Positions 1 through 64,000 of a stretch of DNA of 64,000 nucleotides are shown here, in pieces. The DNA comes from Schlesneria sp. DSM 10557 (lineage in GTDB: Bacteria > Planctomycetota > Planctomycetia > Planctomycetales > Planctomycetaceae): NCBI RefSeq assembly GCF_041860085.1, contig NZ_CP124747.1:2108001-2172000 (forward strand), in the 5' to 3' direction. The first letter of the stretch is position 1. Every line of letters begins with the position of its first letter. Under the pieces are notes generated by a model. The model ran no database searches, had not been told where the DNA came from, and was given only the letters and a program-made list of their open reading frames with translations. The position numbers and the translations under genes are program-made.

Positions 1-1057
1 CGCAGGAATCCGCCGCCACCCAGTAGGGGCCGGACTGCTAACTACCAAGGACGAAACCACAACAGAGACGTCCGCATCCCAATAAAATGCCTCGCCACCT
101 CAAGCCCTCCCATCCCGCGCGCCTTGAGCATCTTCGTTGAGCATCTTCGTTGAGCACCTTCGTTGAGCACCTTCGTTGAGCACCTTCCCTGAGCACCTTC
201 CCTGAGCATCTTCCCTGAGTATCTTCCCTGAGCACCTTCCTTGAGCACCTTCCTTGAGCACCTTCCACCGACCCCCTCTGCAGCCAGTTCGTGAAGTCCG
301 AGTTCCACAAGCGAATGCCCGGCACATGATCAACAATGGCCGCAGGTCATTCGCGGCATGACCACACTTCACCGTCAAGAGACACGAGTCGCCATCTCGT
401 TCGCGCCAATGCACCGAATCGCGGCCGAAAAGAGATGGGGCAGAAAGAGGGATTGATAACGACACTCGTCCAAGCTACCGCAGCAGCCTGGACAAGGACG
501 ATCCCAAGAATAACAACGACTCCCCAGCACGCAGCGCCAATCTCCACCCCGCTTCCAATCATTTGGACGCAAGGCGAAACGGACCAACGTGAGCGGTCGC
601 TGAGAAAAATCTAGAAAAACGGTCGCCCTGCTTACGCATTGCGACCTTGTTGCCCCGTGGGCAGAGCCTTCGAATGTTTTGTCTTTGTTGCGGGAAGACT
701 TTCAGGCCCGGATTGATGACACACCTGCCCACGCATTTGATCGCGGAGAGGATCCAGCCACCGTAACGGAACGGAAAAAATCACGCGATAGAAGGGTGCG
801 GAATGAAAGGCAGAGTCACATTTTCCAGTGAACTCTTTCCATGGGGGAGAGCTCCCGTTCCGGGGACTTATCCTTTGGATGTTGCAGGAGACGCAGAGGA
901 GCCCTCCGTGTCATTACAGGATGGCTCTGTGGTTGCTGTCAGCCAATCCGATGAAAAACCCTTGACAGCAGGCCAGCAAGGGGTTTTCATTGCGGATCAA
1001 TCCAACTGTCGAGTGCACAAATAGTTTGCGGCAGGCGGGTCGATGCTCAGCCCTTCT
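1..1057. other. Gene-poor left edge
   Basis: Apart from the 13-bp tandem repeat at 126-268 no convincing gene is visible. Short open frames exist at 336-614 and 803-1024 on the plus strand. Their products are low-information, match no family I recognise and have no clear operon partner. The frame at 803 does have a weak purine-rich stretch before its ATG, so a small unknown gene cannot be excluded. The segment lies downstream of the minus-strand genes that end at 1058. Confidence 0.5.
126..268. repeat. 13-bp tandem repeat, 11 copies
   Basis: Eleven head-to-tail copies of a 13-bp unit (plus-strand consensus GAGCAYCTTCSYT) start at 126, 139, 152, 165, 178, 191, 204, 217, 230, 243 and 256. The copies fall into blocks ending CGTT, CCCT and CCTT, which suggests stepwise local duplication. 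Because 13 is not a multiple of 3, three units make a 39-bp, 13-codon super-period. All three minus-strand frames stay open across the array and encode the same 13-residue repeat in different phases. I read this as a minisatellite, not a coding sequence. Confidence 0.9.
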
Positions 1058-1261
1058 TCAGTGTGACTTGATCATCGGCGGAGGCTGAAGCTGAACGAGT
1101 CCCTGGGCCTGGTCTGTCTCTTTTGCCGGGCAGCCCTGGCAGCCTCCGCAGCAGGAGCCGGAGGCGGGTGTTCCGAAGAGCCGACGGATGCGGAGCAGGA
1201 GGATCGCAGCGGCCCACAGGACAAGGGCTGCCACGATCACCATTTGCCAGGCTGTACTCAT
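1058..1261 (-). CDS. Small Cys-rich single-pass membrane protein (FeoB-associated-like)
   Basis: 67-aa protein with one membrane segment (about residues 7-25), a basic stretch (RIRR) and a cysteine cluster SCCGGCQGCP with Cys37, Cys38, Cys41 and Cys44. This layout is that of the small FeoB-associated Cys-rich membrane proteins found near ferrous-iron transporters. The start at 1261 follows a GGAG motif about 8-10 nt upstream; longer in-frame versions would run back towards the preceding gene. It lies 53 bp downstream of the 2-hydroxyacid dehydrogenase on the same strand and may be co-transcribed. No feoA or feoB is in the window, so an iron role is only an analogy; metal binding by the cysteines is inferred. 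Confidence 0.6.
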   Translation of the reverse strand: MSTAWQMVIVAALVLWAAAILLLRIRRLFGTPASGSCCGGCQGCPAKETDQAQGLVQLQPPPMIKSH

Positions 1262-1314
1262 GATCTCGCTCCGCATCCATCTCACGCCCGACGACCAATG
1301 CCGCATCGTCAATT

Positions 1315-2307
1315 TTAGCCCTTGGCAGACCATTTCCAATCGGTGACGCCGGGAAGATTGCGGATCGCTTCTGTGGGCCAGCCTCCCTGAGACAGCGAAA
1401 TGATCGTTTCGGCACTCATTTTCAGCGTATCGTGATGCGATTCGTCATCGAGCCCGGCCAGATGACCACTCAACAGGACATTCTCCATCTTGAGCAACGG
1501 GCTGTCTCCCGGCAGCGGTTCCACTTCGAAGACGTCCAGGCCTGCTCCGCGCAGGTGACCCGACTTCAAAGCGTCGATCAACGCGTTCTCATCAACCAGC
1601 AGACCACGAGCCGTATTGATGAAGACAGAACCCGGTTTCATCAGGCCGAAGGTTCTGGCATTCATGATATGTTTCGTCTCGGCCCCCATCGGCAGGTGCA
1701 GGGTGACGTAGTCAGAGACGCGCAGCAGGTCTTCAAACGAGGCAAGCTGAATGCCCCACTGTTCACAGAATTCTCGCTGCGAACAAGGATCAAATGCGAC
1801 CACTTTCATTCCCAGACCGACGGCACGCGTTGCGACCGCGCGGCCGATTCGTCCCAGTCCCACAATGCCGATGGTCCGTCCCATCACCCGCGGTGTCGAC
1901 GCACGGAGCCAGGTGCAGGCCCGGACCTGCTGGTCGCGGGCGGGGAAGCCGCGTGCCACGCCCAGCAGCAAGGCGAACGTATGTTCTGCGACGGCGTGAT
2001 GATTCACTCCGGGCGTCGTCGCCACGATGACACGATGCTGATTGCAGGCGGGGACATCGATGGCGTCAAAGCCCACACCGGTCCGTGCAAGGACGCGCAA
2101 CTGTGGACAGGCCGCAATCAGTGACGCGGGCCAGGGTTCCGACCCGGCCACCACCGCGACGCTGTCTTTCACGTAGGGGAACAGCAGTTCGGGATTGTAG
2201 AGGTTGACGTCACGTGGAGCATCCACGACTTGAAACCCCGCCTTGGAAAGCAGTTCGACATGAGGTCCACCTTCTGTACCGAGCGCTGTGCAGACAACCT
2301 TTTGCAT
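1315..2307 (-). CDS. D-isomer specific 2-hydroxyacid dehydrogenase (phosphoglycerate dehydrogenase-like)
   Basis: 330-aa NAD-dependent oxidoreductase that should interconvert a 2-hydroxyacid and a 2-oxoacid in the cytoplasm. The Rossmann motif GIVGLGRIGRAV is in the middle of the chain. The family catalytic residues are visible: Arg in INTARGLLVDENAL, Glu in DVFEVEPL and His in LSGHLAGLDDES. The length matches the short form of the family, without the C-terminal ACT domain of many SerA proteins. The start at 2307 (MQKVVC) is chosen because AGGAG lies just upstream; the open frame extends further but without family similarity. Substrate could be 3-phosphoglycerate, glyoxylate/hydroxypyruvate or another acid; the sequence alone does not decide. 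Confidence 0.88.
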   Translation of the reverse strand: MQKVVCTALGTEGGPHVELLSKAGFQVVDAPRDVNLYNPELLFPYVKDSVAVVAGSEPWPASLIAACPQLRVLARTGVGFDAIDVPACNQHRVIVATTPGVNHHAVAEHTFALLLGVARGFPARDQQVRACTWLRASTPRVMGRTIGIVGLGRIGRAVATRAVGLGMKVVAFDPCSQREFCEQWGIQLASFEDLLRVSDYVTLHLPMGAETKHIMNARTFGLMKPGSVFINTARGLLVDENALIDALKSGHLRGAGLDVFEVEPLPGDSPLLKMENVLLSGHLAGLDDESHHDTLKMSAETIISLSQGGWPTEAIRNLPGVTDWKWSAKG

Positions 2308-2434
2308 GAAGAAAACTCCTGACTTATGACAACAGGGAACGGCGTTTTTCGACGAAAGGGCTGAACGATTCAAACAGTCTCGACCAGTGGCCCCGGGATC
2401 CTGATCGAAAGGGACTGACGCGAAATCCGATGAG

Positions 2435-2941
2435 TTATGTTCCCTCACTTCCCAGACTGACCGAGGGTCGTCCGGTGGCTCGTCGCCAGGCGGAGAGCTG
2501 ACCGAGGTGCGTGGCGGGATGGGTCGTCAGCAGATGAGTGACCACCTGGCCAACCGTCTTGATCGGGGTCGCTTCCAGGAACGGGATCGAGTGCGGTCGG
2601 CTCATGGCGTCCGGGTCTGCCGCTTCAGTTCGTTGGCGCAGTTCTGCAAACCCGCTGCGGATTCGTTCCATCAGCAGTTCTTTGGAAGCATCCACCACCG
2701 TCGGAGAACTGGAGGTTGTTCCGCGCGCGTAACTCCGGTGCCACTCTTTCGGGCATTGAAAACGCCCGCCGAAGATCCGCAGGGCGTAGTCGTTGTTCAC
2801 GGCCAGATGCCCGAGGATCCAGCGGGGGGGATTCAAGCCGGCAAACGGCGGGAGATCCAGGTCGGGTTCCTCAAGATCCCGGACCAGGTTCTCGAGGTAG
2901 TTCACCAGGAACTCGTTCAATGCTCGCCCATGCTCAAACAT
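2435..2941 (-). CDS. DinB-like four-helix metal-binding protein
   Basis: 168-aa helical protein with histidines spaced as in the DinB/YfiT superfamily: one in WILGHLAVN after the first helix and a set in THLLTTHPATHLGQL near the C-terminus. These normally form a metal site in a four-helix bundle; relatives are thiol-dependent transferases or stress-induced proteins, so no reaction can be named. An upstream GTG at 2962 would add seven residues (MQEVGRR). I prefer the ATG at 2941, which has AGGAAG upstream, but the choice is uncertain. It precedes the 2-hydroxyacid dehydrogenase on the same strand with a 127-bp gap. Confidence 0.7.
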   Translation of the reverse strand: MFEHGRALNEFLVNYLENLVRDLEEPDLDLPPFAGLNPPRWILGHLAVNNDYALRIFGGRFQCPKEWHRSYARGTTSSSPTVVDASKELLMERIRSGFAELRQRTEAADPDAMSRPHSIPFLEATPIKTVGQVVTHLLTTHPATHLGQLSAWRRATGRPSVSLGSEGT

Positions 2942-3018
2942 ACGACGCCCGACTTCCTGCACGAATTCTCATACTCACGCACGGAACCTGATGCCCGAAA
3001 CCCGACAGGGCCTGGAAA

Positions 3019-5337
3019 TCACTCTTCGGGCAGAGCAGGGGGTGGCGGTGTCGACTCCGACGCAGACTCGGGAGTCGCGTCAGACGATTCCGGGGTGGTG
3101 TCAGTCGGCGTTGTCGCGTCTGCTTTGGCAGGAGGTGTTTCCGGCTGTTCTGTCGACGGTTCTGACTTCGGAGCTTCCGTCTCGGTCGAGGTCGCCGCAG
3201 GCGTCTCTTCGACAGCAGAAACCGTCCCGGCTGATCCAAAACCGGTTTCGCCCTTGATGGGGGTGACAGCCGTCTGGAGAATCAATCGAGACTGCGTCTG
3301 TTCATCTGCCTTGTCGTTCTGCACCCAGGCGACGAGCGACAACGGCCCCTGAATCGGCGGCTTCATCGCAGGGGGGAATTCAAACCTGCGGCCTGCTTCG
3401 TAACGCTGGATATAGTCGACCACATGCTGCTGGAGATCCGAGACAGGGAGCGAGATCGAATACTTCAGCTCACCCTTTTTCGGTGGAATCCCTTTCGCTC
3501 CCCCCAGCATTTCGCGAACCAGGAATTCGTGATCGCGAATTCCATTCGATCCTTCCGGAACGATGGTATGCAGTTCGTTCTCGACAACAGCCAGTCGTAA
3601 GCGGCAGGACGGAAGCAGCTCTTCGGGAATCCCTGTCGCAGCGGCCGAAACCTGAAGCTGACCATCGACGACTTCTGCCGAAACATCCAGCCGAACATCG
3701 GTCTTTTCCACGACGAGCGGATCGATGACGCGGCGAAGCACCGTGTAGGCGTTGCCGGCCATCTGAATCGGTCCTGCATAGAACCGGCCGTCCAGCAGCA
3801 TCCCGTTCACGACAATCGTGGGGGTCGCTCCCGTGCCGTAGAAAGCACCTCGTTCTTCGGAATCCTGGTTGGCCAGACCATCCGGCAAAGGAATATGCTG
3901 ATGCAGGCGGACGATCACGACATTATTGTTGGGATAGGTCTTGCGGATGGCCGCGAGTGCCAGATCAGCACTGACACACGGAGGGCACTGCATTCCGGTG
4001 TAGAGTTCCACTAGCACCGATTTATCGCCCAGTTCGGCTGGGGGAGGAGTCGGTACCAGCTTTTGAATTTCGTCGAGGTATTCCGCGATTCGTCGGCGGT
4101 AGACTTCGTCAACGTACTCTTGATAGCCCTCTTCGCTGCCGTTCTTTTGTGCCCACAGTTTCTTCAGCAATTCGGTTGCGGTCCCCGAATCGGGGGGCTG
4201 ACCAGCCCGGGCTCGCAGCAGTGCCAGTTCCAGCATGGGCATCGCCACAATCTCGGACAGATAATTCATCGCGATTTCGGTCTTGCCCGTCCGTTCGGCA
4301 TGAGTCGCCAAAGCGTAAAGGATCTCTGCATTGTAGGGTTGTTTCTTGAGCAATTCGCTCAGTTCATCAAAGGCAGCGGCTTTGGTTTCTTCGGAGGCCG
4401 ATTCGGACGCAATGTCTTCCACACGCAGATTGACCTTCGCAGCTTCACGAAAAGCATTGATGGTCTCGGCGTAGGTCGCTTTGTCATCCCCCAGATAGCG
4501 TTCTGCGGCGTCGAGGTGCTCCAGCGCCATCCGTGTGTACTGACGGCCGTTGATCAGACTGACGGCCATGATCATTTCGGTCCGTACCTGCCAGCGTGGT
4601 CCCCAGATCTTTGCCGATTCGCGGTAGTCCTGAATCAGCGCATTCAATGTTGCCTCATCCAGTTTGGCACCGGACGAACCATTCATCAGGGTGCTGTAGA
4701 TATCCTGTGTCAGAGGGCTGGTCCGATGCTCTCGCGCTGCCTCCATCAGTTCATCCGGCTTGAGGTCCTTCCTCTTCATCAGCCCGTCATAGACATCGGA
4801 ACCGGGAGGGAGACCGTTCGGGTCAAATCGTTCAAGCGATTTCTCGTCAGTCGGCAGCAATCGAGCCAGATAGACCTCGGTCGCTCCTGCTTTCAGAGTC
4901 CCTCGGATGAACCCCTGCTGGAAGGTCCCCATGAAGTCAAACGTTGCGTCGTTCCGCTTGAAGACCAGTTTGACAGAGTCACCATCCACTTCGGACGAAA
5001 CGAGCTGCAGCGGATCTTTTTCGCCATTTTCACTGCGTACCTCCAGCAGCTCTGCATTCGTTTTACCGTCGGCCCCGCGGGTGAACTTGACGATCCACTG
5101 ATACGCATCGGTCCGTTGGTTCGTCACGACAACGACCCAGTTCCCTTCAATCGACTTCACATCGCGTTTGATAGGAATCAGAGTCTTCTTCGATCGTCCT
5201 CCGTCGGGCGCGCTTGCCGCCTCGCCGTCTTCGCCGGTCCCGGCTGTCGGCGCTGCCGTCTTGGAATTGCACCCGACAGTCAACACCAGCAGAAACGCCA
5301 ACAACAGACATCGAGTCCGCGAGATCACGAATTGCAT
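3019..5337 (-). CDS. Large lipoprotein with thioredoxin-fold CPPC domain
   Basis: 772-aa predicted lipoprotein. The signal peptide ends in the lipobox LTVGC (Cys23). A long helical, probably repeat-rich middle follows, then a thioredoxin-like domain around residues 435-560 with the active-site motif Cys451-Pro-Pro-Cys454 in VELYTGMQCPPC and a cis-Pro region GTGATPTIVVNG. A beta-rich segment and a Pro/Thr/Ser/Glu-rich acidic tail complete the chain. The likely role is extracytoplasmic thiol-disulfide exchange or a related sensor; the partner is unknown. The start at 5337 gives the lipoprotein signal; the open frame reaches 5484 but the extra 49 residues are not signal-like. A related lipoprotein that has lost the cysteines lies at 46039-47463. 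Confidence 0.75.
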   Translation of the reverse strand: MQFVISRTRCLLLAFLLVLTVGCNSKTAAPTAGTGEDGEAASAPDGGRSKKTLIPIKRDVKSIEGNWVVVVTNQRTDAYQWIVKFTRGADGKTNAELLEVRSENGEKDPLQLVSSEVDGDSVKLVFKRNDATFDFMGTFQQGFIRGTLKAGATEVYLARLLPTDEKSLERFDPNGLPPGSDVYDGLMKRKDLKPDELMEAAREHRTSPLTQDIYSTLMNGSSGAKLDEATLNALIQDYRESAKIWGPRWQVRTEMIMAVSLINGRQYTRMALEHLDAAERYLGDDKATYAETINAFREAAKVNLRVEDIASESASEETKAAAFDELSELLKKQPYNAEILYALATHAERTGKTEIAMNYLSEIVAMPMLELALLRARAGQPPDSGTATELLKKLWAQKNGSEEGYQEYVDEVYRRRIAEYLDEIQKLVPTPPPAELGDKSVLVELYTGMQCPPCVSADLALAAIRKTYPNNNVVIVRLHQHIPLPDGLANQDSEERGAFYGTGATPTIVVNGMLLDGRFYAGPIQMAGNAYTVLRRVIDPLVVEKTDVRLDVSAEVVDGQLQVSAAATGIPEELLPSCRLRLAVVENELHTIVPEGSNGIRDHEFLVREMLGGAKGIPPKKGELKYSISLPVSDLQQHVVDYIQRYEAGRRFEFPPAMKPPIQGPLSLVAWVQNDKADEQTQSRLILQTAVTPIKGETGFGSAGTVSAVEETPAATSTETEAPKSEPSTEQPETPPAKADATTPTDTTPESSDATPESASESTPPPPALPEE

Positions 5338-5933
5338 TTCCGAAAGATCCTCAAGGAAACAAAGCACCAAATCTGGTTCAGCCCGCGCATCCTGCCGCGG
5401 TTTCTCTGGAAAGCGTGAAGATAACCGTCTTGCTCCAGAATGCACAGTGCGCGCGCCTCCAACGGTGACAATTTCCGGCTGCACTGCTTGCAGGTACTGC
5501 CACGCAGTCAGCGGTGATCGTCGGGCCGATTCTCGTCAGAAGGATAAGTTCGGCGATCATTCGGAGCTGGACCATCACCCTGACACGCTCGCAATCCCAA
5601 CAGGGCAGAGCCTTCATCGGCTGGGGCGATTGCGGTTTTCCTGCCCCCGTGAGTGGCCGGTTGAGGTGGATGACCGGCCACTCAGGCCCCACTGGCAGAC
5701 TTTGACCCTACGGCCGTTTCCCACGCTTTTTCGATGAGAAGGCTTGCGAGCCTGACCGACGAACATCCACTGCCCCAGGTCTTGCACTACCCGAGGTCCT
5801 GGTCAGAGGCCCGGGATGCACGCAGTTCGTCGTTGTGAGAGGTGATTGGAGATGGCAGAATGAATATCAATGATCGGCCAGCAAGGACCATGAAACGCTT
5901 TGACCGGATTTACTCTGCTGTCTGGAGTTCCTC
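5338..5933. other. Divergent intergenic region
   Basis: Non-coding region between the minus-strand lipoprotein and the plus-strand PARG-like gene, so promoters for both should lie here. I see no confident -35/-10 pair. The only striking element is the perfect inverted repeat at 5650-5684. Confidence 0.5.
5650..5684. repeat. Perfect 12-bp inverted repeat
   Basis: TGAGTGGCCGGT (5650-5661) and its exact reverse complement ACCGGCCACTCA (5673-5684) are separated by 11 nt. The predicted hairpin is strong, but neither side has a T-run. It sits between divergent genes, where a terminator for either would not be expected. It could be an operator, the end of an unannotated small RNA, or a leader structure. 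Confidence 0.7.
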
Positions 5934-6917
5934 GTGCGAGAACCGCTGTACCGACGAACGTTTGACGCGGTGACCTTGGCTGCGGAGTATCCTCCGCAAT
6001 TTCAACACGCGCACAAGGCCGCTCTCTACGAACACGCCTATCCGGGTGGGAAGATCCCCCCCAGCACGCTGGATGTGACGCAGTGGGACTCAGAAATTCC
6101 GGATCCCGTTTCCTTCCAAAATTCGCTCACACTGGACCGGCAGCCGAACTTTTACGATTACCCGCCGAGCGGCCCTGACACCCCATGGCACGTCAACTTT
6201 GCTGACCCACGTCTGTTTGTTGCCTACGGTTCCTCCCTGTTTGCGCAAGACGAAATGCAGGTTGCCGAACATCCATTGCTCGCCAGTGTTCGAGAAGCAC
6301 TTGCAGGTCTGGGCCTGAATACCATGACAGTCAGTGGGGGGAAGGGGACACCGATCCTCATCAGAAACGCCGAGCGTCGGCTGGAGATCTCGACGAGTCC
6401 TGACGCACGACTGGGTCGTCCATCGCTTTATGGGAACCAGTTTGCTCGGGCTCCCTTTGAGACTGTGCTCCGGGCAACTCGGAAACTCGATCCGCCGACC
6501 TTCAGCAATCTTATTGCAATCGCGGCCCCCGGATACGGTCAGGGCGAATATACGCCAGAGCAGATCAAGACCATCTTCGCAACGGCGTACACGGGATTCA
6601 GTGCCGCCCGGCGGGAATCGGCGGCAGCGGACCGTGACCATCCTGAAACCGTCATTCACACCGGCTTCTGGGGATGTGGAGCCTTTGGTGGCAATCGAAC
6701 CCTGATGGTTGCATTGCAGGTTCTCGCCGCAAAAGCGGCAGGGATCCGCCGCGTCGTCTTTCATACGGGCGATTCACAGGGACTGCGCGACGCGGATCGG
6801 GGGTTTGATGCCGCCGAGATGATCGAAGAGCGCTGCGGCACGTCGTGCTCGTTCGATGAGCTCGCCGAGCAGACCAGCCGACTCGGGTTTCGGTGGGGTC
6901 TCAGTGACGGAAATTGA
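5934..6917 (+). CDS. Poly(ADP-ribose) glycohydrolase-like protein (divergent PARG macrodomain)
   Basis: 327-aa soluble protein with the order of PARG signatures. HVNFADPRLF then YGSSLFAQDEMQ (residues 98-109) aligns with the PARG catalytic loop GGG-X(6-8)-QEE, followed by AEHPLL where PARG has a similar NPEL/SPEL stretch. TGFWGCGAFGGN (243-254) matches the conserved GNWGCGAFGGD. HTGDSQGLRD (277-286) matches the conserved FGDSELMRD region. The Gly triad is YGSS and the first of the two glutamates is Asp106; the second, Glu107, expected to be catalytic, is kept. The start is a GTG at 5934 with GGAG upstream. If active it would release ADP-ribose from modified proteins. No ADP-ribosyltransferase is recognised nearby. 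Confidence 0.78.
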   Translation: MREPLYRRTFDAVTLAAEYPPQFQHAHKAALYEHAYPGGKIPPSTLDVTQWDSEIPDPVSFQNSLTLDRQPNFYDYPPSGPDTPWHVNFADPRLFVAYGSSLFAQDEMQVAEHPLLASVREALAGLGLNTMTVSGGKGTPILIRNAERRLEISTSPDARLGRPSLYGNQFARAPFETVLRATRKLDPPTFSNLIAIAAPGYGQGEYTPEQIKTIFATAYTGFSAARRESAAADRDHPETVIHTGFWGCGAFGGNRTLMVALQVLAAKAAGIRRVVFHTGDSQGLRDADRGFDAAEMIEERCGTSCSFDELAEQTSRLGFRWGLSDGN

Positions 6918-7045
6918 CTGGCAGAGGTTGTAATCAAGACGTCGGGTGTCCTGAGACTACTCTCGAGCGGCAATTGAACGCTCGATTTCTTGCGACGGTG
7001 AGTAGGGCGCAGCACAATTCACCGCGTCGTCGATCGGATTCTGAC

Positions 7046-7114
7046 TGCGGGAGCGCACATGTCCCGCACGGTGAGAATACCTCCGGTTGCCACGGTGACA
7101 TGACGACCGGAGGG
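7046..7114. terminator. Two hairpins between convergent genes
   Basis: TGCGGGA (7046-7052) pairs with TCCCGCA (7062-7068), and CCTCCGGT (7081-7088) pairs with ACCGGAGG (7107-7114). They lie between the ends of the plus-strand PARG-like gene and the minus-strand beta-helix gene, where bidirectional termination is plausible. T-runs are absent. Confidence 0.45.
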
Positions 7115-7134
7115 CAGGGTGTCAATCGATTCCG

Positions 7135-8565
7135 TTAGGGACCTGTGTAGGAGTAGGCACCGATATCGACACGGGACGGATTGCGTGTGACCGCCAGCAC
7201 GTCGTATTTCGGCACACTCAGCGAACTGCCGGCACCGATGGCGGGGCTTTGCGCTTTCAGGCGCAGGTCGAAGTAGCCTCGACTCGGCTGGTACACCTGA
7301 AAGACCGTTACCGGGTCAACGATCGGAATCAGATTCTGCTGCCACGGAAGAAAACCTCTGTCGAAGGCGAGGTTGTGGTCGAAGGTCACCCCTTGCTGCA
7401 GCAGCGAGAATGAATCTGCGACGTTATTACGAACTACCACGTTCTGAGGAACGCGGGAATCCTGAAATACCCCGATCCAGCTATCATACTTCGGGCTCTG
7501 GCTCACGACGGTGTTATTAGCAATTACCGAATCCGAGATTCCGTAGAATCCAATACCGTGATGGGCTGCGGCAATGACGACGTTATTAATCACCGTCAAT
7601 CGGTCCCACACCCCGTCGAAAATCACGATCCCCTGGAGGTATTCATCATTGTCCCCCGACGGAACCCGCGGCACCGTCAGATAGGTTCCCGTGGAGTTGA
7701 TGATCATGTTGCTCTCGATCAGAACGTTCGTGGTGAAGGTTTCATCAAATGAAGTCCACCCCTGCATGGCATCATGGTGCAATCCGTCATTCCACAGCCC
7801 ATAGTGGTTTGTGATCAGATTGTGTCGGATGACCGTGTCGCTGGACGTAAATTGAATCCCATCGTTGGCGAAGTAGTCGATCTGATTTCCCGACAGCATC
7901 AGATATCGACCACGTGTTGCAATCCCATTGTGAACTCCCTTAATTCGATTTCGACTGATCGTACCGTAGCGGACGTTGTTGAAATGAATCGCGTAGTCGG
8001 CGCTGCGATTGGGCCAGTCGGCAGGGGACCAGGTCGCCACATCGCTGGCGGACTGGAGGATGTTGCCATCGGCAATCAGATTCGATGAGTGCTCGGCGTA
8101 GAGCAGGGTGGGACGAGTGCTGAAGACACCTGGGTTCTCGAACGTGATTCCACGCACCACCCACTTTGATGCCAGCGTGAACCGCAAAGTTTTAATGATC
8201 GGGACCGCGCCGGGAAACGCGGTGATCGTGATATAATCTGTGTTGGCAACTTTGCCGCTACCGTTCCAGGGAGCGATGTCTACATTGCCGTGATTCCCCC
8301 CCAGCAGATAAATCAGGTCGCCGGCATGGACTACGCCGGAAGTCCGGTCAGTCCCGTTAATCAGGCGCGCATCCCAGACTTCCTGGAGTGTTCGCCAGGG
8401 CCGGGCGGACGATCCGTCACCGGAACTGGACCCGTTTACCGGGTCGACGTAGAAAATACTCTTCGGCGCCCCCGGGATGGGCGCTCCAATCGACTGTGCC
8501 GATGCGGACATCGGGGCCGTCAGCCAGACGACCGTAGTGATGGTGAACCAGACCAGAGACTTCAT
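7135..8565 (-). CDS. Secreted right-handed parallel beta-helix protein
   Basis: 476-aa exported protein. A signal peptide (residues 1 to about 23, ending ASA) precedes a region starting IFYVDPVNGSSSGDGS with PWRTLQEV, the usual N-cap of secreted parallel beta-helix proteins such as polysaccharide lyases and epimerases. Repeats rich in N-x-I, G-I and V-I-x-N follow (for example SRNRIKGVHNGIATRG, IRHNLITNH, VIANNTVVSQ), typical of PbH1 coils. The start at 8565 has GAGG upstream and gives the signal peptide. The motif GLHHDAMQGW may belong to a substrate cleft. A polysaccharide-active role is likely, but no catalytic triad can be assigned. The next upstream gene on this strand is 1.5 kb away. 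Confidence 0.82.
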   Translation of the reverse strand: MKSLVWFTITTVVWLTAPMSASAQSIGAPIPGAPKSIFYVDPVNGSSSGDGSSARPWRTLQEVWDARLINGTDRTSGVVHAGDLIYLLGGNHGNVDIAPWNGSGKVANTDYITITAFPGAVPIIKTLRFTLASKWVVRGITFENPGVFSTRPTLLYAEHSSNLIADGNILQSASDVATWSPADWPNRSADYAIHFNNVRYGTISRNRIKGVHNGIATRGRYLMLSGNQIDYFANDGIQFTSSDTVIRHNLITNHYGLWNDGLHHDAMQGWTSFDETFTTNVLIESNMIINSTGTYLTVPRVPSGDNDEYLQGIVIFDGVWDRLTVINNVVIAAAHHGIGFYGISDSVIANNTVVSQSPKYDSWIGVFQDSRVPQNVVVRNNVADSFSLLQQGVTFDHNLAFDRGFLPWQQNLIPIVDPVTVFQVYQPSRGYFDLRLKAQSPAIGAGSSLSVPKYDVLAVTRNPSRVDIGAYSYTGP

Positions 8566-10109
8566 GCGAACCTCGAACCAAAAAAGGAAAAAGAACAGGT
8601 ACAAACGAAAGACATCACGAGGAAAAAGAAAAGCGGACCTGCCAGAAGACGTAGCGTCGATTTCCGCAGAGGAAACCGCGCGATTGGCCTGCCGCAAAAA
8701 ATGCAAATGCACTTCGATATCCCTGGATGAGAATGAGGGCTCGGCCCTGGGGGGGACAGAAGATAGAGACGATTCCATCTCCCCCGTGCGACCACTCATG
8801 GTCATCAGGAGTTACTCCTCAATCAGGTCACTCAGTCCGTCACTGCAGCGAATACCTTCGACCCCGTTTCCGTTCATCCGTGGTGATGACACTGCGGTTC
8901 TTCCATTTTTCTTCGCGCACCGGCCCGTGTGACGAACTCCACCGATAGCAAACAAGGCAGCGCGCAATGCCACACAGGGCATACCAGGAATCATCTGGTA
9001 CTCAGGGTTACGTGTTCAGTGAAGGAGCACGCGTCGCCGCAAGCACGTTCCGCCGTCTCCCCTGGGTGTCTCTGAGCGAGTCAAAGCTGTGCTCGCCCAT
9101 GGCCCCACGAGGTCACGAAGGATGAGGCCAGCGACGGACCCCGCATGCTGAGCTGGTCGCCATCACTTACGAATGAAGCCGACCGCATCGACATTCATTC
9201 CTTGCTCATCCGTGAGACTCGGACTGTCCCTCGCTTTGACCCGCGGAGGAACATTTCAGAATCAGTCATCATCGTTGATCGAGCCCGGGTGATACCCCGC
9301 AACGCGGCACCAACCACCCGCGAAATAAGCACACCATTAAATTAGATACTTGAACATGACAATGGCACAAAAGCGTAATTAAGATCTGCCTACAATCCGA
9401 CTTTCGCGCCGAACTCGAACTTAATCAGCAAAATCGATGCAAAAACCATCACAAAACAACTGGCAAACAGCCAATTTCGAACAAGCCGCCCCATTCGCAA
9501 CAAAGCCCGAGGTCATCATTGTCATTAGTACTCACGGGCACCCTGAAAAGCAACTGAATTCCTGACGTACAGCAGGTGATTTCCATACAAATCTTGCACC
9601 GGGAAACGAATCTGAGACCCGCCTACCGATCAGACCTGAATTCTGAGTTGCATACCTTTACAGAACAAATCGCCTTAAATGAATGATAAAGATCCTCTCC
9701 AAAGACGACCACGCTTTCGTAAAGATCGATTTCCATACACCACGATCAATCACTAAACAATTTTAGAACATAGCCAGTAACGCAGGTGGGGAGATTTTCA
9801 AGCAGAGAAAACCGCACTCTTTGACAACACCACAGAAACGCGAATCAATACACATTTCACACTTCGTGTAGTGAGGTTCGTAGCTCTTCGTGAAAGCGAT
9901 TCACGGAGCGCAAGAGAGGAGAAAGCGTGATCGTGTACTTTTTCCAGAGGGAAACTTCGAAAGGCCGGGAGGACCGCTCAGATCAGCGCGAGGGGCAATT
10001 CCCCCCCATGCGACTCGGATTGTTGACCTCCTTCAGGATGAAGCTGTGAGGCCACGAGCAGAAGGATCTTTCAGGAAACGGCCTTGCTCCAGTCAATTAC
10101 TAACCGCCC
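8566..10109. other. 1.5-kb gene-free region, partly AT-rich
   Basis: No convincing gene on either strand. About 8575-8640 is A-rich on the plus strand. About 9340-9880 is clearly more AT-rich than the flanks and has frequent stops in every frame. The region lies upstream of the beta-helix gene and downstream of the PQQ-dehydrogenase gene, both on the minus strand, so it may hold a long leader, a promoter for the former, or gene remnants. Confidence 0.5.
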
Positions 10110-12845
10110 TCAGCGTTCGAACCGGATCGAATCCAGGTTCATGAGCCCTCCCGCTTTGGCAGGATGAACGAACAGCACGTAGAGGTCGTGGCTCCCTTCA
10201 GGGCCCTGGATGGGAACAGTTCGGTTGTACCATCGTTCCCAATCGCCATTGACCTCCACATCCGTCGCGGCCAGCAAGGGTCCATCCGGTTGATCGACCC
10301 TGATTTCAATGCGACCGCCAGCACCTGCCGACGCGACGCGAAACGTCAATTGGCTAACGCGTTCGAGCGATACGCTTTCCAGCTTCAGGTAGTGACCGTG
10401 GTCGATCGCTCCGATAAATTTTCCGCCACCTGCGGTCCCGGAATTCAGGATTTGAGGGCCATGCACAAGAGGAGCCGTCTCTGCCTCAACCAGTCGGGGC
10501 CTTAACAGGATCTCGGCGGACGTCGTCAATGGGGGAATGGCTCCCCATCCGCGATCAACATAGCTGGCGATCAAGCGGTAATGCCCCGCCTGTTGCACTT
10601 CTTCCGGAGCGACCGGAATTTCTCCGACGAACCCTTCATACACTCGCACCAGCCCCTTGGGCTCCAGACGAAAGATGTAATCAACCATCTCCCGAACTTC
10701 TTCCGGCGAGTGCTGCGAGTGGGGGATCATGGGAATTTTGCCCCAGACTCCCGTGGAACCTTTCAACACCCGCTGAACGGATGCGTCGAGTGCCCCGTCG
10801 AGACCCCGGTATTTGTTGGCAATGTCGAGCAGAGGAGGCCCCACTCGCTTTTGATCGACGGCGTGGCAGTTGAAACAGTCACTCCCTTTCATCCGTCGCA
10901 GCCCCATCGGTCCTTGAGTCGATTCATCAGAGACTCGACCCGCCACGGGGAATGGTTCCTCGGTATGAACGGCGCTGAGTGAAACGCGTTTGGGTGAATC
11001 GGCATCCAGCGGCTCACGCTGCTGGTCGTCAATTTGCCGGTCGTCGTTGGTCCCGTCTTCCTCATCCTCGACCACAACTTCGTAAGTGATCGGTTCCTCG
11101 GCATCGAAGAAGTCACCAGGACGAGGCCGCATAAACCGCAGCAGTGGCCGCTGATTTCCCACGACGGAGGGAACCGTGGCCGACCGGGCAGCACCGTGCG
11201 AATCCGTCACGGTCAACTCCACATTGTAGATCCCCGGTTCCTCGATCGTAATGACGGGGTTGGGCTCCGTGGAAACGATTCGCGGAGCCGTGTCTGGCTC
11301 CGCAGGCTTCACCACCCGCCATTCATAGGTTAACTGGTCGCCTTCATCTTTGTCGAAGGTCCCCTCACTCGATGCTGTAATCCTGAGGGGTTGCTTACCG
11401 AAGTTGTTTTCGGCGGCGACTTTAACAACAGGAGGGCGATTGCCCCGAACGTAGTCGATCCGAACCAGACGCGCATCCGCGTTGACACCCCAGGTCTCGC
11501 CGTACTCGATGAGATACAAAGCTCCGTCAGGTCCAAATTCGAGATCAATCGGCCTGACGAACCGGTGATGGGGCATCAATTTCTCGATTCGCTTCACCCC
11601 GTGGTTCTCATCAAAGTGGACCACCTTGATCCAGTGACGCGACCACTCGTAAATGAACAGAGCCCGATCGTATTCGGCTGGAAAGCTCGTGAGAGAATCC
11701 GCTGCCGTAGAGAAGTGAAAGACGGGTCCGGCGCAAGCGGTTCTACCACCGGTTTCCAGCTCGGGAAACTCAGGGGAAGCACCATAGGGATAATACAGCA
11801 GGGCCGGTTCTGCCTGCGGAAGCAGAACTTTTCCCGTGTTATTGGGGGACTCGTTTCGCGGTGCCGCGGCATCAAATCGGGAGCCGACTTCTCCTGTTGC
11901 GAAGTCGACGTCGGCATAGGGCTGGTTATTCGCGATGAAATAGGGCCAGCCGAAGTTTCCGGCTCGACGAGCCTGATTGATTTCGTCATACCCCTTGGGA
12001 CCGCGGGGTCCGTCACTTCCGGCATCGGGTCCCACATCCCCCCAATAGAGGAATCCGGTTTCCGAATCGACGGAAATGCGCCAGGGGTTTCGGCACCCCA
12101 TTACATAGATCTCCGGACGTCCACCAGATCCGTCCGCCGGGAAAAGGTTTCCCTCGGGAATCTCGTAGCCTCCTTCAGGGGTGGGGCGGATCCGCAAGAT
12201 TTTCCCGTTGTAGCTCTCGGTATTCGACGACGATTTCTGAGCGTCGTAGGGGGACCGGTCGGGCCGTTCGTCCAGTGGAGCGAACCCTTGAGAATCACCA
12301 TGTGGATGTGTGTTGTCACCGGTTGCGATAAAGAGCTCACCCCGTGGTCCGAAATGAAGCGATCCGGCATGGTGGCAGCATTCCTTTCGCTGTTCTTCAT
12401 ACCGCAAGAGAACCTTCTCAGAGGCCAGATCCAGCCGGCCATCCTGCAACGTGAACCGACTGATGTGCTGGCCGGGGAAGTCGGGAGGAGAGTACTGCAG
12501 ATAGATCCAGCGGTTCCGCTCGAAATCGGGGTCGAGCGCGATCCCGATCAAGCCGTTCTCCTGCGCCGTCGTCACAGTCAGATCCGCGACGAATTGTACG
12601 TGGCGGGTCACGGGATCGAGGACCTTAAGCTTCCCCCCCAGTTCGATGAAGTAGACGGCCCCGTCCCTGGCGACAGCCAGTTCCATCGGCTGCACGAGAC
12701 CGGTCGCCAGGACAGTCACCTCGAACCGGGATTGGTCGACGCCCCCGGCCGTTGGGTGAACCGGTTCCTGAGCAAAGGACGGCACAGCAAACAGTAGCGC
12801 ACAAAATCCCCACACAAGGCCGGATCCCACGTCAGACTGATTCAC
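10110..12845 (-). CDS. PQQ-dependent sugar dehydrogenase fused to PKD, cytochrome c and CBM-like domains
   Basis: 911-aa exported protein. After a signal peptide (VWGFCALLFAVPSFAQ) comes a six-bladed glucose/sorbosone dehydrogenase propeller (about residues 35-470; motifs LVQPMELAVARDGAVYF, GCRNPWRISVDSETG, HHRFVRPIDLEFGPDG). A PKD-like domain (RPPVVKVAAENN to YNVELTVTDSHG) follows, then cytochrome c with Cys657-Phe-Asn-Cys660-His661 and a candidate sixth ligand Met706 in GKIPMIPH. The C-terminal beta-sandwich (LVEAETAPLVHG to GLMNLDSIRF) resembles CBM6-type domains. Role: periplasmic or extracellular sugar oxidation with built-in electron transfer; substrate unknown. The start is GTG 12845, with AGGTG upstream; a GTG at 12866 is possible. 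Confidence 0.85.
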   Translation of the reverse strand: MNQSDVGSGLVWGFCALLFAVPSFAQEPVHPTAGGVDQSRFEVTVLATGLVQPMELAVARDGAVYFIELGGKLKVLDPVTRHVQFVADLTVTTAQENGLIGIALDPDFERNRWIYLQYSPPDFPGQHISRFTLQDGRLDLASEKVLLRYEEQRKECCHHAGSLHFGPRGELFIATGDNTHPHGDSQGFAPLDERPDRSPYDAQKSSSNTESYNGKILRIRPTPEGGYEIPEGNLFPADGSGGRPEIYVMGCRNPWRISVDSETGFLYWGDVGPDAGSDGPRGPKGYDEINQARRAGNFGWPYFIANNQPYADVDFATGEVGSRFDAAAPRNESPNNTGKVLLPQAEPALLYYPYGASPEFPELETGGRTACAGPVFHFSTAADSLTSFPAEYDRALFIYEWSRHWIKVVHFDENHGVKRIEKLMPHHRFVRPIDLEFGPDGALYLIEYGETWGVNADARLVRIDYVRGNRPPVVKVAAENNFGKQPLRITASSEGTFDKDEGDQLTYEWRVVKPAEPDTAPRIVSTEPNPVITIEEPGIYNVELTVTDSHGAARSATVPSVVGNQRPLLRFMRPRPGDFFDAEEPITYEVVVEDEEDGTNDDRQIDDQQREPLDADSPKRVSLSAVHTEEPFPVAGRVSDESTQGPMGLRRMKGSDCFNCHAVDQKRVGPPLLDIANKYRGLDGALDASVQRVLKGSTGVWGKIPMIPHSQHSPEEVREMVDYIFRLEPKGLVRVYEGFVGEIPVAPEEVQQAGHYRLIASYVDRGWGAIPPLTTSAEILLRPRLVEAETAPLVHGPQILNSGTAGGGKFIGAIDHGHYLKLESVSLERVSQLTFRVASAGAGGRIEIRVDQPDGPLLAATDVEVNGDWERWYNRTVPIQGPEGSHDLYVLFVHPAKAGGLMNLDSIRFER

Positions 12846-13150
12846 CTTCGCACCTGCTTTATTCACATGGAGATTCAAGATGAGACGCCACTTTGCTACG
12901 GGGTCCGTTGTGGGAACTGTGCAAGAATTTGCGTTTGCTATTCGATACCTCGACCATCCCGCAGGAACAAGTCTGTAGGACGCTCGACAGAGAGGCCTCG
13001 ATCCCACAGGCACCGAAGAATCGAGGCCATGTTCGTCCGACCTGGTACGGTGTAGCTGGGCAGGGGGGACCGTCCTGCCTGGGTCCTTCGCTCCGGCGCT
13101 TATCACGGTCGTGGAGCAGGGGGTCCATTCGTTCCGGACGCCACTACCGA
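12846..13150. other. Intergenic region upstream of the PQQ-dehydrogenase gene
   Basis: About 300 bp between the end of the small exported protein gene and the start of the PQQ-dehydrogenase gene on the same strand. An imperfect GC-rich hairpin is visible around 13059-13079. Nothing else is recognisable. Confidence 0.4.
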
Positions 13151-13633
13151 TTACTTTGCGGGCTGCTTGCCGCTGGCCGCGGGGTTTTCCACCTTGCCCC
13201 ACATATGGCCGCCGACTTCACCATGCTGCCAGGTGCCGGCATAGCGATCTCCGTGGAACATGACGCGCGCGGTGAACGTTCCCACTCCGGGAATGGTCAG
13301 GTCGGTCAGCGACATAATCGGGGTATCATCAGCCCAGTAGACCTTGAGAACGATGGGGATATCGACTTCCTTTTCGCCGACTTTCATCTTTGACGTAATA
13401 ACCCAGTCGTCTCCCTTCAGCTTCTTCGCCGAGACGATTTGATAACGATCTGGCTTATTCGGTGCCGAATCCTTGCCGTCTGTGCTGAACGAACCGGCCA
13501 GCACAGACCCTGACAACTTCGTCGCGAACGCCTTTTCCCGGGCTTCCTGATCCCCATGGGAATCCTTCTCCAACGCCCCCGAAGTGGAAACCAGCGCACA
13601 GACCAGCAGGATTGGTAAAACCATTCGACTCAT
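13151..13633 (-). CDS. Small exported protein of unknown function
   Basis: 160-aa protein with an N-terminal signal peptide (MSRMVLPILLVCALVSTSGA). The mature part is beta-rich: KLSGSVLAGSFSTDG near its start, then VGTFTARVMFHGDRYAGTWQHGEVGGHMWGKVE near its end. This looks like a small antiparallel beta-barrel of a type common in planctomycetes but without an assigned function. The start is well supported by AAAGGAG seven bases upstream. It lies between metW and the PQQ-dehydrogenase gene on the same strand, but the gaps (about 127 and 305 bp) suggest independent transcription. Confidence 0.7.
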   Translation of the reverse strand: MSRMVLPILLVCALVSTSGALEKDSHGDQEAREKAFATKLSGSVLAGSFSTDGKDSAPNKPDRYQIVSAKKLKGDDWVITSKMKVGEKEVDIPIVLKVYWADDTPIMSLTDLTIPGVGTFTARVMFHGDRYAGTWQHGEVGGHMWGKVENPAASGKQPAK

Positions 13634-13760
13634 GATCGTCTCCTTTGCGGAATGTCACTTTGGACGTTATCGCCCGGTAAACGGATTCGAGAAAGATGAT
13701 AACCGTCGATGGATCGACTCAGCAGTTGTCGCGGGCTCAATTCACCGCGGACGGTTGGGA

Positions 13761-14378
13761 CTACACGTGCTCCAGCACATACAGAGCATTATCAGCACGA
13801 ATATTCGCAGCCCAGGCCCGGTTGGCAGCGCGTCCCCGGATAATCGGGATCTCGTGCACGATCTTGAAGTGCATCTGCTGACACAGTTCGCGGAAGTCGA
13901 TCATCGAAAGGAAGTGCAGGTTCGGAGTATTGTACCAGTCATAGGGAAGCGAACCGGTCATCGGCGCCCGACCATGCAACAGGATCTGCACGCGAATCCA
14001 CCAGTGGCCATAGTTGGGGACGAGAATCAACGCTCGCTTCGCCACGCGCAGCATCTCACGCAGCAGATCCTGGGGATGGCGAACCTGCTGGAGAGTCTGA
14101 CTCAGCACGGCATAGTCAAAAGACTGTTCGGGAACTTCTTTCAGTCCCTGATCCAGGTCGGTCTGAATCACGGGCATCCCTTTCGCGATGGCTTCAACGA
14201 CTTCGCGGTGATCCAGTTCGATTCCCTGGACCGAGCAGTTCAATTCATCGCGCAGACGACACAACAGACGCCCGTCACCGCACCCCAGATCGATGACGCG
14301 GCTGCCGCGGCCGATCTGGTCGATGATAAGTCGATCCGTCAACGCGGCAGTTGGATCAAGCACACTATATCGTTTCAC
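13761..14378 (-). CDS. metW: Methionine biosynthesis protein MetW
   Basis: 205-aa class I methyltransferase-fold protein. The SAM-binding motif VIDLGCGDGRLL lies at about residues 28-39, and FDYAVLSQTLQQVRHP followed by LVPNYGHWWIRVQILLHGRAPMTGSLPYDWY is characteristic of MetW. MetW acts with the homoserine acyltransferase MetX in several bacteria, supporting its activity. That fits its position 171 bp downstream of metX on the same strand. Length is normal for the family. Confidence 0.92.
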   Translation of the reverse strand: MKRYSVLDPTAALTDRLIIDQIGRGSRVIDLGCGDGRLLCRLRDELNCSVQGIELDHREVVEAIAKGMPVIQTDLDQGLKEVPEQSFDYAVLSQTLQQVRHPQDLLREMLRVAKRALILVPNYGHWWIRVQILLHGRAPMTGSLPYDWYNTPNLHFLSMIDFRELCQQMHFKIVHEIPIIRGRAANRAWAANIRADNALYVLEHV

Positions 14379-14549
14379 GGGGGAATAACTCCGTAGTTAA
14401 ATCGACTTCGTGGAAATGGCTGCGGCAGCATCGCTTTCAGTGAGCCCGTTTCCTTCGGCACCGCAAGCTTCCCACATTTCACCCAGGACATGCCGGCATT
14501 TGACGTCGATGGGACCCGCGGCATCGCCTGTCCCGTCTCGCCTGCCGAG

Positions 14550-15761
14550 TTACTGAGCGGCACCATGATAACGCCGGTAAGTCTCTCGCAGCAGGGGAGT
14601 GAGTAGTTCTTCGAGTTGCTTGATTTCCAGCAGGAACGAATCATGCCCGAAGACGCTGTCGAGTTCGAGATAGGTCACATGACGTCGAGTCGCCAGCAGG
14701 GCACTCACCAGTTCCCGGCTCTGGCTCGAAGGGAACAGCCAGTCACTGTGGTATGACGTAATGAGGAACCGCGCATCGGTGCGGCCGAGTGCCTCTCGTA
14801 GAGACCCGAAACGCTGTGCCAGGTCAAAGTAGTCCATGGCCCGGGTCAGATAGAGGTAGCTGTTCGCGTCGAATCGCTCGATGAATCGTTTTCCCTGATA
14901 GTGCAGATAGCTCTCGATCTTGAACTCGGTCTCGCTTTGCAGGTCGTAGGCAAGATGATCACTGTGCTGCAGGTTTCGACCAAACTTACGTTCAATCGAA
15001 GCCTCGGAAAGATACGTGATGTGTGCCACCATCCGGGCGAGTGCCAGTCCTGCTCTCGGACCGACATCCCCATATTTTGAAGGGACCGAGCCGTAGTAGT
15101 CACCCTGCTGGAACTGAGGGTCAGTGGTGATGGCGCGTCGACCGACGGCGTTGAAAGCAATCCCCTGGGCAGACAGCTTGCCCGCAGACGCCAGACAGAC
15201 TGCAGAACGGGCCATGTCGGGGTAACGCGAAACCCAGTCCAGCACCTGCATGCCGCCAAGACTGCCCCCGATCACACAAAGCAGTTTCTCGATCCCGAGG
15301 CTTCTCACCAGCGCCACATGGACATCAACAATGTCACCAACAGTGATAAAGGGAAACCGAAGTCCATAAGGTTGACCGGTCTTGGGATTGGTACAACTCG
15401 GACCCGTCGTCCCCTGGCATCCCCCCAGTACGTTGGCACACATGACGAAATACTTTGTCGTATCGAGCGCCCGACCGGGTCCCACCAGTCCATCCCACCA
15501 ACCTGACTTGCGGCTGTCGGCTGAATGTTTGCCCGCGACGTGCGCATCCCCTGTCAAAGCGTGACAGACGAAAATCGCGTTGTCTTTTTCGGGCGAAAGT
15601 TTCCCGTACGTCTCAAAAGCAACGGTGATGGGCCCTAATTGATCACCGCTTTCGAGCGTCAGCGGATTGGGGGGTTCAAAGAGCGTGGTGAATTGCGTTT
15701 CCACAATACCCACTGAACCCACCTCTTCATCTCGGACCGGCGATGCTATCTCTGATACCAT
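14550..15761 (-). CDS. metX: Homoserine O-acyltransferase MetX
   Basis: 403-aa alpha/beta-hydrolase-fold acyltransferase of methionine biosynthesis, activating homoserine at its hydroxyl for sulfur incorporation. The N-terminal signature HALTGDAHVAG, the nucleophile Ser167 in GGSLGGMQ, Asp340 in SYHSDWLFP and His373 in FGHDSF make the catalytic triad. Length and motifs match homoserine acetyltransferases. Acetyl versus succinyl specificity in this family depends on a few residues, so acetyl-CoA is the default, not a proof. Start ATG 15761 has AGGA upstream; an in-frame GTG at 15791 would add ten residues but lacks a ribosome-binding site. metW follows. Confidence 0.93.
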   Translation of the reverse strand: MVSEIASPVRDEEVGSVGIVETQFTTLFEPPNPLTLESGDQLGPITVAFETYGKLSPEKDNAIFVCHALTGDAHVAGKHSADSRKSGWWDGLVGPGRALDTTKYFVMCANVLGGCQGTTGPSCTNPKTGQPYGLRFPFITVGDIVDVHVALVRSLGIEKLLCVIGGSLGGMQVLDWVSRYPDMARSAVCLASAGKLSAQGIAFNAVGRRAITTDPQFQQGDYYGSVPSKYGDVGPRAGLALARMVAHITYLSEASIERKFGRNLQHSDHLAYDLQSETEFKIESYLHYQGKRFIERFDANSYLYLTRAMDYFDLAQRFGSLREALGRTDARFLITSYHSDWLFPSSQSRELVSALLATRRHVTYLELDSVFGHDSFLLEIKQLEELLTPLLRETYRRYHGAAQ

Positions 15762-16277
15762 ATCAGTAGGATGATCCTGAAAGCATTTCACACGTGTTGA
15801 CAGCGAAAGTCGGCTCGCCCAAAACCGCTGCAGGCCCCATTCCCGCGATCTGACTGGGAGACCGGGACATCGAAAGTATAGCGTGTCTTCTCCCGTTTGG
15901 GCCTGTTACCGATTGGACGGGATTTTGATTATAGGGACGAACCGCCTCAGTTTCGAGCAGTCCCCGGTCCCAATCAAGTCGTGAATCGCCTCATCCGGCG
16001 GGCGCTCTCCCCGGCAGGATCTTTCGCGCGCGTCGTTTTGGCACCACCCAAGGTGCCGGCGAGAGCGAAGGACAGAACTATGAGGAAAGTAGCACTGCTG
16101 CCGGACTGTGCAAAATCGTGACGATCCACTTATGATTTCATCAGCGCAGGCTGATCAGAGAGTCGCTCGCTCGATCGCAGCTTGTCAGACTCGCCCTCCC
16201 CACGATCTTCGGCACAGCTTCAAAGGCGACTGTCTTCAAAACATCCCCTTGGAAGCAGGAAAAACAGGAAAACCCGG
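15762..16277. other. Divergent region between metX and the DapA-like gene
   Basis: Non-coding stretch of about 515 bp that must contain both promoters. On the minus strand a TATACT-like -10 candidate lies near 15878-15883, without an obvious -35. I saw no SAM-type riboswitch structure by eye. Confidence 0.4.
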
Positions 16278-17210
16278 ATGACCAGACAGATCAGCGGCGT
16301 ACTCCCCATCGCACACACCCCGTTCCTCGAAGACAACTCGATCGATTTTGAGAGTCTCCGTCGACAGGTTGACTGGGGATTTGAAGTCGGTGCTGAAGGC
16401 TTTTGTACAGGTATGGTCTCTGAACTGTTACGACTCACCTATGACGAACGTGTCTCTCTGACGAACGCCTTGGGAGAAATGGTCGGTGACCGGGGCGTCT
16501 TCATTGCGGGAGTCGGCGCCGAATCGACAAAGCAGGCGATCCAGTACGCGCAGCATGCCGAGAAAGCGGGGGCCGCAGCGGTCATGGCGATTCCCCCCCT
16601 CGCCACCAGAACCCCGCCCGGGGCCGTTCGTGACTACTTCATCGAACTGGCCGAAAACGTCAATCTGCCCGTGATCGTTCAAGATGCCTCAGGGTACGTT
16701 GGTCAGCCGATTCCCCTGGAGGTGAGTGTCGGACTGTTGCGCCGGTTCGGTAAGGACAAGATTTTCTTCAAACCGGAAGCCACTCCCATCGGTCCCAATC
16801 TTTCGGCTCTCCGTGACGCGACCGACGGTGAAGCACGCATCTTCGATGGCTCGGGAGGAATCTGTCTGGTCGATTGCGCCCGCCGTGGCGTCGCAGGAAC
16901 GATGCCGGGAATGGAGTTTCTTCCGGCGGTCGTGGCGTTATGGAAGGCGCTGCAGCGGAAGGACGAAGCCGCGATTTACCAACTTTCGTTCCCCATCTGT
17001 GCACTCGTCAGCCTGCAACTTCAAGCGGGTCTGGATGGCTTCCTGGCGATTGAGAAGTACGTGCTTCATCGTAACGGGCTCTTCAAGACAGACGTCCGCA
17101 GACAGCCTTACGCGTGGAGCCTCGATCCCGAAACACGGAGTGAACTGGATCGACTCCTGGTAAAACTGGATGAAGCGGTGGAATCCGTCAAAACCGGCAC
17201 ATCTTCCTGA
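16278..17210 (+). CDS. DapA/N-acetylneuraminate lyase-family aldolase, atypical active site
   Basis: 310-aa TIM-barrel protein of the Schiff-base aldolase/lyase family. The N-terminus GVLPIAHTPFLEDNSIDFESL is typical. Lys165 in FFKPEATP should form the imine. The DapA substrate motif GTTGE is here GMVSE (45-49). The tyrosine expected in the YNxP position of DapA appears as Gln135 in VIVQDASGYVG. A dihydrodipicolinate synthase reaction is therefore unlikely; a sugar-acid or other 2-oxoacid aldolase/dehydratase is more plausible. The start at 16278 follows AGGAA; the open frame extends to 16182 but the extension is not family-like. Confidence 0.8.
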   Translation: MTRQISGVLPIAHTPFLEDNSIDFESLRRQVDWGFEVGAEGFCTGMVSELLRLTYDERVSLTNALGEMVGDRGVFIAGVGAESTKQAIQYAQHAEKAGAAAVMAIPPLATRTPPGAVRDYFIELAENVNLPVIVQDASGYVGQPIPLEVSVGLLRRFGKDKIFFKPEATPIGPNLSALRDATDGEARIFDGSGGICLVDCARRGVAGTMPGMEFLPAVVALWKALQRKDEAAIYQLSFPICALVSLQLQAGLDGFLAIEKYVLHRNGLFKTDVRRQPYAWSLDPETRSELDRLLVKLDEAVESVKTGTSS

Positions 17211-17252
17211 TCTTCCAAAAGACGTTACCCCTTCGCGGAATCCGCCGAGCGA

Positions 17253-17290
17253 TCTGGTTGTGCCGTCCCCTGAGGTGACCCGCAACCAGA
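17253..17290. terminator. Hairpin between convergent genes
   Basis: TCTGGTTG (17253-17260) pairs with CAACCAGA (17283-17290) in the gap between the plus-strand DapA-like gene and the minus-strand membrane protein gene. There is no T-run, so this is a candidate only. Confidence 0.4.
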
Positions 17291-17363
17291 GCCAGTTCAC
17301 CGCGTTCTCACTCCTGAAGAACGACCTGTCAGCCCGCTCTATTCACTTGCCGAACCGAAGTTT

Positions 17364-17786
17364 TCACTCCGACCGAAACGTCGAAGAATTTTCATCGAAC
17401 GGATCGAACGAAAGAGGTTGCATCACCAGGCCGATAGCATAGTAGGCGATCGCCCCCGCCAGGGCAGACAATCCAAATGTGTGCAATGAGGACATCTTGA
17501 TGGCGTGCGTCCCGTAGCCAGTCAGTCCGAAAAATGTCGTTGCCGCACTCAACCGCCGCAGAACGGCGCTGACCTCTTTCAGTGCGGAACCCGGAGACGT
17601 CGACCGCTCACCTGGCGTTTCGGATGTCATCCGTGACGAAGAGGAATCAAGACCATCGCTTGTATCCGTATTCCAGTCCTGATCGAGAAACCTGCTGGTG
17701 CCATCCAGCCCCAGGATGGACACGAATGTCACGCACGCCAGCAGTGTGACGCCAACCACCGCACAAATCATGAAGAACACGTTCAT
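17364..17786 (-). CDS. Small membrane protein of unknown function
   Basis: 140-aa protein with an N-terminal membrane segment (residues 4-25), a hydrophilic Ser/Thr/Asp-rich stretch (about 33-70), a helical segment (ALKEVSAVLRRLSAATTFFGLTGYGTHAI) and a C-terminal membrane segment (LSALAGAIAYYAIGLVMQPL). This layout recalls short NfeD-like or OB-domain-less membrane proteins, but I do not recognise a family. The ribosome-binding site is weak. It is monocistronic by position. Confidence 0.55.
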   Translation of the reverse strand: MNVFFMICAVVGVTLLACVTFVSILGLDGTSRFLDQDWNTDTSDGLDSSSSRMTSETPGERSTSPGSALKEVSAVLRRLSAATTFFGLTGYGTHAIKMSSLHTFGLSALAGAIAYYAIGLVMQPLSFDPFDENSSTFRSE

Positions 17787-18208
17787 TGTTCGTCGCTCTC
17801 TAGATCCTCTTGCGCCCGTGTGACCGTGGTTTTCTGCCCCCGATGAATCCTCGCTGCGCGAGGCTGTTACTCACAGGAACGAATTGCGAGAGGATACACG
17901 TTGTCAGGCAGCGAAAGCTCCCACTTGCGAGCATGTTCACATGCCCCCCCCTTCAAACCCGAGTTTGTTTCCTGCTCTGCAGAACGTCGTAGAGCCGTGA
18001 GCGGATCACGAAGCAGTCGCCTGACGGAAGCAGGAATTCAAACAATTTCGCTCGGCAAACGTCCCCGGTCTCTCACGATCCTGCAGTCCTGCTGAAACTC
18101 TGTCGCGCACCCACCCAATGAAAAAACCTCGCACCGAACTTTTTCCAAAGTCAGTGCGAGGCGAATTTTCAGCACAATCATTCGTGCGGATGCTCAGATA
18201 AGGCAGTC
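17787..18208. other. Intergenic region with gpsA terminator
   Basis: About 420 bp without a gene. It holds the terminator of the gpsA transcript at 18121-18161 and presumably the promoter of the small membrane protein gene. Nothing else is recognisable. Confidence 0.5.
18121..18161 (-). terminator. Intrinsic terminator downstream of gpsA
   Basis: CCTCGCAC (18127-18134) and GTGCGAGG (18154-18161) form an 8-bp stem. On the minus strand the stem is followed by six T (plus-strand A-run 18121-18126). The position, 48 bp past the gpsA stop, fits a classical Rho-independent terminator. Confidence 0.88.
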
Positions 18209-19204
18209 CTATTCAGCGCGCAGCGGTCGCAGCATCAAGGCGCGGGTGGCATCGCTGGCGGAACGATCTTCGTACAGGACTCGATAGACTTCGCTCGTGA
18301 TCGGCATTTCGATTCCTTCCTGTTCGGCCACATCGAAAACGCTCTTCGCTGTTGCGACTCCCTCTGCGACGGCATCCATACTGACCAGAATCTGGGACAG
18401 TGTTTCGCCTTTTCCCAGGCGGACGCCCACTCCACGGTTTCGCCCATACGGGCTGACACAAGTGGTGATCAAGTCTCCCATTCCCGCCAGACCTGCAAAC
18501 GTCGTCGCTTCCGCCCCGAATCGCTGACCGAACCGGGTCATCTCGACCAATCCGCGAGTCATCAGCGATGACTTGGCATTATCACCAAAACCGAGGCCGT
18601 CCGAGATTCCTGCCGCGATGGCAATCACATTCTTCAATGCCGCCGCCAGTTCCACACCGATCAGATCAAGATTCGTATAGACCCGGAATCGCTCGGTGTT
18701 GAACATCCGCTGGACCTGTCGAGCCAGTCCCAGATCCCCGCTGGCGGCAACGACCGTCGCAGGCATCCGCCGCGAAATTTCTTCTGCGTGGCTCGGACCA
18801 CCGACCGCCACCACCGCTCGGCCGCCAAGGACCTCGGTGATGATCTCGCTGGGTCGCATGAACGTTTCGTTTTCGATTCCTTTGATCACGCTGATCATGG
18901 GCCGGTTGCGATTCAGATACGGTCGCATCTCCATCAAGCTGGCACGCAGGAACTGAGTCGGGATCGCCGCAACGATGTACTCACAATCTTTCAATGCCAG
19001 CTCGATCTCGGACGTCATCCAGACCTGATCAGGCAACTTGACGCCGGGGAGCAACCGCTGATTTTCACGCGTGCTCTGCATCTGTGCGACATGGTCAGGA
19101 TTGCGCCCCCAGATGCAGACCTGCTGATCTTCGTGTTCGGCCAGCAGGATTGCACAGGCCGTTGCCATTGCGCCATTGCCCAGGACTGTAATCTTCGTTG
19201 TCAT
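18209..19204 (-). CDS. gpsA: Glycerol-3-phosphate dehydrogenase [NAD(P)+]
   Basis: 331-aa cytosolic enzyme reducing dihydroxyacetone phosphate to sn-glycerol 3-phosphate for phospholipid synthesis. The N-terminal nucleotide-binding motif is ITVLGNGAMATA, with Ala where the last Gly of GxGxxG is usual. IKGIE (107-111), VGGPSHAEE (134-142) and the catalytic Lys191 in AAALKNVIAIAAGISDGL are all present, as is the C-terminal GLAGMGDLITTC signature. Its ATG (19202-19204) overlaps the TGA of the upstream beta-barrel/beta-helix gene in an ATGA junction, implying translational coupling to a functionally unrelated surface protein. A strong terminator follows. Confidence 0.95.
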   Translation of the reverse strand: MTTKITVLGNGAMATACAILLAEHEDQQVCIWGRNPDHVAQMQSTRENQRLLPGVKLPDQVWMTSEIELALKDCEYIVAAIPTQFLRASLMEMRPYLNRNRPMISVIKGIENETFMRPSEIITEVLGGRAVVAVGGPSHAEEISRRMPATVVAASGDLGLARQVQRMFNTERFRVYTNLDLIGVELAAALKNVIAIAAGISDGLGFGDNAKSSLMTRGLVEMTRFGQRFGAEATTFAGLAGMGDLITTCVSPYGRNRGVGVRLGKGETLSQILVSMDAVAEGVATAKSVFDVAEQEGIEMPITSEVYRVLYEDRSASDATRALMLRPLRAE

Positions 19205-22200
19205 TGCAGATAACCGTTGATGTAGAATCCGCCGGTGTACGAATTCACTGGTGCCGAGAACAGGGTTTGAGGAGTGCTTGCATTATAGATCAAGTTGTTG
19301 ACGGTTCCCATGAACTGAACCGTCGGGGTGATGTTGGTGAACATAATTCCGTAGTGCGGGGTGAGGTCGTTCGCCAGCAGGTTGATCGTGTTGCCATCAA
19401 TCTGCATGCGGGAATTTGCCGCCACTTTGTCAAACAACATCCCGGTTGCACCACCCGCCTTGTCCGTGATGATGTTCGAAGCAATGTAGTCGGTGCTGGT
19501 CCCGCTGAGCGAGAACCGAAGCCCCGTTCCACCCGTGCCCCCGAACGTCACCGTGTTGGTGGCGATGTTCAAGCTCGACGTCGCGGCAGCGATCACAGAA
19601 ACCCCGGTTCCCTGGGCACCAGCGAATGTGATCGTGTTCCCATCGACCTGAGCTGTCATTGACGCCGTGGTCGAGGTCCCCTGAAGCAGGACACCTGTCA
19701 TCCCGGTCCCCTGGGCGAAGATCGTGTTGTTAGAGACACGGACGCTTTCAGGACCACTCCAGTTGACGTTGATCACGGGGCTGCTTCCCTGGGACGCGGT
19801 GATCGTGTTGGAAAGAATCGAAGCGGCCAGCGAGGCCCCTGTCCCGCTCGGCAGTGTCTGATAGAGAATCGCGGTTCCGTTGGCGTCGTTGATCGTGTTA
19901 CCCGAGATCTGCGAATTGAACGTTCCCGTGGTATCCGCCTGCACACGAATCGTTCCACCCCCGACGGCTCCGTTGCCGGTGAGAAGCGAGTTCTGCACGA
20001 CCAGTGTCGAATCGTTGAGCGAATCGATTGCGTATCCGGTCGAGCCGGTGATTCGTGCGTTCGAAAGCACCAGTTGACTGGACTTCGTCGAATGAATGCC
20101 GACACCATTGTTGGTCAGATCCAGCCAGTTCAGCTTGGCGACTCCGAAAGAGTTGATGATCACACCCTTTTCGGTGTTCTGGATGACGCCGCCGCTTCCC
20201 AGGGTGCCGTTCCCCTGGAGAGTCAGGTTCCCCAGGCTTTGGAGCAGGCTGATCCCGAACGGACCCCCGTCCACCGAGACATTCGAGAACGTCGCGTTGA
20301 TGGTCGATCCCTGAATATCAATTGCCGGTGCGTTGACCGTCTTCAACGTCCCATCGTTGACCTGCAGCTTGGAGACACCACGTGCGTATAAGCCTGTCGC
20401 GTTCTGGGTTGTCAGGTTCATGTTACCGAAGGTCACGTCACTGGAGGTGTTGACCAGCGAAACCGCAGGTGAAGCGGATGTCGTCGTCACGTTCAGGTGA
20501 TCAACGTTGATGATGGCATCCGATCCGTTCACCGTGAATCCTGCTCCATTGGGAGACGTAATCGTCGTGTAACCGAGGAAGTTGTAAGTGTTGTAATCGG
20601 TTGTCGTGACCCCATTATTGGTCGAGACAGTTCCGGTCGTTCCCGAGATCGCCACCGCAGGACCGAACGAGTGCGCGACATTCAGCGAGGCGATGGTTGC
20701 ATCCGTCGCCACGTTGCTCATCTTCAATCCTGCACCGCCAGTGGCCTTGATCGTCGCGTTGTTGATCAACAGCGAACCACCCTGCGTGTTCGAGACGGAA
20801 ATCCCGTCGCCGTCGGCAGTGATTGTATTTCCCGTTCCGTCGTACGAAATGTCGGCGTTCCCCCCATCAATCACGACACCGTTGCCGGATGCCGAATTGA
20901 TCTGGATGTTGGCCATCGTGACATCACCGGACGAGTTATTCAGGTTGATTGCGTCGCCATCCACCTGCGTGAATGTCAAATCGCGTAGCGTCACGTCAGC
21001 AGCGTTCGTTCCCTGAATGGCGTTGCCGCCAATATGGTTGAAGTTGAAACCAGACACCTGGGTGTTCGAGGCCAGCGTGACAGCAGGACCATTCGTCCCT
21101 TCGAACCGTGGCGTGACCGTTGCGTTCCCGAGCTGGGCCGACTGCGACAAGCTCGGCAGCTTCACGAAACCGCCGCCGGCGATGGCCAGCGCGGGCATTG
21201 CCTGACTGTTCTCACCCAGCAACTGTTGTCCTTCAGACAGCGTGACAGATTCGTTGATAATCGATCCGCTGCGGACGAAGATCACGTCGGCCCCGGTTGC
21301 CAGAGCGTTTTTCAGACTGTTATGTGGATTTGTCGTGGTCCCATCGCCCGATGGTTCAAAGTAGGGATCGCCGCCACCAGTGAAGTAGGGGTTCCCGGAG
21401 GAGTAGGGCTGTCCTTCCTGATAGACCTGTTCGATATGGTAGGGGAGACCCGTGGCGGGATTAATCGCCACTTTGTCGTTTTCATACGACTTGTCGTGGC
21501 TGATGATTACGTTGTAATTTCGCTCGACGAACCGGAACGGATTCGGCGTATTTCGTTTCCAGCCACTTGCCGGGTTGTTGCTGCCGAACGGAAGTTGCAG
21601 CGAGACACCTGCCATCAGGTTATTGCCGTAAAGTGGATCGTTGGTGTAAAGCAACTGCCCGGTCACACCATTGTTGTACACCGCTTCGGCGCGCATCCGG
21701 AACCCATCGACGTTGCCTCTGGTTCCCCCTTCAAAGTGGTATCCGCCGATGAAACCTCGCAACCAGTGGCGGTCGCGGATCGGGTGACTGTAACCGACTT
21801 CGAAATCGACCCCTGTCAGTGCCGATCCCTGATCGACCGCTTGCCCATACAGCAATTGATGGCCGACAATCCGTTCCGCACCGATCGAACTCGAGTAGGT
21901 TTGTTCGGACGTGACAGGAATATAGACGTTGGACCGAAGTTCGTACCGATCGATCAACCCTTCGAAGCTCAGACCCACCTGATGAAACAGGCGTTTTGAG
22001 GTGTCGTCGGCGTCATACCAGATACTGGCCCCCCCCCAGGCATTGTAGTCCTCGCTGAGGTAGCGATAACCGAGACCAAAGTTGCCCCCCAGACGCGACC
22101 GGTTCGAAACAAAGCCACGGACGTCTGCAAACAGAAAATGCTCGTCCGCCAGCATGTAGGGCATGACTTCAAACGGTGTGATCGTGTCATTACGACCGAA

Positions 22201-22575
22201 GGTTTTGCCCATCAGGTGGCTCATCCGCCCGATGGCCCCAATCCCGTCCTCGACTTCGACTGGTTCGTAAGTCGTCATCGAGAAGAAGGTCTTGAATGTC
22301 CGGGGAGGACGCTTCTTTTTTCTCTGTTGCGATTGAAGACGTTCCTGCCGTGCTCTCGCCAGCGCCCGTTCCTTGAAGATGTCTGTCTCTTCGCTGATGG
22401 GTTCAGGGAAATCAGGAGAGTCGGACTGGGCACGGATAGTTGTCACCCAGTCTTCGGCACTGGCCGCGCGATGTGCGACGCTGTCACTAGCGAGGGAGAG
22501 CAAAGCACCCAGCCAGATTCCTGCTGTGCACTGGTTCCAGAGAGAACCTGACCAGAATCGATTTAACACCGGCAT
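19201..22575 (-). CDS. Outer-membrane beta-barrel with C-terminal beta-helix passenger (inverse autotransporter-like)
   Basis: 1124-aa surface protein. A long signal peptide precedes a basic, charged segment (residues about 60-95). A beta-barrel follows at about 110-360, whose strands LGGNFGLGYRYLSEDYNAWG, GASIWYDADD, HQVGLSFEGLIDRYELRSN and VYIPV match the inverse autotransporter (intimin/invasin) barrel. From about 420 on there are many short repeats such as VTLRDLTFTQVDGDAINLNN and LRFSLSGTSTDYIASN, typical of a right-handed beta-helix that the barrel would display. The start at 22575 has AAGGA nine bases upstream; a GTG at 22596 is an alternative. The stop overlaps the gpsA start by 4 nt. 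I infer adhesion or a surface role. Confidence 0.72.
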   Translation of the reverse strand: MPVLNRFWSGSLWNQCTAGIWLGALLSLASDSVAHRAASAEDWVTTIRAQSDSPDFPEPISEETDIFKERALARARQERLQSQQRKKKRPPRTFKTFFSMTTYEPVEVEDGIGAIGRMSHLMGKTFGRNDTITPFEVMPYMLADEHFLFADVRGFVSNRSRLGGNFGLGYRYLSEDYNAWGGASIWYDADDTSKRLFHQVGLSFEGLIDRYELRSNVYIPVTSEQTYSSSIGAERIVGHQLLYGQAVDQGSALTGVDFEVGYSHPIRDRHWLRGFIGGYHFEGGTRGNVDGFRMRAEAVYNNGVTGQLLYTNDPLYGNNLMAGVSLQLPFGSNNPASGWKRNTPNPFRFVERNYNVIISHDKSYENDKVAINPATGLPYHIEQVYQEGQPYSSGNPYFTGGGDPYFEPSGDGTTTNPHNSLKNALATGADVIFVRSGSIINESVTLSEGQQLLGENSQAMPALAIAGGGFVKLPSLSQSAQLGNATVTPRFEGTNGPAVTLASNTQVSGFNFNHIGGNAIQGTNAADVTLRDLTFTQVDGDAINLNNSSGDVTMANIQINSASGNGVVIDGGNADISYDGTGNTITADGDGISVSNTQGGSLLINNATIKATGGAGLKMSNVATDATIASLNVAHSFGPAVAISGTTGTVSTNNGVTTTDYNTYNFLGYTTITSPNGAGFTVNGSDAIINVDHLNVTTTSASPAVSLVNTSSDVTFGNMNLTTQNATGLYARGVSKLQVNDGTLKTVNAPAIDIQGSTINATFSNVSVDGGPFGISLLQSLGNLTLQGNGTLGSGGVIQNTEKGVIINSFGVAKLNWLDLTNNGVGIHSTKSSQLVLSNARITGSTGYAIDSLNDSTLVVQNSLLTGNGAVGGGTIRVQADTTGTFNSQISGNTINDANGTAILYQTLPSGTGASLAASILSNTITASQGSSPVINVNWSGPESVRVSNNTIFAQGTGMTGVLLQGTSTTASMTAQVDGNTITFAGAQGTGVSVIAAATSSLNIATNTVTFGGTGGTGLRFSLSGTSTDYIASNIITDKAGGATGMLFDKVAANSRMQIDGNTINLLANDLTPHYGIMFTNITPTVQFMGTVNNLIYNASTPQTLFSAPVNSYTGGFYINGYLQ

Positions 22576-23210
22576 CAGTAAACATCCTTTCCGCACGCAA
22601 TCGCAGCGGCGACAGGTGTGCGCAAAGACGATCTGGAGGGCGAGGATCGCACGAGTCTCAACACGAGACTGCTTCGCGAAAAGCCGCTCAGATTCGTATT
22701 AATTGAAGAAGCTGGGAAACAGACGGAGATAGTCTCAGACAGGATCGGCAGGGGTATAAATTCTGAGCCCGGTTCTGTCGAGACCGACTTGCCCGGACTT
22801 GATCCCGTGCAGCGGGGTTTTCGCAAAGGCTTTTATTTCAGTCACTTTTTTCACCGGGCATCCGCAGATTCTGCCGGAGCCACGCCCCGTTTGAAGCCTG
22901 ACGGAGCGATTCGTCCGTCGCCAGGACTGCGTTGCCGCGAAGGTTTTTGATTCGGTCTGCAAGCGGTCGACGCTGAGTGGCTCGCCCACCCGCATTCTCG
23001 GCTCAATAACCGAGGCCTGCGGCTCTTCACCGCTTTGAAATCTAAACGCAAGCCATTTTGAGCAAATGAGTTAACAGCGACACCCCGCAGATCACGCAAT
23101 CAGATTATGTCGCGCTTTCCTGCAAAGTCCTGCCTCCCACGCGGATCCTCGCATGGAGCGCAAGAGCAATACCCAAGATCATTGCGACGCACGATTCTCA
23201 GTCCAGAATC
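22576..23210. other. Intergenic region
   Basis: About 635 bp between two minus-strand genes. It should contain the promoter of the beta-barrel/beta-helix-gpsA transcript. No RNA gene or strong hairpin was recognised. Confidence 0.45.
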
Positions 23211-24248
23211 TTAACGCTGGTAGATCGGCAGATACCCGTACTCGACCGTCAGGGCCAGGACACTGAGGCTGGTTGAATAGACCATTCCGAAGGGTCGTTC
23301 ATTTCCATTCTTTGCCGTCCAGCTACCGTCAGGGCTCTGATTGTCGAGCAATTCTCGAAACAGAATCGCTTTGGTTCGATCCCAGTCCGCTCCACCATAT
23401 TTATAGGCGCCGATTGCGTGGTAATAGGCTCCGTAAAAGAACCAGTTATCCTGAATTCGCAGGGGCTGGCGATGGAGAAACTGAATTCCATTGTGCACTT
23501 CGGCATCGTCGAGATGATCGCAGACCTGAAGACACAAAATGCCCGCAGCCGTTAACGAGGAAGTCGGGCCACTACCGGGCTGATAACCAAACCCGCGGCC
23601 GTTTGCACATTTTTTGACGTACTCAACCGCCAGTTCAATTCGTTCGATCGGCACATCACACCCGATGTCCTTTGCCGCGCGAAGTGCCAGTAGCTGCCAT
23701 CCTGTCACGCTCAGATCACTGTCTTCACTATTATATTGATAGCGCCACCCGCCCCGTTCGCGGGGAGTTTTGCGGACCTGCTGAGCTTTCAGAATCAGCC
23801 GGATTCCATTCTCCAGCGCGGCCCGGACGCGAGGAGACGAATGCTTCTCCGACATTCCCAGGACTTCCGAGAGCATCAGCGTACTGATCCCATGGTCGTA
23901 CATGGGGCCGTGCCCCCGCGCGTCAATAATCATCCCATTGGGAACTTGATGCTGAATAACGTATTCAATTCCCCTGGCGATCGCGGCGCCGTAGGGTCCT
24001 TCCCCTGGGACGTGCCCGGCAGCCAGAAACGACATGACGGCGAGTGACGTTCCTGCCGTGGAGGGTCCCCGCTGATCGATTTGCCAGCTTCCATCCGCCG
24101 CCTGCCGCGACGCAATAAAGCGGAGCGCCTTCACGACTGCCTCATCGACCTCCTCATCTTCCACGGCAATCGCGGAAGAGATACAGACCAGGCAGAGTGC
24201 GAGGCCTCCAAAAAACGCGTAACCCAGGCAAAATGCGGGAAATCGCAC
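23211..24248 (-). CDS. Exported prenyltransferase/squalene-cyclase-repeat protein
   Basis: 345-aa protein with a signal peptide (GYAFFGGLALCLVCISSAIA) and an alpha/alpha-toroid of the terpene cyclase/prenyltransferase-repeat type. Repeats are ALRFIASRQAADGSW, GIEYVIQHQVPNGM, GIRLILKAQ, GGWRYQYNSEDSDLSVTGWQ and FRELLDNQSPDGSW. The catalytic DxDD of squalene-hopene cyclases is not evident, so a scaffold or ligand-binding role is likelier than cyclisation. The start is GTG 24248, with AAGGAG seven bases upstream; TTG 24251 is in frame. It follows the DUF4175-like gene by only 58 bp, so the two are probably one operon, as in other planctomycetes to my knowledge. Confidence 0.8.
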   Translation of the reverse strand: MRFPAFCLGYAFFGGLALCLVCISSAIAVEDEEVDEAVVKALRFIASRQAADGSWQIDQRGPSTAGTSLAVMSFLAAGHVPGEGPYGAAIARGIEYVIQHQVPNGMIIDARGHGPMYDHGISTLMLSEVLGMSEKHSSPRVRAALENGIRLILKAQQVRKTPRERGGWRYQYNSEDSDLSVTGWQLLALRAAKDIGCDVPIERIELAVEYVKKCANGRGFGYQPGSGPTSSLTAAGILCLQVCDHLDDAEVHNGIQFLHRQPLRIQDNWFFYGAYYHAIGAYKYGGADWDRTKAILFRELLDNQSPDGSWTAKNGNERPFGMVYSTSLSVLALTVEYGYLPIYQR

Positions 24249-24306
24249 CAAGACTCTCCTTCACAATCACTCATCCCCACCGAAGGGGTACCCGATAACA
24301 CGCGCT

Positions 24307-27300
24307 TCATTTGGCGGGCCTGGTGATTTGCTCAAAGTAGGATTTGATTCGATCAGCGTACTCAGGATGCGACTTCTTTCCGGCACCTTGCAGGATTTCC
24401 GTCCGCAACTGGCCGGGAAGGCGACCCCAGTTCTGACGGGCATGCTGCTGCAATTCGACTTCGAGCTGGCCCAGATCGACTCCCTCTGTGGTCCCCCCAG
24501 GAGTCGCTCCCTCACCACCATTTCCCGACGGCTCAGCCGGTTCGTTGCTGGGCGATCTTGCCGAAGGGGCGTCATTTCGGGAACGACCTTTTTGTTTCGA
24601 GTTCCTTCTGGCTCCTTCTTCGGACCTCAGCAATTTGGCAAACTGGCGAAACCGCTCCGCCGCACCGGCCAGCTGAGACGGACCTTCCGTTTCACTGGCG
24701 GCGGATTCGACCTCGGAAGACTCGTTCGAAGCAGCCGCTTGCTTTTGGGGTGAATCCTCCTCGTCCTCTGCTTTGTTCGTTTCAGGGTCTTTCATGGAGC
24801 CCGCTTCGGACGGAGGGTTACTAGAATCCTGTCCTTCACCCCGAATCGGTGAATCTGTTTCGTCGCCTTGGGGCGAAGAATCAGAATTATGGGATTCCTC
24901 GGATCCCGGTTTGCTCTGACTCTGTTCGGGGACTGTTTCGGAGGGAGCAGCGGGAGATTCTTTTCCGCTCGCGGGCCCCTCGGCTGTGGGGGCCGATCCC
25001 CCCTCCACAGCACCCTCGGCTTGAGAAGCTGACGATTCTGACGGTGATTTCGGGGAAGACGACGAAGGAGAATCACCAGGCTTTTCGCCAGCTTTCCCCT
25101 CATTGCCTTGCGACTGTCCTGAATCGCTGCCGTCTTCACCTTTCATACCCTCATCGCGTGCCCCCTTTGCGCCAACTTTGCCTGACGACTCCGACGATGA
25201 CTGCAAGGCCGATGACGAAGGGGGCCCCCCTGGCTTTCCTGCCCCCATTCCTTCACCGCCCGGGGACTGTCCTGAACCACCGTCCCCTTCACCATTCATT
25301 CCACCTTTTCCAGAGCCCTCGGTCCCGTCACTGCCATCCGATTTCGACGATGACTTCTGGGGCTGTTGACCGGCGGATTTCTCCTGGGGGGAATTTTTCT
25401 GGCCGGCTTTTGAGGCTGACGAGGCAGGTGATTTTTCAGCAGCCATTTGACTCTTTTCAGCCTTCGCCTGTTGCTGGGACTGATCGCGAGACGACTCTTC
25501 CTGTTTGTCAGACGGTTTTGCCTGTGATTCCTTCGCCGAGGCCGCAGGATCCTTGCCCGGTGGTGGCTCCTGACCGGCTTTCTTTCCGTCGGGCGAAGAA
25601 GAAGAAGCCTTTTCCTGGCTGAGTTTCATTTGTGCCAGCTTGATCTGGCGAGTCGCTTCGGCAACCTTCGCCCCGACCTGTTCGGGGACGGGTGTCACAC
25701 CCGGCGATCGAGGGGGCGTCGGCTTCACTTCGTTTGCGGCTTCGTTCAGTTTCTCCGTCGCCTCGGCCGCAGCCTGGGCAGAAGCAGATCTGTCTTTCTG
25801 GGCCTGTGCGTTCTCTGCTTTCCGCATGGCGGCTTCTGCCTGCTCCGTCGCCCGACGTGCTTTGTCTCCCGCCTCGGCCACTTCACGAGTATCGGGCCCC
25901 TTCAGCGGGGCCGACTTGAGCGTCTCGGTAGTCTCCGCCAGCTCACGCGACAACTGTTGCGCCGCAGCGGTGGCTCGACGCTGTGCTTCAATTCGGGCTC
26001 CCCGAACCGCCTCGGGAGATTTCGCCAGCTCTTCCAGTTCGCGTGCCATCTCTCGCTGCTGTTCGGCCAGCTGCTCTGCCTGACGCGATTGAGGGGTGGG
26101 GGACTGGCCGTCTGGATTCAACTGTTCACGCGTTGCGTCCGCTGCCGTTTCTGCACGACGCGCTGTTTCCGCGGCTGCTGCCAACTCCCCTCCCTGCGCC
26201 TGCTGTCGAGCCAGCTCAGCCTGACGAGCGAAGTCGGCCGCCTCCTTCGTCGCTGGTGAGTCTGCTCCGGTCTCTCGCAGCAGACCGATCGCCTGCTCAG
26301 TGGCGGCACGAGTGATCTGTTCCTGCTGCTTCATCGCCTTCGCACCCCGCTCACGCCAAGCCTGTTCATCACCGGACTCGGCTGACTTTGATTCCGCACC
26401 CTCGTTCGCGGGTGCACTCGTTCCTGTCTCGGAAGACCGCGTCTGTTGTCCAGCAGCGCTCCCGGTGTCCATTTCCCTGGATTCCGGTTTGGAACGACCT
26501 TGCTCGTTCGATTCCGCTTCGTGAGTTGCATCGGCACCGGGGGTCTGACCGGATTCCGAGTCCCGATCCTGCTTCGACTCTGGTACATCGTCGCCGGGGG
26601 TTTGGCCCTCAGGCGCCCCTTGAGGACCCGTTGCTGCTTCCACTCGGTTGGGTGATGGAGTCCCTTTTGGATTGTCAGACGCACTGGTCTGCGGGCGCGC
26701 TGGAGAAGATTGTGGCTCGGAACCGGTCTCTAACGACGCGCGATCTGCGGAAGCGTCATCATTCGCGCGGGGCTGCTGATTCGCCTGATCTTCTCCAGTC
26801 GGTTCGGCGTCCGACGCTGAATCCGTCGCTGGCGCCGCATGAGGCTTGGTCTGGGGACTGTCACCTGTGGCGACATCAGCCTCCTGCTTCATCGCGTGGG
26901 CAAGCTGGTCCTGCACCTGAGCAAGCTGTCGTGCCTGCTGGGCCAATTGGTTGAGTCGTTCCTGCTTATCTCGCCGTGCCGCCTCCAGAAGTTCAGGGTG
27001 GTTTTTCAGCAATTCATCCATCCGCTTGCTGAGCTGTTCTCCTTCATCTCTCAACTTCTGCAAGACTTCCAAGTCAACGTGACGAACCTCCTGATCCGCA
27101 GGAACAGACTCCCCTTCGTGCCCCTGATCATCCGGGACCGTCGCGGGAGGGCTCTTCTGAGCTGACGCGACCGTCTGAGGCTCTTCGTCGCGGGAGGAAT
27201 CTGCCGGGTCGGCGGGCTGTGTCAGCTCGGGCCGTTTGGCCAGTTCTTCGACCTGAGGGCGAGCCGTCTCGTCTGAAGCCGTGGCATCTGCCCGGTTGTC

Positions 27301-29445
27301 TGTCCCCTTACGATGCTCGTCGAGTCGTTCCAATTCTTCTGCGAGTCGTTCTGCCCGTTGTGCAAGCCGGGACAGTTCCGCCAGGTTCTGCTCCAGCTTG
27401 TTCAGTTCGTTCAAATGTCGGCCGAGTGTCTGCAACTTTTTGTCGGCAGCTCCCAGGCGGTCGATTGCTTGCGCGATGGGTTCGAGCTGGTCCCGGGCGG
27501 GCTTATCATGGGCCTGTTGCAGCTTCTCGAAGGCCACCTGTAAATCCTCAGCGGCAATCTGGTCCGTCGCGTCAGCCAGTTCCGACGTCATCAGCCGCTC
27601 GGCGAGACGATCCCCCAGATCCTGCAGCTTGTCGAGCAGCGCATTCTGTTCGTTCTGCAGGGAGTCAAGCTGTTCATTTTTGTCAGTCGGGTCGTCCCGC
27701 CCGAGCGCCTCTCGCTCGGTCTGTTGATGCAGCTGCGTCATTGCATCTTTCACATCTCCCAGATCCGCGCGCAACTGGACCAACTGATCGTCCATTTGCT
27801 GGATTTCCGTTGCCAGTTCCTGATCCGGAAGCTGCGGAAGACTCGTGTTGACCATCAGAGTACGGCGAGCTGACCAGGTGACCTGCGGTCCGGCTTCAGT
27901 CTGATTATCCGCTGCACGAATGCGATACGTGACGATCTGACCACCGGTTAAGTTGAATCGCGTCAAGTCGATCGCAAACGAGTGAGCCAGTGGCAGGGGG
28001 GTCAGTTGATCATCTGCCACCTTCTGGATTTCCTCGATCCCAGTCGAAGCCTCGACGTACAACTCGACAGCCGATAGACCAAAGTCATCATTAATTTCGG
28101 CGCGCTGCTCATACAGTTCGTCAGGCCGGACAAATACGGGATGGTCCGGGCCACTCAGTCGCAAAGTCGGGGGTTCATCCGGCGTCACGAAGAGCGATCG
28201 AGCCAGGTCTCGATTCTGAAGTCCCGACGAATTTGAGGCGAGAATCGAGATCGCGCCGGAAACACGCGCCATCACTGCTGCTGTACCGCGCGTCCGGTCG
28301 GCAGACAGCGTGAGGGGAATCAGATCCTCGACCTCTGAAGCATCTCGAGGGGGAGCGACGGGGGATGAGGCATCTGGAAGGGACTTTGGCCACTGCAATC
28401 GGGCTTCAACGACGGGTTCACTGAACTCCACCGAGACCAACACCTGACTTGCTTCCTGGATTCGGACTTCAGGCGGCACACTGTTGAGCGACCGGGCTGG
28501 CAGACCGGTGTAGGGGGGTGGTTCGATTTCCATCTGAAACCGCGTCATGACGGGGGGATCGGCCACGACGACGCGATGCATCCCCGTCCGGGCTCCATCC
28601 GATGTCACGTCAAAACTCAGCGACTGCTGAACTCGAGGTAACGTTGTGACGAAGGTCTCCGTCTGTGTATCCCAGACGAATCGACGCTGATCGGATCCGT
28701 TCCGCTCGTCACGCCAGTTCAGCCTGAGCGATGAAAATTTCTCGGGATTAACGATCAAGCCATTGTGACGCGGAGTCACTTTGACGTGGATCGGCACATC
28801 CGATCCACGAGCAACAACCTGATCCCCTTCGACCACGTTCAGGATCCACCGGGACCCCCACGAAAAATTTCCCCACGGCGCGAAAAATCGACTGAGGAGC
28901 AATCCGTAAGCGTCGGCATTCCACACGAATGGCGCCATCAGCAGCACCACCGCGATGGCCGCAATCAAAGCGGCTCGCAGGGGTCCCTGATGGAACGAGA
29001 TCTGGTCGATGGAAAGATGTTTGAACGCTTTCACCGTTTGCCGCGCGAGCAGATCCTGCATCAACCTGGATGCCCCGGGAGCCAGCTCGGTCCCGTCACT
29101 TCCCCTTAGTTCGACGAGAGATGTCAATCTCTCCCGCAGTTCCGGAAACTGCTGTTCCACCACGGCTGCCAGCGAGGCAAAGGAAACGGGAGTCCACATC
29201 GGGCGAAGGACGCCTCGCCAGATCAGCACCACCGCCAGTACGACCCAGCCCCCCAGTAGCACCCCGCGGATTGTTCCGCTTAACCCCAGCCAGGCATCCA
29301 GCACCACGACACCAGCGAGATAAAGAGCCATCCCCACGATCAGACGGCTCACGCCACGAATGAACGCCGCATCCCGAAGCTGCTTGTCGAGACCAAGCAA
29401 CTGCTGTTCAATCTGGGTCGGGATGCCGGGGGCGACTGCGGACAT
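24307..29445 (-). CDS. Giant DUF4175-like membrane protein with coiled coils and low-complexity C-terminus
   Basis: 1712-aa protein. Two membrane segments near the N-terminus (about residues 34-53 and 60-78) and a third at about 157-175 frame a cytosolic helical part. A beta-rich region follows (about 190-560; SLRLNWRDERNG, MEIEPPPYTGLPARSLN), as in DUF4175 proteins. The rest is coiled coil (Gln/Leu/Glu-rich heptads, about 590-1000) and a very long Ser/Gly/Glu/Pro/Gln/Lys-rich disordered stretch. A short ordered end (GQLEVELQQHARQNWGRLPGQLRTEILQG) resembles the C-terminal signature of the planctomycete family. Start 29445 has GGAG upstream; 35 further residues up to 29550 are unlikely. Function unknown. 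Confidence 0.78.
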   Translation of the reverse strand: MSAVAPGIPTQIEQQLLGLDKQLRDAAFIRGVSRLIVGMALYLAGVVVLDAWLGLSGTIRGVLLGGWVVLAVVLIWRGVLRPMWTPVSFASLAAVVEQQFPELRERLTSLVELRGSDGTELAPGASRLMQDLLARQTVKAFKHLSIDQISFHQGPLRAALIAAIAVVLLMAPFVWNADAYGLLLSRFFAPWGNFSWGSRWILNVVEGDQVVARGSDVPIHVKVTPRHNGLIVNPEKFSSLRLNWRDERNGSDQRRFVWDTQTETFVTTLPRVQQSLSFDVTSDGARTGMHRVVVADPPVMTRFQMEIEPPPYTGLPARSLNSVPPEVRIQEASQVLVSVEFSEPVVEARLQWPKSLPDASSPVAPPRDASEVEDLIPLTLSADRTRGTAAVMARVSGAISILASNSSGLQNRDLARSLFVTPDEPPTLRLSGPDHPVFVRPDELYEQRAEINDDFGLSAVELYVEASTGIEEIQKVADDQLTPLPLAHSFAIDLTRFNLTGGQIVTYRIRAADNQTEAGPQVTWSARRTLMVNTSLPQLPDQELATEIQQMDDQLVQLRADLGDVKDAMTQLHQQTEREALGRDDPTDKNEQLDSLQNEQNALLDKLQDLGDRLAERLMTSELADATDQIAAEDLQVAFEKLQQAHDKPARDQLEPIAQAIDRLGAADKKLQTLGRHLNELNKLEQNLAELSRLAQRAERLAEELERLDEHRKGTDNRADATASDETARPQVEELAKRPELTQPADPADSSRDEEPQTVASAQKSPPATVPDDQGHEGESVPADQEVRHVDLEVLQKLRDEGEQLSKRMDELLKNHPELLEAARRDKQERLNQLAQQARQLAQVQDQLAHAMKQEADVATGDSPQTKPHAAPATDSASDAEPTGEDQANQQPRANDDASADRASLETGSEPQSSPARPQTSASDNPKGTPSPNRVEAATGPQGAPEGQTPGDDVPESKQDRDSESGQTPGADATHEAESNEQGRSKPESREMDTGSAAGQQTRSSETGTSAPANEGAESKSAESGDEQAWRERGAKAMKQQEQITRAATEQAIGLLRETGADSPATKEAADFARQAELARQQAQGGELAAAAETARRAETAADATREQLNPDGQSPTPQSRQAEQLAEQQREMARELEELAKSPEAVRGARIEAQRRATAAAQQLSRELAETTETLKSAPLKGPDTREVAEAGDKARRATEQAEAAMRKAENAQAQKDRSASAQAAAEATEKLNEAANEVKPTPPRSPGVTPVPEQVGAKVAEATRQIKLAQMKLSQEKASSSSPDGKKAGQEPPPGKDPAASAKESQAKPSDKQEESSRDQSQQQAKAEKSQMAAEKSPASSASKAGQKNSPQEKSAGQQPQKSSSKSDGSDGTEGSGKGGMNGEGDGGSGQSPGGEGMGAGKPGGPPSSSALQSSSESSGKVGAKGARDEGMKGEDGSDSGQSQGNEGKAGEKPGDSPSSSSPKSPSESSASQAEGAVEGGSAPTAEGPASGKESPAAPSETVPEQSQSKPGSEESHNSDSSPQGDETDSPIRGEGQDSSNPPSEAGSMKDPETNKAEDEEDSPQKQAAASNESSEVESAASETEGPSQLAGAAERFRQFAKLLRSEEGARRNSKQKGRSRNDAPSARSPSNEPAEPSGNGGEGATPGGTTEGVDLGQLEVELQQHARQNWGRLPGQLRTEILQGAGKKSHPEYADRIKSYFEQITRPAK

Positions 29446-29781
29446 GGCTACTCCGAGCCTGTTCTGGCCTGAAAGGGAGAATAACTGGAAGCGGACGCGT
29501 TCGACGCGCTGCGATGGAGATTCCTCAGACGGATTGGACTTTGCTTCCAATATCTAAGTCGAAAAGGCTGAACAGCTTAAGACCCGCAGTACGATTTGCG
29601 TGACGCTGCCTTTTCATGAGAAAACAGAAGCAACGGTGTAGACAATTACCCAATATCTGATCGGCAATTCGAGTTTTTTGCCGATTCAGCGTATTCTATG
29701 CCGAACAAGATGAGAAATGACAGTACCTGTTTTAAAAACACAAGGCTGCTGCGACCTGCGTCGGATGAAGAAGGGATTTTG
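29446..29781. other. Divergent intergenic region with hairpin
   Basis: Shared upstream region of the DUF4175-like gene and the ABC ATPase gene. TCGGCAA (29661-29667) and TTGCCGA (29678-29684) form a hairpin with a T-rich loop, 97 bp before the ATPase start. It could be an operator or a leader structure. No clear promoter boxes. Confidence 0.4.
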
Positions 29782-30462
29782 ATGTCGCTGGAAATCAAAA
29801 ACGTCAAGAAATCGTATCGGGACCCCAGCGGGGGGCGGGTTCCCATATTGAATGTGGCAGAATTCAAACTGGCACAAGGAGAACAAGCGGTGCTTGTGGG
29901 CTCCAGCGGGGGCGGCAAGACAACGCTGCTTAACATCATCGCGGGGATTACGGCGGCCGATTCGGGCGAGGTCCTGATTGGCGGCACCGATATCGTGAAA
30001 CTCTCGGAGGCCGCCAGAGATCGTTTTCGAGCAGAGCGTATTGGCTACGTCTTTCAGACGTTTAACCTCCTTCCCGCATTTACCGCGCTGGAGAATGTCT
30101 TGCTGGGGATGAGTTTTGGCGGCCGCAAAGCGGATCGGGCCCGAGCCATTCAACTGCTGGAACGCGTTGGACTCTCTCATCGACTGCACCACAAACCGAC
30201 GCAAATGTCGGTCGGTGAGCAACAGCGAACCTCCGTCGCCCGGGCGCTCGCCAACACTCCGCGACTGTTACTGGCCGATGAACCGACTGCCAACGTTGAC
30301 ATTGCGAACCAGCAAACCGTACTGGACCTGTTACGAGATTCGTGTCGCGAGCACAATGTTTCGCTGCTGCTCGTCACTCACGCCCAGGAAGTCGCCGCTC
30401 AGTTCGACCGGGTCGAGAAACTCTCGGAATTCAACCGCCCCCTGGCCGCAACCAAAGCCTGA
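29782..30462 (+). CDS. ABC transporter ATP-binding protein (LolD/MacB-like)
   Basis: 226-aa ATPase with Walker A GSSGGGKTT (40-48), Q-loop Gln92 in YVFQTFNLLPAFTALENV, Walker B LLLADEP (162-168), D-loop region TANVD and switch His200. The type resembles LolD/MacB/FtsE ATPases acting with FtsX-like permeases. The signature helix reads MSVGEQQR instead of the usual LSGGQQQR. The start at 29782 follows AAGGG; the frame is open to 29698, but those residues precede the fold. No permease gene lies next to it, so the partner must be elsewhere. Confidence 0.88.
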   Translation: MSLEIKNVKKSYRDPSGGRVPILNVAEFKLAQGEQAVLVGSSGGGKTTLLNIIAGITAADSGEVLIGGTDIVKLSEAARDRFRAERIGYVFQTFNLLPAFTALENVLLGMSFGGRKADRARAIQLLERVGLSHRLHHKPTQMSVGEQQRTSVARALANTPRLLLADEPTANVDIANQQTVLDLLRDSCREHNVSLLLVTHAQEVAAQFDRVEKLSEFNRPLAATKA

Positions 30463-30674
30463 GCGGGGTATCGATGACACTGTGCGGAGATCGGGGTCAT
30501 CGGGGACAAAAGGGGAGGTTGAGAGCCCTCCCGCGTTGACGATTCGCCGCTGCCAGGCGGCTTTCAAATCGAGACCCCGACCTGCCGTCCAGTTTCTCTT
30601 TCCACAAAAGCGCTGTAGAGTTTCTTGAGACTGCATGCCCCTTCACTTCTCACTTCTTTCTCAGGGAACACACC

Positions 30675-31169
30675 ATGAGTGATCTGGTCGTAATTGTCTT
30701 TGATGATGATAAGACCGCTTTCGAGATGCGGACGGCATTGATCAAGATGCAGAATCAGTATCTGATCGAACTGGAAGATGCAGTCGTTGTCACGAAGGAT
30801 GCTGCAGGCACGGCCCAGCTCCATCAGGCGGTCAATCTGACAGCAGCAGGTGCAGTCGGAGGCGCCTTCTGGGGTTCACTGATCGGCATGCTGTTCCTCA
30901 ACCCACTTCTGGGAGCCGCTGCCGGAGCAGGAGCGGGAGCACTTTCAGGCGTGCTGTCCGACATCGGCATCAGCGACACCACCATCAAAGATGTCTCGGA
31001 AGCATTCAAGCCAGGTACTTCGGCCCTGTTTATCCTTGTCCGCAAGGCAACCTATGACAAGGTGCTGGAAGGACTGAAAGAGTTTGCCGGGAAGGGGAAA
31101 GTTTTCCAGACATCACTCGCCAAAGACACGGACGCAGATCTCCGCGCCGCTCTTGAAAAAGTGTCGTAG
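30675..31169 (+). CDS. DUF1269 family membrane protein
   Basis: 164-aa protein starting MSDLVVIVFDDDKTAFEM, with a ferredoxin-like N-terminal half (YLIELEDAVVVTKDAAG) and a central Gly/Ala-rich hydrophobic segment (VGGAFWGSLIGMLFLNPLLGAAAGAGAGAL). The C-terminal half contains IGISDTTIKDVSEAFKPGTSALFILV, the pattern of DUF1269. The family is common beside stress or osmotic-response genes but has no assigned activity. AGGGA lies upstream of the ATG. The gene stands alone, 212 bp after the ABC ATPase. Confidence 0.85.
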   Translation: MSDLVVIVFDDDKTAFEMRTALIKMQNQYLIELEDAVVVTKDAAGTAQLHQAVNLTAAGAVGGAFWGSLIGMLFLNPLLGAAAGAGAGALSGVLSDIGISDTTIKDVSEAFKPGTSALFILVRKATYDKVLEGLKEFAGKGKVFQTSLAKDTDADLRAALEKVS

Positions 31170-31687
31170 CACACTCCCGCCAGGCCGAAAACTGATTCGC
31201 ATTCAGCAGGTACGCCGAGGTGGCCTTCCGATGCATCGGCATGTCAATGACCTGGTTCGCTCCCTCTCCGTCGCCGCTTCACCGCGGCCGCCGAGAGGGA
31301 GTCTTTCGATCTGTTGCCAATTTCGCTCCCGGCCGGCCTCTCATCACCGTCGACCTGCCGACACCTGTTCCGCAACAGAGAAGACATCGTTCGCAACCGG
31401 GCCAGTGCGACTCTGATCGACTCTTCCCCGCGACTGGCCGGTGATGTCCCTCAGTTTCGCGCTTCGGCCGGGCATCGTCAGCCATTTCAGGCTCAGCAAC
31501 TTCCCACAGAGTCAATTCACCTCGGGTCTGACAGCAACGTTCGGTACGGCACAGCCGGTCAATTTCCCGGAGTTCGATCTGGCTTCGAAGGAATCGTGTA
31601 AGAGAAACTTCCGGGAACGGTAATTTGCTTCATGATGTCCTTGATGAAACGTTTTTGAGTGTTTGAGACAGCAGGGAGCAGAATCAA
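31170..31687. other. Intergenic region with GC-rich hairpin
   Basis: Non-coding region of about 520 bp. CTCCCTCTC (31260-31268) pairs with GAGAGGGAG (31293-31301), followed by TCTTT, which may terminate the DUF1269 transcript. The remainder should contain the promoter of the oxidoreductase gene; nothing else is recognised. Confidence 0.4.
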
Positions 31688-32842
31688 ATGAGTGACAGCA
31701 GAACGGAAGACCGCGGCACGCATGGCTGCCCTTCAGGAACGGAACATGATCGGGAAATTCCCGACATTGATCTGCTCAGTCCGTTGACGATCCGAGGCGT
31801 GACGCTGCGCAACCGCGTTGTGATGTCACCCATGTGTCAGTATGTCGCCAAAGACGGATTCGCGGATGACTGGCATCTGGTCCACCTGGGGAGCCGGGCA
31901 TCCGGTGGTGTGGGGCTGGTTGTCGTCGAAGCAACGGCGGTCACCGCTGGAGGCCGAATCACACCGGGTGACCTCGGCATCTGGAGTGATGAACACACAG
32001 AACCGCTGGCTCGGATTGTGCGGTTCGTTCACTCACAAGGAGCCGTCGCCGGAATCCAGCTCGCTCATGCGGGGCGCAAGGCAAGTTGTGATTTGCCATG
32101 GAATGGTGGAGCAGGGCTGCTTTCCGATTCAGTTGGCGGATGGCCGGTCATTGGCCCCAGCCCGATCCCCTTTGACGAGGGAAATCCCGTGCCACACGAA
32201 ATTGATGCCGCTGGCATCGACGGGGTGGTAGCGGCCTTCGATGCCGCCACGCGCCGGGCGCTCGCCGCTGGTTTCAAAGTGATCGAGATCCATGCCGCCC
32301 ACGGGTACCTGCTGCACGAGTTTCTGTCACCTCTCAGCAATCATCGAACGGACCAGTACGGAGGCAGCCTGGAAAACCGGATGCGTCTGTTGCTGCGTGT
32401 GGCGAAGCAGGTTCGACAAGTGGTGCCCGCCGACCTCGCTGTTTTCGTCCGCATTTCCGCGACTGACTGGGTCGACGGAGGCTGGGACCTGGACCAGTCG
32501 ATTGTCCTGGCGAGCCGCCTGAAGGAGCTGGAAATCGATCTCATCGATGTCTCGTCTGGCGGACTTGTCCCTCGCGCCCGAATTCCTGTCGGCAAGGGAT
32601 ATCAGGTTCCACTCGCCCGCCAGATTCGTGAGAAAACAGGCATCATGACGGGAGCCGTCGGGCTGATCACGCAAACCGCCGAAGCAAACGAAATTATCAC
32701 CGGAGGGGACTCTGACCTGGTCTTCATCGGTCGTGAGCTACTGCGCGAGCCGTACTGGACGCTGAAGGTTCAGCACGAGCTGGGAGAGGACCCGACCTGG
32801 CCCATTTCGTACGGATACGCCGTGAAACGGCGGGCAAAATGA
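31688..32842 (+). CDS. Old Yellow Enzyme family NADH:flavin oxidoreductase (YqjM-like)
   Basis: 384-aa FMN-dependent ene-reductase of the TIM-barrel OYE family, likely reducing activated C=C bonds with NAD(P)H. SPMCQY (47-52) carries the Cys and Tyr that mark the YqjM/thermophilic-like subclass. The pair His202/His205 in IHAAHGYLLHEFLSP binds the substrate carbonyl, and NHRTDQYGGSLENR (218-231) is the family signature. FIGRELLREPYW near the C-terminus carries the usual phosphate/Arg contacts. About 25 hydrophilic residues precede the normal start of the domain; the first ATG has a good GGGAG site, so they are probably real. Physiological substrate unknown. Confidence 0.92.
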   Translation: MSDSRTEDRGTHGCPSGTEHDREIPDIDLLSPLTIRGVTLRNRVVMSPMCQYVAKDGFADDWHLVHLGSRASGGVGLVVVEATAVTAGGRITPGDLGIWSDEHTEPLARIVRFVHSQGAVAGIQLAHAGRKASCDLPWNGGAGLLSDSVGGWPVIGPSPIPFDEGNPVPHEIDAAGIDGVVAAFDAATRRALAAGFKVIEIHAAHGYLLHEFLSPLSNHRTDQYGGSLENRMRLLLRVAKQVRQVVPADLAVFVRISATDWVDGGWDLDQSIVLASRLKELEIDLIDVSSGGLVPRARIPVGKGYQVPLARQIREKTGIMTGAVGLITQTAEANEIITGGDSDLVFIGRELLREPYWTLKVQHELGEDPTWPISYGYAVKRRAK

Positions 32843-32960
32843 ACGGCATCACGGATGGATGCGAAAAACAGACCACGTCAGCCCTCGATTCGTTCGTGTG
32901 TCGGGCGGCCCCCCCCACACGAATGAACTGATGACGACCCACAGGGACAAGTCAGCAGAC

Positions 32961-33016
32961 AGAAGCCGCCGTTCCGGTTCATCCCTGAAGGACGAACCGG
33001 TCGGTCCACGGCTTCT
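32961..33016. terminator. Nested hairpin terminator between convergent genes
   Basis: An outer stem AGAAGCCG (32961-32968)/CGGCTTCT (33009-33016) encloses an inner stem CCGGTTC (32974-32980)/GAACCGG (32994-33000). It touches the stop codon of the minus-strand sialidase-like gene and lies 119 bp past the plus-strand oxidoreductase. A bidirectional terminator is the simplest reading, although only short T-runs are present. Confidence 0.6.
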
Positions 33017-34206
33017 TACTGTGAGATTGTTTCCTGGAGCTTCCAGCGGGCCTGCCTGAGCTGGGCGAGGTCAGAGCCTTTCAGGACTTCATACCAGACC
33101 GTGACCAGCGTTCCGTCGTCGCATTCGACCGTGGAAGGGTATCCCAGATCGGAACTCGTTCCGTCGTCTGTCAGGACGATCGGCGCGCTCCACGTCGTCC
33201 CTTCGTCACGACTGGTTCTCACCTGGATCCCAAACGGACGTCGTCGATAGCCATAGCTCATCAGTAATCGACCATCCCGCAACCTCAGCAGGTGCGAGGG
33301 GAGGCCCCAGACACCGATGGGATGCGGTTCAGACCAGCTCTTTCCACCATCCGTCGACTCCGTCTGCAGGGTCTCTTGCGCGTTGGCCGCGTTATGGTTT
33401 CGGATATGCACGATCAGCTTGCCCGAATCGAGTTCGACGGCGTGTAGTTCGTGGTAGTTTTCCAGCGAGTCTCCCTTGCGAGGAGTGAAGGGGGACAGCA
33501 GAGTCCAACTGACACCATCGTCGTTCGACTCCCAAACCCCTACGGTGCGATCCTTGCTCCACAACCCAATCCCGGCGTACAGCACACGGCCATCCTTCAG
33601 GGCAATGGGACCATGCGGGCTGTTGCAGGGAACGGCGTAACGCGACGACCAGGTGACGCCTCCGTCAGTGGAGCGCCACATCCACGTCCCTTCTTCCCGT
33701 TGGCGATCCTCGGCAGACAGGCGTTCGTGAGCGGCCTGCCATTCGGCGATCTTGACGGCATCCCATGCACCGGGCTGTCCCGCCGCGATTTTCCTGGCCG
33801 CTTCGTAGCCTTTCGCGTAGTAAAGCGAGGTGAAATTCGTCAGCAGCAGTGATCCTCTGGTCGTCTCAACCAGCCCCGCATCACGGTCATCAATCGGGCT
33901 GTCGTAGATGACCTGCGGCCATCCCCATGTGAGGCCATTGTCTTGCGACCTCATCAGTTCCAGCCTGCCGAACGGGCAGACATGCGATTCCCGCCCCCCC
34001 GAAAAGGTCAGCAGCAGTTCTCCATTCTGACGTCGTGCCAATGTCGGCCAGCCATGGTAAAGCGGTGGTTTCCAGCTAATGACGCGGAGGTCTGTCACCC
34101 GTGCCCGCTGAACGTCGTCTGCCCAGGCACCTTGAGACGCCAGAATACCGACCCCACCTGCAGCAAGGGCCCGGAGGCATGTGCGCCTCGAAAATTTGCA
34201 GTCCAT
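33016..34206 (-). CDS. Tat-exported sialidase-like BNR-repeat protein
   Basis: 396-aa exported six-bladed propeller. The N-terminus carries a twin-arginine signal (SRRTCLRAL, then AAGGVGILASQGAWA). Five Asp-box motifs are visible: SQDNGLTW, STDGGVTW, SNDDGVSW, STDGGKSW and SRDEGTTW, as in sialidases and related exo-glycosidases. An active sialidase would need an Arg triad, a Tyr/Glu pair and an Asp; candidates exist (for example WYEVLKGS, DLGYPSTVECDDGTLV) but I cannot prove them, so the substrate is open. The start at 34206 has GAGGG nine bases upstream; an ATG at 34215 would place the same site too close. Confidence 0.82.
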   Translation of the reverse strand: MDCKFSRRTCLRALAAGGVGILASQGAWADDVQRARVTDLRVISWKPPLYHGWPTLARRQNGELLLTFSGGRESHVCPFGRLELMRSQDNGLTWGWPQVIYDSPIDDRDAGLVETTRGSLLLTNFTSLYYAKGYEAARKIAAGQPGAWDAVKIAEWQAAHERLSAEDRQREEGTWMWRSTDGGVTWSSRYAVPCNSPHGPIALKDGRVLYAGIGLWSKDRTVGVWESNDDGVSWTLLSPFTPRKGDSLENYHELHAVELDSGKLIVHIRNHNAANAQETLQTESTDGGKSWSEPHPIGVWGLPSHLLRLRDGRLLMSYGYRRRPFGIQVRTSRDEGTTWSAPIVLTDDGTSSDLGYPSTVECDDGTLVTVWYEVLKGSDLAQLRQARWKLQETISQ

Positions 34207-34419
34207 GTCAGACATCCCTCATCGTCACGGTCGACAGCAGAAGCGAAGATCAAAGTTCGGCTACGATACCATTCCGAGACAGGCGATGTCACCTTGACCC
34301 GTGTCCAGACAAACGAAGTCAAATCAGCCGCTTGAGGTGTGATCTTCACGAAGCCCCCCCCCCTTCGACGACAACGCGATGGCAGGGCGGGGCATAGGGT
34401 ACCGGCTGCAGTGTTATTC

Positions 34420-37400
34420 TTATTCCTGCGCAGCCGCACCTTCCGAATGCAAGGGTTCCGCTAAGAGACTTTGATCACGGAACGGCTTCTTTCTATTATA
34501 CTGCATCAGCCGGTCGTGATTTTTCGAAGAGTAGTCTGAAAGGTCAATCGCCATCGTCTCCTGCCGATAGGCCTCATCGAATCGACCGACCTCTGCGTAA
34601 GCTGCAGCAAGGCAAGTATGCGTCAAATAGTTCGTAATTGGGCGTAGTCGCAACGCCGCTTCTGCGTGCTCAACGGCAGCGGCTCCGTTTCTGACGGCGT
34701 CGTCAGGGCAAGTAGCCAGAATCCAGGCGGCTTGCGAGTGGGCATAGGCGCTGTCAGGATTGAGTTTCACAGCCTCTTCAAAGTGCTGTACGGCCTCAGA
34801 GAAGCGGCCACGTGACGTCGCCAAGTGTGCCTTAGCATTATGAATAGCACTAAAGCCGGGGCGGAGTTCTTCGGCCTCCTTCAAGTAACGCTCAGCCTCT
34901 TCGTAGTTGCGGAGTAAGACTTGATTACCCACATTCTGCAACTTTGAGCAAACCGCCTCCAGATCGTCAGGCAATTCTGACAAGCGCGTGTGGCCAACCG
35001 GCAGATTCTGCGATCGCAACATTTGAGCCGCGAACATACATGAGCGTTTTCCCAGGGAAAAGGACGTTGCCGCCGCCTCCAGGTACGGACGTCCCAATTC
35101 GATCTGTTTGCGATTCCACAGCGTTTTCCCTGCTGCGAAGTAGAGGAAGGTCACCTCATCACGAGTGGCCCGAGCCATGATCTCGTCGAACGCCGTCCCG
35201 TCCCACTGAACTTTGTCCGGTTCTTTGAGGGCCCGTAGCATCAGGTTGGCAAATTCAATCAACTGATCGCTTCCGCGCGAGATGGTGGCCTGCGGTACTG
35301 CCTTCAACAACTTGTCGCGCAGTGCGAACTCGTTGAGTTCATCGGCAATCAAAGCTCCGTGCAAGACCTTGCGGGGATCCAGGTTCAGATCAACCGTATC
35401 CATTCGACTTATCGGTTCGATCTCAAATTGCCGAACAATTTCCAGCGCCTGTGTCAGCTTCCCGTCCATCAGATAACGGTCTAAGAGGGAATCCGACTGC
35501 GCTTGCGACAACGGCGGAACAAACGATTGCCAGTATTGATCGGCCAGAGCTCGTGCTGCGCGGACATCTCCATGACCGGTCCTCACGCACCAGATGTACC
35601 AGTCTGCTTCACTTCCGCGATAGCGTTCCGAAGCGGCGCGAGTGTAAGCCTCGGCACGTGGCCAGTCTTTCAGCCCTTCAGCACAGTGTGCCGCGGTTAA
35701 CAATCCAGTGCTGGAGTAGCTTCCGGCGGCGCTTTCGGCGTACGGTTGCGCCCCCTCCCAGTCACCTTTTCGCATCAGAAAGGTGGCCAGGTTCCCCTCA
35801 GTATTGGAGCGTTCCAGTCCGAAATCAGGTAAAGCCAGTGAATCTTCCAACGTCTCCTGATACGCAGTCAAGTTTCCCTGCCAGTAATAGACGTCGGCCA
35901 ACTTCCGATACGCGGCATACGTCGGCTCCAAGTCGATCGATTTTTTGAAGCACCTCACCGCGTCTTCCATTTTTCTGAGGGTTTCAAATTTTTCGGCCAG
36001 CTTAATCATCACATTGGGGCACTTGGCATATGTCACCTCCCATTCAGGGGCCAGGAGCTTTGCATTTTCCCAGTCGTGTTCAATCAAGACCGCCGCCGTA
36101 GCAGGTTGGTGCGGGCTGACACTTCTCAGACATTGAGCAATCGAAGTGGGCGGAGCGGACTGATAGCGTATTTCCTTGACGAGGTCCTCGTAGACAAAAT
36201 CAAAGTTCAACAGAGTCTTGGGGAAGAATTGTGCGTAGTCGTCTCTCGGCGCCGTTCGACTGAGCACGTCCAGCATCAGGAGCATTGAATGCTCATAGTT
36301 TCCTGGTTTGAACTCTCTGGCGAAATGGGACATCTGCGCGGCACCGAATTTCTTATCATCCGTGAAGGCATCCAGAAAGCCTTTCCACCGATGAGATTCA
36401 ACCAGCGGCCTCAGTCTCTCTAACGACTTCTCGGCACTGATCCCCAACATCACATCTTCACAATAAAGAGTGTGAACCACCTGAGTGAACGTCGTCTCCT
36501 CCAGCATCTCAGCCAACATGCTCCAGGAAGGCTCGCTCTCGTCATTGAGATCCCCCCCAGCAGCTCGCAGCGCGTCGATAAAAGCGATGCGGGAGCGGTA
36601 TTCATTGTCTGGATCGAATTGCTGACTTGCGCTCTGCGTCGTGGCAATCTGGAGTGCTGCGGGAGGAAGATCCGAAATCGCCTGCAACTTTGGATAGGTC
36701 GAACTCCAGGTCACATCAAATCCGGCTTCGGTGACCGCTCTGTAGTTTCCAAGCTCGTAGGTTTCGCAGAGCAACAGCAGCGCCTTGAACGACGCGGGAT
36801 TCACTTCCAGGAATCGGGTGATGGTGCTCGTGGCCTGCTTCTTGCTGCCGATTCGCTGAGAGATGCGCATTAGCAGATAAAGTGACAGCTCTTTGTCATC
36901 CCCTTTTGTTTTCTGCAGCACATCAGGTTTGTAAGCGCAATACGCTTCGATCAGATTCAGCCACGCCGGAGCGGTCCCCCCTTCGATCGATCTGGCCGCC
37001 TGGACATCAGCCAACGCGGTCACATGGCGTCCCGCCAGGGCACGTGCATAGGCTCGAAAGGCCAGCGTGGCAGGTGTCGATCCACGCCGGGCAACATAGC
37101 GTTGCGCGAACAGCAGCGCACGAGCTTTGAAGCTCTTCGGCATCGAACTCCAGTAGTGGTCCGTCAGACTGCCCAGGTTGGAATAGGCTTCAATCAAACC
37201 TTCGAGAACTGCGTCAGACTCTCCGTTTGCGGCGAACTCGGCACTCACGCGGCGCAGTTCCGCGAACTGCGATATGGCGTCGAGCTTTGGGCGACCGCTG
37301 GGGCGCTTCGAAGCAACTGTGCTACTGGAACTGGAATCGACAATCGCTCTCGTTCGAAGCGAGAATCCCGCGTCCTGCAACGCCTGAATGAAGTCTCCTC

Positions 37401-38256
37401 GAGAGAGCGCTTCGAGTTGACTGACAAAGTCTTCCAGATCGGCCCCATTGAACGGAATTGCCTTTGTCCACTGAAAATGCTTGCCGTCAGGCTGCGTACG
37501 ACTCACTTCAATGACACAAAGAGGGCCTTGCTGCTGATTCCGATGATCGATTTTCGAAGAGACCTGAAGCGGAAAACGGGGCTCGCCAGCTTCGAAGAGC
37601 AGGACCTCTCCAAAGTTTGAGTCACGAGTCCGTAGTCCCATCTCACAGCGTGCCGCCATCAACACAGATTGGCGGACGAGTTCGCGAGCGAGTGACCCGT
37701 AATAGCTGACAAACTGGTTTCCATCCGGGGATTCAGGGGGGGCAAGTTCAATGACGTTTTCACCAGTCTTAACCCGTTTCCCTTTGAGATAGAACTTCGC
37801 TTCGATTTCTGCCGCTGCGTTACTCGCAGGGACAGGCAAATCATCAATGGAGCCGTGGGAATCGACGCTGACAACCTCGTTCTTGTCATTAACGTTCATG
37901 ACCATCTTGAACGTTCGGAAGAAGCTGGGCCATGAGTAGACGATTCGCCGATTCGGTCGTGTTCCCAATTCGCGCTTGAAAGGAAAACCACGTATGTGCC
38001 CAGTCGCTTCCGCCAGCGGCACGGTCGGTCGTTCCCTGCCTCCATCCGGGATCCGAAATCGGGATTCGAACGACTTTAAAGTCTCTCCGTAAAATTTCGA
38101 CGAAGTCCCTTCGATGAGGACCAGCACCAGCAATGTCAGGATGCCGCCCCACACCAGCACCCGCTCCCAGCCCGCTCTTTTCTTTTTCTCGGCTCCAGTC
38201 GACTTTTTGGAACCGCGCGTCGGCACACCTTCAATCGATTTTTCACGACCACTCAT
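34420..38256 (-). CDS. Large membrane-anchored TPR-repeat protein
   Basis: 1278-aa protein. A basic N-terminus (KKSTGAEKKKRAGWERV) precedes one membrane segment (about residues 31-49). An alpha/beta extracytoplasmic portion of roughly 280 residues comes next, then an almost wholly helical region with recognisable tetratricopeptide repeats, clearest at the C-terminus (LLRNYEEAERYLKEAEELRP, SEAVQHFEEAVKLNPDSAYAHSQAAWIL, EHAEAALRLRPITNYLTHTCLAAAYAEVGRFDEAY). TPR arrays mediate protein-protein contacts; the partner is not apparent. The ribosome-binding site is weak. It is flanked by a 213-bp gap and a 520-bp non-coding region and looks monocistronic. Confidence 0.75.
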   Translation of the reverse strand: MSGREKSIEGVPTRGSKKSTGAEKKKRAGWERVLVWGGILTLLVLVLIEGTSSKFYGETLKSFESRFRIPDGGRERPTVPLAEATGHIRGFPFKRELGTRPNRRIVYSWPSFFRTFKMVMNVNDKNEVVSVDSHGSIDDLPVPASNAAAEIEAKFYLKGKRVKTGENVIELAPPESPDGNQFVSYYGSLARELVRQSVLMAARCEMGLRTRDSNFGEVLLFEAGEPRFPLQVSSKIDHRNQQQGPLCVIEVSRTQPDGKHFQWTKAIPFNGADLEDFVSQLEALSRGDFIQALQDAGFSLRTRAIVDSSSSSTVASKRPSGRPKLDAISQFAELRRVSAEFAANGESDAVLEGLIEAYSNLGSLTDHYWSSMPKSFKARALLFAQRYVARRGSTPATLAFRAYARALAGRHVTALADVQAARSIEGGTAPAWLNLIEAYCAYKPDVLQKTKGDDKELSLYLLMRISQRIGSKKQATSTITRFLEVNPASFKALLLLCETYELGNYRAVTEAGFDVTWSSTYPKLQAISDLPPAALQIATTQSASQQFDPDNEYRSRIAFIDALRAAGGDLNDESEPSWSMLAEMLEETTFTQVVHTLYCEDVMLGISAEKSLERLRPLVESHRWKGFLDAFTDDKKFGAAQMSHFAREFKPGNYEHSMLLMLDVLSRTAPRDDYAQFFPKTLLNFDFVYEDLVKEIRYQSAPPTSIAQCLRSVSPHQPATAAVLIEHDWENAKLLAPEWEVTYAKCPNVMIKLAEKFETLRKMEDAVRCFKKSIDLEPTYAAYRKLADVYYWQGNLTAYQETLEDSLALPDFGLERSNTEGNLATFLMRKGDWEGAQPYAESAAGSYSSTGLLTAAHCAEGLKDWPRAEAYTRAASERYRGSEADWYIWCVRTGHGDVRAARALADQYWQSFVPPLSQAQSDSLLDRYLMDGKLTQALEIVRQFEIEPISRMDTVDLNLDPRKVLHGALIADELNEFALRDKLLKAVPQATISRGSDQLIEFANLMLRALKEPDKVQWDGTAFDEIMARATRDEVTFLYFAAGKTLWNRKQIELGRPYLEAAATSFSLGKRSCMFAAQMLRSQNLPVGHTRLSELPDDLEAVCSKLQNVGNQVLLRNYEEAERYLKEAEELRPGFSAIHNAKAHLATSRGRFSEAVQHFEEAVKLNPDSAYAHSQAAWILATCPDDAVRNGAAAVEHAEAALRLRPITNYLTHTCLAAAYAEVGRFDEAYRQETMAIDLSDYSSKNHDRLMQYNRKKPFRDQSLLAEPLHSEGAAAQE

Positions 38257-38386
38257 TTGAGTTCCACGGGAGGGGTGTCAAAGTAGATTTCAGTTCCAGC
38301 TTGAAATAACGTCGGACCGACGGCTAGTAGGGCAATACAGTCTAAATCACACAGAATGCATCTACAAGCGGCCGTACTATTACTGG

Positions 38387-38452
38387 AACCCCTGATTAGG
38401 GTCCCAAGATATAAGATGCCGCGCCGCAACAGGGAGTCACAGGGGTTTTTTA
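38387..38452 (+). terminator. Plus-strand hairpin followed by T-run
   Basis: AACCCCTG (38387-38394) pairs with CAGGGGTT (38440-38447), followed by TTTTTAT-like sequence. The 45-nt loop is long. No plus-strand gene ends here, so it could close a small RNA or be chance. Confidence 0.35.
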
Positions 38453-38660
38453 TCCCACTAACTTCATAATCCGCTTCCCCGTCAATGTTCTTGACTTTAA
38501 GCCGGACGAAGAGAACGATCCGGAGCGTTTTTTCCTATCAGTACTGAATCGTAATTGCTGCAGAGTTGTGCTGCCCGCCTGAATTGCACGAGCAGTCAAA
38601 AACTGCATTCACCGCGATTCCGGGCGCAAGGTCTCGCCAAAACGATTTAAGGGTGTCAAT

Positions 38661-38698
38661 AAGAATGGCCCGGCCGGGTAACCGACAGGGCCATTCTT
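38661..38698 (-). terminator. Strong 11-bp hairpin downstream of the SDR gene
   Basis: AAGAATGGCCC (38661-38671) and GGGCCATTCTT (38688-38698) form a perfect stem with a 16-nt loop, about 80 bp past the SDR stop. A T-run is lacking, but position and stability suggest transcript termination or 3'-end protection. Confidence 0.6.
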
Positions 38699-38776
38699 GC
38701 TAATTGGGTTTGCCGTTGCGTGCCGGAACCGAGTCTGTTCCGCCACCAGCAATCGTTCTCTCCGACAGGCAGGCTG

Positions 38777-39547
38777 TCAGAACGTCTTGCAAAGGGTGCC
38801 GCCGTCGACGACTAAGGTGGTTCCCGTGATGTAGCTCCCCGCGTCACTGGCCAGCAGCAGTGCGGGGCCGGCAAGTTCTTTCGGATCGGCCCAGCGTCCC
38901 AGAGCGGTCCGGGTGGCGAATTCGTCCAGTTCGGCAGGGCTGAGGACGCTTGCGGGAAGGTCCGTCAGGAACGGGCCAGGAGCGATACAGTTACACGTGA
39001 TGCCGTATGGGCCCAGATCCAGGGCCATGGCCCGCGCAAGGCCAATCAGGGCCGCTTTTGTCGCGGAGTAGCAACTGCGTCCCGCTTTCGATGTCAGCCC
39101 CATGACCGACGAAATGTGAACGATCCGGCCCCACCTGCGCTGCTTCATCTGCGGAATCAACGCACGAGAGAGACTCATGCAGGACGTCAGGTTCAGTTCC
39201 ACAATCCTGTCCCAGTCCTTGTCAGTGATCGCGTCGATCGGTTGAGGGACGTTCGAGCCCGCATTGTTGATGAGGATATCGACCTTCCCCATCGCCTCCA
39301 GCGCCGATTTCGCGAGCGCGTCGACTTCACTCCGGTTCGTCATATCAACGACGAAGGAACGGCCCCGGACGGACGTTCCTTCGAGAATTTCCGGGAGTGC
39401 CTGTTCGAGTTCATCAGCGTGACGGCTGCAGATGACAACGTCCGCCCCCGCTTCCGCGAATCCACGGGCCATCGCCTTGCCGAGGCCTTTACTGCCCCCC
39501 GTGATGAGCGCCACTTTTCCAGTCAAATCGAACAGCGGAGAAGCCAT
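38777..39547 (-). CDS. SDR family NAD(P)-dependent oxidoreductase
   Basis: 256-aa classical short-chain dehydrogenase/reductase. The cofactor motif TGGSKGLG is at 16-23 and NNAG at 94-97. The catalytic Ser lies in ISSVMG (146-147), with Tyr160 and Lys164 in YSATK. The C-terminal ITGTTLVVDGGT is typical. Sequence style is that of 3-oxoacyl-ACP reductase or gluconate 5-dehydrogenase-like SDRs, but substrate cannot be read off. AAGGA precedes the ATG. The secreted-protein gene at 39648-40493 lies 100 bp upstream on the same strand and may be co-transcribed. Confidence 0.9.
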   Translation of the reverse strand: MASPLFDLTGKVALITGGSKGLGKAMARGFAEAGADVVICSRHADELEQALPEILEGTSVRGRSFVVDMTNRSEVDALAKSALEAMGKVDILINNAGSNVPQPIDAITDKDWDRIVELNLTSCMSLSRALIPQMKQRRWGRIVHISSVMGLTSKAGRSCYSATKAALIGLARAMALDLGPYGITCNCIAPGPFLTDLPASVLSPAELDEFATRTALGRWADPKELAGPALLLASDAGSYITGTTLVVDGGTLCKTF

Positions 39548-39647
39548 CGAGCGTTCCTTGTAGGCTGAAGGTTTGAATGACAGTCTGAAGCAGGCAAGGT
39601 ACGGCTTCCGAGTTGTGCATTCAAACTCACTTCACCCGTTCAGGATG

Positions 39648-40493
39648 TCATCGCTTGCGGGCAAGCTCCGTCCGCAACATCTCCTGCTGGAACTGACGGA
39701 AAGGAACCTTACGGAGATTGGGATCCCGCAGCAGTTTATCCCAGTCGGCAATCAGTTGCCGATCGGTTTTCTGGAACTTCCAGGTCCATTCATGCCGTGC
39801 CTGCAAGTGCAGCACCGGCTCGGTCTCGGCCCGCAGGTCGATCGAAAGTGGCAGCAGTTCGCGGGTTCGCAGTTCCTGATTGAGTCGCATGCGAGGGGCG
39901 GGGAATAGTGACTGCGGATGCAGGACAGAGTTAAACTGCGCGATCCAGTCGGCAACATGCAGATACTGCTCAACCAGTTCAGGCGAGGTTGGTTTAAACC
40001 CTTCGACGTTGTACTGGTAGTGTTCAGCCGTGAGCGACAGTTGCAGCTTGTCAGGTTCGAAACGGGTTTCGAAATCGGGATGAAACTGGAACCACAGCAC
40101 CTGTTGTGCTTTTAACGAAGAGGCCGAAGCTTCTTCCGCCAGTGCGGCCATGCGCTTTTGCGCTTCGTCTTCTGCGAGACCAAGGAACTGACGGATCTCA
40201 TCCTGGGTGAGTTCAGTGCTGAGCTGCCGACGGGGGTTCAACACGGTGAAACGACGATGAGCCAGTTCAAAGATCGTCACCTCGCCCGCAGGTTCGATGT
40301 AGTCATAAACCTTTCCCGCGTGGAACAGCATCAGACTGCGAACGACGACTCGGCTGGAGTCGCTTCGAGACGGCGCTGGTGGTCCGGAAAGGTCACGAAT
40401 CGTGGTGTAGACACGAACTTCCTGGGCCAGCGAGCAGCTCCCATACGCCCACGCCAGGAGTGCGATGATGACGAAGTAAGTTCGTTGGATCAT
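39648..40493 (-). CDS. Exported protein of unknown function
   Basis: 281-aa protein with a signal peptide (residues 1 to about 23, ending SLAQ). The first part (VRVYTTIRDLSGPPAPSRS to AGEVTIFELAHRRFTVLNP) looks like a beta-sheet outer-membrane lipoprotein-carrier type fold, followed by a helical region (EIRQFLGLAEDEAQKRMAALAEEA) and a charged C-terminus. I do not recognise a family with confidence. AGAAG is present before the ATG. Confidence 0.65.
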   Translation of the reverse strand: MIQRTYFVIIALLAWAYGSCSLAQEVRVYTTIRDLSGPPAPSRSDSSRVVVRSLMLFHAGKVYDYIEPAGEVTIFELAHRRFTVLNPRRQLSTELTQDEIRQFLGLAEDEAQKRMAALAEEASASSLKAQQVLWFQFHPDFETRFEPDKLQLSLTAEHYQYNVEGFKPTSPELVEQYLHVADWIAQFNSVLHPQSLFPAPRMRLNQELRTRELLPLSIDLRAETEPVLHLQARHEWTWKFQKTDRQLIADWDKLLRDPNLRKVPFRQFQQEMLRTELARKR

Positions 40494-41126
40494 GGTTCTT
40501 CTGCCTGAAATTCGGTTTGCGTTGACACTCGAACGATGTCATGAACGCCCTTCGATCTGAGCCGGTGACAGTAAATGTGATGGGGCGATCGCAACAAGAC
40601 GAGAACGTTCGTTTCACACCCCGATTGCGGCACCTGACAGAGGAGAGGTTCGCGGATCGGCGAACGCTGCCGAACGGCCGCCTGATGTCGCCGCCCAGAC
40701 GGGTGTTCAGGCAGTTCAGGACTCAATTTTCGGAACTGCCACAGAAATTAAAAACTTCGGCCAAAGGCCTGAAAATCCCCTGAATTAAGGCATTTGGGAC
40801 AGAACAGGCACCTGTTCCGGCAGCCAGTGCCGATGGTCGTTTCCGCAACTGATGATTGAATACGGCACCGGGAGCCACTAAGCTGGGGCGGTTTGGCTGA
40901 CTGTAGCGATTAGGAAAACACAACGGTAAGTACTAACTCTGCGAGGGCCGGTGGAGTTCTAATTAACGAAGGTGGCACTTCCGCCCGTGATGCTCGTATT
41001 CGAGAAGGACCTCAGACGATAAGAAACGCCAGCGAAGGAATCGCTGTCCAGAGCGCACCGTCTACGAACGATCGACCGGCAGTCGAACACCTTGATTTGA
41101 CATAGGTTTTTGCACGGAGCGAATGA
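40494..41126. other. Divergent intergenic region
   Basis: About 630 bp between a minus-strand and a plus-strand gene start. It must hold both promoters. No hairpin, RNA gene or repeat was recognised; short open frames here are low-information. Confidence 0.45.
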
Positions 41127-43355
41127 ATGAAGGATCGAACACCTCGGGCGTCTTGGATGTCTGAGAAATTCTGGCGTAAGAATCGGCTGGCTCATAGCCT
41201 GGCACTCCTCAGTGTCGTGGCTTTAGCCGCTACCGGAACCTTCGCCGTTGAAGATGCGGCGAACGTCGCTGGCACGGGATTGAGCGGGATTTTTCCTTCC
41301 ACTCCACCCGATGATCTCACTGAAGAACAGTTCGCCAAACTGGATGGCAACTGGGCCGAATGGTCGAAGGGGGCCTCGGATGCGGTGGCCAACTTCTATG
41401 CAAAACTGGAAGCATCTGACGCCGCGGCCCAACGTGATGCTCTGGGCGTTCTGAAGGTCAAGCAGGACGTGATGCGACGGGCACTGGATGATTCATCCTA
41501 CCGTTCGCTCCACAGCCCGCTGACCGCTCTCAATAACAGCTTGAAGCTGCGAATCGATCTCGCCGAAGCCGCGCTCGACACGCTGGACATCGACGGCCAC
41601 AAGCTCGCCGGAGCGAAGACCCGTGCGCGTGCAAATCAGTTGCTCTCGTCGATTCAATCACTCGAGAGCTATCTGGGCACCATCGGCAACGGATCGTTGT
41701 GGCTTCCTTACTTCAATATTCCTGAACTGAAGGGCGCCTTGCAGGCCGATCAGGAAGGATCATTGCCACTCGCCGCGGCACTGGAAGCGCAGTCGAAGCT
41801 GAAGACTCGTGATCACGTGCTGGATGCAACTCAGCGTGAATTCACGACTCGTTCACCGTTCCAGTCATTCGCCACTTCGCTCGACCAATACATCTCGTCG
41901 GCATCGTGGACCGATCCCGTCGCAGCAGGACAGAAACTGCGAGCCGAGCTGAAGAATCTTTCCGACGCACTCGACACCTACATCTCAACCGGTGAAAAAG
42001 CTGGCGAACTGCGGGACGCATTTGCTCGAGCCCGTTATGTCGCCCCGGATGGCGGCGACCGACTGGCGAACTCGCTGCAAAGCCGTCTGTTCAACTACAA
42101 CCTGCGGGTGCTGGTGACCGAAGCGTTCCTGAACCGCATCATGTCTGACAGCCGAACGGTCCAGGGTGCCGTTCGTGACTTCATCCTGGGTGCACAGGTA
42201 AATGGCTGCCAGGTGACCAATACCACCGTTAATGTGGACCTGCTTCCAAGCAGCACCACGGCTCGGTTCGCCTTGCGATTGAACGGAAACATTCAGTCCA
42301 ATACGGCCGGTGTCACTCCTCAGGCAACTGTCTACACGGCAGGTAATCACACGTTTGCGGCCACGAAGGAAGTCAACTTCGACGGCTACCGCTTCATGAC
42401 GTCGCCTGCAACGATTGGTGTGAATCCGCACAACACCACGACCGGGATCAATACCAAATTCTCTGGAATTCCTATTCTCGGACGAATCGCACAGGGAATT
42501 GCATCACAAGCTGTAGAAGAGAAAAGAGGCGAAGCGGAAGCGATCGCAGCCAGCCGAGTTCAAGATGGTGTGCTGCCTGCCTTCAACCAGGAAGTCGATT
42601 CCAACTTCGCTCAGCAGACCGACAAGCTGAATCGCGAAGTCTACACCGGTCTTCGCAATGCCGGAGTTTTTCCTGACACCTTCACCTACCAGTCGACAGA
42701 TCAGATGTTGACGCTGAATGCTCGGGTGATGTCCCCACGTCAGATCGGTGCAGACTTGCCGGAAGGCCGCCTGCTGACCGCGACCGGAATCACCGCACTG
42801 ATTCATGAAACCGCGATCAATAACGGTGTCGACAAGATGGGTATCGCCGGTCAGACGCTGAACGAAGAACAGCTGAAAGCGAAACTGGAATCGTTCATCA
42901 GCACCATCCTGAACCGCCCCTACCACTTGCCTGAACAGCCCAAGGCTCCTGTCGAGGAAGACGAAGAGACACAAGATCTGAACGCGATCATTTTCGCTCC
43001 TGTGGATCCGATCCGCGTCCGAGTCGCTGATGATGAAATCAATATCATCATTCGGGCAGGTTTCAAGCAGGATGGAAAAGAAGACATCCCCATGCGGGAA
43101 ATTTCGGTTCCCATCTCGCTGGCTGCTCAAGGGGGCCAGATCATCGCCAAGGCGGGTAGTGTCATCGTGGCAGCCGCTGAAGGAGAAGGGGGCGGAGTCG
43201 CGATCAACGCTGTCGTCCGCAAGAAGATTCAGTCGATGCTGCCTGACCGCGTGCTGGACGGAAAAGTCGAGATCCAGACACCCACCAAGATCGTGGTAGC
43301 CTACGTAACACAGTTGCTGCTCGTCGACGGCTGGATTTCCGTCGGAATCAACTGA
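41127..43355 (+). CDS. Large exported protein of unknown function
   Basis: 742-aa protein with a signal peptide (after a basic N-terminus, HSLALLSVVALAATGTFA). Residues about 50-300 are mainly helical (LEASDAAAQRDALGVLKVKQDVMRRALDD and similar). The second half mixes beta-sheet (VNVDLLPSSTTARFALRLNGN, VRVADDEINIIIRAGFKQD) with helices and ends in a conserved-looking hydrophobic strand (IVVAYVTQLLLVDGWISVGI). I know of no named domain; the style is that of planctomycete-specific envelope proteins. GGAG lies nine bases before the ATG. A strong terminator follows 31 bp after the stop, so the gene is probably monocistronic. Confidence 0.7.
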   Translation: MKDRTPRASWMSEKFWRKNRLAHSLALLSVVALAATGTFAVEDAANVAGTGLSGIFPSTPPDDLTEEQFAKLDGNWAEWSKGASDAVANFYAKLEASDAAAQRDALGVLKVKQDVMRRALDDSSYRSLHSPLTALNNSLKLRIDLAEAALDTLDIDGHKLAGAKTRARANQLLSSIQSLESYLGTIGNGSLWLPYFNIPELKGALQADQEGSLPLAAALEAQSKLKTRDHVLDATQREFTTRSPFQSFATSLDQYISSASWTDPVAAGQKLRAELKNLSDALDTYISTGEKAGELRDAFARARYVAPDGGDRLANSLQSRLFNYNLRVLVTEAFLNRIMSDSRTVQGAVRDFILGAQVNGCQVTNTTVNVDLLPSSTTARFALRLNGNIQSNTAGVTPQATVYTAGNHTFAATKEVNFDGYRFMTSPATIGVNPHNTTTGINTKFSGIPILGRIAQGIASQAVEEKRGEAEAIAASRVQDGVLPAFNQEVDSNFAQQTDKLNREVYTGLRNAGVFPDTFTYQSTDQMLTLNARVMSPRQIGADLPEGRLLTATGITALIHETAINNGVDKMGIAGQTLNEEQLKAKLESFISTILNRPYHLPEQPKAPVEEDEETQDLNAIIFAPVDPIRVRVADDEINIIIRAGFKQDGKEDIPMREISVPISLAAQGGQIIAKAGSVIVAAAEGEGGGVAINAVVRKKIQSMLPDRVLDGKVEIQTPTKIVVAYVTQLLLVDGWISVGIN

Positions 43356-43385
43356 TCCCTCTGATGATCTTGCAATCAAATCTCG

Positions 43386-43423
43386 AAAGGCCGGTCGGAA
43401 TGGATCATTCTGACCGGCCTTTT
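43386..43423 (+). terminator. Intrinsic terminator after the 742-aa exported protein
   Basis: AAAGGCCGGTC (43386-43396) pairs perfectly with GACCGGCCTTT (43412-43422), with further GAAT/ATTC pairing inside, followed by a short T-run. The hairpin is very stable and could act in both directions. Confidence 0.88.
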
Positions 43424-43669
43424 CGTTGGGTTATCTTCGAGACGAAGTTGGGCATGGAGCGGCAGGTGGCCGATTGAGATCAGTCGTCAGTGTTGGCGGC
43501 ATCTCACCACGTCTCATCCAAGGGAGTTTGACTCCCACTTCACGAGTTCCTGACTGAGAAAACTCCACGACGGGTATCATCGAGTTTCATGCGATGCTGT
43601 CTCTGATTCCATTGGATCATAAACTCCTTAATGACAACGGTGCTGGCACCGGGAAAGAAGAGTTGTCTA

Positions 43670-44143
43670 ATGCATCTGGAAGGTCGTGCAACGGGTTGGT
43701 TCACATCCTCGTTTGAGCTGATTCTCGATGGGACTGTGTTGGGCGTGATAACAGGCGAATGGTTCCGCGAGAACCTGCATCTCCCTTTGTCAGACAGGTC
43801 CATCAAGCTTGTCCGCCCCTCCTGGCTGAAGAGCCGCTACGTGCTGACGGACGATTTGGGGACCGAACTGGGTTCCGCGACGCTCGTGGGTTTCTTCCTC
43901 ACTCACTGGGAGATGGAACTGAAGTGTGGCCCCGCCGTACTGGAACGTGCTGGCTGGTTCGTTCGGGGATACGTTCTACGGCAAGGAACCAGGATCCTCG
44001 CGACTGTAGGGCCTGTTAACTGGTGGTCTCGCAACTGGGAAGTCAGCGCGGACGATACATTGTCGCGCATTGATGTGTTGCTGCTGGGATTGATGTACGT
44101 CACAATCCGTAAGCGAGAATCACGTCGCCAGTCGAGTCAGTAA
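43670..44143 (+). CDS. Hypothetical protein, possibly tubby/LURP-one-like
   Basis: 157-aa protein without a signal peptide. Alternating beta strands with Gly/Trp turns (FELILDGTVLGVI, YVLTDDLGTELGSATLVGFFL, WEMELKCG) and a terminal hydrophobic helix (LLLGLMYVTI) followed by basic residues recall the tubby C-terminal-like barrel of LURP-one/scramblase proteins; this is a fold-level guess. The ATG at 43670 is preferred because AGAAGAG lies upstream; the ATG at 43631 is also in frame. It is 47 bp upstream of the LamG-propeller gene and may be co-transcribed. Confidence 0.6.
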   Translation: MHLEGRATGWFTSSFELILDGTVLGVITGEWFRENLHLPLSDRSIKLVRPSWLKSRYVLTDDLGTELGSATLVGFFLTHWEMELKCGPAVLERAGWFVRGYVLRQGTRILATVGPVNWWSRNWEVSADDTLSRIDVLLLGLMYVTIRKRESRRQSSQ

Positions 44144-44190
44144 CCACAGTCCATAGCCTGACGTCGGTCACCAACGAGGAAGATGCGAAC

Positions 44191-45897
44191 ATGCGAGTAA
44201 CGTCGATCGTTATTTTTGCGCTATTTCTTTGCCATGGTCTGGCGCCGACGCTGGCTTCTGCTGACGACAAACCAGCTCTCGATAAAGGTCTGGTCGGACA
44301 CTGGCCACTGGTGAAAAACGCGATTGACATCTCCGGTAATGGACTCGACGGGCGAGTTAACGGCGTGACCTGGAACGATCCGGCAGCGGATCATAACGCG
44401 CAAGGCGCCTCGTTCGACGGACAGAAGTCATATCTCGAAATCCCTGCGAACACGAATTCCGCTCTCGGTAGCAAGGACTTTTCCGTTGCTGCCTGGGTCT
44501 GGACCGATGCCTCAACGGATGACGTCCCGGGAGACATCCTCAGTCAATATGACCCCGCGTCGCGTCGCGGCTTTCATGTGGCGCTGAAGACAAATACCGG
44601 CGTCACCTTGAATCAGGCCAATTTCCGTCAGCTTCAGTTTGGCATCGATAACAACAAATCGTCCGGCTGGCGCGATGCAGGAAAACCCGGTAAGGAATCA
44701 CTGCTGTCATTTGGCCTGATCACCCACCGTGGTCGTCTGTTTGCGGGAACATGCGAGCCGGGGGAGGGACAATCGGGACGAGTCGCCATGTATTCGCATG
44801 GAACAACCTGGATTGATTGCGGAAGCCCCTCGCCCAGTAACGCGATCACAGCCATGGCTTCTTTTGGCGGAGAGCTTTACGTGGGCACGGGAAAGTACCG
44901 GGTCGCGGGTTCAGCACTTTCCGAATCGCCCAATCAGCATCTGGGGGGCCAGATCTTTCGCTATGCGGGAGGAACGAACTGGGTCGAATGTGGCACATTG
45001 AAGCTGCCCGGTCAGCCAGATCGCATCGAAGCCGTCTCTGGCCTGGTGACATTTCAGGGGCGACAGTATGCGGGATCGCTCTACAAACCCGCCGGTTTTT
45101 TCCTGCGATCAGAGACAGGCGACTGGAACCAGATCGACGTCCCCGACGGCAAGCGCGTCGAGGCGATGGCGGTCTACAACGGTCATCTGTATGCCTCCAG
45201 CTACGATAACGGACATGTTTACCGGTTTGATGGCAAGACCTGGTCTGATCTGGGGGAAGTCGGCAAGCCGGGCGAGAACACCCAGACATACTCATTCGCC
45301 GTTTATCATGGGCGGCTTTACGTGGGAACGTGGCCCAGCGGCCGCGTCTACCGCTTTGAAGACGCGAACGACTGGACCGATATCGGCCGTCTGGGCGAAG
45401 AGCTCGAAGTGATGGGGATGCTGGTCCACAACGGCCGTCTGGTTGCAGGAACCCTGCCGCTCGCCGAGATCTACCAATACAATGGCGGAACAGAATGGCA
45501 GCGAATTACGCAACTGGACACCACACCAGACGTCAAGTATCGCCGCGCCTGGACCATGGCCGAGTATCAGGGTCAGCTTTTCTGCAGCACCTTACCTAAC
45601 GGCCGGGTCAGCTCTTGTGAAATTGGGAAGCTGACGACCTGGGACGAGGAATTTCCGACTGGCTGGCACCACGTGGCGGCCGTCAAGACAGGCGGAAAGC
45701 TGAATCTCTTCGTCGATGGTGAGCTGAAATCGAGTTCCACAGAATTTGACGCCGCCGACTACAACCTGACGACCGAGCAACCGCTGAAAATCGGGGTCGG
45801 ACCGAATGACCACTTCCGCGGTCGCCTTCGTCACGTTCGACTCTATAATCGGGCGTTGTCGACGGCAGAAGCCAAAGCACTCGCCTCGGCAGAATAG
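44191..45897 (+). CDS. Exported LamG-domain protein with a beta-propeller inserted in the LamG
   Basis: 568-aa protein with a signal peptide (to about residue 24, TLASA). Residues 34-150 form the first half of a LamG/concanavalin-like jelly roll (LVGHWPLVKNAIDISGNGLDG, ASFDGQKSYLEIP, DFSVAAWVW). The second half (GWHHVAAVKTGGKLNLFVDG, HFRGRLRHVRLYNRALS) appears only at 489-563. Between them lie about 335 residues with repeated blades such as GRLFAGTC, GELYVGTG, GHLYASSYDNGHVYRFDG and GRLYVGTWPSGRVYRFEDAN. The natural reading is a propeller inserted in a loop of the jelly roll. Likely extracellular carbohydrate or protein binding. GAGGAAG precedes the start. Confidence 0.78.
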   Translation: MRVTSIVIFALFLCHGLAPTLASADDKPALDKGLVGHWPLVKNAIDISGNGLDGRVNGVTWNDPAADHNAQGASFDGQKSYLEIPANTNSALGSKDFSVAAWVWTDASTDDVPGDILSQYDPASRRGFHVALKTNTGVTLNQANFRQLQFGIDNNKSSGWRDAGKPGKESLLSFGLITHRGRLFAGTCEPGEGQSGRVAMYSHGTTWIDCGSPSPSNAITAMASFGGELYVGTGKYRVAGSALSESPNQHLGGQIFRYAGGTNWVECGTLKLPGQPDRIEAVSGLVTFQGRQYAGSLYKPAGFFLRSETGDWNQIDVPDGKRVEAMAVYNGHLYASSYDNGHVYRFDGKTWSDLGEVGKPGENTQTYSFAVYHGRLYVGTWPSGRVYRFEDANDWTDIGRLGEELEVMGMLVHNGRLVAGTLPLAEIYQYNGGTEWQRITQLDTTPDVKYRRAWTMAEYQGQLFCSTLPNGRVSSCEIGKLTTWDEEFPTGWHHVAAVKTGGKLNLFVDGELKSSSTEFDAADYNLTTEQPLKIGVGPNDHFRGRLRHVRLYNRALSTAEAKALASAE

Positions 45898-46038
45898 CGC
45901 TGGTGGCTCGATGATGAACGAACCAGAAAGAAGATCAGCGACAACAACGAGACCCGATTTCCATCTGCTTCAGGGGAGCAGCGGAAAGACTGTCTCGTCG
46001 CAGTCGCTGATACTGGCCGACGGGAATTGTGTCAGGCC

Positions 46039-47463
46039 TTACTTCTTCTTCGAGAACGCGGTGTAGACTTCCCGCAACTTGGCTTCGAGGTTCGAAGCAT
46101 CCAGGTTCGTCTCCGCGACAACTCCAGTAGGATCAACCAGCCACATCGTGGGGAGCGAGTTCACTCCGTAATAGACTGCAACAGGTGAATTCCAGCCTCG
46201 TTGTGACTTGCTGGGGAAGAAGATCTGCTGCCAGTCGAGGTTCGTCTTTTCGACGAACGATTCGACAGCGCTTTCTTCCAGATCCAGATTGACCCCCACC
46301 ACGGTGCAGGCCTTCTTGTACTTGGCGGTCACTTCCTGAATCTTGGGAAGCTGCTGAACAAACGGCTGAGCGTTGGACGCCCAGAACACGACCAGAACCA
46401 TCTTTCCCTTGTAGGCTTTCAGATCGATGTCGCTGCCGTCGATGCCAGGAGCACTCAGCTCAAGCTCATTTCCGGTCAACTGCATCCGTCGCAGGACTCC
46501 TTCGGCCTGCTGCCCCTGCGGTGATTGAGCAAATTTCGAGGTGAGCAGACCGTAACAGGTGCGTGCCTCTTCCAGTTGTCCATTGTTCTCACAGCTGCGT
46601 GCGGCGGCCATCAACAGAGGAACAGATCGGGGTTGTTCGTCCGGGAACCGCGTGGCGTAAACCTGTGCACGCTTGGAAAATTCGGTCAGCCAGCGAGGCT
46701 CTTTCGTGCCGTAGCGAAGGGCGTTGGCGTGTGCCAGATTGACCAGCGTGAGTGCGGCTTCGGACGCGGATTCCGATTTGGGATTCCGCTCGAAGAACAG
46801 GCTTTCCGCTTCATAGAGCGATTCAATGCTTTCCTTGTCCCCCTGAAGCGCGAGTTGCAGGCGGGCGTCGAGCAGATGATGCACGGCGGCGCAGAACAGC
46901 GGTTCCTGTTCTGGGTTCTTGCTGGTCTTCTGAAGACACTCTTCGGCCAACTTGATGACCTGCAGATTCCGCTCGCGGCGAATCCCCTTGCTGTGCTCAA
47001 TCGCCTGAGCCAGCTTCTTTTCCTGCTCGGGTGTCAGGGGTTGTTCGTCTTCTTCGAAGTCTTCCGATTCGTTGTCATCGTCATCTTCGTGAGGAAGTGG
47101 CAACAAGCGGACCCGCTGAATTTCGCTCAGCAGCCACTCGGGAGAGCCTTTATCAGCGACTTTTCGTGCTGCGTGATCTTCGTCGGGCAAGGTACCTGGT
47201 CGTTTCCCGCCCAGAGCCTTTGGAACCAGATTGGCTCCTGCTTTGGCAGCAGCCTGCGAGACCTTCCCTTTCTTATCAGCTCCCTTACCGTCAGGACCGG
47301 GAACCGCCAGCAGTAAAGCTCCGTCTTCCTCATTCATCCGGGAAGCCATCAGCGGATCATCCGCATTCGTGTCAGCAACCGGAGTCGAAGCCGTACCACA
47401 GCCGGTCAGCATTACACTCAGCGAGACGAAACCAAAAACCCAACCTCGAAGTAGAAATCGCAT
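46039..47463 (-). CDS. Lipoprotein with TlpA-like redoxin domain lacking the CxxC cysteines
   Basis: 474-aa predicted lipoprotein (lipobox LTGC, Cys22). It has an acidic segment (HEDDDDNESEDFEEDEQ, about 126-140) and a helical TPR-like middle (about 150-320). The C-terminal domain (about 330-470) is of the TlpA/thiol-peroxidase fold: KGKMVLVVFWASNAQPF, then ACTVVGVNLD and YGVNSLPTMWLVDPTG. Where TlpA has WCxxC, this protein reads SNAQPF (363-368): both cysteines are lost although the cis-Pro loop (SLPTMWL) is kept. A non-catalytic binding role is likely. The start at 47463 follows GGAG; the frame extends to 47562, but that part lacks a signal. Confidence 0.8.
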   Translation of the reverse strand: MRFLLRGWVFGFVSLSVMLTGCGTASTPVADTNADDPLMASRMNEEDGALLLAVPGPDGKGADKKGKVSQAAAKAGANLVPKALGGKRPGTLPDEDHAARKVADKGSPEWLLSEIQRVRLLPLPHEDDDDNESEDFEEDEQPLTPEQEKKLAQAIEHSKGIRRERNLQVIKLAEECLQKTSKNPEQEPLFCAAVHHLLDARLQLALQGDKESIESLYEAESLFFERNPKSESASEAALTLVNLAHANALRYGTKEPRWLTEFSKRAQVYATRFPDEQPRSVPLLMAAARSCENNGQLEEARTCYGLLTSKFAQSPQGQQAEGVLRRMQLTGNELELSAPGIDGSDIDLKAYKGKMVLVVFWASNAQPFVQQLPKIQEVTAKYKKACTVVGVNLDLEESAVESFVEKTNLDWQQIFFPSKSQRGWNSPVAVYYGVNSLPTMWLVDPTGVVAETNLDASNLEAKLREVYTAFSKKK

Positions 47464-47851
47464 GGCTCTCCATCCCTTGAGAGACCGAAAACTCAGCTGA
47501 AGCGAATAGACAAAACATCGCATCCAGCGCCAGTAGCCGGGTTTGTAGGCCAAAACCGGCAATTACTGCAAGAGGGACTCCATTTCCCCCAAGGGAGCTA
47601 CGATGCCTCCCCTCCCCCTCGCAGGGGGGGGCCAATCACGCGAGATCAGAGTGAGTTCGTCTCACCCGGGGACGACCCTAGAGCGAATGCACGAGGAGAG
47701 CACTCACGCGAACAAGACGGAGCACCGAAGTAATTCGGGTCGTCCTCGCCAGCAAGCTTTGGGAAAGCCCCAAAGCCCCAAACCCGCGGCGCGCCAATTG
47801 CGTTATCAATCGCCAGTCCCTCTTCCCAGGTGCTAGTCAGGAGATTTCTCA
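47464..47851. other. Divergent intergenic region
   Basis: About 390 bp between the lipoprotein gene (minus) and the DUF6496 gene (plus). It includes a C-rich/G-rich patch near 47600-47635 that could form a small hairpin. No promoter boxes are clear. Confidence 0.4.
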
Positions 47852-48070
47852 ATGGCGAAAAAATATGGTGCTCTCGCGCAGAAGAAGGTCGAAAAAGCAG
47901 TCCACGAGATGAAGACAGGCAAGCTTCGGAGCGGGAAAAGTGGCAAGAAGGTAACGAGCCGAAAACAGGCGATTGCGATTGGATTGTCGGAAGCGAGAAA
48001 AGAGGGAGGAAAAGTTCCCGCGACGAAGTCTGCCAAGAAGAAAACGCCCAGCAAGAAAAAAGCCTCGTGA
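47852..48070 (+). CDS. DUF6496-like small basic protein
   Basis: 72-aa Lys-rich protein. The N-terminal part (MAKKYGALAQKKVEKAVHEM, KLRSGKSGKKVTSRKQAIAI, GLSEARKEGGKVP) matches the DUF6496 pattern of small basic proteins, whose function is unknown. A histone-like tail (KSAKKKTPSKKKAS) follows and suggests nucleic-acid binding. An ideal AGGAG eight bases upstream and the compact length support a real gene despite its size. Confidence 0.85.
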   Translation: MAKKYGALAQKKVEKAVHEMKTGKLRSGKSGKKVTSRKQAIAIGLSEARKEGGKVPATKSAKKKTPSKKKAS

Positions 48071-48634
48071 CCCGAGGAAGACGGGACTGTCCGCACAAGC
48101 CGGGCGTCAGGTCACTGTCAGATCACCGACATCCTGCCTGGCGCCTCGCCTGCGGCGTCCAAACAGTATCTGCGCATTTGGAGAATTACGGGACGCCGTG
48201 AATCCGGCGCCTGATCCGAGTTGCGTCACCATGCCGACCACTCATAAGCCACGGCCGGGTCGACCGCTTCGGGTGCGCCGCATGCACCCGACTTTGATCT
48301 CGGTGACGAAACTCTGCAACGAGCTCGAATTTGTGCGATCATCGTCCTGTAATGGCGTGGCAGGGACAATCTGACGACTTTCCGACCACAGCCAACCTTC
48401 GTTAACGAGCTCTAGGGTCCGCCTCCTTCCAGGTGCAGAGCACCTTCTGCCCCGGACGAGCGTCGTGCCACGGGTTCCAAAAGCCCGTAAAGGCTGGCGG
48501 GCTTTGGAGCCATTCGTCACACTACCCTCGGACCCCGAACTAGGCAGGGGATGGCCCTCGCGTTTGATCTGGGGCGAGGGCCAGTGGAGTAGGCGAGGCC
48601 CCGGAAGTTTCGTTCAGGAATATTAGCGTTGACG
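48071..48634. other. Intergenic region with leader hairpin
   Basis: About 560 bp without a gene. The hairpin at 48552-48583 lies 51 bp before the uracil-DNA glycosylase start. I see no other feature. Confidence 0.45.
48552..48583 (+). repeat. Inverted repeat upstream of the UDG gene
   Basis: TGGCCCTCGC (48552-48561) and GCGAGGGCCA (48574-48583) form a perfect 10-bp stem with a 12-nt loop. There is no T-run after it. It could be a terminator of upstream transcription, a leader hairpin or an operator. Confidence 0.55.
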
Positions 48635-49600
48635 ATGGAAACACCGGATATCGATTCTGACGAACTCAGGCGGGCTGTCATTCAACAGCTGCAGGGATTT
48701 CGCCGGGCGGGACTGACGCATTGGAGTCGAATCGACCCCGTCGTTCCTGTCCCCCCCGTCGCACCGGGTGGTTCTCCGCCTCAGTCTCAGGCGTCGGATG
48801 TGACTTCACAGCCTCGCGCAGGGACCAGCAGCACTGTGGCCAAATCCCCGCTGATTCAGGCGACCTCGAATTTAGCTGGCGCGACACATGGCGGGCCCAC
48901 GTTGCTCTCAGAAGTACTCGCACAGCCGGGTCGCTCTGCAGTTCCTGACGTGAGTGCGAAAAAGAGTCCCGACAGCTTGTTTCCAATTGTCCACGAACCG
49001 TTTAAGCCTTTGAACCTGCCGCTCGCCGAGCGGGTCGCGGGTCTGGCGGCGCTGGCTGAACGTGTCAAAAATTGTACTCGTTGCCATGAACTGGCCAGTA
49101 CCCGGACGCAAACCGTGTTCGGAGTCGGGAATCCCCAGGCCCGGATTCTGTTCGTCGGCGAAGCCCCCGGGGCAGATGAGGATGCTCAGGGTGAGCCCTT
49201 TGTCGGAAAATCAGGGCAGTTGCTGAACGATATTATTAAAGCCTGTCGGCTTCGCCGCGAAGACATTTACATCTGCAACGTACTTCGATGCCGCCCCCCA
49301 GGGAACCGACTTCCTGCCCCTGACGAAGCGGCCAACTGCCGCGAATACCTCGACGGGCAGATCGCGCATGTGAATCCCGAATACATTGTCTGCTGGGGCG
49401 CCTGTGCCGCGCAAAACCTGCTTCGCTCGACCGAAGCGATTGGAAAGCTGCGAAAGCGATTTTTCACGTACGGAAACGCGAAGGTGATCTGCACTTACCA
49501 TCCTTCGTATCTGATGCGCAATCCCGCAGCCAAGAAAGATGTCTGGGACGACATGAAAATGTTGTTTCTGGATATGGGAATCGATCTCATGAAGAAGTAA
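48635..49600 (+). CDS. Type-4 (family 4) uracil-DNA glycosylase
   Basis: 321-aa base-excision repair enzyme. The four cysteines for the 4Fe-4S cluster are Cys147 and Cys150 (NCTRCHEL), Cys219 (LRCRPPGN) and Cys235 (AANCREY). [17 protein letters not shown] (175-191) is the family-4 active-site motif; TYHPSYL carries the C-terminal His motif. The first 130 residues are a Pro/Ser/Thr-rich, apparently disordered linker absent from the roughly 200-aa core family, and might bind other proteins. I use ATG 48635; the frame could also start two codons upstream at a TTG. Confidence 0.9.
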
Positions 49601-50032
49601 AGTTGGATGCGTATCAGCGTTTGTCGTTTCGTCCTCTGCCGGGCCGCGGAACGTCGTTCTGTTGAATGAAGCCGAGACGGAACGCGCCCACTGAAAGTCA
49701 CGGTGAATTTCTGCGAGTCTCAGCACCGCCTGATCGAGTCTCAACCTATACGGACAGAACTGGGACTTCGAGTCGATTCAACTCAACCTTTTATTAGGTC
49801 CATCTGCAAGCACATTCAGTCTATTTTTCGTGCAATGAAGAATAGAACACAACGCGCAATTGAGCGGCATGGCAGTTGCCTCTACAAATCGCATCGGTGA
49901 ATTTGCCCGGAATCCGAATGATTTGCTCCGAAGGCAAGCGGTTTCTGCCTTAAGTTTAGGCGATATTGTTGGGATTCAACGAAAGCAGGGGCGAACGACG
50001 ACAATTTAGAGTCTCCAGCCGAAAGATGAGAA
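49601..50032. other. Upstream region of the ATP-grasp/alpha-E/transglutaminase cluster
   Basis: About 430 bp, AT-richer than the surroundings at 49780-49990, which suits a promoter for the following cluster. A weak hairpin (AAGGCA 49931-49936/TGCCTT 49946-49951) is visible. No gene. Confidence 0.45.
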
Positions 50033-51526
50033 ATGCTCGCTGCCACCGACCCCGCGCACAATCGAGTCCCGAAGGACGTCGCATTTCCCGACTACGATAC
50101 GGCTGGTTTCTACGATGAGATGTTTCTGGAGGGTGGGCAGCCTCGCCCCCGGGGGGAATTGCTGGCTTCGCGCCTCAAGGGGCTGACCGACGGTGAACTG
50201 ACCCGACGGCAGCGAGTCGCCGACCAGGCCCTGCTGAATATGGGGATCACGTTCAATGTCTATGGGCACGAAGCGGGCACCGAGAAGATCTGGCCCTTTG
50301 ATCTGATCCCCCGCATCATCGAAGGAGCCGAATGGAAGTTCATCGACGCGGGGTTGAAGCAGCGCATCCGCGCGTTGAATCGCTTTATCGACGACATCTA
50401 TCACGAGCAGACCATTGTTAAAGAGGGGATTTTTCCGGAGTACATGGTCACTTCGAGCCGGAACTTTCTGAAGCAGTGCGTTGGACTCAACCCACCCGGA
50501 GGAATCTGGTGTCACATTACAGGGACCGACCTTGTCCGTAATGCGGATGGGACGGTTTACGTTCTGGAAGACAACCTGCGATGTCCGTCGGGAGTTTCGT
50601 ATGTGCTCGAGAATCGCGAGGTCATGAAGCGGACGTTCCCGCAACTATTCAACGGGCTGTCGGTGATGCCAGTTGAGGACTACCCTGAACAGTTACTGAA
50701 GATGCTTCAGCACATCGCCCCCCCGACAACGGACGAACCAACCGTCGTCGTGCTGACCCCGGGAATTTATAACTCAGCCTATTTCGAGCACTGCTTTCTC
50801 GCACAGCAAATGGGCGTCGAACTGGTCCAGGGTCCCGATCTTGTCGTGACGAACGGTTTCGTCCATATGAGGACCACACGAGGCCTCGAACGTGTGGACG
50901 TCATCTACCGCCGGATCGACGACGAATTCCTCGACCCACTTTGCTTCCGTCCCGACTCGTGCCTGGGTGTCCCGGGGTTGATGGACGTCTACCGCGCCGG
51001 CCGTGTGGCGCTCGCCAATGCACCGGGGACCGGAATCGCCGACGACAAGGCGGTCTACGCCTATGTGCCTCAGATGATCAAGTATTATCTGGGCGAAGAG
51101 ATGCTGTTGCCGAACGTCCCGACATACCTTTGCGCCAACGACGACGACCGCAAATATGTGCTTGAGCACATTGCCGAGCTGGTGGTTAAACCGGCTAACG
51201 AATCAGGCGGGTATGGAATTCTTGTGGGTCCGCGAGCGTCGAGTGAGCAGTTGGCGAAGTATCGCGAGCTGATCTCCACAAATCCTCGTAACTACGTCGC
51301 ACAGCCAACACTGTCGCTTTCGCGCGTGCCAACCATCGTAGGAGATCATCTGGAAGGCCGACACGTCGATTTGCGACCCTACATTCTTTACGGCGAAGAC
51401 GTTTACATTCTGCCCGGGGGACTGACCCGGGTGGCGCTGGTGAAAGGATCACTGGTCGTCAATTCCTCGCAAGGAGGAGGCAGTAAAGATACATGGGTTC
51501 TGAAGAACGGAACGCCACGCGTTTGA
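50033..51526 (+). CDS. Circularly permuted ATP-grasp family protein
   Basis: 497-aa cytosolic protein of the circularly permuted ATP-grasp type-2 family (former DUF404/407). Motifs include [41 protein letters not shown] (the glutamate/asparagine-rich metal-ATP strand), [42 protein letters not shown] and [23 protein letters not shown]-grasp enzymes ligate an amino group to a carboxylate; the substrates for this class are unknown, and peptide or amino-acid conjugation is predicted in the literature. It heads a run of five plus-strand genes; the alpha-E gene follows after 30 bp. A second copy is fused to alpha-E at 56764-59340. Confidence 0.9.
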
Positions 51527-51556
51527 CGTTACGTCCTTCCCGAGAGATTACCAATC

Positions 51557-52609
51557 ATGTTGAGCCGTGTTGCCGATTCGATTTACTGGATGAGTCGCTA
51601 CGTGGAGCGAGCCGAGAACGTGGCTCGCTTCATCGATGTCAATTTGAATTTGTCGCTGGATGTCGGTCCTGAGATGGAACGGCACTGGGATCCGCTGATC
51701 TATACAACCGGCGACCACGCTGATTTCCAGAAGCGCTACCCCGAGGGAACGCAGCAGAACGTCATTCACTTTCTGACGTTTGATACCGAGAATCCCAACT
51801 CGATTCTCTGCTGCCTGCGAACGGCGCGCGAAAACGCACGGACCGTCCGTGACATGATCAGTTCCACGATGTGGGAAGAACTCAACAAGTTCTTTCTGCT
51901 TGTCAAAACCGCATCGCAGCCTCAAGTGCTGGGTTCACCCTTCGACTTTTTCGCCCAGATCAAACTATCGGCCTATACCCTCGACGGAGCGGTGCAGTCG
52001 ACGCTCTCGCATAACGAGGCATGGCACTTTCACCGGATGGGCCAACTGATTGAGCGCGCCGACAAGACCTCGCGTATTCTTGACGTGAAGTACTACCTGC
52101 TGCTGCCCCAGGTTTCCGATGTCGGGACGCAACTCGACACAAACCAGTGGTCCGCGCTATTGAAGTCAGCGAGTGCACTGGAAATGTATCGCAAGGCTCA
52201 CGGCCGGATTACTCCCCATCAGGTTGCAGACTTTCTGCTTCTCGACCGTGAGTTCCCTCGCGCAGTCCGGTTCTGTGTTGGTTCCGCCGAGCAGTCGCTT
52301 TTAACGATCACCGGTGGCTCGCGCGGCAACTTCAATAATCGCGCCGAACAATGTCTGGGTCGGCTACGAGCCGAACTCGACTACACGAATATCGAGGAAA
52401 TCTTTGCGACGGGACTGCATGAGTTTATCGATCAGTTCCAGGAAAAGTTGAACGGCGTGGGACTGGCCATCTCTGACACCTTCTTCTCAATACAACCCGA
52501 AGTCAAGCCGGTGCGAGCGGCCAAAAAGCCACTCGCGACCAGCGCAGCCTTACCGGCGACCAGCGTTCAGAAACAATCGATGGGTGGCCAGTCACAATCA
52601 CAGGGCTGA
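51557..52609 (+). CDS. Alpha-E domain protein
   Basis: 350-aa all-helical protein beginning MLSRVADSIYWMSRYVERAEN, the hallmark of the alpha-E (DUF403) family, with a second conserved stretch HFHRMGQLIERADKTSRILD. Family members are almost always encoded beside circularly permuted ATP-grasp and transglutaminase-like proteins; the arrangement here, 30 bp after such a gene, is typical. The activity is unknown. The last 40 residues are a low-complexity Ala/Gln/Ser-rich tail. The same domain recurs at the C-terminus of the 56764-59340 protein (from about residue 518). Confidence 0.92.
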   Translation: MLSRVADSIYWMSRYVERAENVARFIDVNLNLSLDVGPEMERHWDPLIYTTGDHADFQKRYPEGTQQNVIHFLTFDTENPNSILCCLRTARENARTVRDMISSTMWEELNKFFLLVKTASQPQVLGSPFDFFAQIKLSAYTLDGAVQSTLSHNEAWHFHRMGQLIERADKTSRILDVKYYLLLPQVSDVGTQLDTNQWSALLKSASALEMYRKAHGRITPHQVADFLLLDREFPRAVRFCVGSAEQSLLTITGGSRGNFNNRAEQCLGRLRAELDYTNIEEIFATGLHEFIDQFQEKLNGVGLAISDTFFSIQPEVKPVRAAKKPLATSAALPATSVQKQSMGGQSQSQG

Positions 52610-52962
52610 TCGGAGGGTCGGAGGAAGCAACCCTCCATTCGAATTCCCCTCGCAGCAGTAACGTCAACAAACATCCCTTAGTTAACCACTAAAGCCAAAT
52701 CAGAATCGTTTCCACCGTTCGCGATCAGCAGCACTGCAGCCACCGTTCGGTCGCCCCGACAGCCGCAACTGCCGGGAATGAAGCCCGATCCTGGACGTAT
52801 CGGTTGAGCCGATAAATCCGGCGGGTTTCCGATGAATCGAGCGACCGGACGAGTACTAATCCAACCCGACGTGCATCCGAAAACAGGGGCTCGAGAGCGG
52901 TCAAGAATTACCTGAACGCGACTTGAGACGGCGAACCTGAATTACTCCATAGAAGATCGACA
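52610..52962. other. Gap inside the ATP-grasp/transglutaminase cluster
   Basis: About 350 bp between two co-directional genes of the cluster, which may mean a second promoter. No hairpin with a T-run or other element was recognised. Confidence 0.45.
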
Positions 52963-55900
52963 ATGACTATTCGAGTTGCACTGCACCATAAGACGACTTA
53001 TTCCTATGACCGCCTCGTCAGTTTGTCACCTCAAGTGATCCGGCTGCGGCCTGCGCCTCACTGTCGCACACCAATCCTCAGTTATTCGCTCAAAGTACTG
53101 CCTGAAAAACAGTTTCTGAATTGGCAACAGGATCCTTACGGCAACTTTCTCGCCCGAGTGGTTTTTCCGGACAAGACGCGAGAACTTTCCGTCACGGTCG
53201 ATCTGATCGCTGACATGACGGTGATCAACCCGTTCGACTTTTTCCTCGAACCCGACGCGACAGAATTTCCATTCACTTACAGTCCCTCACTGCTGGCGCA
53301 ACTGCAGCCTTATCTGGTCACCGATCCCCTGGGTCCGGAGATGGCGGCCTTCGTCGCAGGGGCCCCTCACGGAGCCGAGAAGACCAACAATTCCATCGTC
53401 GCTTTCAATCAGTACGTCCACCACGCGGTCAAGTACGTCATCCGACTGGAACCCGGTGTTCAGACCTGTGAAGAAACGCTCACCAGGCGAAGTGGGTCTT
53501 GCCGCGACTCGGCATGGCTGCTGGTCCAATTGCTGCGTCACTATGGATTGGCCGCCCGGTTCGTTTCGGGTTACCTGCTGCAGTTGAAGCCGGACGTCGC
53601 GTCTCTTGATGGACCGTCCGGGGCCGCTACCGACTTCACCGATCTGCACGCCTGGGCAGAAGTCTTCCTTCCCGGAGCAGGGTGGGTGGGACTCGATGCG
53701 ACATCAGGCCTGCTCGCCGGCGAAGGGCACATCCCGCTGGCTGCAACACCTGACCCACAATCTGCCTCACCGATCAATGGGGGTGTCGATAAGTGTGAAG
53801 TCGAGTTCTCTTTCGACATGTCGATCACTCGCATCCACGAAGATCCGCGTGTGACGAAGCCATACACGGACGAGCAGTGGGCCGATATTCAGCAGTTGGG
53901 AGAACACGTCGATCGCGAACTCTCGATGGGTCCCCGCTTCTTCACCATGGGTGGTGAACCGACGTTTGTCTCGATCGATCATCGGGACGAGCCTGAATGG
54001 AACACTGCGGCACTGGGAGCGACCAAACGTCGGCTGGCAGGAACCCTGTTTCGTCGCCTGGCCAATCGGTTCGCAAATGGTCCCTTGCTGCATTTCGGAC
54101 AGGGGAAGTGGTACCCCGGCGAGTCCCTGCCGCGCTGGGCGCTGGGTTGCTACTGGCGAAAGGATACCGAACCCGTCTGGACTCGTCCTGATCTCATCGC
54201 CGAGGACGACAAGGACTACGGCTACGGAGAGAAAGAAGCTCGCGAATTTATCTCGATGCTTGCGCAGCAACTGCAGGTCCAGATTGAGCATATCCGGCCG
54301 GGTTATGAAGACACCTGGTATTACTTGTGGAAAGCGAGAAAGCTGCCGACAAACGTCGATCCGTTCGATTCCCGGCTCGACAATGAAGAAGAAAGAGCAC
54401 GACTGGCGCGCGTCTTTGAACAGGGACTCGCCAGTGTTGTGGGCTATGTGCTGCCGGTCATGCCCAACGAGGACGAGAACGCCCTGACAAGTTGGGTCAG
54501 CGGACCATGGCACCTGCGCCAGGACCGGATGTTCCTGGTCCCGGGTGATTCACCCATGGGGTATCGCCTGCCACTCGATTCGCTCCCGTGGCTGCGTCCT
54601 GAAGATCGGCCGCTGATCGTCGAAGCCGACCCCACCGCTCCACGTGGTGAACTTCCGCACTTCTCCCGAGTCGCTCCGCAGACAAACGAAGTCCATCCCA
54701 ACCTGTTTGAACTCGGTTCACAGCCGGGGAACGGCGATGTTCCGCGGGTGCTGCAGGCCCGGGGCAGCGTATTGGAGTACGTCAAACGATCATTCGGTGA
54801 ACTGGAACCGGTCGCCTCGACCGTCGCAGATCATTCTGTGGAGACGCAGACAAGTGCGTCCACCCCTACCACGAACAGTCGGTCGCATTCCAACGGAACG
54901 GCCGGTGACTCATCCCCCGCCTCGCATGTCGTTCGCAACGGTTCGCACTCCAGGGACGCGCACCCGCTTTCGTCGGCAGCGAGCTTGCATCAGAATGAAC
55001 CAATCGTTCGAACGGCGCTCTGCGTTGAGCCGCGCGGGGGCGTCATCCATATTTTCATGCCACCCGTGGAACGAATCGAGCAATACCTCGACCTTGTCTC
55101 GGCGATTGAAGCCACGGCCGCAGAACTTTCGATGCCCGTCCGAATCGAAGGCTATCCCCCCCCTTATGACTATCGTGTCGATCATTTCAAGGTGACGCCG
55201 GATCCGGGTGTCATCGAGGTCAATTTGCAGCCCTCGCGCACCTGGAAGGAACTGGTGACGAATACCACCGTCCTGTACGAAGAGGCGCATCTCTCGCGAT
55301 TAAGCTCCGAGAAATTCATGCTCGACGGGCGTCACACGGGCACCGGTGGCGGAAACCATATCGTGATGGGAGGGCCGTCTCCCGCTCAAAGTCCGTTCCT
55401 CCGACGCCCCGATCTCTTGCGCAGTCTGGTAACGTACTGGAATAACCGTCCCTCGTTGTCATACCTCTTCTCGGGACTGTTCATCGGCCCGACCAGTCAA
55501 GCTCCGCGACTTGATGAAGCGCGGCACGAGAACCTTTATGAACTGGAGATTGCGTGTTCGCAGTTACCAGAAGGGGAAAGCTGTCCTCCGTGGCTCGTCG
55601 ACCGTGTCTTCCGACATCTGCTGACGGACCTGACGGGAAACACGCATCGTGCCGAATTCTGTATCGACAAACTGTATTCGCCCGACAGTGCGACAGGTCG
55701 ACTTGGTCTTGTGGAAATGCGTGGGTTTGAGATGCCACCGCATGAACGGATGAGCCTCACGCAGCAGTTGCTGGTGCGGGCGCTGATCGCCCGTTTCTGG
55801 CACAAGCCCTACCGTGAGACACTCGTCCGTTGGGGGACCACGCTGCACGATCGTTTCATGCTGCCCCATTTCGTCGAGCAGGATTTCCATGAAGTCCTGG

Positions 55901-56505
55901 CGGATCTTTGCGACGCAGGATTCCGTTTCGAAGAGTCCTGGTTCGCCCCCCATGTCGAGTTCCGGTTCCCTCTGATTGGTGAAATCACGATCTCGGGAGT
56001 GCAGATCGAATTGCGTCAGGCGATCGAACCCTGGCACGTCCTGGGTGAGGAATTTGGCGGTACCGGCGCCGCACGCTACGTCGATTCGTCAGTGGATCGC
56101 GTCCAGGTAAAAGTCCGTGGCCTGACGGATCCCCGTTTTGTCGTGACGTGCAATGGCCGGCGTGTACCGCTGCATCCGACTGGTACGAAAGGTGAGTTCG
56201 TTGCGGGGGTTCGCTTCCGCGCATGGCAACCACCGTCGTGTCTGCATCCGACGATTGGCGTCCATTCGCCACTCGTCTTCGATCTGCTCGACCGGTGGAA
56301 CAAGCGGTCGCTTGGCGGTTGCACCTGGCATGTTTCGCATCCGGGAGGACGAAGCTACGCCACGTTCCCGGTGAACGCCTACGAAGCCGAAAGCCGGCGC
56401 GTGGCGAGATTCTTCCATCTCGGTCATACTCCCGGACAGCAAACGATTCCTGAAGACGAAAAGAATCGCGACTATCCGTACACATTGGATATGCGACGGA
56501 CGTAA
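52963..56505 (+). CDS. Transglutaminase-like/DUF2126 protein
   Basis: 1180-aa cytosolic protein. Residues 1 to about 95 are the transglutaminase N-terminal beta domain (MTIRVALHHKTTYSYDR). The core holds the papain-like triad Cys180 (GSCRDSAW), His229 (DLHAWAEVF) and Asp245 (VGLDATSG). From about residue 310 (GPRFFTMGGEPTFVSID) the DUF2126 region runs to about 1110, with GKWYPGESLPRWALGCYWR, GRHTGTGGGNHIVMGGP and HRAEFCIDKLYSPD as clear signatures. A Ser/Thr/His-rich linker (about 620-680) interrupts it. The triad suggests amide-bond hydrolysis or transfer, opposing or editing the ATP-grasp ligases around it. Role inferred. Confidence 0.9.
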   Translation: MTIRVALHHKTTYSYDRLVSLSPQVIRLRPAPHCRTPILSYSLKVLPEKQFLNWQQDPYGNFLARVVFPDKTRELSVTVDLIADMTVINPFDFFLEPDATEFPFTYSPSLLAQLQPYLVTDPLGPEMAAFVAGAPHGAEKTNNSIVAFNQYVHHAVKYVIRLEPGVQTCEETLTRRSGSCRDSAWLLVQLLRHYGLAARFVSGYLLQLKPDVASLDGPSGAATDFTDLHAWAEVFLPGAGWVGLDATSGLLAGEGHIPLAATPDPQSASPINGGVDKCEVEFSFDMSITRIHEDPRVTKPYTDEQWADIQQLGEHVDRELSMGPRFFTMGGEPTFVSIDHRDEPEWNTAALGATKRRLAGTLFRRLANRFANGPLLHFGQGKWYPGESLPRWALGCYWRKDTEPVWTRPDLIAEDDKDYGYGEKEAREFISMLAQQLQVQIEHIRPGYEDTWYYLWKARKLPTNVDPFDSRLDNEEERARLARVFEQGLASVVGYVLPVMPNEDENALTSWVSGPWHLRQDRMFLVPGDSPMGYRLPLDSLPWLRPEDRPLIVEADPTAPRGELPHFSRVAPQTNEVHPNLFELGSQPGNGDVPRVLQARGSVLEYVKRSFGELEPVASTVADHSVETQTSASTPTTNSRSHSNGTAGDSSPASHVVRNGSHSRDAHPLSSAASLHQNEPIVRTALCVEPRGGVIHIFMPPVERIEQYLDLVSAIEATAAELSMPVRIEGYPPPYDYRVDHFKVTPDPGVIEVNLQPSRTWKELVTNTTVLYEEAHLSRLSSEKFMLDGRHTGTGGGNHIVMGGPSPAQSPFLRRPDLLRSLVTYWNNRPSLSYLFSGLFIGPTSQAPRLDEARHENLYELEIACSQLPEGESCPPWLVDRVFRHLLTDLTGNTHRAEFCIDKLYSPDSATGRLGLVEMRGFEMPPHERMSLTQQLLVRALIARFWHKPYRETLVRWGTTLHDRFMLPHFVEQDFHEVLADLCDAGFRFEESWFAPHVEFRFPLIGEITISGVQIELRQAIEPWHVLGEEFGGTGAARYVDSSVDRVQVKVRGLTDPRFVVTCNGRRVPLHPTGTKGEFVAGVRFRAWQPPSCLHPTIGVHSPLVFDLLDRWNKRSLGGCTWHVSHPGGRSYATFPVNAYEAESRRVARFFHLGHTPGQQTIPEDEKNRDYPYTLDMRRT

Positions 56506-56763
56506 TCGGCGGTCACGGATTTCGCCGACGGAATGAATGAGCGGCAGCATGCTGCGATGTTGACAGCGGGAGCGGCCAGGGAGAATCTTCCCGGTCACCA
56601 CTCGCCCGAAACGAAAAACAGAGCGGTCCTGGGGAATGTCCCGCGACGGACAATTGGTAGATCAGACAACCGAGATCAGACAACACAGTCGCCACGCGTT
56701 GGTCGTTTGCTCCGTATTCGGAACAGACCAGGAACGACTGAGCCGAGAGGAGCCAGGACAATC

Positions 56764-59340
56764 ATGATTGACAGCACCGGTGCGGTGAGTGCTCATCCCG
56801 CCGGCGACATCGTATCGCGATATGCCCCACACAGTCAGTATTTTGATGAAATGATCGGGCCGGATGGGGGAGTACGCCCTGCCTGGTCGCGGCTCGTCCA
56901 GACCATGAACGATGCGGGTGCCGAGGGGCTCAATCAACGGGGGGACCACCTTCGTCATCTGCTGCGGGAAAATGGAGTCACCTACAACGTCTACGGTGCG
57001 TCGAAAGACCTTGAACGTCCCTGGGAGCTGGACCCCATTCCGCTGATGCTTCCGATTGCGGAATGGAATCCACTTGCCGACGCGATCCAGCAGCGGGCTA
57101 CCTTACTCAATCGAATCCTGGCCGACGTGTATGGGCCCCAGGAACTCGTGAGATCTGGTGTTCTGCCGCCGAACGCCTTGTTTGAACATCCGGGCTACCT
57201 GCTGCCATGCATTAATATTCGCCCTCCTGAGGGAATCTTCCTGCACTGGTACGCGGCTCAGTTAGCCCGCGATGCGACAGGACGTTGGATGGCACTGGGA
57301 GACCGTTCGCAGGGTCCGTCCGGGGCCGGATATGTGGTCGAGAATCGCGTTGTTGTCTCTCGCACATTACCAGAGAAATTTCAGAGCCTGAACGTCGTCC
57401 GCCTGGCGTCCTACTTCATCGCGCTGCAAAACACACTTGCACGACTGGCGCGTAACCATCGGGACAATCCGCGAGTGGTAGTATTGTCGCCAGGCCCCAG
57501 AAGTTCTCGCTATTTTGAAGATGTCTATCTGGCCCGCTATCTGGGTTATACGCTGGTCGAAGGGGGCGACCTGACGGTTCGCGGGGATCGCGTTTATCTG
57601 AAAACCCTCGGGGGGCTGCTGGCCGTCGACGTCATCTTTCGACGGATGGGTGACGCCCGTTGCGATCCACTCGAACTTCGTCCGGATTCGCGCGAGGGGA
57701 TTCCGGGACTGATGCAGGTCGTTCGTGACGGACAGGTTGTGGTCGCCAATGCGTTAGGCAGTGGCTTTCTCGAAGCACCACTGATGCAGGCTTATTTACC
57801 CGCCGCCTGCCGGTTCCTGCTGGGTGAAGAACTCAAACTTCCCTCAATGCCGACCTGGTGGTGCGGTCGACCCGACGACCTGAAGTACGTCGAAGCCAAT
57901 CTCGAGCGACTCGTCGTACGCCCCGCCTACCACCACCACAATGTGAAGGTCTACATCGGTGCCAACCTGGCGTACGACGAGCGGGCCCGTCTCATTGCCG
58001 AGATGCGGGCTCGTCCGAGTCAATTCGTTGCACAGGAACCTCTGGCAGGATCGACCGCACCGGTGCTCATCGGAGAAAACCTGCAACCCTGGCACGTCAC
58101 CCTGCGCGCCTTCGCCGTGGCAACTGAAGGCAAGTACCAGGTCATGCCGGGGGGCCTTTCGCGGGTGGCAACACGCTCAGAAACGCTCTCAGAATCGATG
58201 GCCTCTGGCCAGAGAAGCAAAGACGTGTGGGTGCTGGCCGATACTCCTGTCGAGCCGGTGACATTGCTTCGTCCCAAGCAGACTGCACTCGAACTGCGTC
58301 GCAGCGCGAACGACTTGCCAAGCCGCGCTGCCGACCATCTGTTCTGGCTGGGACGCTCCATCGAACGAACCGAAGCGCAGGTCCGGCATGTCCGCTGCGT
58401 TGTCGCCCGGACCACCAGCGAGCTTCAACCCGCGACCCTGTCTGATCTGTACCAACTGGTCCTTGCCATCGACGAACCGGGTGAATCACCACTGGCTCCC
58501 TTTGACAGTGAAGCAGAAGGGCAGCAGCAAGCCCTGATCGAATCCGTCTGGGCCTTCCTGCATGATCCTTATCGAAAAGGGGGGTTGTTCAGCACCATCG
58601 AAGCGACCCAACGAACGGCTTCGGTCGTACGAGACAGAATCTCTGTCGATGGCTGGCGAATTATCAATCAAATGAAGTTCCCTCAGCCTCGCAGCTCGTC
58701 TGCACCACGAACGTCCTCGGGTCTGACGGATGCGCTTGCACCGCTGAACCAACTGCTGACCTCATTGTCGGCGTTCAGCGGCCTCTGCAACGACAGTATG
58801 ACCCGGGGTCCCGGTTGGCGTTTTCTGGATATCGGGCGCAGGATCGAGCGAGCGTTGCAAACTTTGCGAGTCATCCGGGGGTTGCTCGTCGATGGACAGG
58901 TCGATGTCCTGCCTCGACTGGAAGCGATGCTCGAAATCGCGGACAGTTCAATGACCTACCGCTACCGCTATCTGACAACCCTGCAACTGGCTCCGGTGCT
59001 GGATCTGGTACTCGCGGATGAATCGAATCCTCGTGCCGTCGGCTTCCAGCTCATGGCCCTGTCGAAGCACGTGCGCAGTCTCTCCAGGGAGGAATCCGAG
59101 ATGGTCCGCACGGCGGAACAGAAGCTCGTCCTTTCCGCTCAGGCGTCGCTCCGTCTGGCGGACGTGGAATCGTTCTGCACCGTCAATGGCTCAGGGGATC
59201 GACGACAGCTCGATAAGTTTCTGGCATTACTCGCTTCCGATCTTCGTTCTCTTTCCGATAGCATCACCCATACCTACCTCGCCCACACGGTCGACTCGAG
59301 ACAACTCGAGGCTCAACTTCAGATCCCACGCCGCGCGTGA
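56764..59340 (+). CDS. ATP-grasp and alpha-E fusion protein
   Basis: 858-aa protein. Residues 1 to about 490 are a second circularly permuted ATP-grasp domain (YNVYGASKDLERPWELDPIP, GAGYVVENRVVVSRTLPE, VDVIFRRMGDARCDPLELRP). From about residue 518 an alpha-E domain follows (SRAADHLFWLGRSIERTEAQ). The fusion supports a direct physical partnership of the two protein families, encoded separately at 50033-52609. The start at 56764 is preferred because GAGGAG and AGGA lie just upstream; the frame is open to 56533, but those residues are not family-like. A gap of 258 bp separates it from the DUF2126 gene. Confidence 0.9.
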   Translation: MIDSTGAVSAHPAGDIVSRYAPHSQYFDEMIGPDGGVRPAWSRLVQTMNDAGAEGLNQRGDHLRHLLRENGVTYNVYGASKDLERPWELDPIPLMLPIAEWNPLADAIQQRATLLNRILADVYGPQELVRSGVLPPNALFEHPGYLLPCINIRPPEGIFLHWYAAQLARDATGRWMALGDRSQGPSGAGYVVENRVVVSRTLPEKFQSLNVVRLASYFIALQNTLARLARNHRDNPRVVVLSPGPRSSRYFEDVYLARYLGYTLVEGGDLTVRGDRVYLKTLGGLLAVDVIFRRMGDARCDPLELRPDSREGIPGLMQVVRDGQVVVANALGSGFLEAPLMQAYLPAACRFLLGEELKLPSMPTWWCGRPDDLKYVEANLERLVVRPAYHHHNVKVYIGANLAYDERARLIAEMRARPSQFVAQEPLAGSTAPVLIGENLQPWHVTLRAFAVATEGKYQVMPGGLSRVATRSETLSESMASGQRSKDVWVLADTPVEPVTLLRPKQTALELRRSANDLPSRAADHLFWLGRSIERTEAQVRHVRCVVARTTSELQPATLSDLYQLVLAIDEPGESPLAPFDSEAEGQQQALIESVWAFLHDPYRKGGLFSTIEATQRTASVVRDRISVDGWRIINQMKFPQPRSSSAPRTSSGLTDALAPLNQLLTSLSAFSGLCNDSMTRGPGWRFLDIGRRIERALQTLRVIRGLLVDGQVDVLPRLEAMLEIADSSMTYRYRYLTTLQLAPVLDLVLADESNPRAVGFQLMALSKHVRSLSREESEMVRTAEQKLVLSAQASLRLADVESFCTVNGSGDRRQLDKFLALLASDLRSLSDSITHTYLAHTVDSRQLEAQLQIPRRA

Positions 59341-59429
59341 ATCTCGTTAACAGGATTGAGGATTCCGTCACCGTCCGGTTCAGCCAGCCTGTATCACACA
59401 GTTGAAACCGGTACGACGGCAAATGTCCC

Positions 59430-60317
59430 ATGCAATACACCGTTCAACATACGACGACGTATACCTATTCAAGCCCAGTATCGATCTGCCAGAACGATGT
59501 CCATCTGACACCGCGGCATACCCCGTTTCAGACGAGTACCGGATTCCAACTGGAAGTCTCGCCTGAGCCGATGCTGCTGCGGTCGTGGGTCGATTCCTTT
59601 GGTAACGAGGTGTGGTATTTTTCACTCGAAGAACCGCATCAGGAATTGAAGGTCACTGCACGCAGCAAAGTCAGCCTGGCCCGACGACCCTTGCCGGAAC
59701 CTTCGCAGACGACAAACTGGGAAGTCGTGCGAGATCAGTTGCTGGCAGCCGACGCGCCCGAATCCCGGATGATTTCTCAATTTCGCTTTGAATCTCCGTA
59801 CATTCAGTATCTGAACGAAGCTCGCGAATATGCCCTCGTCAGCTTTACTCCGGGTCGGCCGCTGCTGGAAGCGGCCCTCGAACTGACATCCCGTATTTAC
59901 AATGACTTTGAATACGCTCCGACAACAACCAGCATCAGCACGCCGACAAAGGAAGTGCTGGAGAAACGGCGTGGTGTCTGCCAGGACTTTGCTCATCTGC
60001 AGATCACGGCGCTGCGCAGTCTGGGTCTTGCCGCTCGATACGTGAGTGGATACCTCGTGACGGCGCCTCCTCCCGGGAAACCCCGACTGGTGGGTGCCGA
60101 CGCCTCACATGCATGGCTGTCCGTCTATTGCCCCAGTGACGGTTGGATCGACCTGGACCCCACAAACAACGTCATTCCCCAGGAACGTCACGTGACAATC
60201 GGCTGGGGTCGCGACTACGGTGACGTCTGCCCGATTCAGGGTGTTCTGATTGGCGGAGGTTCGCACGTCCTGTCCGTTTCGGTGGACGTGGCGCCAGTGC
60301 TGATTGACGAAACTTAG
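59430..60317 (+). CDS. Transglutaminase-like cysteine peptidase-fold protein
   Basis: 295-aa protein with the N-terminal transglutaminase beta domain (MQYTVQHTTTYTYSSPV) and the catalytic core: Cys184 (RRGVCQDFAHL), His227 (ASHAWLSVY) and Asp243 (IDLDPTNN). All three residues are intact. Stand-alone proteins of this kind accompany ATP-grasp/alpha-E genes. It lacks a signal peptide, so it probably acts in the cytoplasm on the product of the ligases. It ends the cluster; a strong terminator follows 24 bp after its stop. Confidence 0.92.
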   Translation: MQYTVQHTTTYTYSSPVSICQNDVHLTPRHTPFQTSTGFQLEVSPEPMLLRSWVDSFGNEVWYFSLEEPHQELKVTARSKVSLARRPLPEPSQTTNWEVVRDQLLAADAPESRMISQFRFESPYIQYLNEAREYALVSFTPGRPLLEAALELTSRIYNDFEYAPTTTSISTPTKEVLEKRRGVCQDFAHLQITALRSLGLAARYVSGYLVTAPPPGKPRLVGADASHAWLSVYCPSDGWIDLDPTNNVIPQERHVTIGWGRDYGDVCPIQGVLIGGGSHVLSVSVDVAPVLIDET

Positions 60318-60341
60318 GCGTCACCCTATAAACGCCGCGCC

Positions 60342-60371
60342 CCTCGACTTTCGAGTCGAGGTTTGTTTTTT
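60342..60371 (+). terminator. Intrinsic terminator of the ATP-grasp/transglutaminase cluster
   Basis: CCTCGACT (60342-60349), a TTCG tetraloop and AGTCGAGG (60354-60361) are followed by TTTGTTTTTT. This is a textbook Rho-independent terminator. It lies only 43 bp before the thrS start, so the thrS promoter must overlap or follow it, or thrS depends on read-through. Confidence 0.9.
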
Positions 60372-60413
60372 GCTACGATTGGTCCAATCCCTTTGTGCAG
60401 GATTGCCCTTGCC

Positions 60414-62615
60414 ATGCTACAAGTTCAGCTCCCTGACGGTTCCGTTGTCGACCATCCTGATCACGTCACCTCGTTCGATGTCGCCAATGCCATCAGCCCA
60501 CGTCTGGCTGGTGCCGCAGTCGGAGCCATCGTCGCAGGCCAGGTCACAGACCTCAGCCGACCACTGGCCGAAGTGACCGAAGCCCGCCCGGTACCGGTGC
60601 AATTGCTGACGGAAAAAGATTCCGCGTCACTGGCCATCCTGCGACACTCTTGCGCTCACATTATGGCACGGGCAGTCATGCGTCTGTGGCCAGGAGTTGA
60701 GCTGGCATTCGGTCCCACCACCGGGCACGGCTTTTACTACGATATCGCGTGTTCCCACACGATCAGCGAAGATGATTTCCCCCGGATCGAAGCCGAGATG
60801 CAACGAATCATCTCGATGGCAGAACCGTTCGAGCGTTTCATCTGCGATCGCGACGAGGCACTGAAACTCGTCGAGGGAATGTCTCAGAAACTCAAGGTCG
60901 AGCACATCAGCACGGGTCTGGCCACCCACCCCACTGTCAGTTTCTATCGTCAGGGCGAATTCGTCGATCTGTGCCGCGGTCCCCACATCCCCGACGCAAA
61001 GCGGGTCAAAGCATTCAAGCTGCTTTCCGTCGCCGGCGCTTACTGGAAAGGGGATGCCAGCGGCAAACAGTTGCAGCGACTCTACGGAACCGCCTGGTTC
61101 TCGCAGAAAGATCTGGATGCGTACCTCGATCAGGTCAACGAAGCCAAACGACGAGACCATCGCGTCCTCGGGAAGCAGTTGAACCTGTTCACGATCAGTC
61201 AGGATGTCGGACAGGGACTTTGCCTGTGGCTTCCCAAGGGAGCAACCATCCGCGCCACCCTGGAAGACTTCATCAAACGGGAACTGATCGCACGCGGGTA
61301 CCAGCCTGTCTATTCGCCGCATATCGGCCGTGTCGATATGTACGAAACCAGCGGACACTTCCCGTACTACCGCGAGTCTCAATTCGCTCCGATCTTCGGC
61401 CACGATGCCGGTGCATTGGTCGACTACTGGGTTCGTCGACTTGACGCACTGATCACCGATGAAACACCCTTCTCAGCCGAGGACGAGAAGAAGCTGATGG
61501 AGTCTGCAAAGCTGATGGGAATGGACTTGTCCGACTTCCCCACCAGCTGCCCCCCCGCAGCACGCAAGGACTACCTGCGAGCCTGGGAAAAACAGCAGGA
61601 ACGCTACCTGCTCAAGCCGATGAACTGCCCACACCATGTGCAGATTTATAAGGCTCAACAGCGAAGTTACCGCGACCTGCCGGTGCGACTGGCTGAATTC
61701 GGAACTGTCTATCGTCACGAACAGTCCGGAGAACTCAACGGGATGCTGCGTGTCCGCGGGTTGACCCAGGACGACGCTCATTTGTTTGTGACTCCCGAAC
61801 AGGTTCTGGAAGAATTCAAATCAACGCTGGAACTCGTCAAGTTCGTGCTGGCCAGTGTGGGACTGAATGACTATCGCGTTCAGCTTTCGTGCCGTGATTC
61901 CAAGAACAAATCGAAGTACGTCGGCTCGGATGAAGGCTGGGAAAGCGCTCAGAATGCTCTTCGACAGGTCCTGACCGACATGAAGATGCCGTTCATCGAG
62001 CGGGAAGGGGAGGCCGCGTTCTACGGTCCCAAAACCGACTTCATGGTGCGTGACTGCATCGGCCGCGAATGGCAACTCGGTACCGTGCAGCTCGACTTCA
62101 ATCTTCCCGAACGCTTCCAGCTCGAATACGTCGGTGCGGACAACCAGACCCACCGACCCGTGATGATTCACCGGGCTCCGTTCGGTTCGATGGAACGCTT
62201 TACAGGCATGTTGATCGAACATTTCGCGGGCGCCTTCCCACTGTGGCTCGCTCCTGAACAAATTCGCGTGATGTCGATCAGTGATAAGTTCGAGGACTAC
62301 GCCAAACAGGTCGAAGCACGCTTCCGTGCCGCCGGATTCCGTGTGACCTCCGATCTTCGCGGTGCCAAGATCAATGCCAAAGTCCGCGACGCTCAGGTGG
62401 AACTGATCCCGTACATGCTGGTTGTCGGTGGACGCGATGTCGAGAACGGCACCGTGTCTGTTCGTGACCGTATCGACGGTGACCTGGGTGCGATGTCGAT
62501 CGACGATGCTCTGGCAAAACTGGAACAGGAAGTCGCCCAGAAGACCATTCGCCAGGTCAGCGAATCAAAGTTCCAGCAGTTCGACGAAGCAGAGGAAGCC
62601 GCGAACGAGTACTGA
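60414..62615 (+). CDS. thrS: Threonyl-tRNA synthetase
   Basis: 733-aa class II aminoacyl-tRNA synthetase. Order: TGS domain (1 to about 63), editing domain with HSCAH (78-82) and CRGPHIPD (187-194), catalytic core with zinc ligand Cys405 in KPMNCPHH and His434 (YRHEQSGEL), [13 protein letters not shown], then the anticodon domain. The core has an insertion of about 65 residues between SGHFPYYRE (313-321) and LLKPMNCP (399-406), where Escherichia coli has only about 20 residues. Start ATG 60414 matches the TGS N-terminus; the open frame begins at 60363. The SGNH hydrolase follows after 58 bp. Confidence 0.96.
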
Positions 62616-62673
62616 TTCGCAATCTGTGGGGAACTGCCAGTTGTGTCCTGAAATCAATCATTCAGAGGCCGCC

Positions 62674-63951
62674 ATGAAGTCAGCAGATCTATACGCCCGC
62701 CGATTTCAACCACGGATTTTGAAACAAGCGATTCTCTGTTCAGCCCCCACTGGCACAACCCCACTCCGGTCCACGCTGCTGAAGCTGCTGGCCTGTTTCG
62801 TACTCATACCGGGGCTTGCTCCTGGTTTTCTTTATGGATCTGAAGCCCCCGGTAGCGCGACTCCTGCTGTCCCTGATCGACTGTCGATGGCCTTGCCGGC
62901 AGAACTGATTGCTGCCGTAGGAATCGAATCCAACGTCTACATCGACAATGCAGTACTGTGCCTGAATCCGGCCAACTACGCGTTCGATGTCGTCTGTCCG
63001 AAGGGACGTCAATACGCAGAACGATGGACCTGGACCCCCACGGAAGCAGACGTGGGTGCTATCCCCTTTGAACTGATTGTGAGAGACGAAAGTAATCAGA
63101 TCGTCTCGCGGGGTAGCATGTCAATCAAGGTTGTCGCGGCGAACACGGCTACGAAGCAGGAGCGTTCGCTCCTGCTGATCGGCGACAGCCTGACGCATGC
63201 CTCGATCTATGCGAAGCAGCTGCTCAACTTGTCGAACCAGAATGGCCACACTCCGCTCACGCTGGTCGGTTCACATCGCCCGATTGCCGATGCGGCCGAG
63301 ATCCGGCATGAGGGCTACGGTGGTTGGACGGCCCATCGATTTGCGACCCACTTCACCGGCACAGCCCGTGAGGGTGAATACGCGAAGCGAGGAAGCCCGT
63401 TCCTCTACAAACAGCCGGACGATTCCCTGAAACTCGACTTCCCGCAGTACTGCAAAGACGTTAACGAAGGCAAGTTTCCGGATGCCGTCACGATCTTCCT
63501 CGGCCCGAACGACATTTTTTCCTATACGGACGAGAACCTGGAAAACGGCATTGAATTCATGCTGACCCATTACGATCAATTGATTGCGATGGTAAGAGCG
63601 GCCAGTCCCACAACTCGCATCGGTGTGATGCTACCGGTCCCTGGTGCTGCAAGTCAGGATGCGTTCGGAAAGGACTACGGGACCGGTCAAACCCGCTGGC
63701 AGTACAAGCGGAATCAACACAAGCTGGTCCAGGCGATGCTGAAGCGTTACCAGGGCCGTCAGTCCGAGCAAATCCAGGTGATTGGCACGCACCTTAATCT
63801 CGACGCAGTCCATAACTATCCGACAGCGACAGTTCCTCCGAACGCACAATCAGAAGAGAAGATTGTTCGCCAGAACAATGGTGTCCATCCCGCCGAATCC
63901 GGCTACCGTCAGATCGGCGACAGCGTCTACGCGTGGCTGATTTCGGAATAG
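62674..63951 (+). CDS. Secreted SGNH/GDSL-family hydrolase
   Basis: 425-aa predicted exported protein. A long basic N-terminus precedes a hydrophobic signal segment (LLKLLACFVLIPGLAPGFLYG). Residues about 75-160 form a small beta-rich domain (WTWTPTEADVGAIPFELIVRD). The hydrolase core starts at LLLIGDSLTHASIY (block I Ser), continues with EGYGGWT (block II) and LGPND (block III Asn) and ends with NNGVHPAESGYRQIGD (block V). The usual Asp three residues before the catalytic His is Asn here. Likely an extracytoplasmic carbohydrate esterase. The start at 62674 has GAGG upstream; a frame open from 62422 overlaps thrS and is spurious. Confidence 0.85.
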   Translation: MKSADLYARRFQPRILKQAILCSAPTGTTPLRSTLLKLLACFVLIPGLAPGFLYGSEAPGSATPAVPDRLSMALPAELIAAVGIESNVYIDNAVLCLNPANYAFDVVCPKGRQYAERWTWTPTEADVGAIPFELIVRDESNQIVSRGSMSIKVVAANTATKQERSLLLIGDSLTHASIYAKQLLNLSNQNGHTPLTLVGSHRPIADAAEIRHEGYGGWTAHRFATHFTGTAREGEYAKRGSPFLYKQPDDSLKLDFPQYCKDVNEGKFPDAVTIFLGPNDIFSYTDENLENGIEFMLTHYDQLIAMVRAASPTTRIGVMLPVPGAASQDAFGKDYGTGQTRWQYKRNQHKLVQAMLKRYQGRQSEQIQVIGTHLNLDAVHNYPTATVPPNAQSEEKIVRQNNGVHPAESGYRQIGDSVYAWLISE

Positions 63952-64000
63952 ATCGCCACGGAAACCGTCCCGCCGACTTCGAGAGTGATTCCAAACATCC

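Follow-up and report, generated by a model that had tools for sequence, protein, structure and literature searches.

Sets of permuted ATP-grasp, alpha-E, transglutaminase and glutamine-synthetase-like (GS-like; DUF2126) proteins were reportedly described in 2009, by Iyer and colleagues, as a predicted peptide-modification system, and the role foreseen for them is said to have been protein tagging. A DUF2126-type ligase had already been described in 2008, with the statement that it is GS-like (PMC2588565). No chemistry for the family is given in the literature examined. The five-gene locus of Schlesneria sp. presented here, found in the window (i.e., the whole stretch of DNA analysed, 64,000 nucleotides), belongs to this published, widespread and biochemically unsolved kind of operon: the families and their linkage are those of the published amidoligase/transglutaminase context, a likeness already pointed out in the initial annotation, while Anbu was not found and parts of the set are doubled and fused.

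Gene content and distribution of the locus

The locus had been read as five plus-strand genes; all ends of the open reading frames are as first given, and the Pfam matches lie far above cut-off. The features are the following:

49865..49880, plus strand: sigma-54 (-24/-12) promoter-like site, 168 nt 5' of the gene 1 start codon
50033..51526, plus strand: gene 1, circularly permuted ATP-grasp, signature intact, single copy (CP_ATPgrasp_2, 570 bits)
51557..52609, plus strand: gene 2, alpha-E protein with two related halves (Alpha-E, 349 bits)
52963..53757, plus strand: gene 3, N-terminal part, transglutaminase-fold domain (Bact_transglu_N and Transglut_core; C180/H229/D245)
53758..56505, plus strand: gene 3, C-terminal part, DUF2126, probably GS-like, a carboxylate-amine ligase (PF09899, 1349 bits)
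56533..59340, plus strand: gene 4, ATP-grasp and alpha-E fusion (CP_ATPgrasp_2, 474 bits; Alpha-E, 227 bits)
56803..58257, plus strand: gene 4, part read as a conserved pseudo-ATP-grasp, signature residues replaced
58258..59340, plus strand: gene 4, C-terminal alpha-E part (Alpha-E profile match)
59430..60317, plus strand: gene 5, transglutaminase-fold protein (Bact_transglu_N and Transglut_core; C184/H227/D243)
60342..60361, plus strand: intrinsic-terminator-like hairpin of 8 pairs, then TTTGTTTTTT, between gene 5 and thrS

The cluster encodes CP_ATPgrasp_2, Alpha-E, transglutaminase and DUF2126 domains side by side, and beyond its two alpha-E and two CP_ATPgrasp_2 matches no others were found in the genome of 7.07 Mb. 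The halves of gene 2 align with each other (hhalign probability 97.8, against at most 0.7 in ten shuffled-column controls); its structure model has a pLDDT of 83.9, and comparison of the alpha-E fold with the PDB gave no match better than E 0.75. The hairpin 3' of gene 5 has the longest stem among 13 sites found, shuffles averaging 9.9 sites, and is to be read as a consensus match only. Membership of thrS was rejected: among the loci compared, it follows gene 5 in none but the Schlesneria relatives, and the terminator-like site intervenes. Peptidase_Mx was also set aside as a general partner, being present in 17 of 59 relatives and not found in the Schlesneria sp. genome. In Caballeronia, a "putative zinc-binding metallopeptidase", which we guess to be Peptidase_Mx, is annotated between genes 2 and 3.

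When neighbourhoods were compared across relatives, planctomycetes and, beyond them, Verrucomicrobia and Proteobacteria repeatedly showed the gene order ATP-grasp / alpha-E / transglutaminase-DUF2126 / fusion / transglutaminase; members of the family were additionally found in Actinomycetota and Acidobacteriota. The cluster had been singled out as doubled, fused and devoid of Anbu, all of which is correct, but none of these traits is peculiar to Schlesneria sp., the architecture being widespread. Variants also occur: one relative (G035) has no DUF2126 on the contig that carries its fusion and gene 5, and in another (G024) the fusion is interrupted by stops. The reported lack of a nearby Anbu gene extends to the whole genome, in which two Anbu queries, both productive in relatives, found none; the sole proteasome-family match reads as HslV, and the cluster itself has no NTN-hydrolase gene of the kind that marks an Anbu operon. 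Among related genomes with DUF2126, too, Anbu is usually missing: it was present in 3 of 33 and not found in 30, as counted with a planctomycete Anbu query (PF00227 gave five genomes and missed four that this query detected, G058 among them weakly).

These observations bear on a first alternative to the amide cycle proposed below, namely protein tagging, in which proteins would receive a peptide or an amino acid from the ligases and the transglutaminase-fold members would take it off again or cross-link. This role is predicted from genome context, as quoted in PMC6376114 and PMC5666114, and papain-type hydrolase domains do adjoin ligase domains in the cluster. However, no proteasome-family protein other than HslV was found, and a conserved tag peptide, sought in the 353 nt that separate genes 2 and 3, was discarded, as the gap is of variable length among relatives and has no conserved stretch by eye (one alignment). 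As to the Anbu version of this idea, YbAnbu is reported to form no detectable complex with the proteins of its operon (PMC6376114). Altogether, tagging seems an unlikely function.

The catalytic residues of the transglutaminase-fold proteins are well preserved. The Cys-His-Asp triad of gene 5, intact as first described, is found in 45/45, 44/45 and 44/45 homologues, respectively (one row gapped), and that of gene 3 in 41/41 homologues of its domain. For the remainder of gene 3, the DUF2126 sequence profile had no match in the PDB, and the structure model is of low confidence (pLDDT 60.6). Among the 50 Foldseek matches listed for this model, 18 are GS-family chains from seven entries, including 4hpp and 8wwv (E 0.066-0.34), while SOD-like chains match a different part with a probability higher than theirs; the eight top rows, all chains of one toxin (probability at most 0.14, TM ~0.06), were dismissed as spurious. 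The model search agrees weakly with the statement in PMC2588565, and DUF2126 is a candidate GS-like carboxylate-amine ligase.

A second alternative would see the cluster as making a small peptide-like or polyamine-conjugate metabolite, similar to glutathionylspermidine or a gamma-glutamyl-amine, with the transglutaminase-fold domains serving as amidases. The GS-family chains are compatible with this reading, as far as a low-confidence model allows, and so is the name of 3n6x (E 2e-175), the single relative that gene 1 has in the PDB, a putative glutathionylspermidine synthase; glutathionylspermidine synthetase/amidase indeed follows the logic of a ligase paired with a papain-type amidase. That name, however, is an annotation with no assay behind it, and the annotated neighbourhoods, inspected by eye and without control, have no transporter or tailoring gene in common. 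We judge this reading improbable to much the same degree as tagging.

The two ATP-grasp proteins

The initial annotation had counted two ATP-grasps; both domains are present, but they do not look like two working enzymes. A 16-residue signature is complete in 36/36 single ATP-grasp copies and in 0/59 fused copies, which retain between one and six of its residues; it is also found in 25 of 26 further single copies, the exception (L186) having a Y to S change. Rows shorter than 400 residues (380 in one set), containing X, scoring below 150 bits or exactly duplicating others were left out, and row L003, counted among the 59 fused ones, ends at a contig edge, its alpha-E part being outside view. 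Gene 1 carries the conserved residues of the family and gene 4 does not; loss of ATP-binding residues from both ATP-grasps, an outcome that would have refuted the initial reading, is thus not observed. In gene 1 numbering, the changes in gene 4 are E179 to G, N181 to R, DDK 337-339 to EAP, K386 to R, GGYG 392-395 to HNVK and N477 to S, and the lost positions include those that we take to be metal- and phosphate-binding. Judged by these residues, gene 1 looks like the only active ATP-grasp of the cluster.

The divergence of the two forms is not recent. In the tree, a single branch (SH-aLRT 100) parts the 36 single copies from the 59 fused ones without exception, which disposes of a recent ATP-grasp duplication, and the split persists when the signature blocks are omitted together with three long rows (36 versus 56 copies). 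The fused ATP-grasp domain appears to be under purifying selection, because dN/dS is low (0.126 and 0.187) in the two unsaturated comparisons, three others being saturated; with its open frame, the window copy of gene 4 is accordingly not regarded as a degenerating pseudogene. As to the alpha-E part, E17, R18, E166 and R167 are conserved in 52/56, 56/56, 51/56 and 54/56 fused copies, respectively, and these ER residues are mostly retained in single and fused copies alike. From its sequence, gene 4 is a conserved pseudo-ATP-grasp bearing a sound alpha-E domain. Moreover, all 33 DUF2126 genomes also hold a gene-1 type and a long-frame CP_ATPgrasp (the gene-1 type of G003 being partial), whereas eight genomes have gene-1 types without the long CP_ATPgrasp (rows read by eye in both cases). 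This is the pattern to be expected if a dead copy needs a live one.

It could be argued instead that the fused ATP-grasp is alive with changed chemistry, i.e., that it binds another nucleotide or performs an ATP-free transfer, since it keeps near-invariant residues of its own, many of them common to gene 1 (D90, R111, D121, R169, E252, D269, D301, N329, R448 and D486 in gene 1 numbering), along with a low dN/dS. But the presumed metal- and phosphate-binding positions are among those lost, and the GGYG-aligned stretch varies among fused copies, unlike a re-purposed active site, so that this possibility is a rather remote one and a non-catalytic gene 4 is preferred.

A sigma-54-like site and the response to nitrogen

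The sigma-54-like site upstream of gene 1, which is aligned in Schlesneria relatives, is a new lead, absent from the initial annotation; promoters of this type commonly serve when nitrogen is short. As rpoN is present in the Schlesneria sp. genome, the operon has the two attributes expected of a candidate sigma-54 regulon member, a -24/-12 site upstream and the sigma factor gene. There is a statistical excess of such sites before gene 1: they exceed threshold in 34 of 38 upstream regions (shuffles 4.4, maximum 10; regions shorter than 250 nt left out) and, once near-copies are removed, in 29/33, against 5 in reversed and 4 in reverse-complement controls. The scheme used for scoring was drafted after about seven sites had been seen. 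With the threshold fixed, a second gene-1 set (1 of 26 regions left out) gave a weaker result, 10/25 (40%), compared with ~2 expected, 2 reversed and 1 reverse complement; nine of these ten matches lie in DUF2126 genomes (9/14 versus 1/11), two of the matches (L180 and L181) being same-genus near-copies of sites seen during the making of the scheme. Upstream regions of the alpha-E gene, the fusion and gene 5 stay inside the shuffle range (0/35, 5/57 and 7/55, respectively), the reversed control of the fusion regions being odd (16/44). The site also occurs 5' of gene 3 in 12/27 loci where gene 2 is not directly upstream and in 1/24 where it is (1/3 in loci of undetermined arrangement; window excluded, near-copies kept), counts obtained by a rule that replaced an earlier, incomplete hand-made split (12/19 versus 2/35).

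The weakest alternative, that composition and common descent account for this signal, can appeal to the exact pattern being hardly enriched genome-wide (35 versus 27 in the reversed control), to the late drafting of the scheme with near-copies remaining in the sets, and to the persistence of P. putida induction in an rpoN mutant (PMC7801951), but is very doubtful, as the excess before gene 1 survives shuffled, reversed and reverse-complement controls, the reduced set and the fixed-threshold set, and genes 2, 4 and 5 show none.

Related operons have been studied in Pseudomonas and Burkholderia. Under nitrogen limitation, PP_2686-2688 are induced 11- to 15-fold in wild-type P. putida, PP_2685 changing only 1.12-fold, and the rpoN mutant still induces PP_2686-2688 14- to 20-fold, with urtA-D induction persisting too (PMC7801951); this kin operon responds to nitrogen without sigma-54 dependence. 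In Burkholderia, I35_5080-5083 are named as a common target of NtrC and sigma-54, and the operon needs NtrC (PMC5491218). The homologue data available to date would argue for RpoN dependence in Burkholderia and against it in P. putida. In Planctomycetota, according to PMC12316311, NtrB/NtrC occur to a limited extent and chaperones are under sigma-54 control, which speaks against the nitrogen role proposed below.

A possible amide cycle and its comparison with known systems

The reading that we favour, although at somewhat less than an even chance, is an Anbu-independent cycle of amide ligation and hydrolysis, transcribed with sigma-54, in which gene 4 would be a dead partner. The operon would be transcribed from the sigma-54 promoter; gene 1 and the GS-like DUF2126 of gene 3 would each use ATP to activate a carboxylate and then link this to an amine, and the papain-type transglutaminase-fold domains of genes 3 and 5 would hydrolyse or transfer the resulting amides. 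Gene 4, presumably without catalytic activity, may be a scaffold or an allosteric partner; it would probably pair with the ligase of genes 1 and 2 and connect this ligase with the module of genes 3 and 5. Nitrogen economy is the likely purpose, with amine nitrogen being captured, stored or released when it is limiting. The sequences themselves show the gene content, the triads, the lost signature of gene 4 with its conservation, and the excess of sigma-54-like sites; catalysis, partnership, promoter function and a nitrogen role in Schlesneria sp. are inferred. In a broader and distinctly more tentative version, a pseudo-ATP-grasp/alpha-E adaptor that may have arisen once, and is kept in five phyla at least, links an ATP-grasp/alpha-E ligase, found elsewhere with Anbu, to a sigma-54-controlled GS-like and transglutaminase module, yielding an Anbu-independent amide cycle for nitrogen starvation. 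Were this true, bacteria would share a general principle by which an inactive twin controls a functional ATP-grasp ligase. A non-catalytic role for one ATP-grasp would change the choice of protein to assay and make a complex worth testing, while a working sigma-54-type promoter would provide growth conditions for seeking substrate and product; together, the dead partner and the promoter lead make a long-open question of chemistry directly testable.

Compared with the system attributed to Iyer and colleagues, the Schlesneria cluster has the same families in the same linkage, but no Anbu was found and it carries a second, signature-less ATP-grasp fused to alpha-E. The four-gene Anbu operon of Noviherbaspirillum (L075) shares with it alpha-E, transglutaminase and an ATP-grasp that is 55% identical to gene 1 with the same intact signature; that locus has Anbu, and neither DUF2126 nor the fusion was found there. 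Glutathionylspermidine synthetase/amidase, with 3n6x, likewise joins a permuted ATP-grasp ligase to the logic of a papain-type amidase, but the PDB search, which listed 3n6x and a weak match to a beta-aspartyl-peptidase, gave no sequence link to a characterized GspS. In Burkholderia cenocepacia, I35_5080-5083 encode DUF404/407, DUF403, a transglutaminase and a large transglutaminase, as in the Schlesneria cluster, with four genes named there versus five here, and both have a sigma-54 link, which for Schlesneria comes from sequence only (PMC5491218). Finally, RimK/RimB and RloABC likewise oppose an ATP-grasp with a peptidase, and rlo includes a transglutaminase-fold protein; these systems use a retropepsin-like protease, and their transglutaminase is inactive (PMC12239564), whereas in Schlesneria both triads are intact.

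The five genes and their arrangement in relatives

The five plus-strand genes described in the initial annotation are present as open reading frames with strong Pfam matches, in a 7.07-Mb genome that is a single contig:

50033-51526, plus strand: gene 1, single ATP-grasp (CP_ATPgrasp_2)
51557-52609, plus strand: gene 2, alpha-E
52963-56505, plus strand: gene 3, transglutaminase and DUF2126
56533-59340, plus strand: gene 4, fusion of ATP-grasp and alpha-E
59430-60317, plus strand: gene 5, transglutaminase

From these coordinates the intergenic gaps are 30, 353, 27, and 89 nt, and a terminator-like hairpin lies 3' of gene 5. The closest named relatives of gene 4 are from Schlesneria (80-84% identity over the best segment). 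The Cys-His-Asp triad, claimed to be intact in gene 5, is complete in the transglutaminase domains of both genes 3 and 5.

DUF2126 is present in 33 of 59 related genomes. At 32 of the 33 loci examined (the window, L003, and L024-L054), the ATP-grasp/alpha-E fusion is the next recognized gene 3' of DUF2126, L051 being the exception. Genes 1-2 lie immediately 5' on the same strand at many of these loci, beside the trio of genes 3-5 but on the opposite strand in four (L043, L047, L049, L050), and distant from it in other genomes, such as G044, where they adjoin Anbu (L118), the proteasome-like subunit linked with such operons in published predictions. The set thus falls into module A (genes 1-2) and module B (genes 3-5). 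Each of the 33 DUF2126 genomes carries both a gene-1-type and a long-frame CP_ATPgrasp (the gene-1 type being only partial in G003); eight genomes have gene-1 types without the long-frame form, and G035 has the fusion and gene 5, with DUF2126 not on that contig. Verrucomicrobia (L072, L076) and Pirellulales (L068) share the five-gene order, as do Caballeronia plasmids, there with one extra gene inserted. Granulicella and Azospirillum have the trio, with the pair absent within the fetched flanks, and on an Acidithiobacillus plasmid Anbu and DUF2126 occur together with ATP-grasp and alpha-E, the fusion being absent from the stretch fetched. All five genes are also found on a 90-kb IncFII plasmid of Enterobacter roggenkampii (NZ_CP116251.1; L125:4153-13344), showing that plasmid carriage is possible in Enterobacteriaceae; an IS26 element and arsC lie near the operon in the stretch shown.

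No Anbu gene had been noted near the cluster, and this holds genome-wide for two Anbu queries. That from Noviherbaspirillum (L075) has zero matches in the window's genome and detects Anbu in five relatives (E 1.3e-25 or better); a planctomycete query is positive in 9/59 genomes and negative in the window's, whose sole proteasome-family protein found reads as HslV. Anbu occurs in 3/33 genomes with DUF2126 versus 6/26 without (Fisher p 0.16), so that its absence is usual for the DUF2126 version in the planctomycete class. ATP-grasp/alpha-E/Anbu triplets do exist in planctomycetes (L186:925-4512 and L176:3-3208, in G021 and G048), where the Pfam proteasome model overlooked Anbu. In another planctomycete variant (L170, L171, L173, L185, L187-L191), ATP-grasp and alpha-E accompany a transglutaminase diverged from that of gene 5 (31-36%), with no Anbu within the ~6 kb fetched; this variant was found in genomes without DUF2126 (G010, G037, G042, G046, G050, G052).

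Elsewhere in the window, two large ORFs (24307-29550, 1747 aa; 41127-43355, 742 aa) are Pfam-negative at E 0.001, a 1131-aa protein (19201-22596) matches beta-helix and inverse-autotransporter beta-domain models, and a 1030-aa protein (10110-13202) has sorbosone-dehydrogenase, PKD, and CBM6 matches, with a cytochrome c match under its cut-off.

The second ATP-grasp and the other domains

Both announced ATP-grasp genes are there, but that of gene 4 lacks the signature and is probably non-catalytic. Across 36 distinct single (gene-1-type) and 59 distinct fused (gene-4-type) sequences, 16 positions were compared, picked as invariant among single copies, a choice that favors the contrast: the signature D R E N D D K K G G Y G N G G G is found in 36/36 single copies and in 0/59 fused copies, each of the latter retaining 1 to 6 of the 16 residues. 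N181, D338, K339, Y394, and N477 are retained in no fused copy, G392 in 1, E179 in 2, D337 in 3, and K386 in 23, while R169 (57) and G481 (54) are mostly kept. Among 26 extra single copies the signature is intact in 25, the exception being Y to S. From ATP-grasp enzymology, we take the lost residues to be metal- and phosphate-binding.

One branch divides single from fused copies in a tree of all columns and rows, and still does so (SH-aLRT 100) once the signature blocks are removed along with three long rows; the split is thus independent of the chosen positions, and it neither proves nor rules out a single origin. Fused copies were found in Planctomycetota, Verrucomicrobiota, Pseudomonadota, Acidobacteriota (L133), and, as a very long branch included in the all-columns tree only, Actinomycetota (L130). 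Where dS was measurable, dN/dS was 0.126 and 0.187 for the fused ATP-grasp, and 0.068 and 0.069 for gene 1. Judged from sequence, the gene-4 ATP-grasp is a conserved and probably non-catalytic paralogue. Judged by their listings, literature searches turned up no paper on an inactive or pseudo ATP-grasp of this kind, though one may have been published.

Alpha-E is an internal duplication (hhalign of halves: probability 97.8, E 7e-13; 10 shuffled-column controls at most 0.7), is predicted to be all-helical, and matches nothing in the PDB below E 0.75. In the window's gene 2 (51557-52609), each duplicated half carries an ER pair. These residues are kept in single copies (E17 58/58, R18 58/58, E166 60/60, R167 59/60) and largely in fused ones (n = 56: E17 52, R18 56, E166 51, R167 54). 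DUF2126 has already been published as a ligase-fold domain (PMC2588565). For its low-confidence structural model, GS-family chains from 7 entries make up 18 of the 50 listed matches (E 0.066-0.34), and SOD-like chains, also among these 50, have probabilities above them; the first eight listed matches were spurious.

A sigma-54-like element upstream of gene 1

Aligning the region upstream of gene 1 revealed a sigma-54-type element, GG-N10-GC. Score and threshold were then fixed, and up to 500 nt 5' of each gene were scanned.

Loci with the element, by downstream gene (gene; all loci; shuffles; near-copies removed; reversed; reverse complement)
Gene 1; 34/38; mean 4.4, maximum 10 (60 shuffles); 29/33; 5; 4
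Alpha-E; 0/35; 2.6; 0/23; 3; 0
Gene 3; 14/55; 4.6; 12/44; 5; 6
Fusion; 5/57; 5.05; 3/44; 16; 2
Gene 5; 7/55; 5.3; 5/45; 6; 4
thrS (3' of gene 5); 0/5
UDG; 0/4

The high reversed count of the fusion set means that this control is not neutral. Because the scheme was built after viewing ~7 sites, a second set of 26 gene-1-type loci was fetched. At the unchanged threshold, 10/25 usable loci had a site (2 when reversed, 1 as reverse complement; a Markov model predicts 0.074 per locus, binomial 5e-6), or 8/23 without L180 and L181, which are from the window's genus and have sites resembling earlier ones. Sites occurred in 9/14 of these loci from DUF2126 genomes versus 1/11 in others (Fisher 0.012). 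Before gene 3, the element was found at 12/27 loci without gene 2 directly upstream versus 1/24 with it (Fisher 0.001), near-copies being kept and an undetermined class giving 1/3. The window's genome has rpoN; against the promoter reading, it contains the exact pattern 35 times, versus 27 for the reversed control. At another locus (L167, G000:C1:6253017-6253031), a sigma-54-like site lies ~156 nt 5' of a protein judged by eye to be GroEL, matching a report of chaperones under sigma-54 in planctomycetes (PMC12316311).

Possible nitrogen control and relation to known systems

In what follows, PP_2687/2688 of P. putida are presumed to be alpha-E and ATP-grasp, and COG3484 is taken to be Anbu. 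Under nitrogen limitation, wild-type P. putida was reported to induce PP_2686 (transglutaminase) 12.6-, PP_2687 11.0-, and PP_2688 14.7-fold, with PP_2685 (proteasome-like) at 1.12-fold, a response of PP_2686-2688 that the authors attribute to NtrBC (PMC7801951). In an rpoN mutant the three genes were still up 14.2-, 16.0-, and 19.6-fold, which counts against sigma-54 dependence in P. putida; urtA-D showed a similar pattern (PMC7801951). In Burkholderia, I35_5080-5083 (DUF404/407, DUF403, transglutaminase, and large transglutaminase) are described as common targets of NtrC and sigma-54, lowered 6- to 9-fold in an ntrC mutant (PMC5491218). The proteasome-type protease COG3484 is reported as sigma-54-enriched in Proteobacteria, and NtrBC as having a limited distribution in Planctomycetota (PMC12316311); the main text of that paper does not contain the COG numbers presumed for the other operon genes. 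An Anbu-operon ATP-grasp was found to liberate phosphate from ATP, a complex being undetected (PMC6376114), and in marine metagenomes DUF403/404/407 are associated with domains of urea metabolism (PMC3597751).

Two ligase-type and two hydrolase/transferase domains could together form a regulated amide-bond cycle, with the dead ATP-grasp and both alpha-E copies as further parts; under sigma-54-like control, this cycle would serve nitrogen economy. Domain content and the sigma-54-like element fit such a cycle; the cluster may instead act in protein tagging or make a small-molecule conjugate. The parts that deserve follow-up are the dead ATP-grasp twin and the sigma-54-like promoter, in a cluster that belongs to an already known kind of system.
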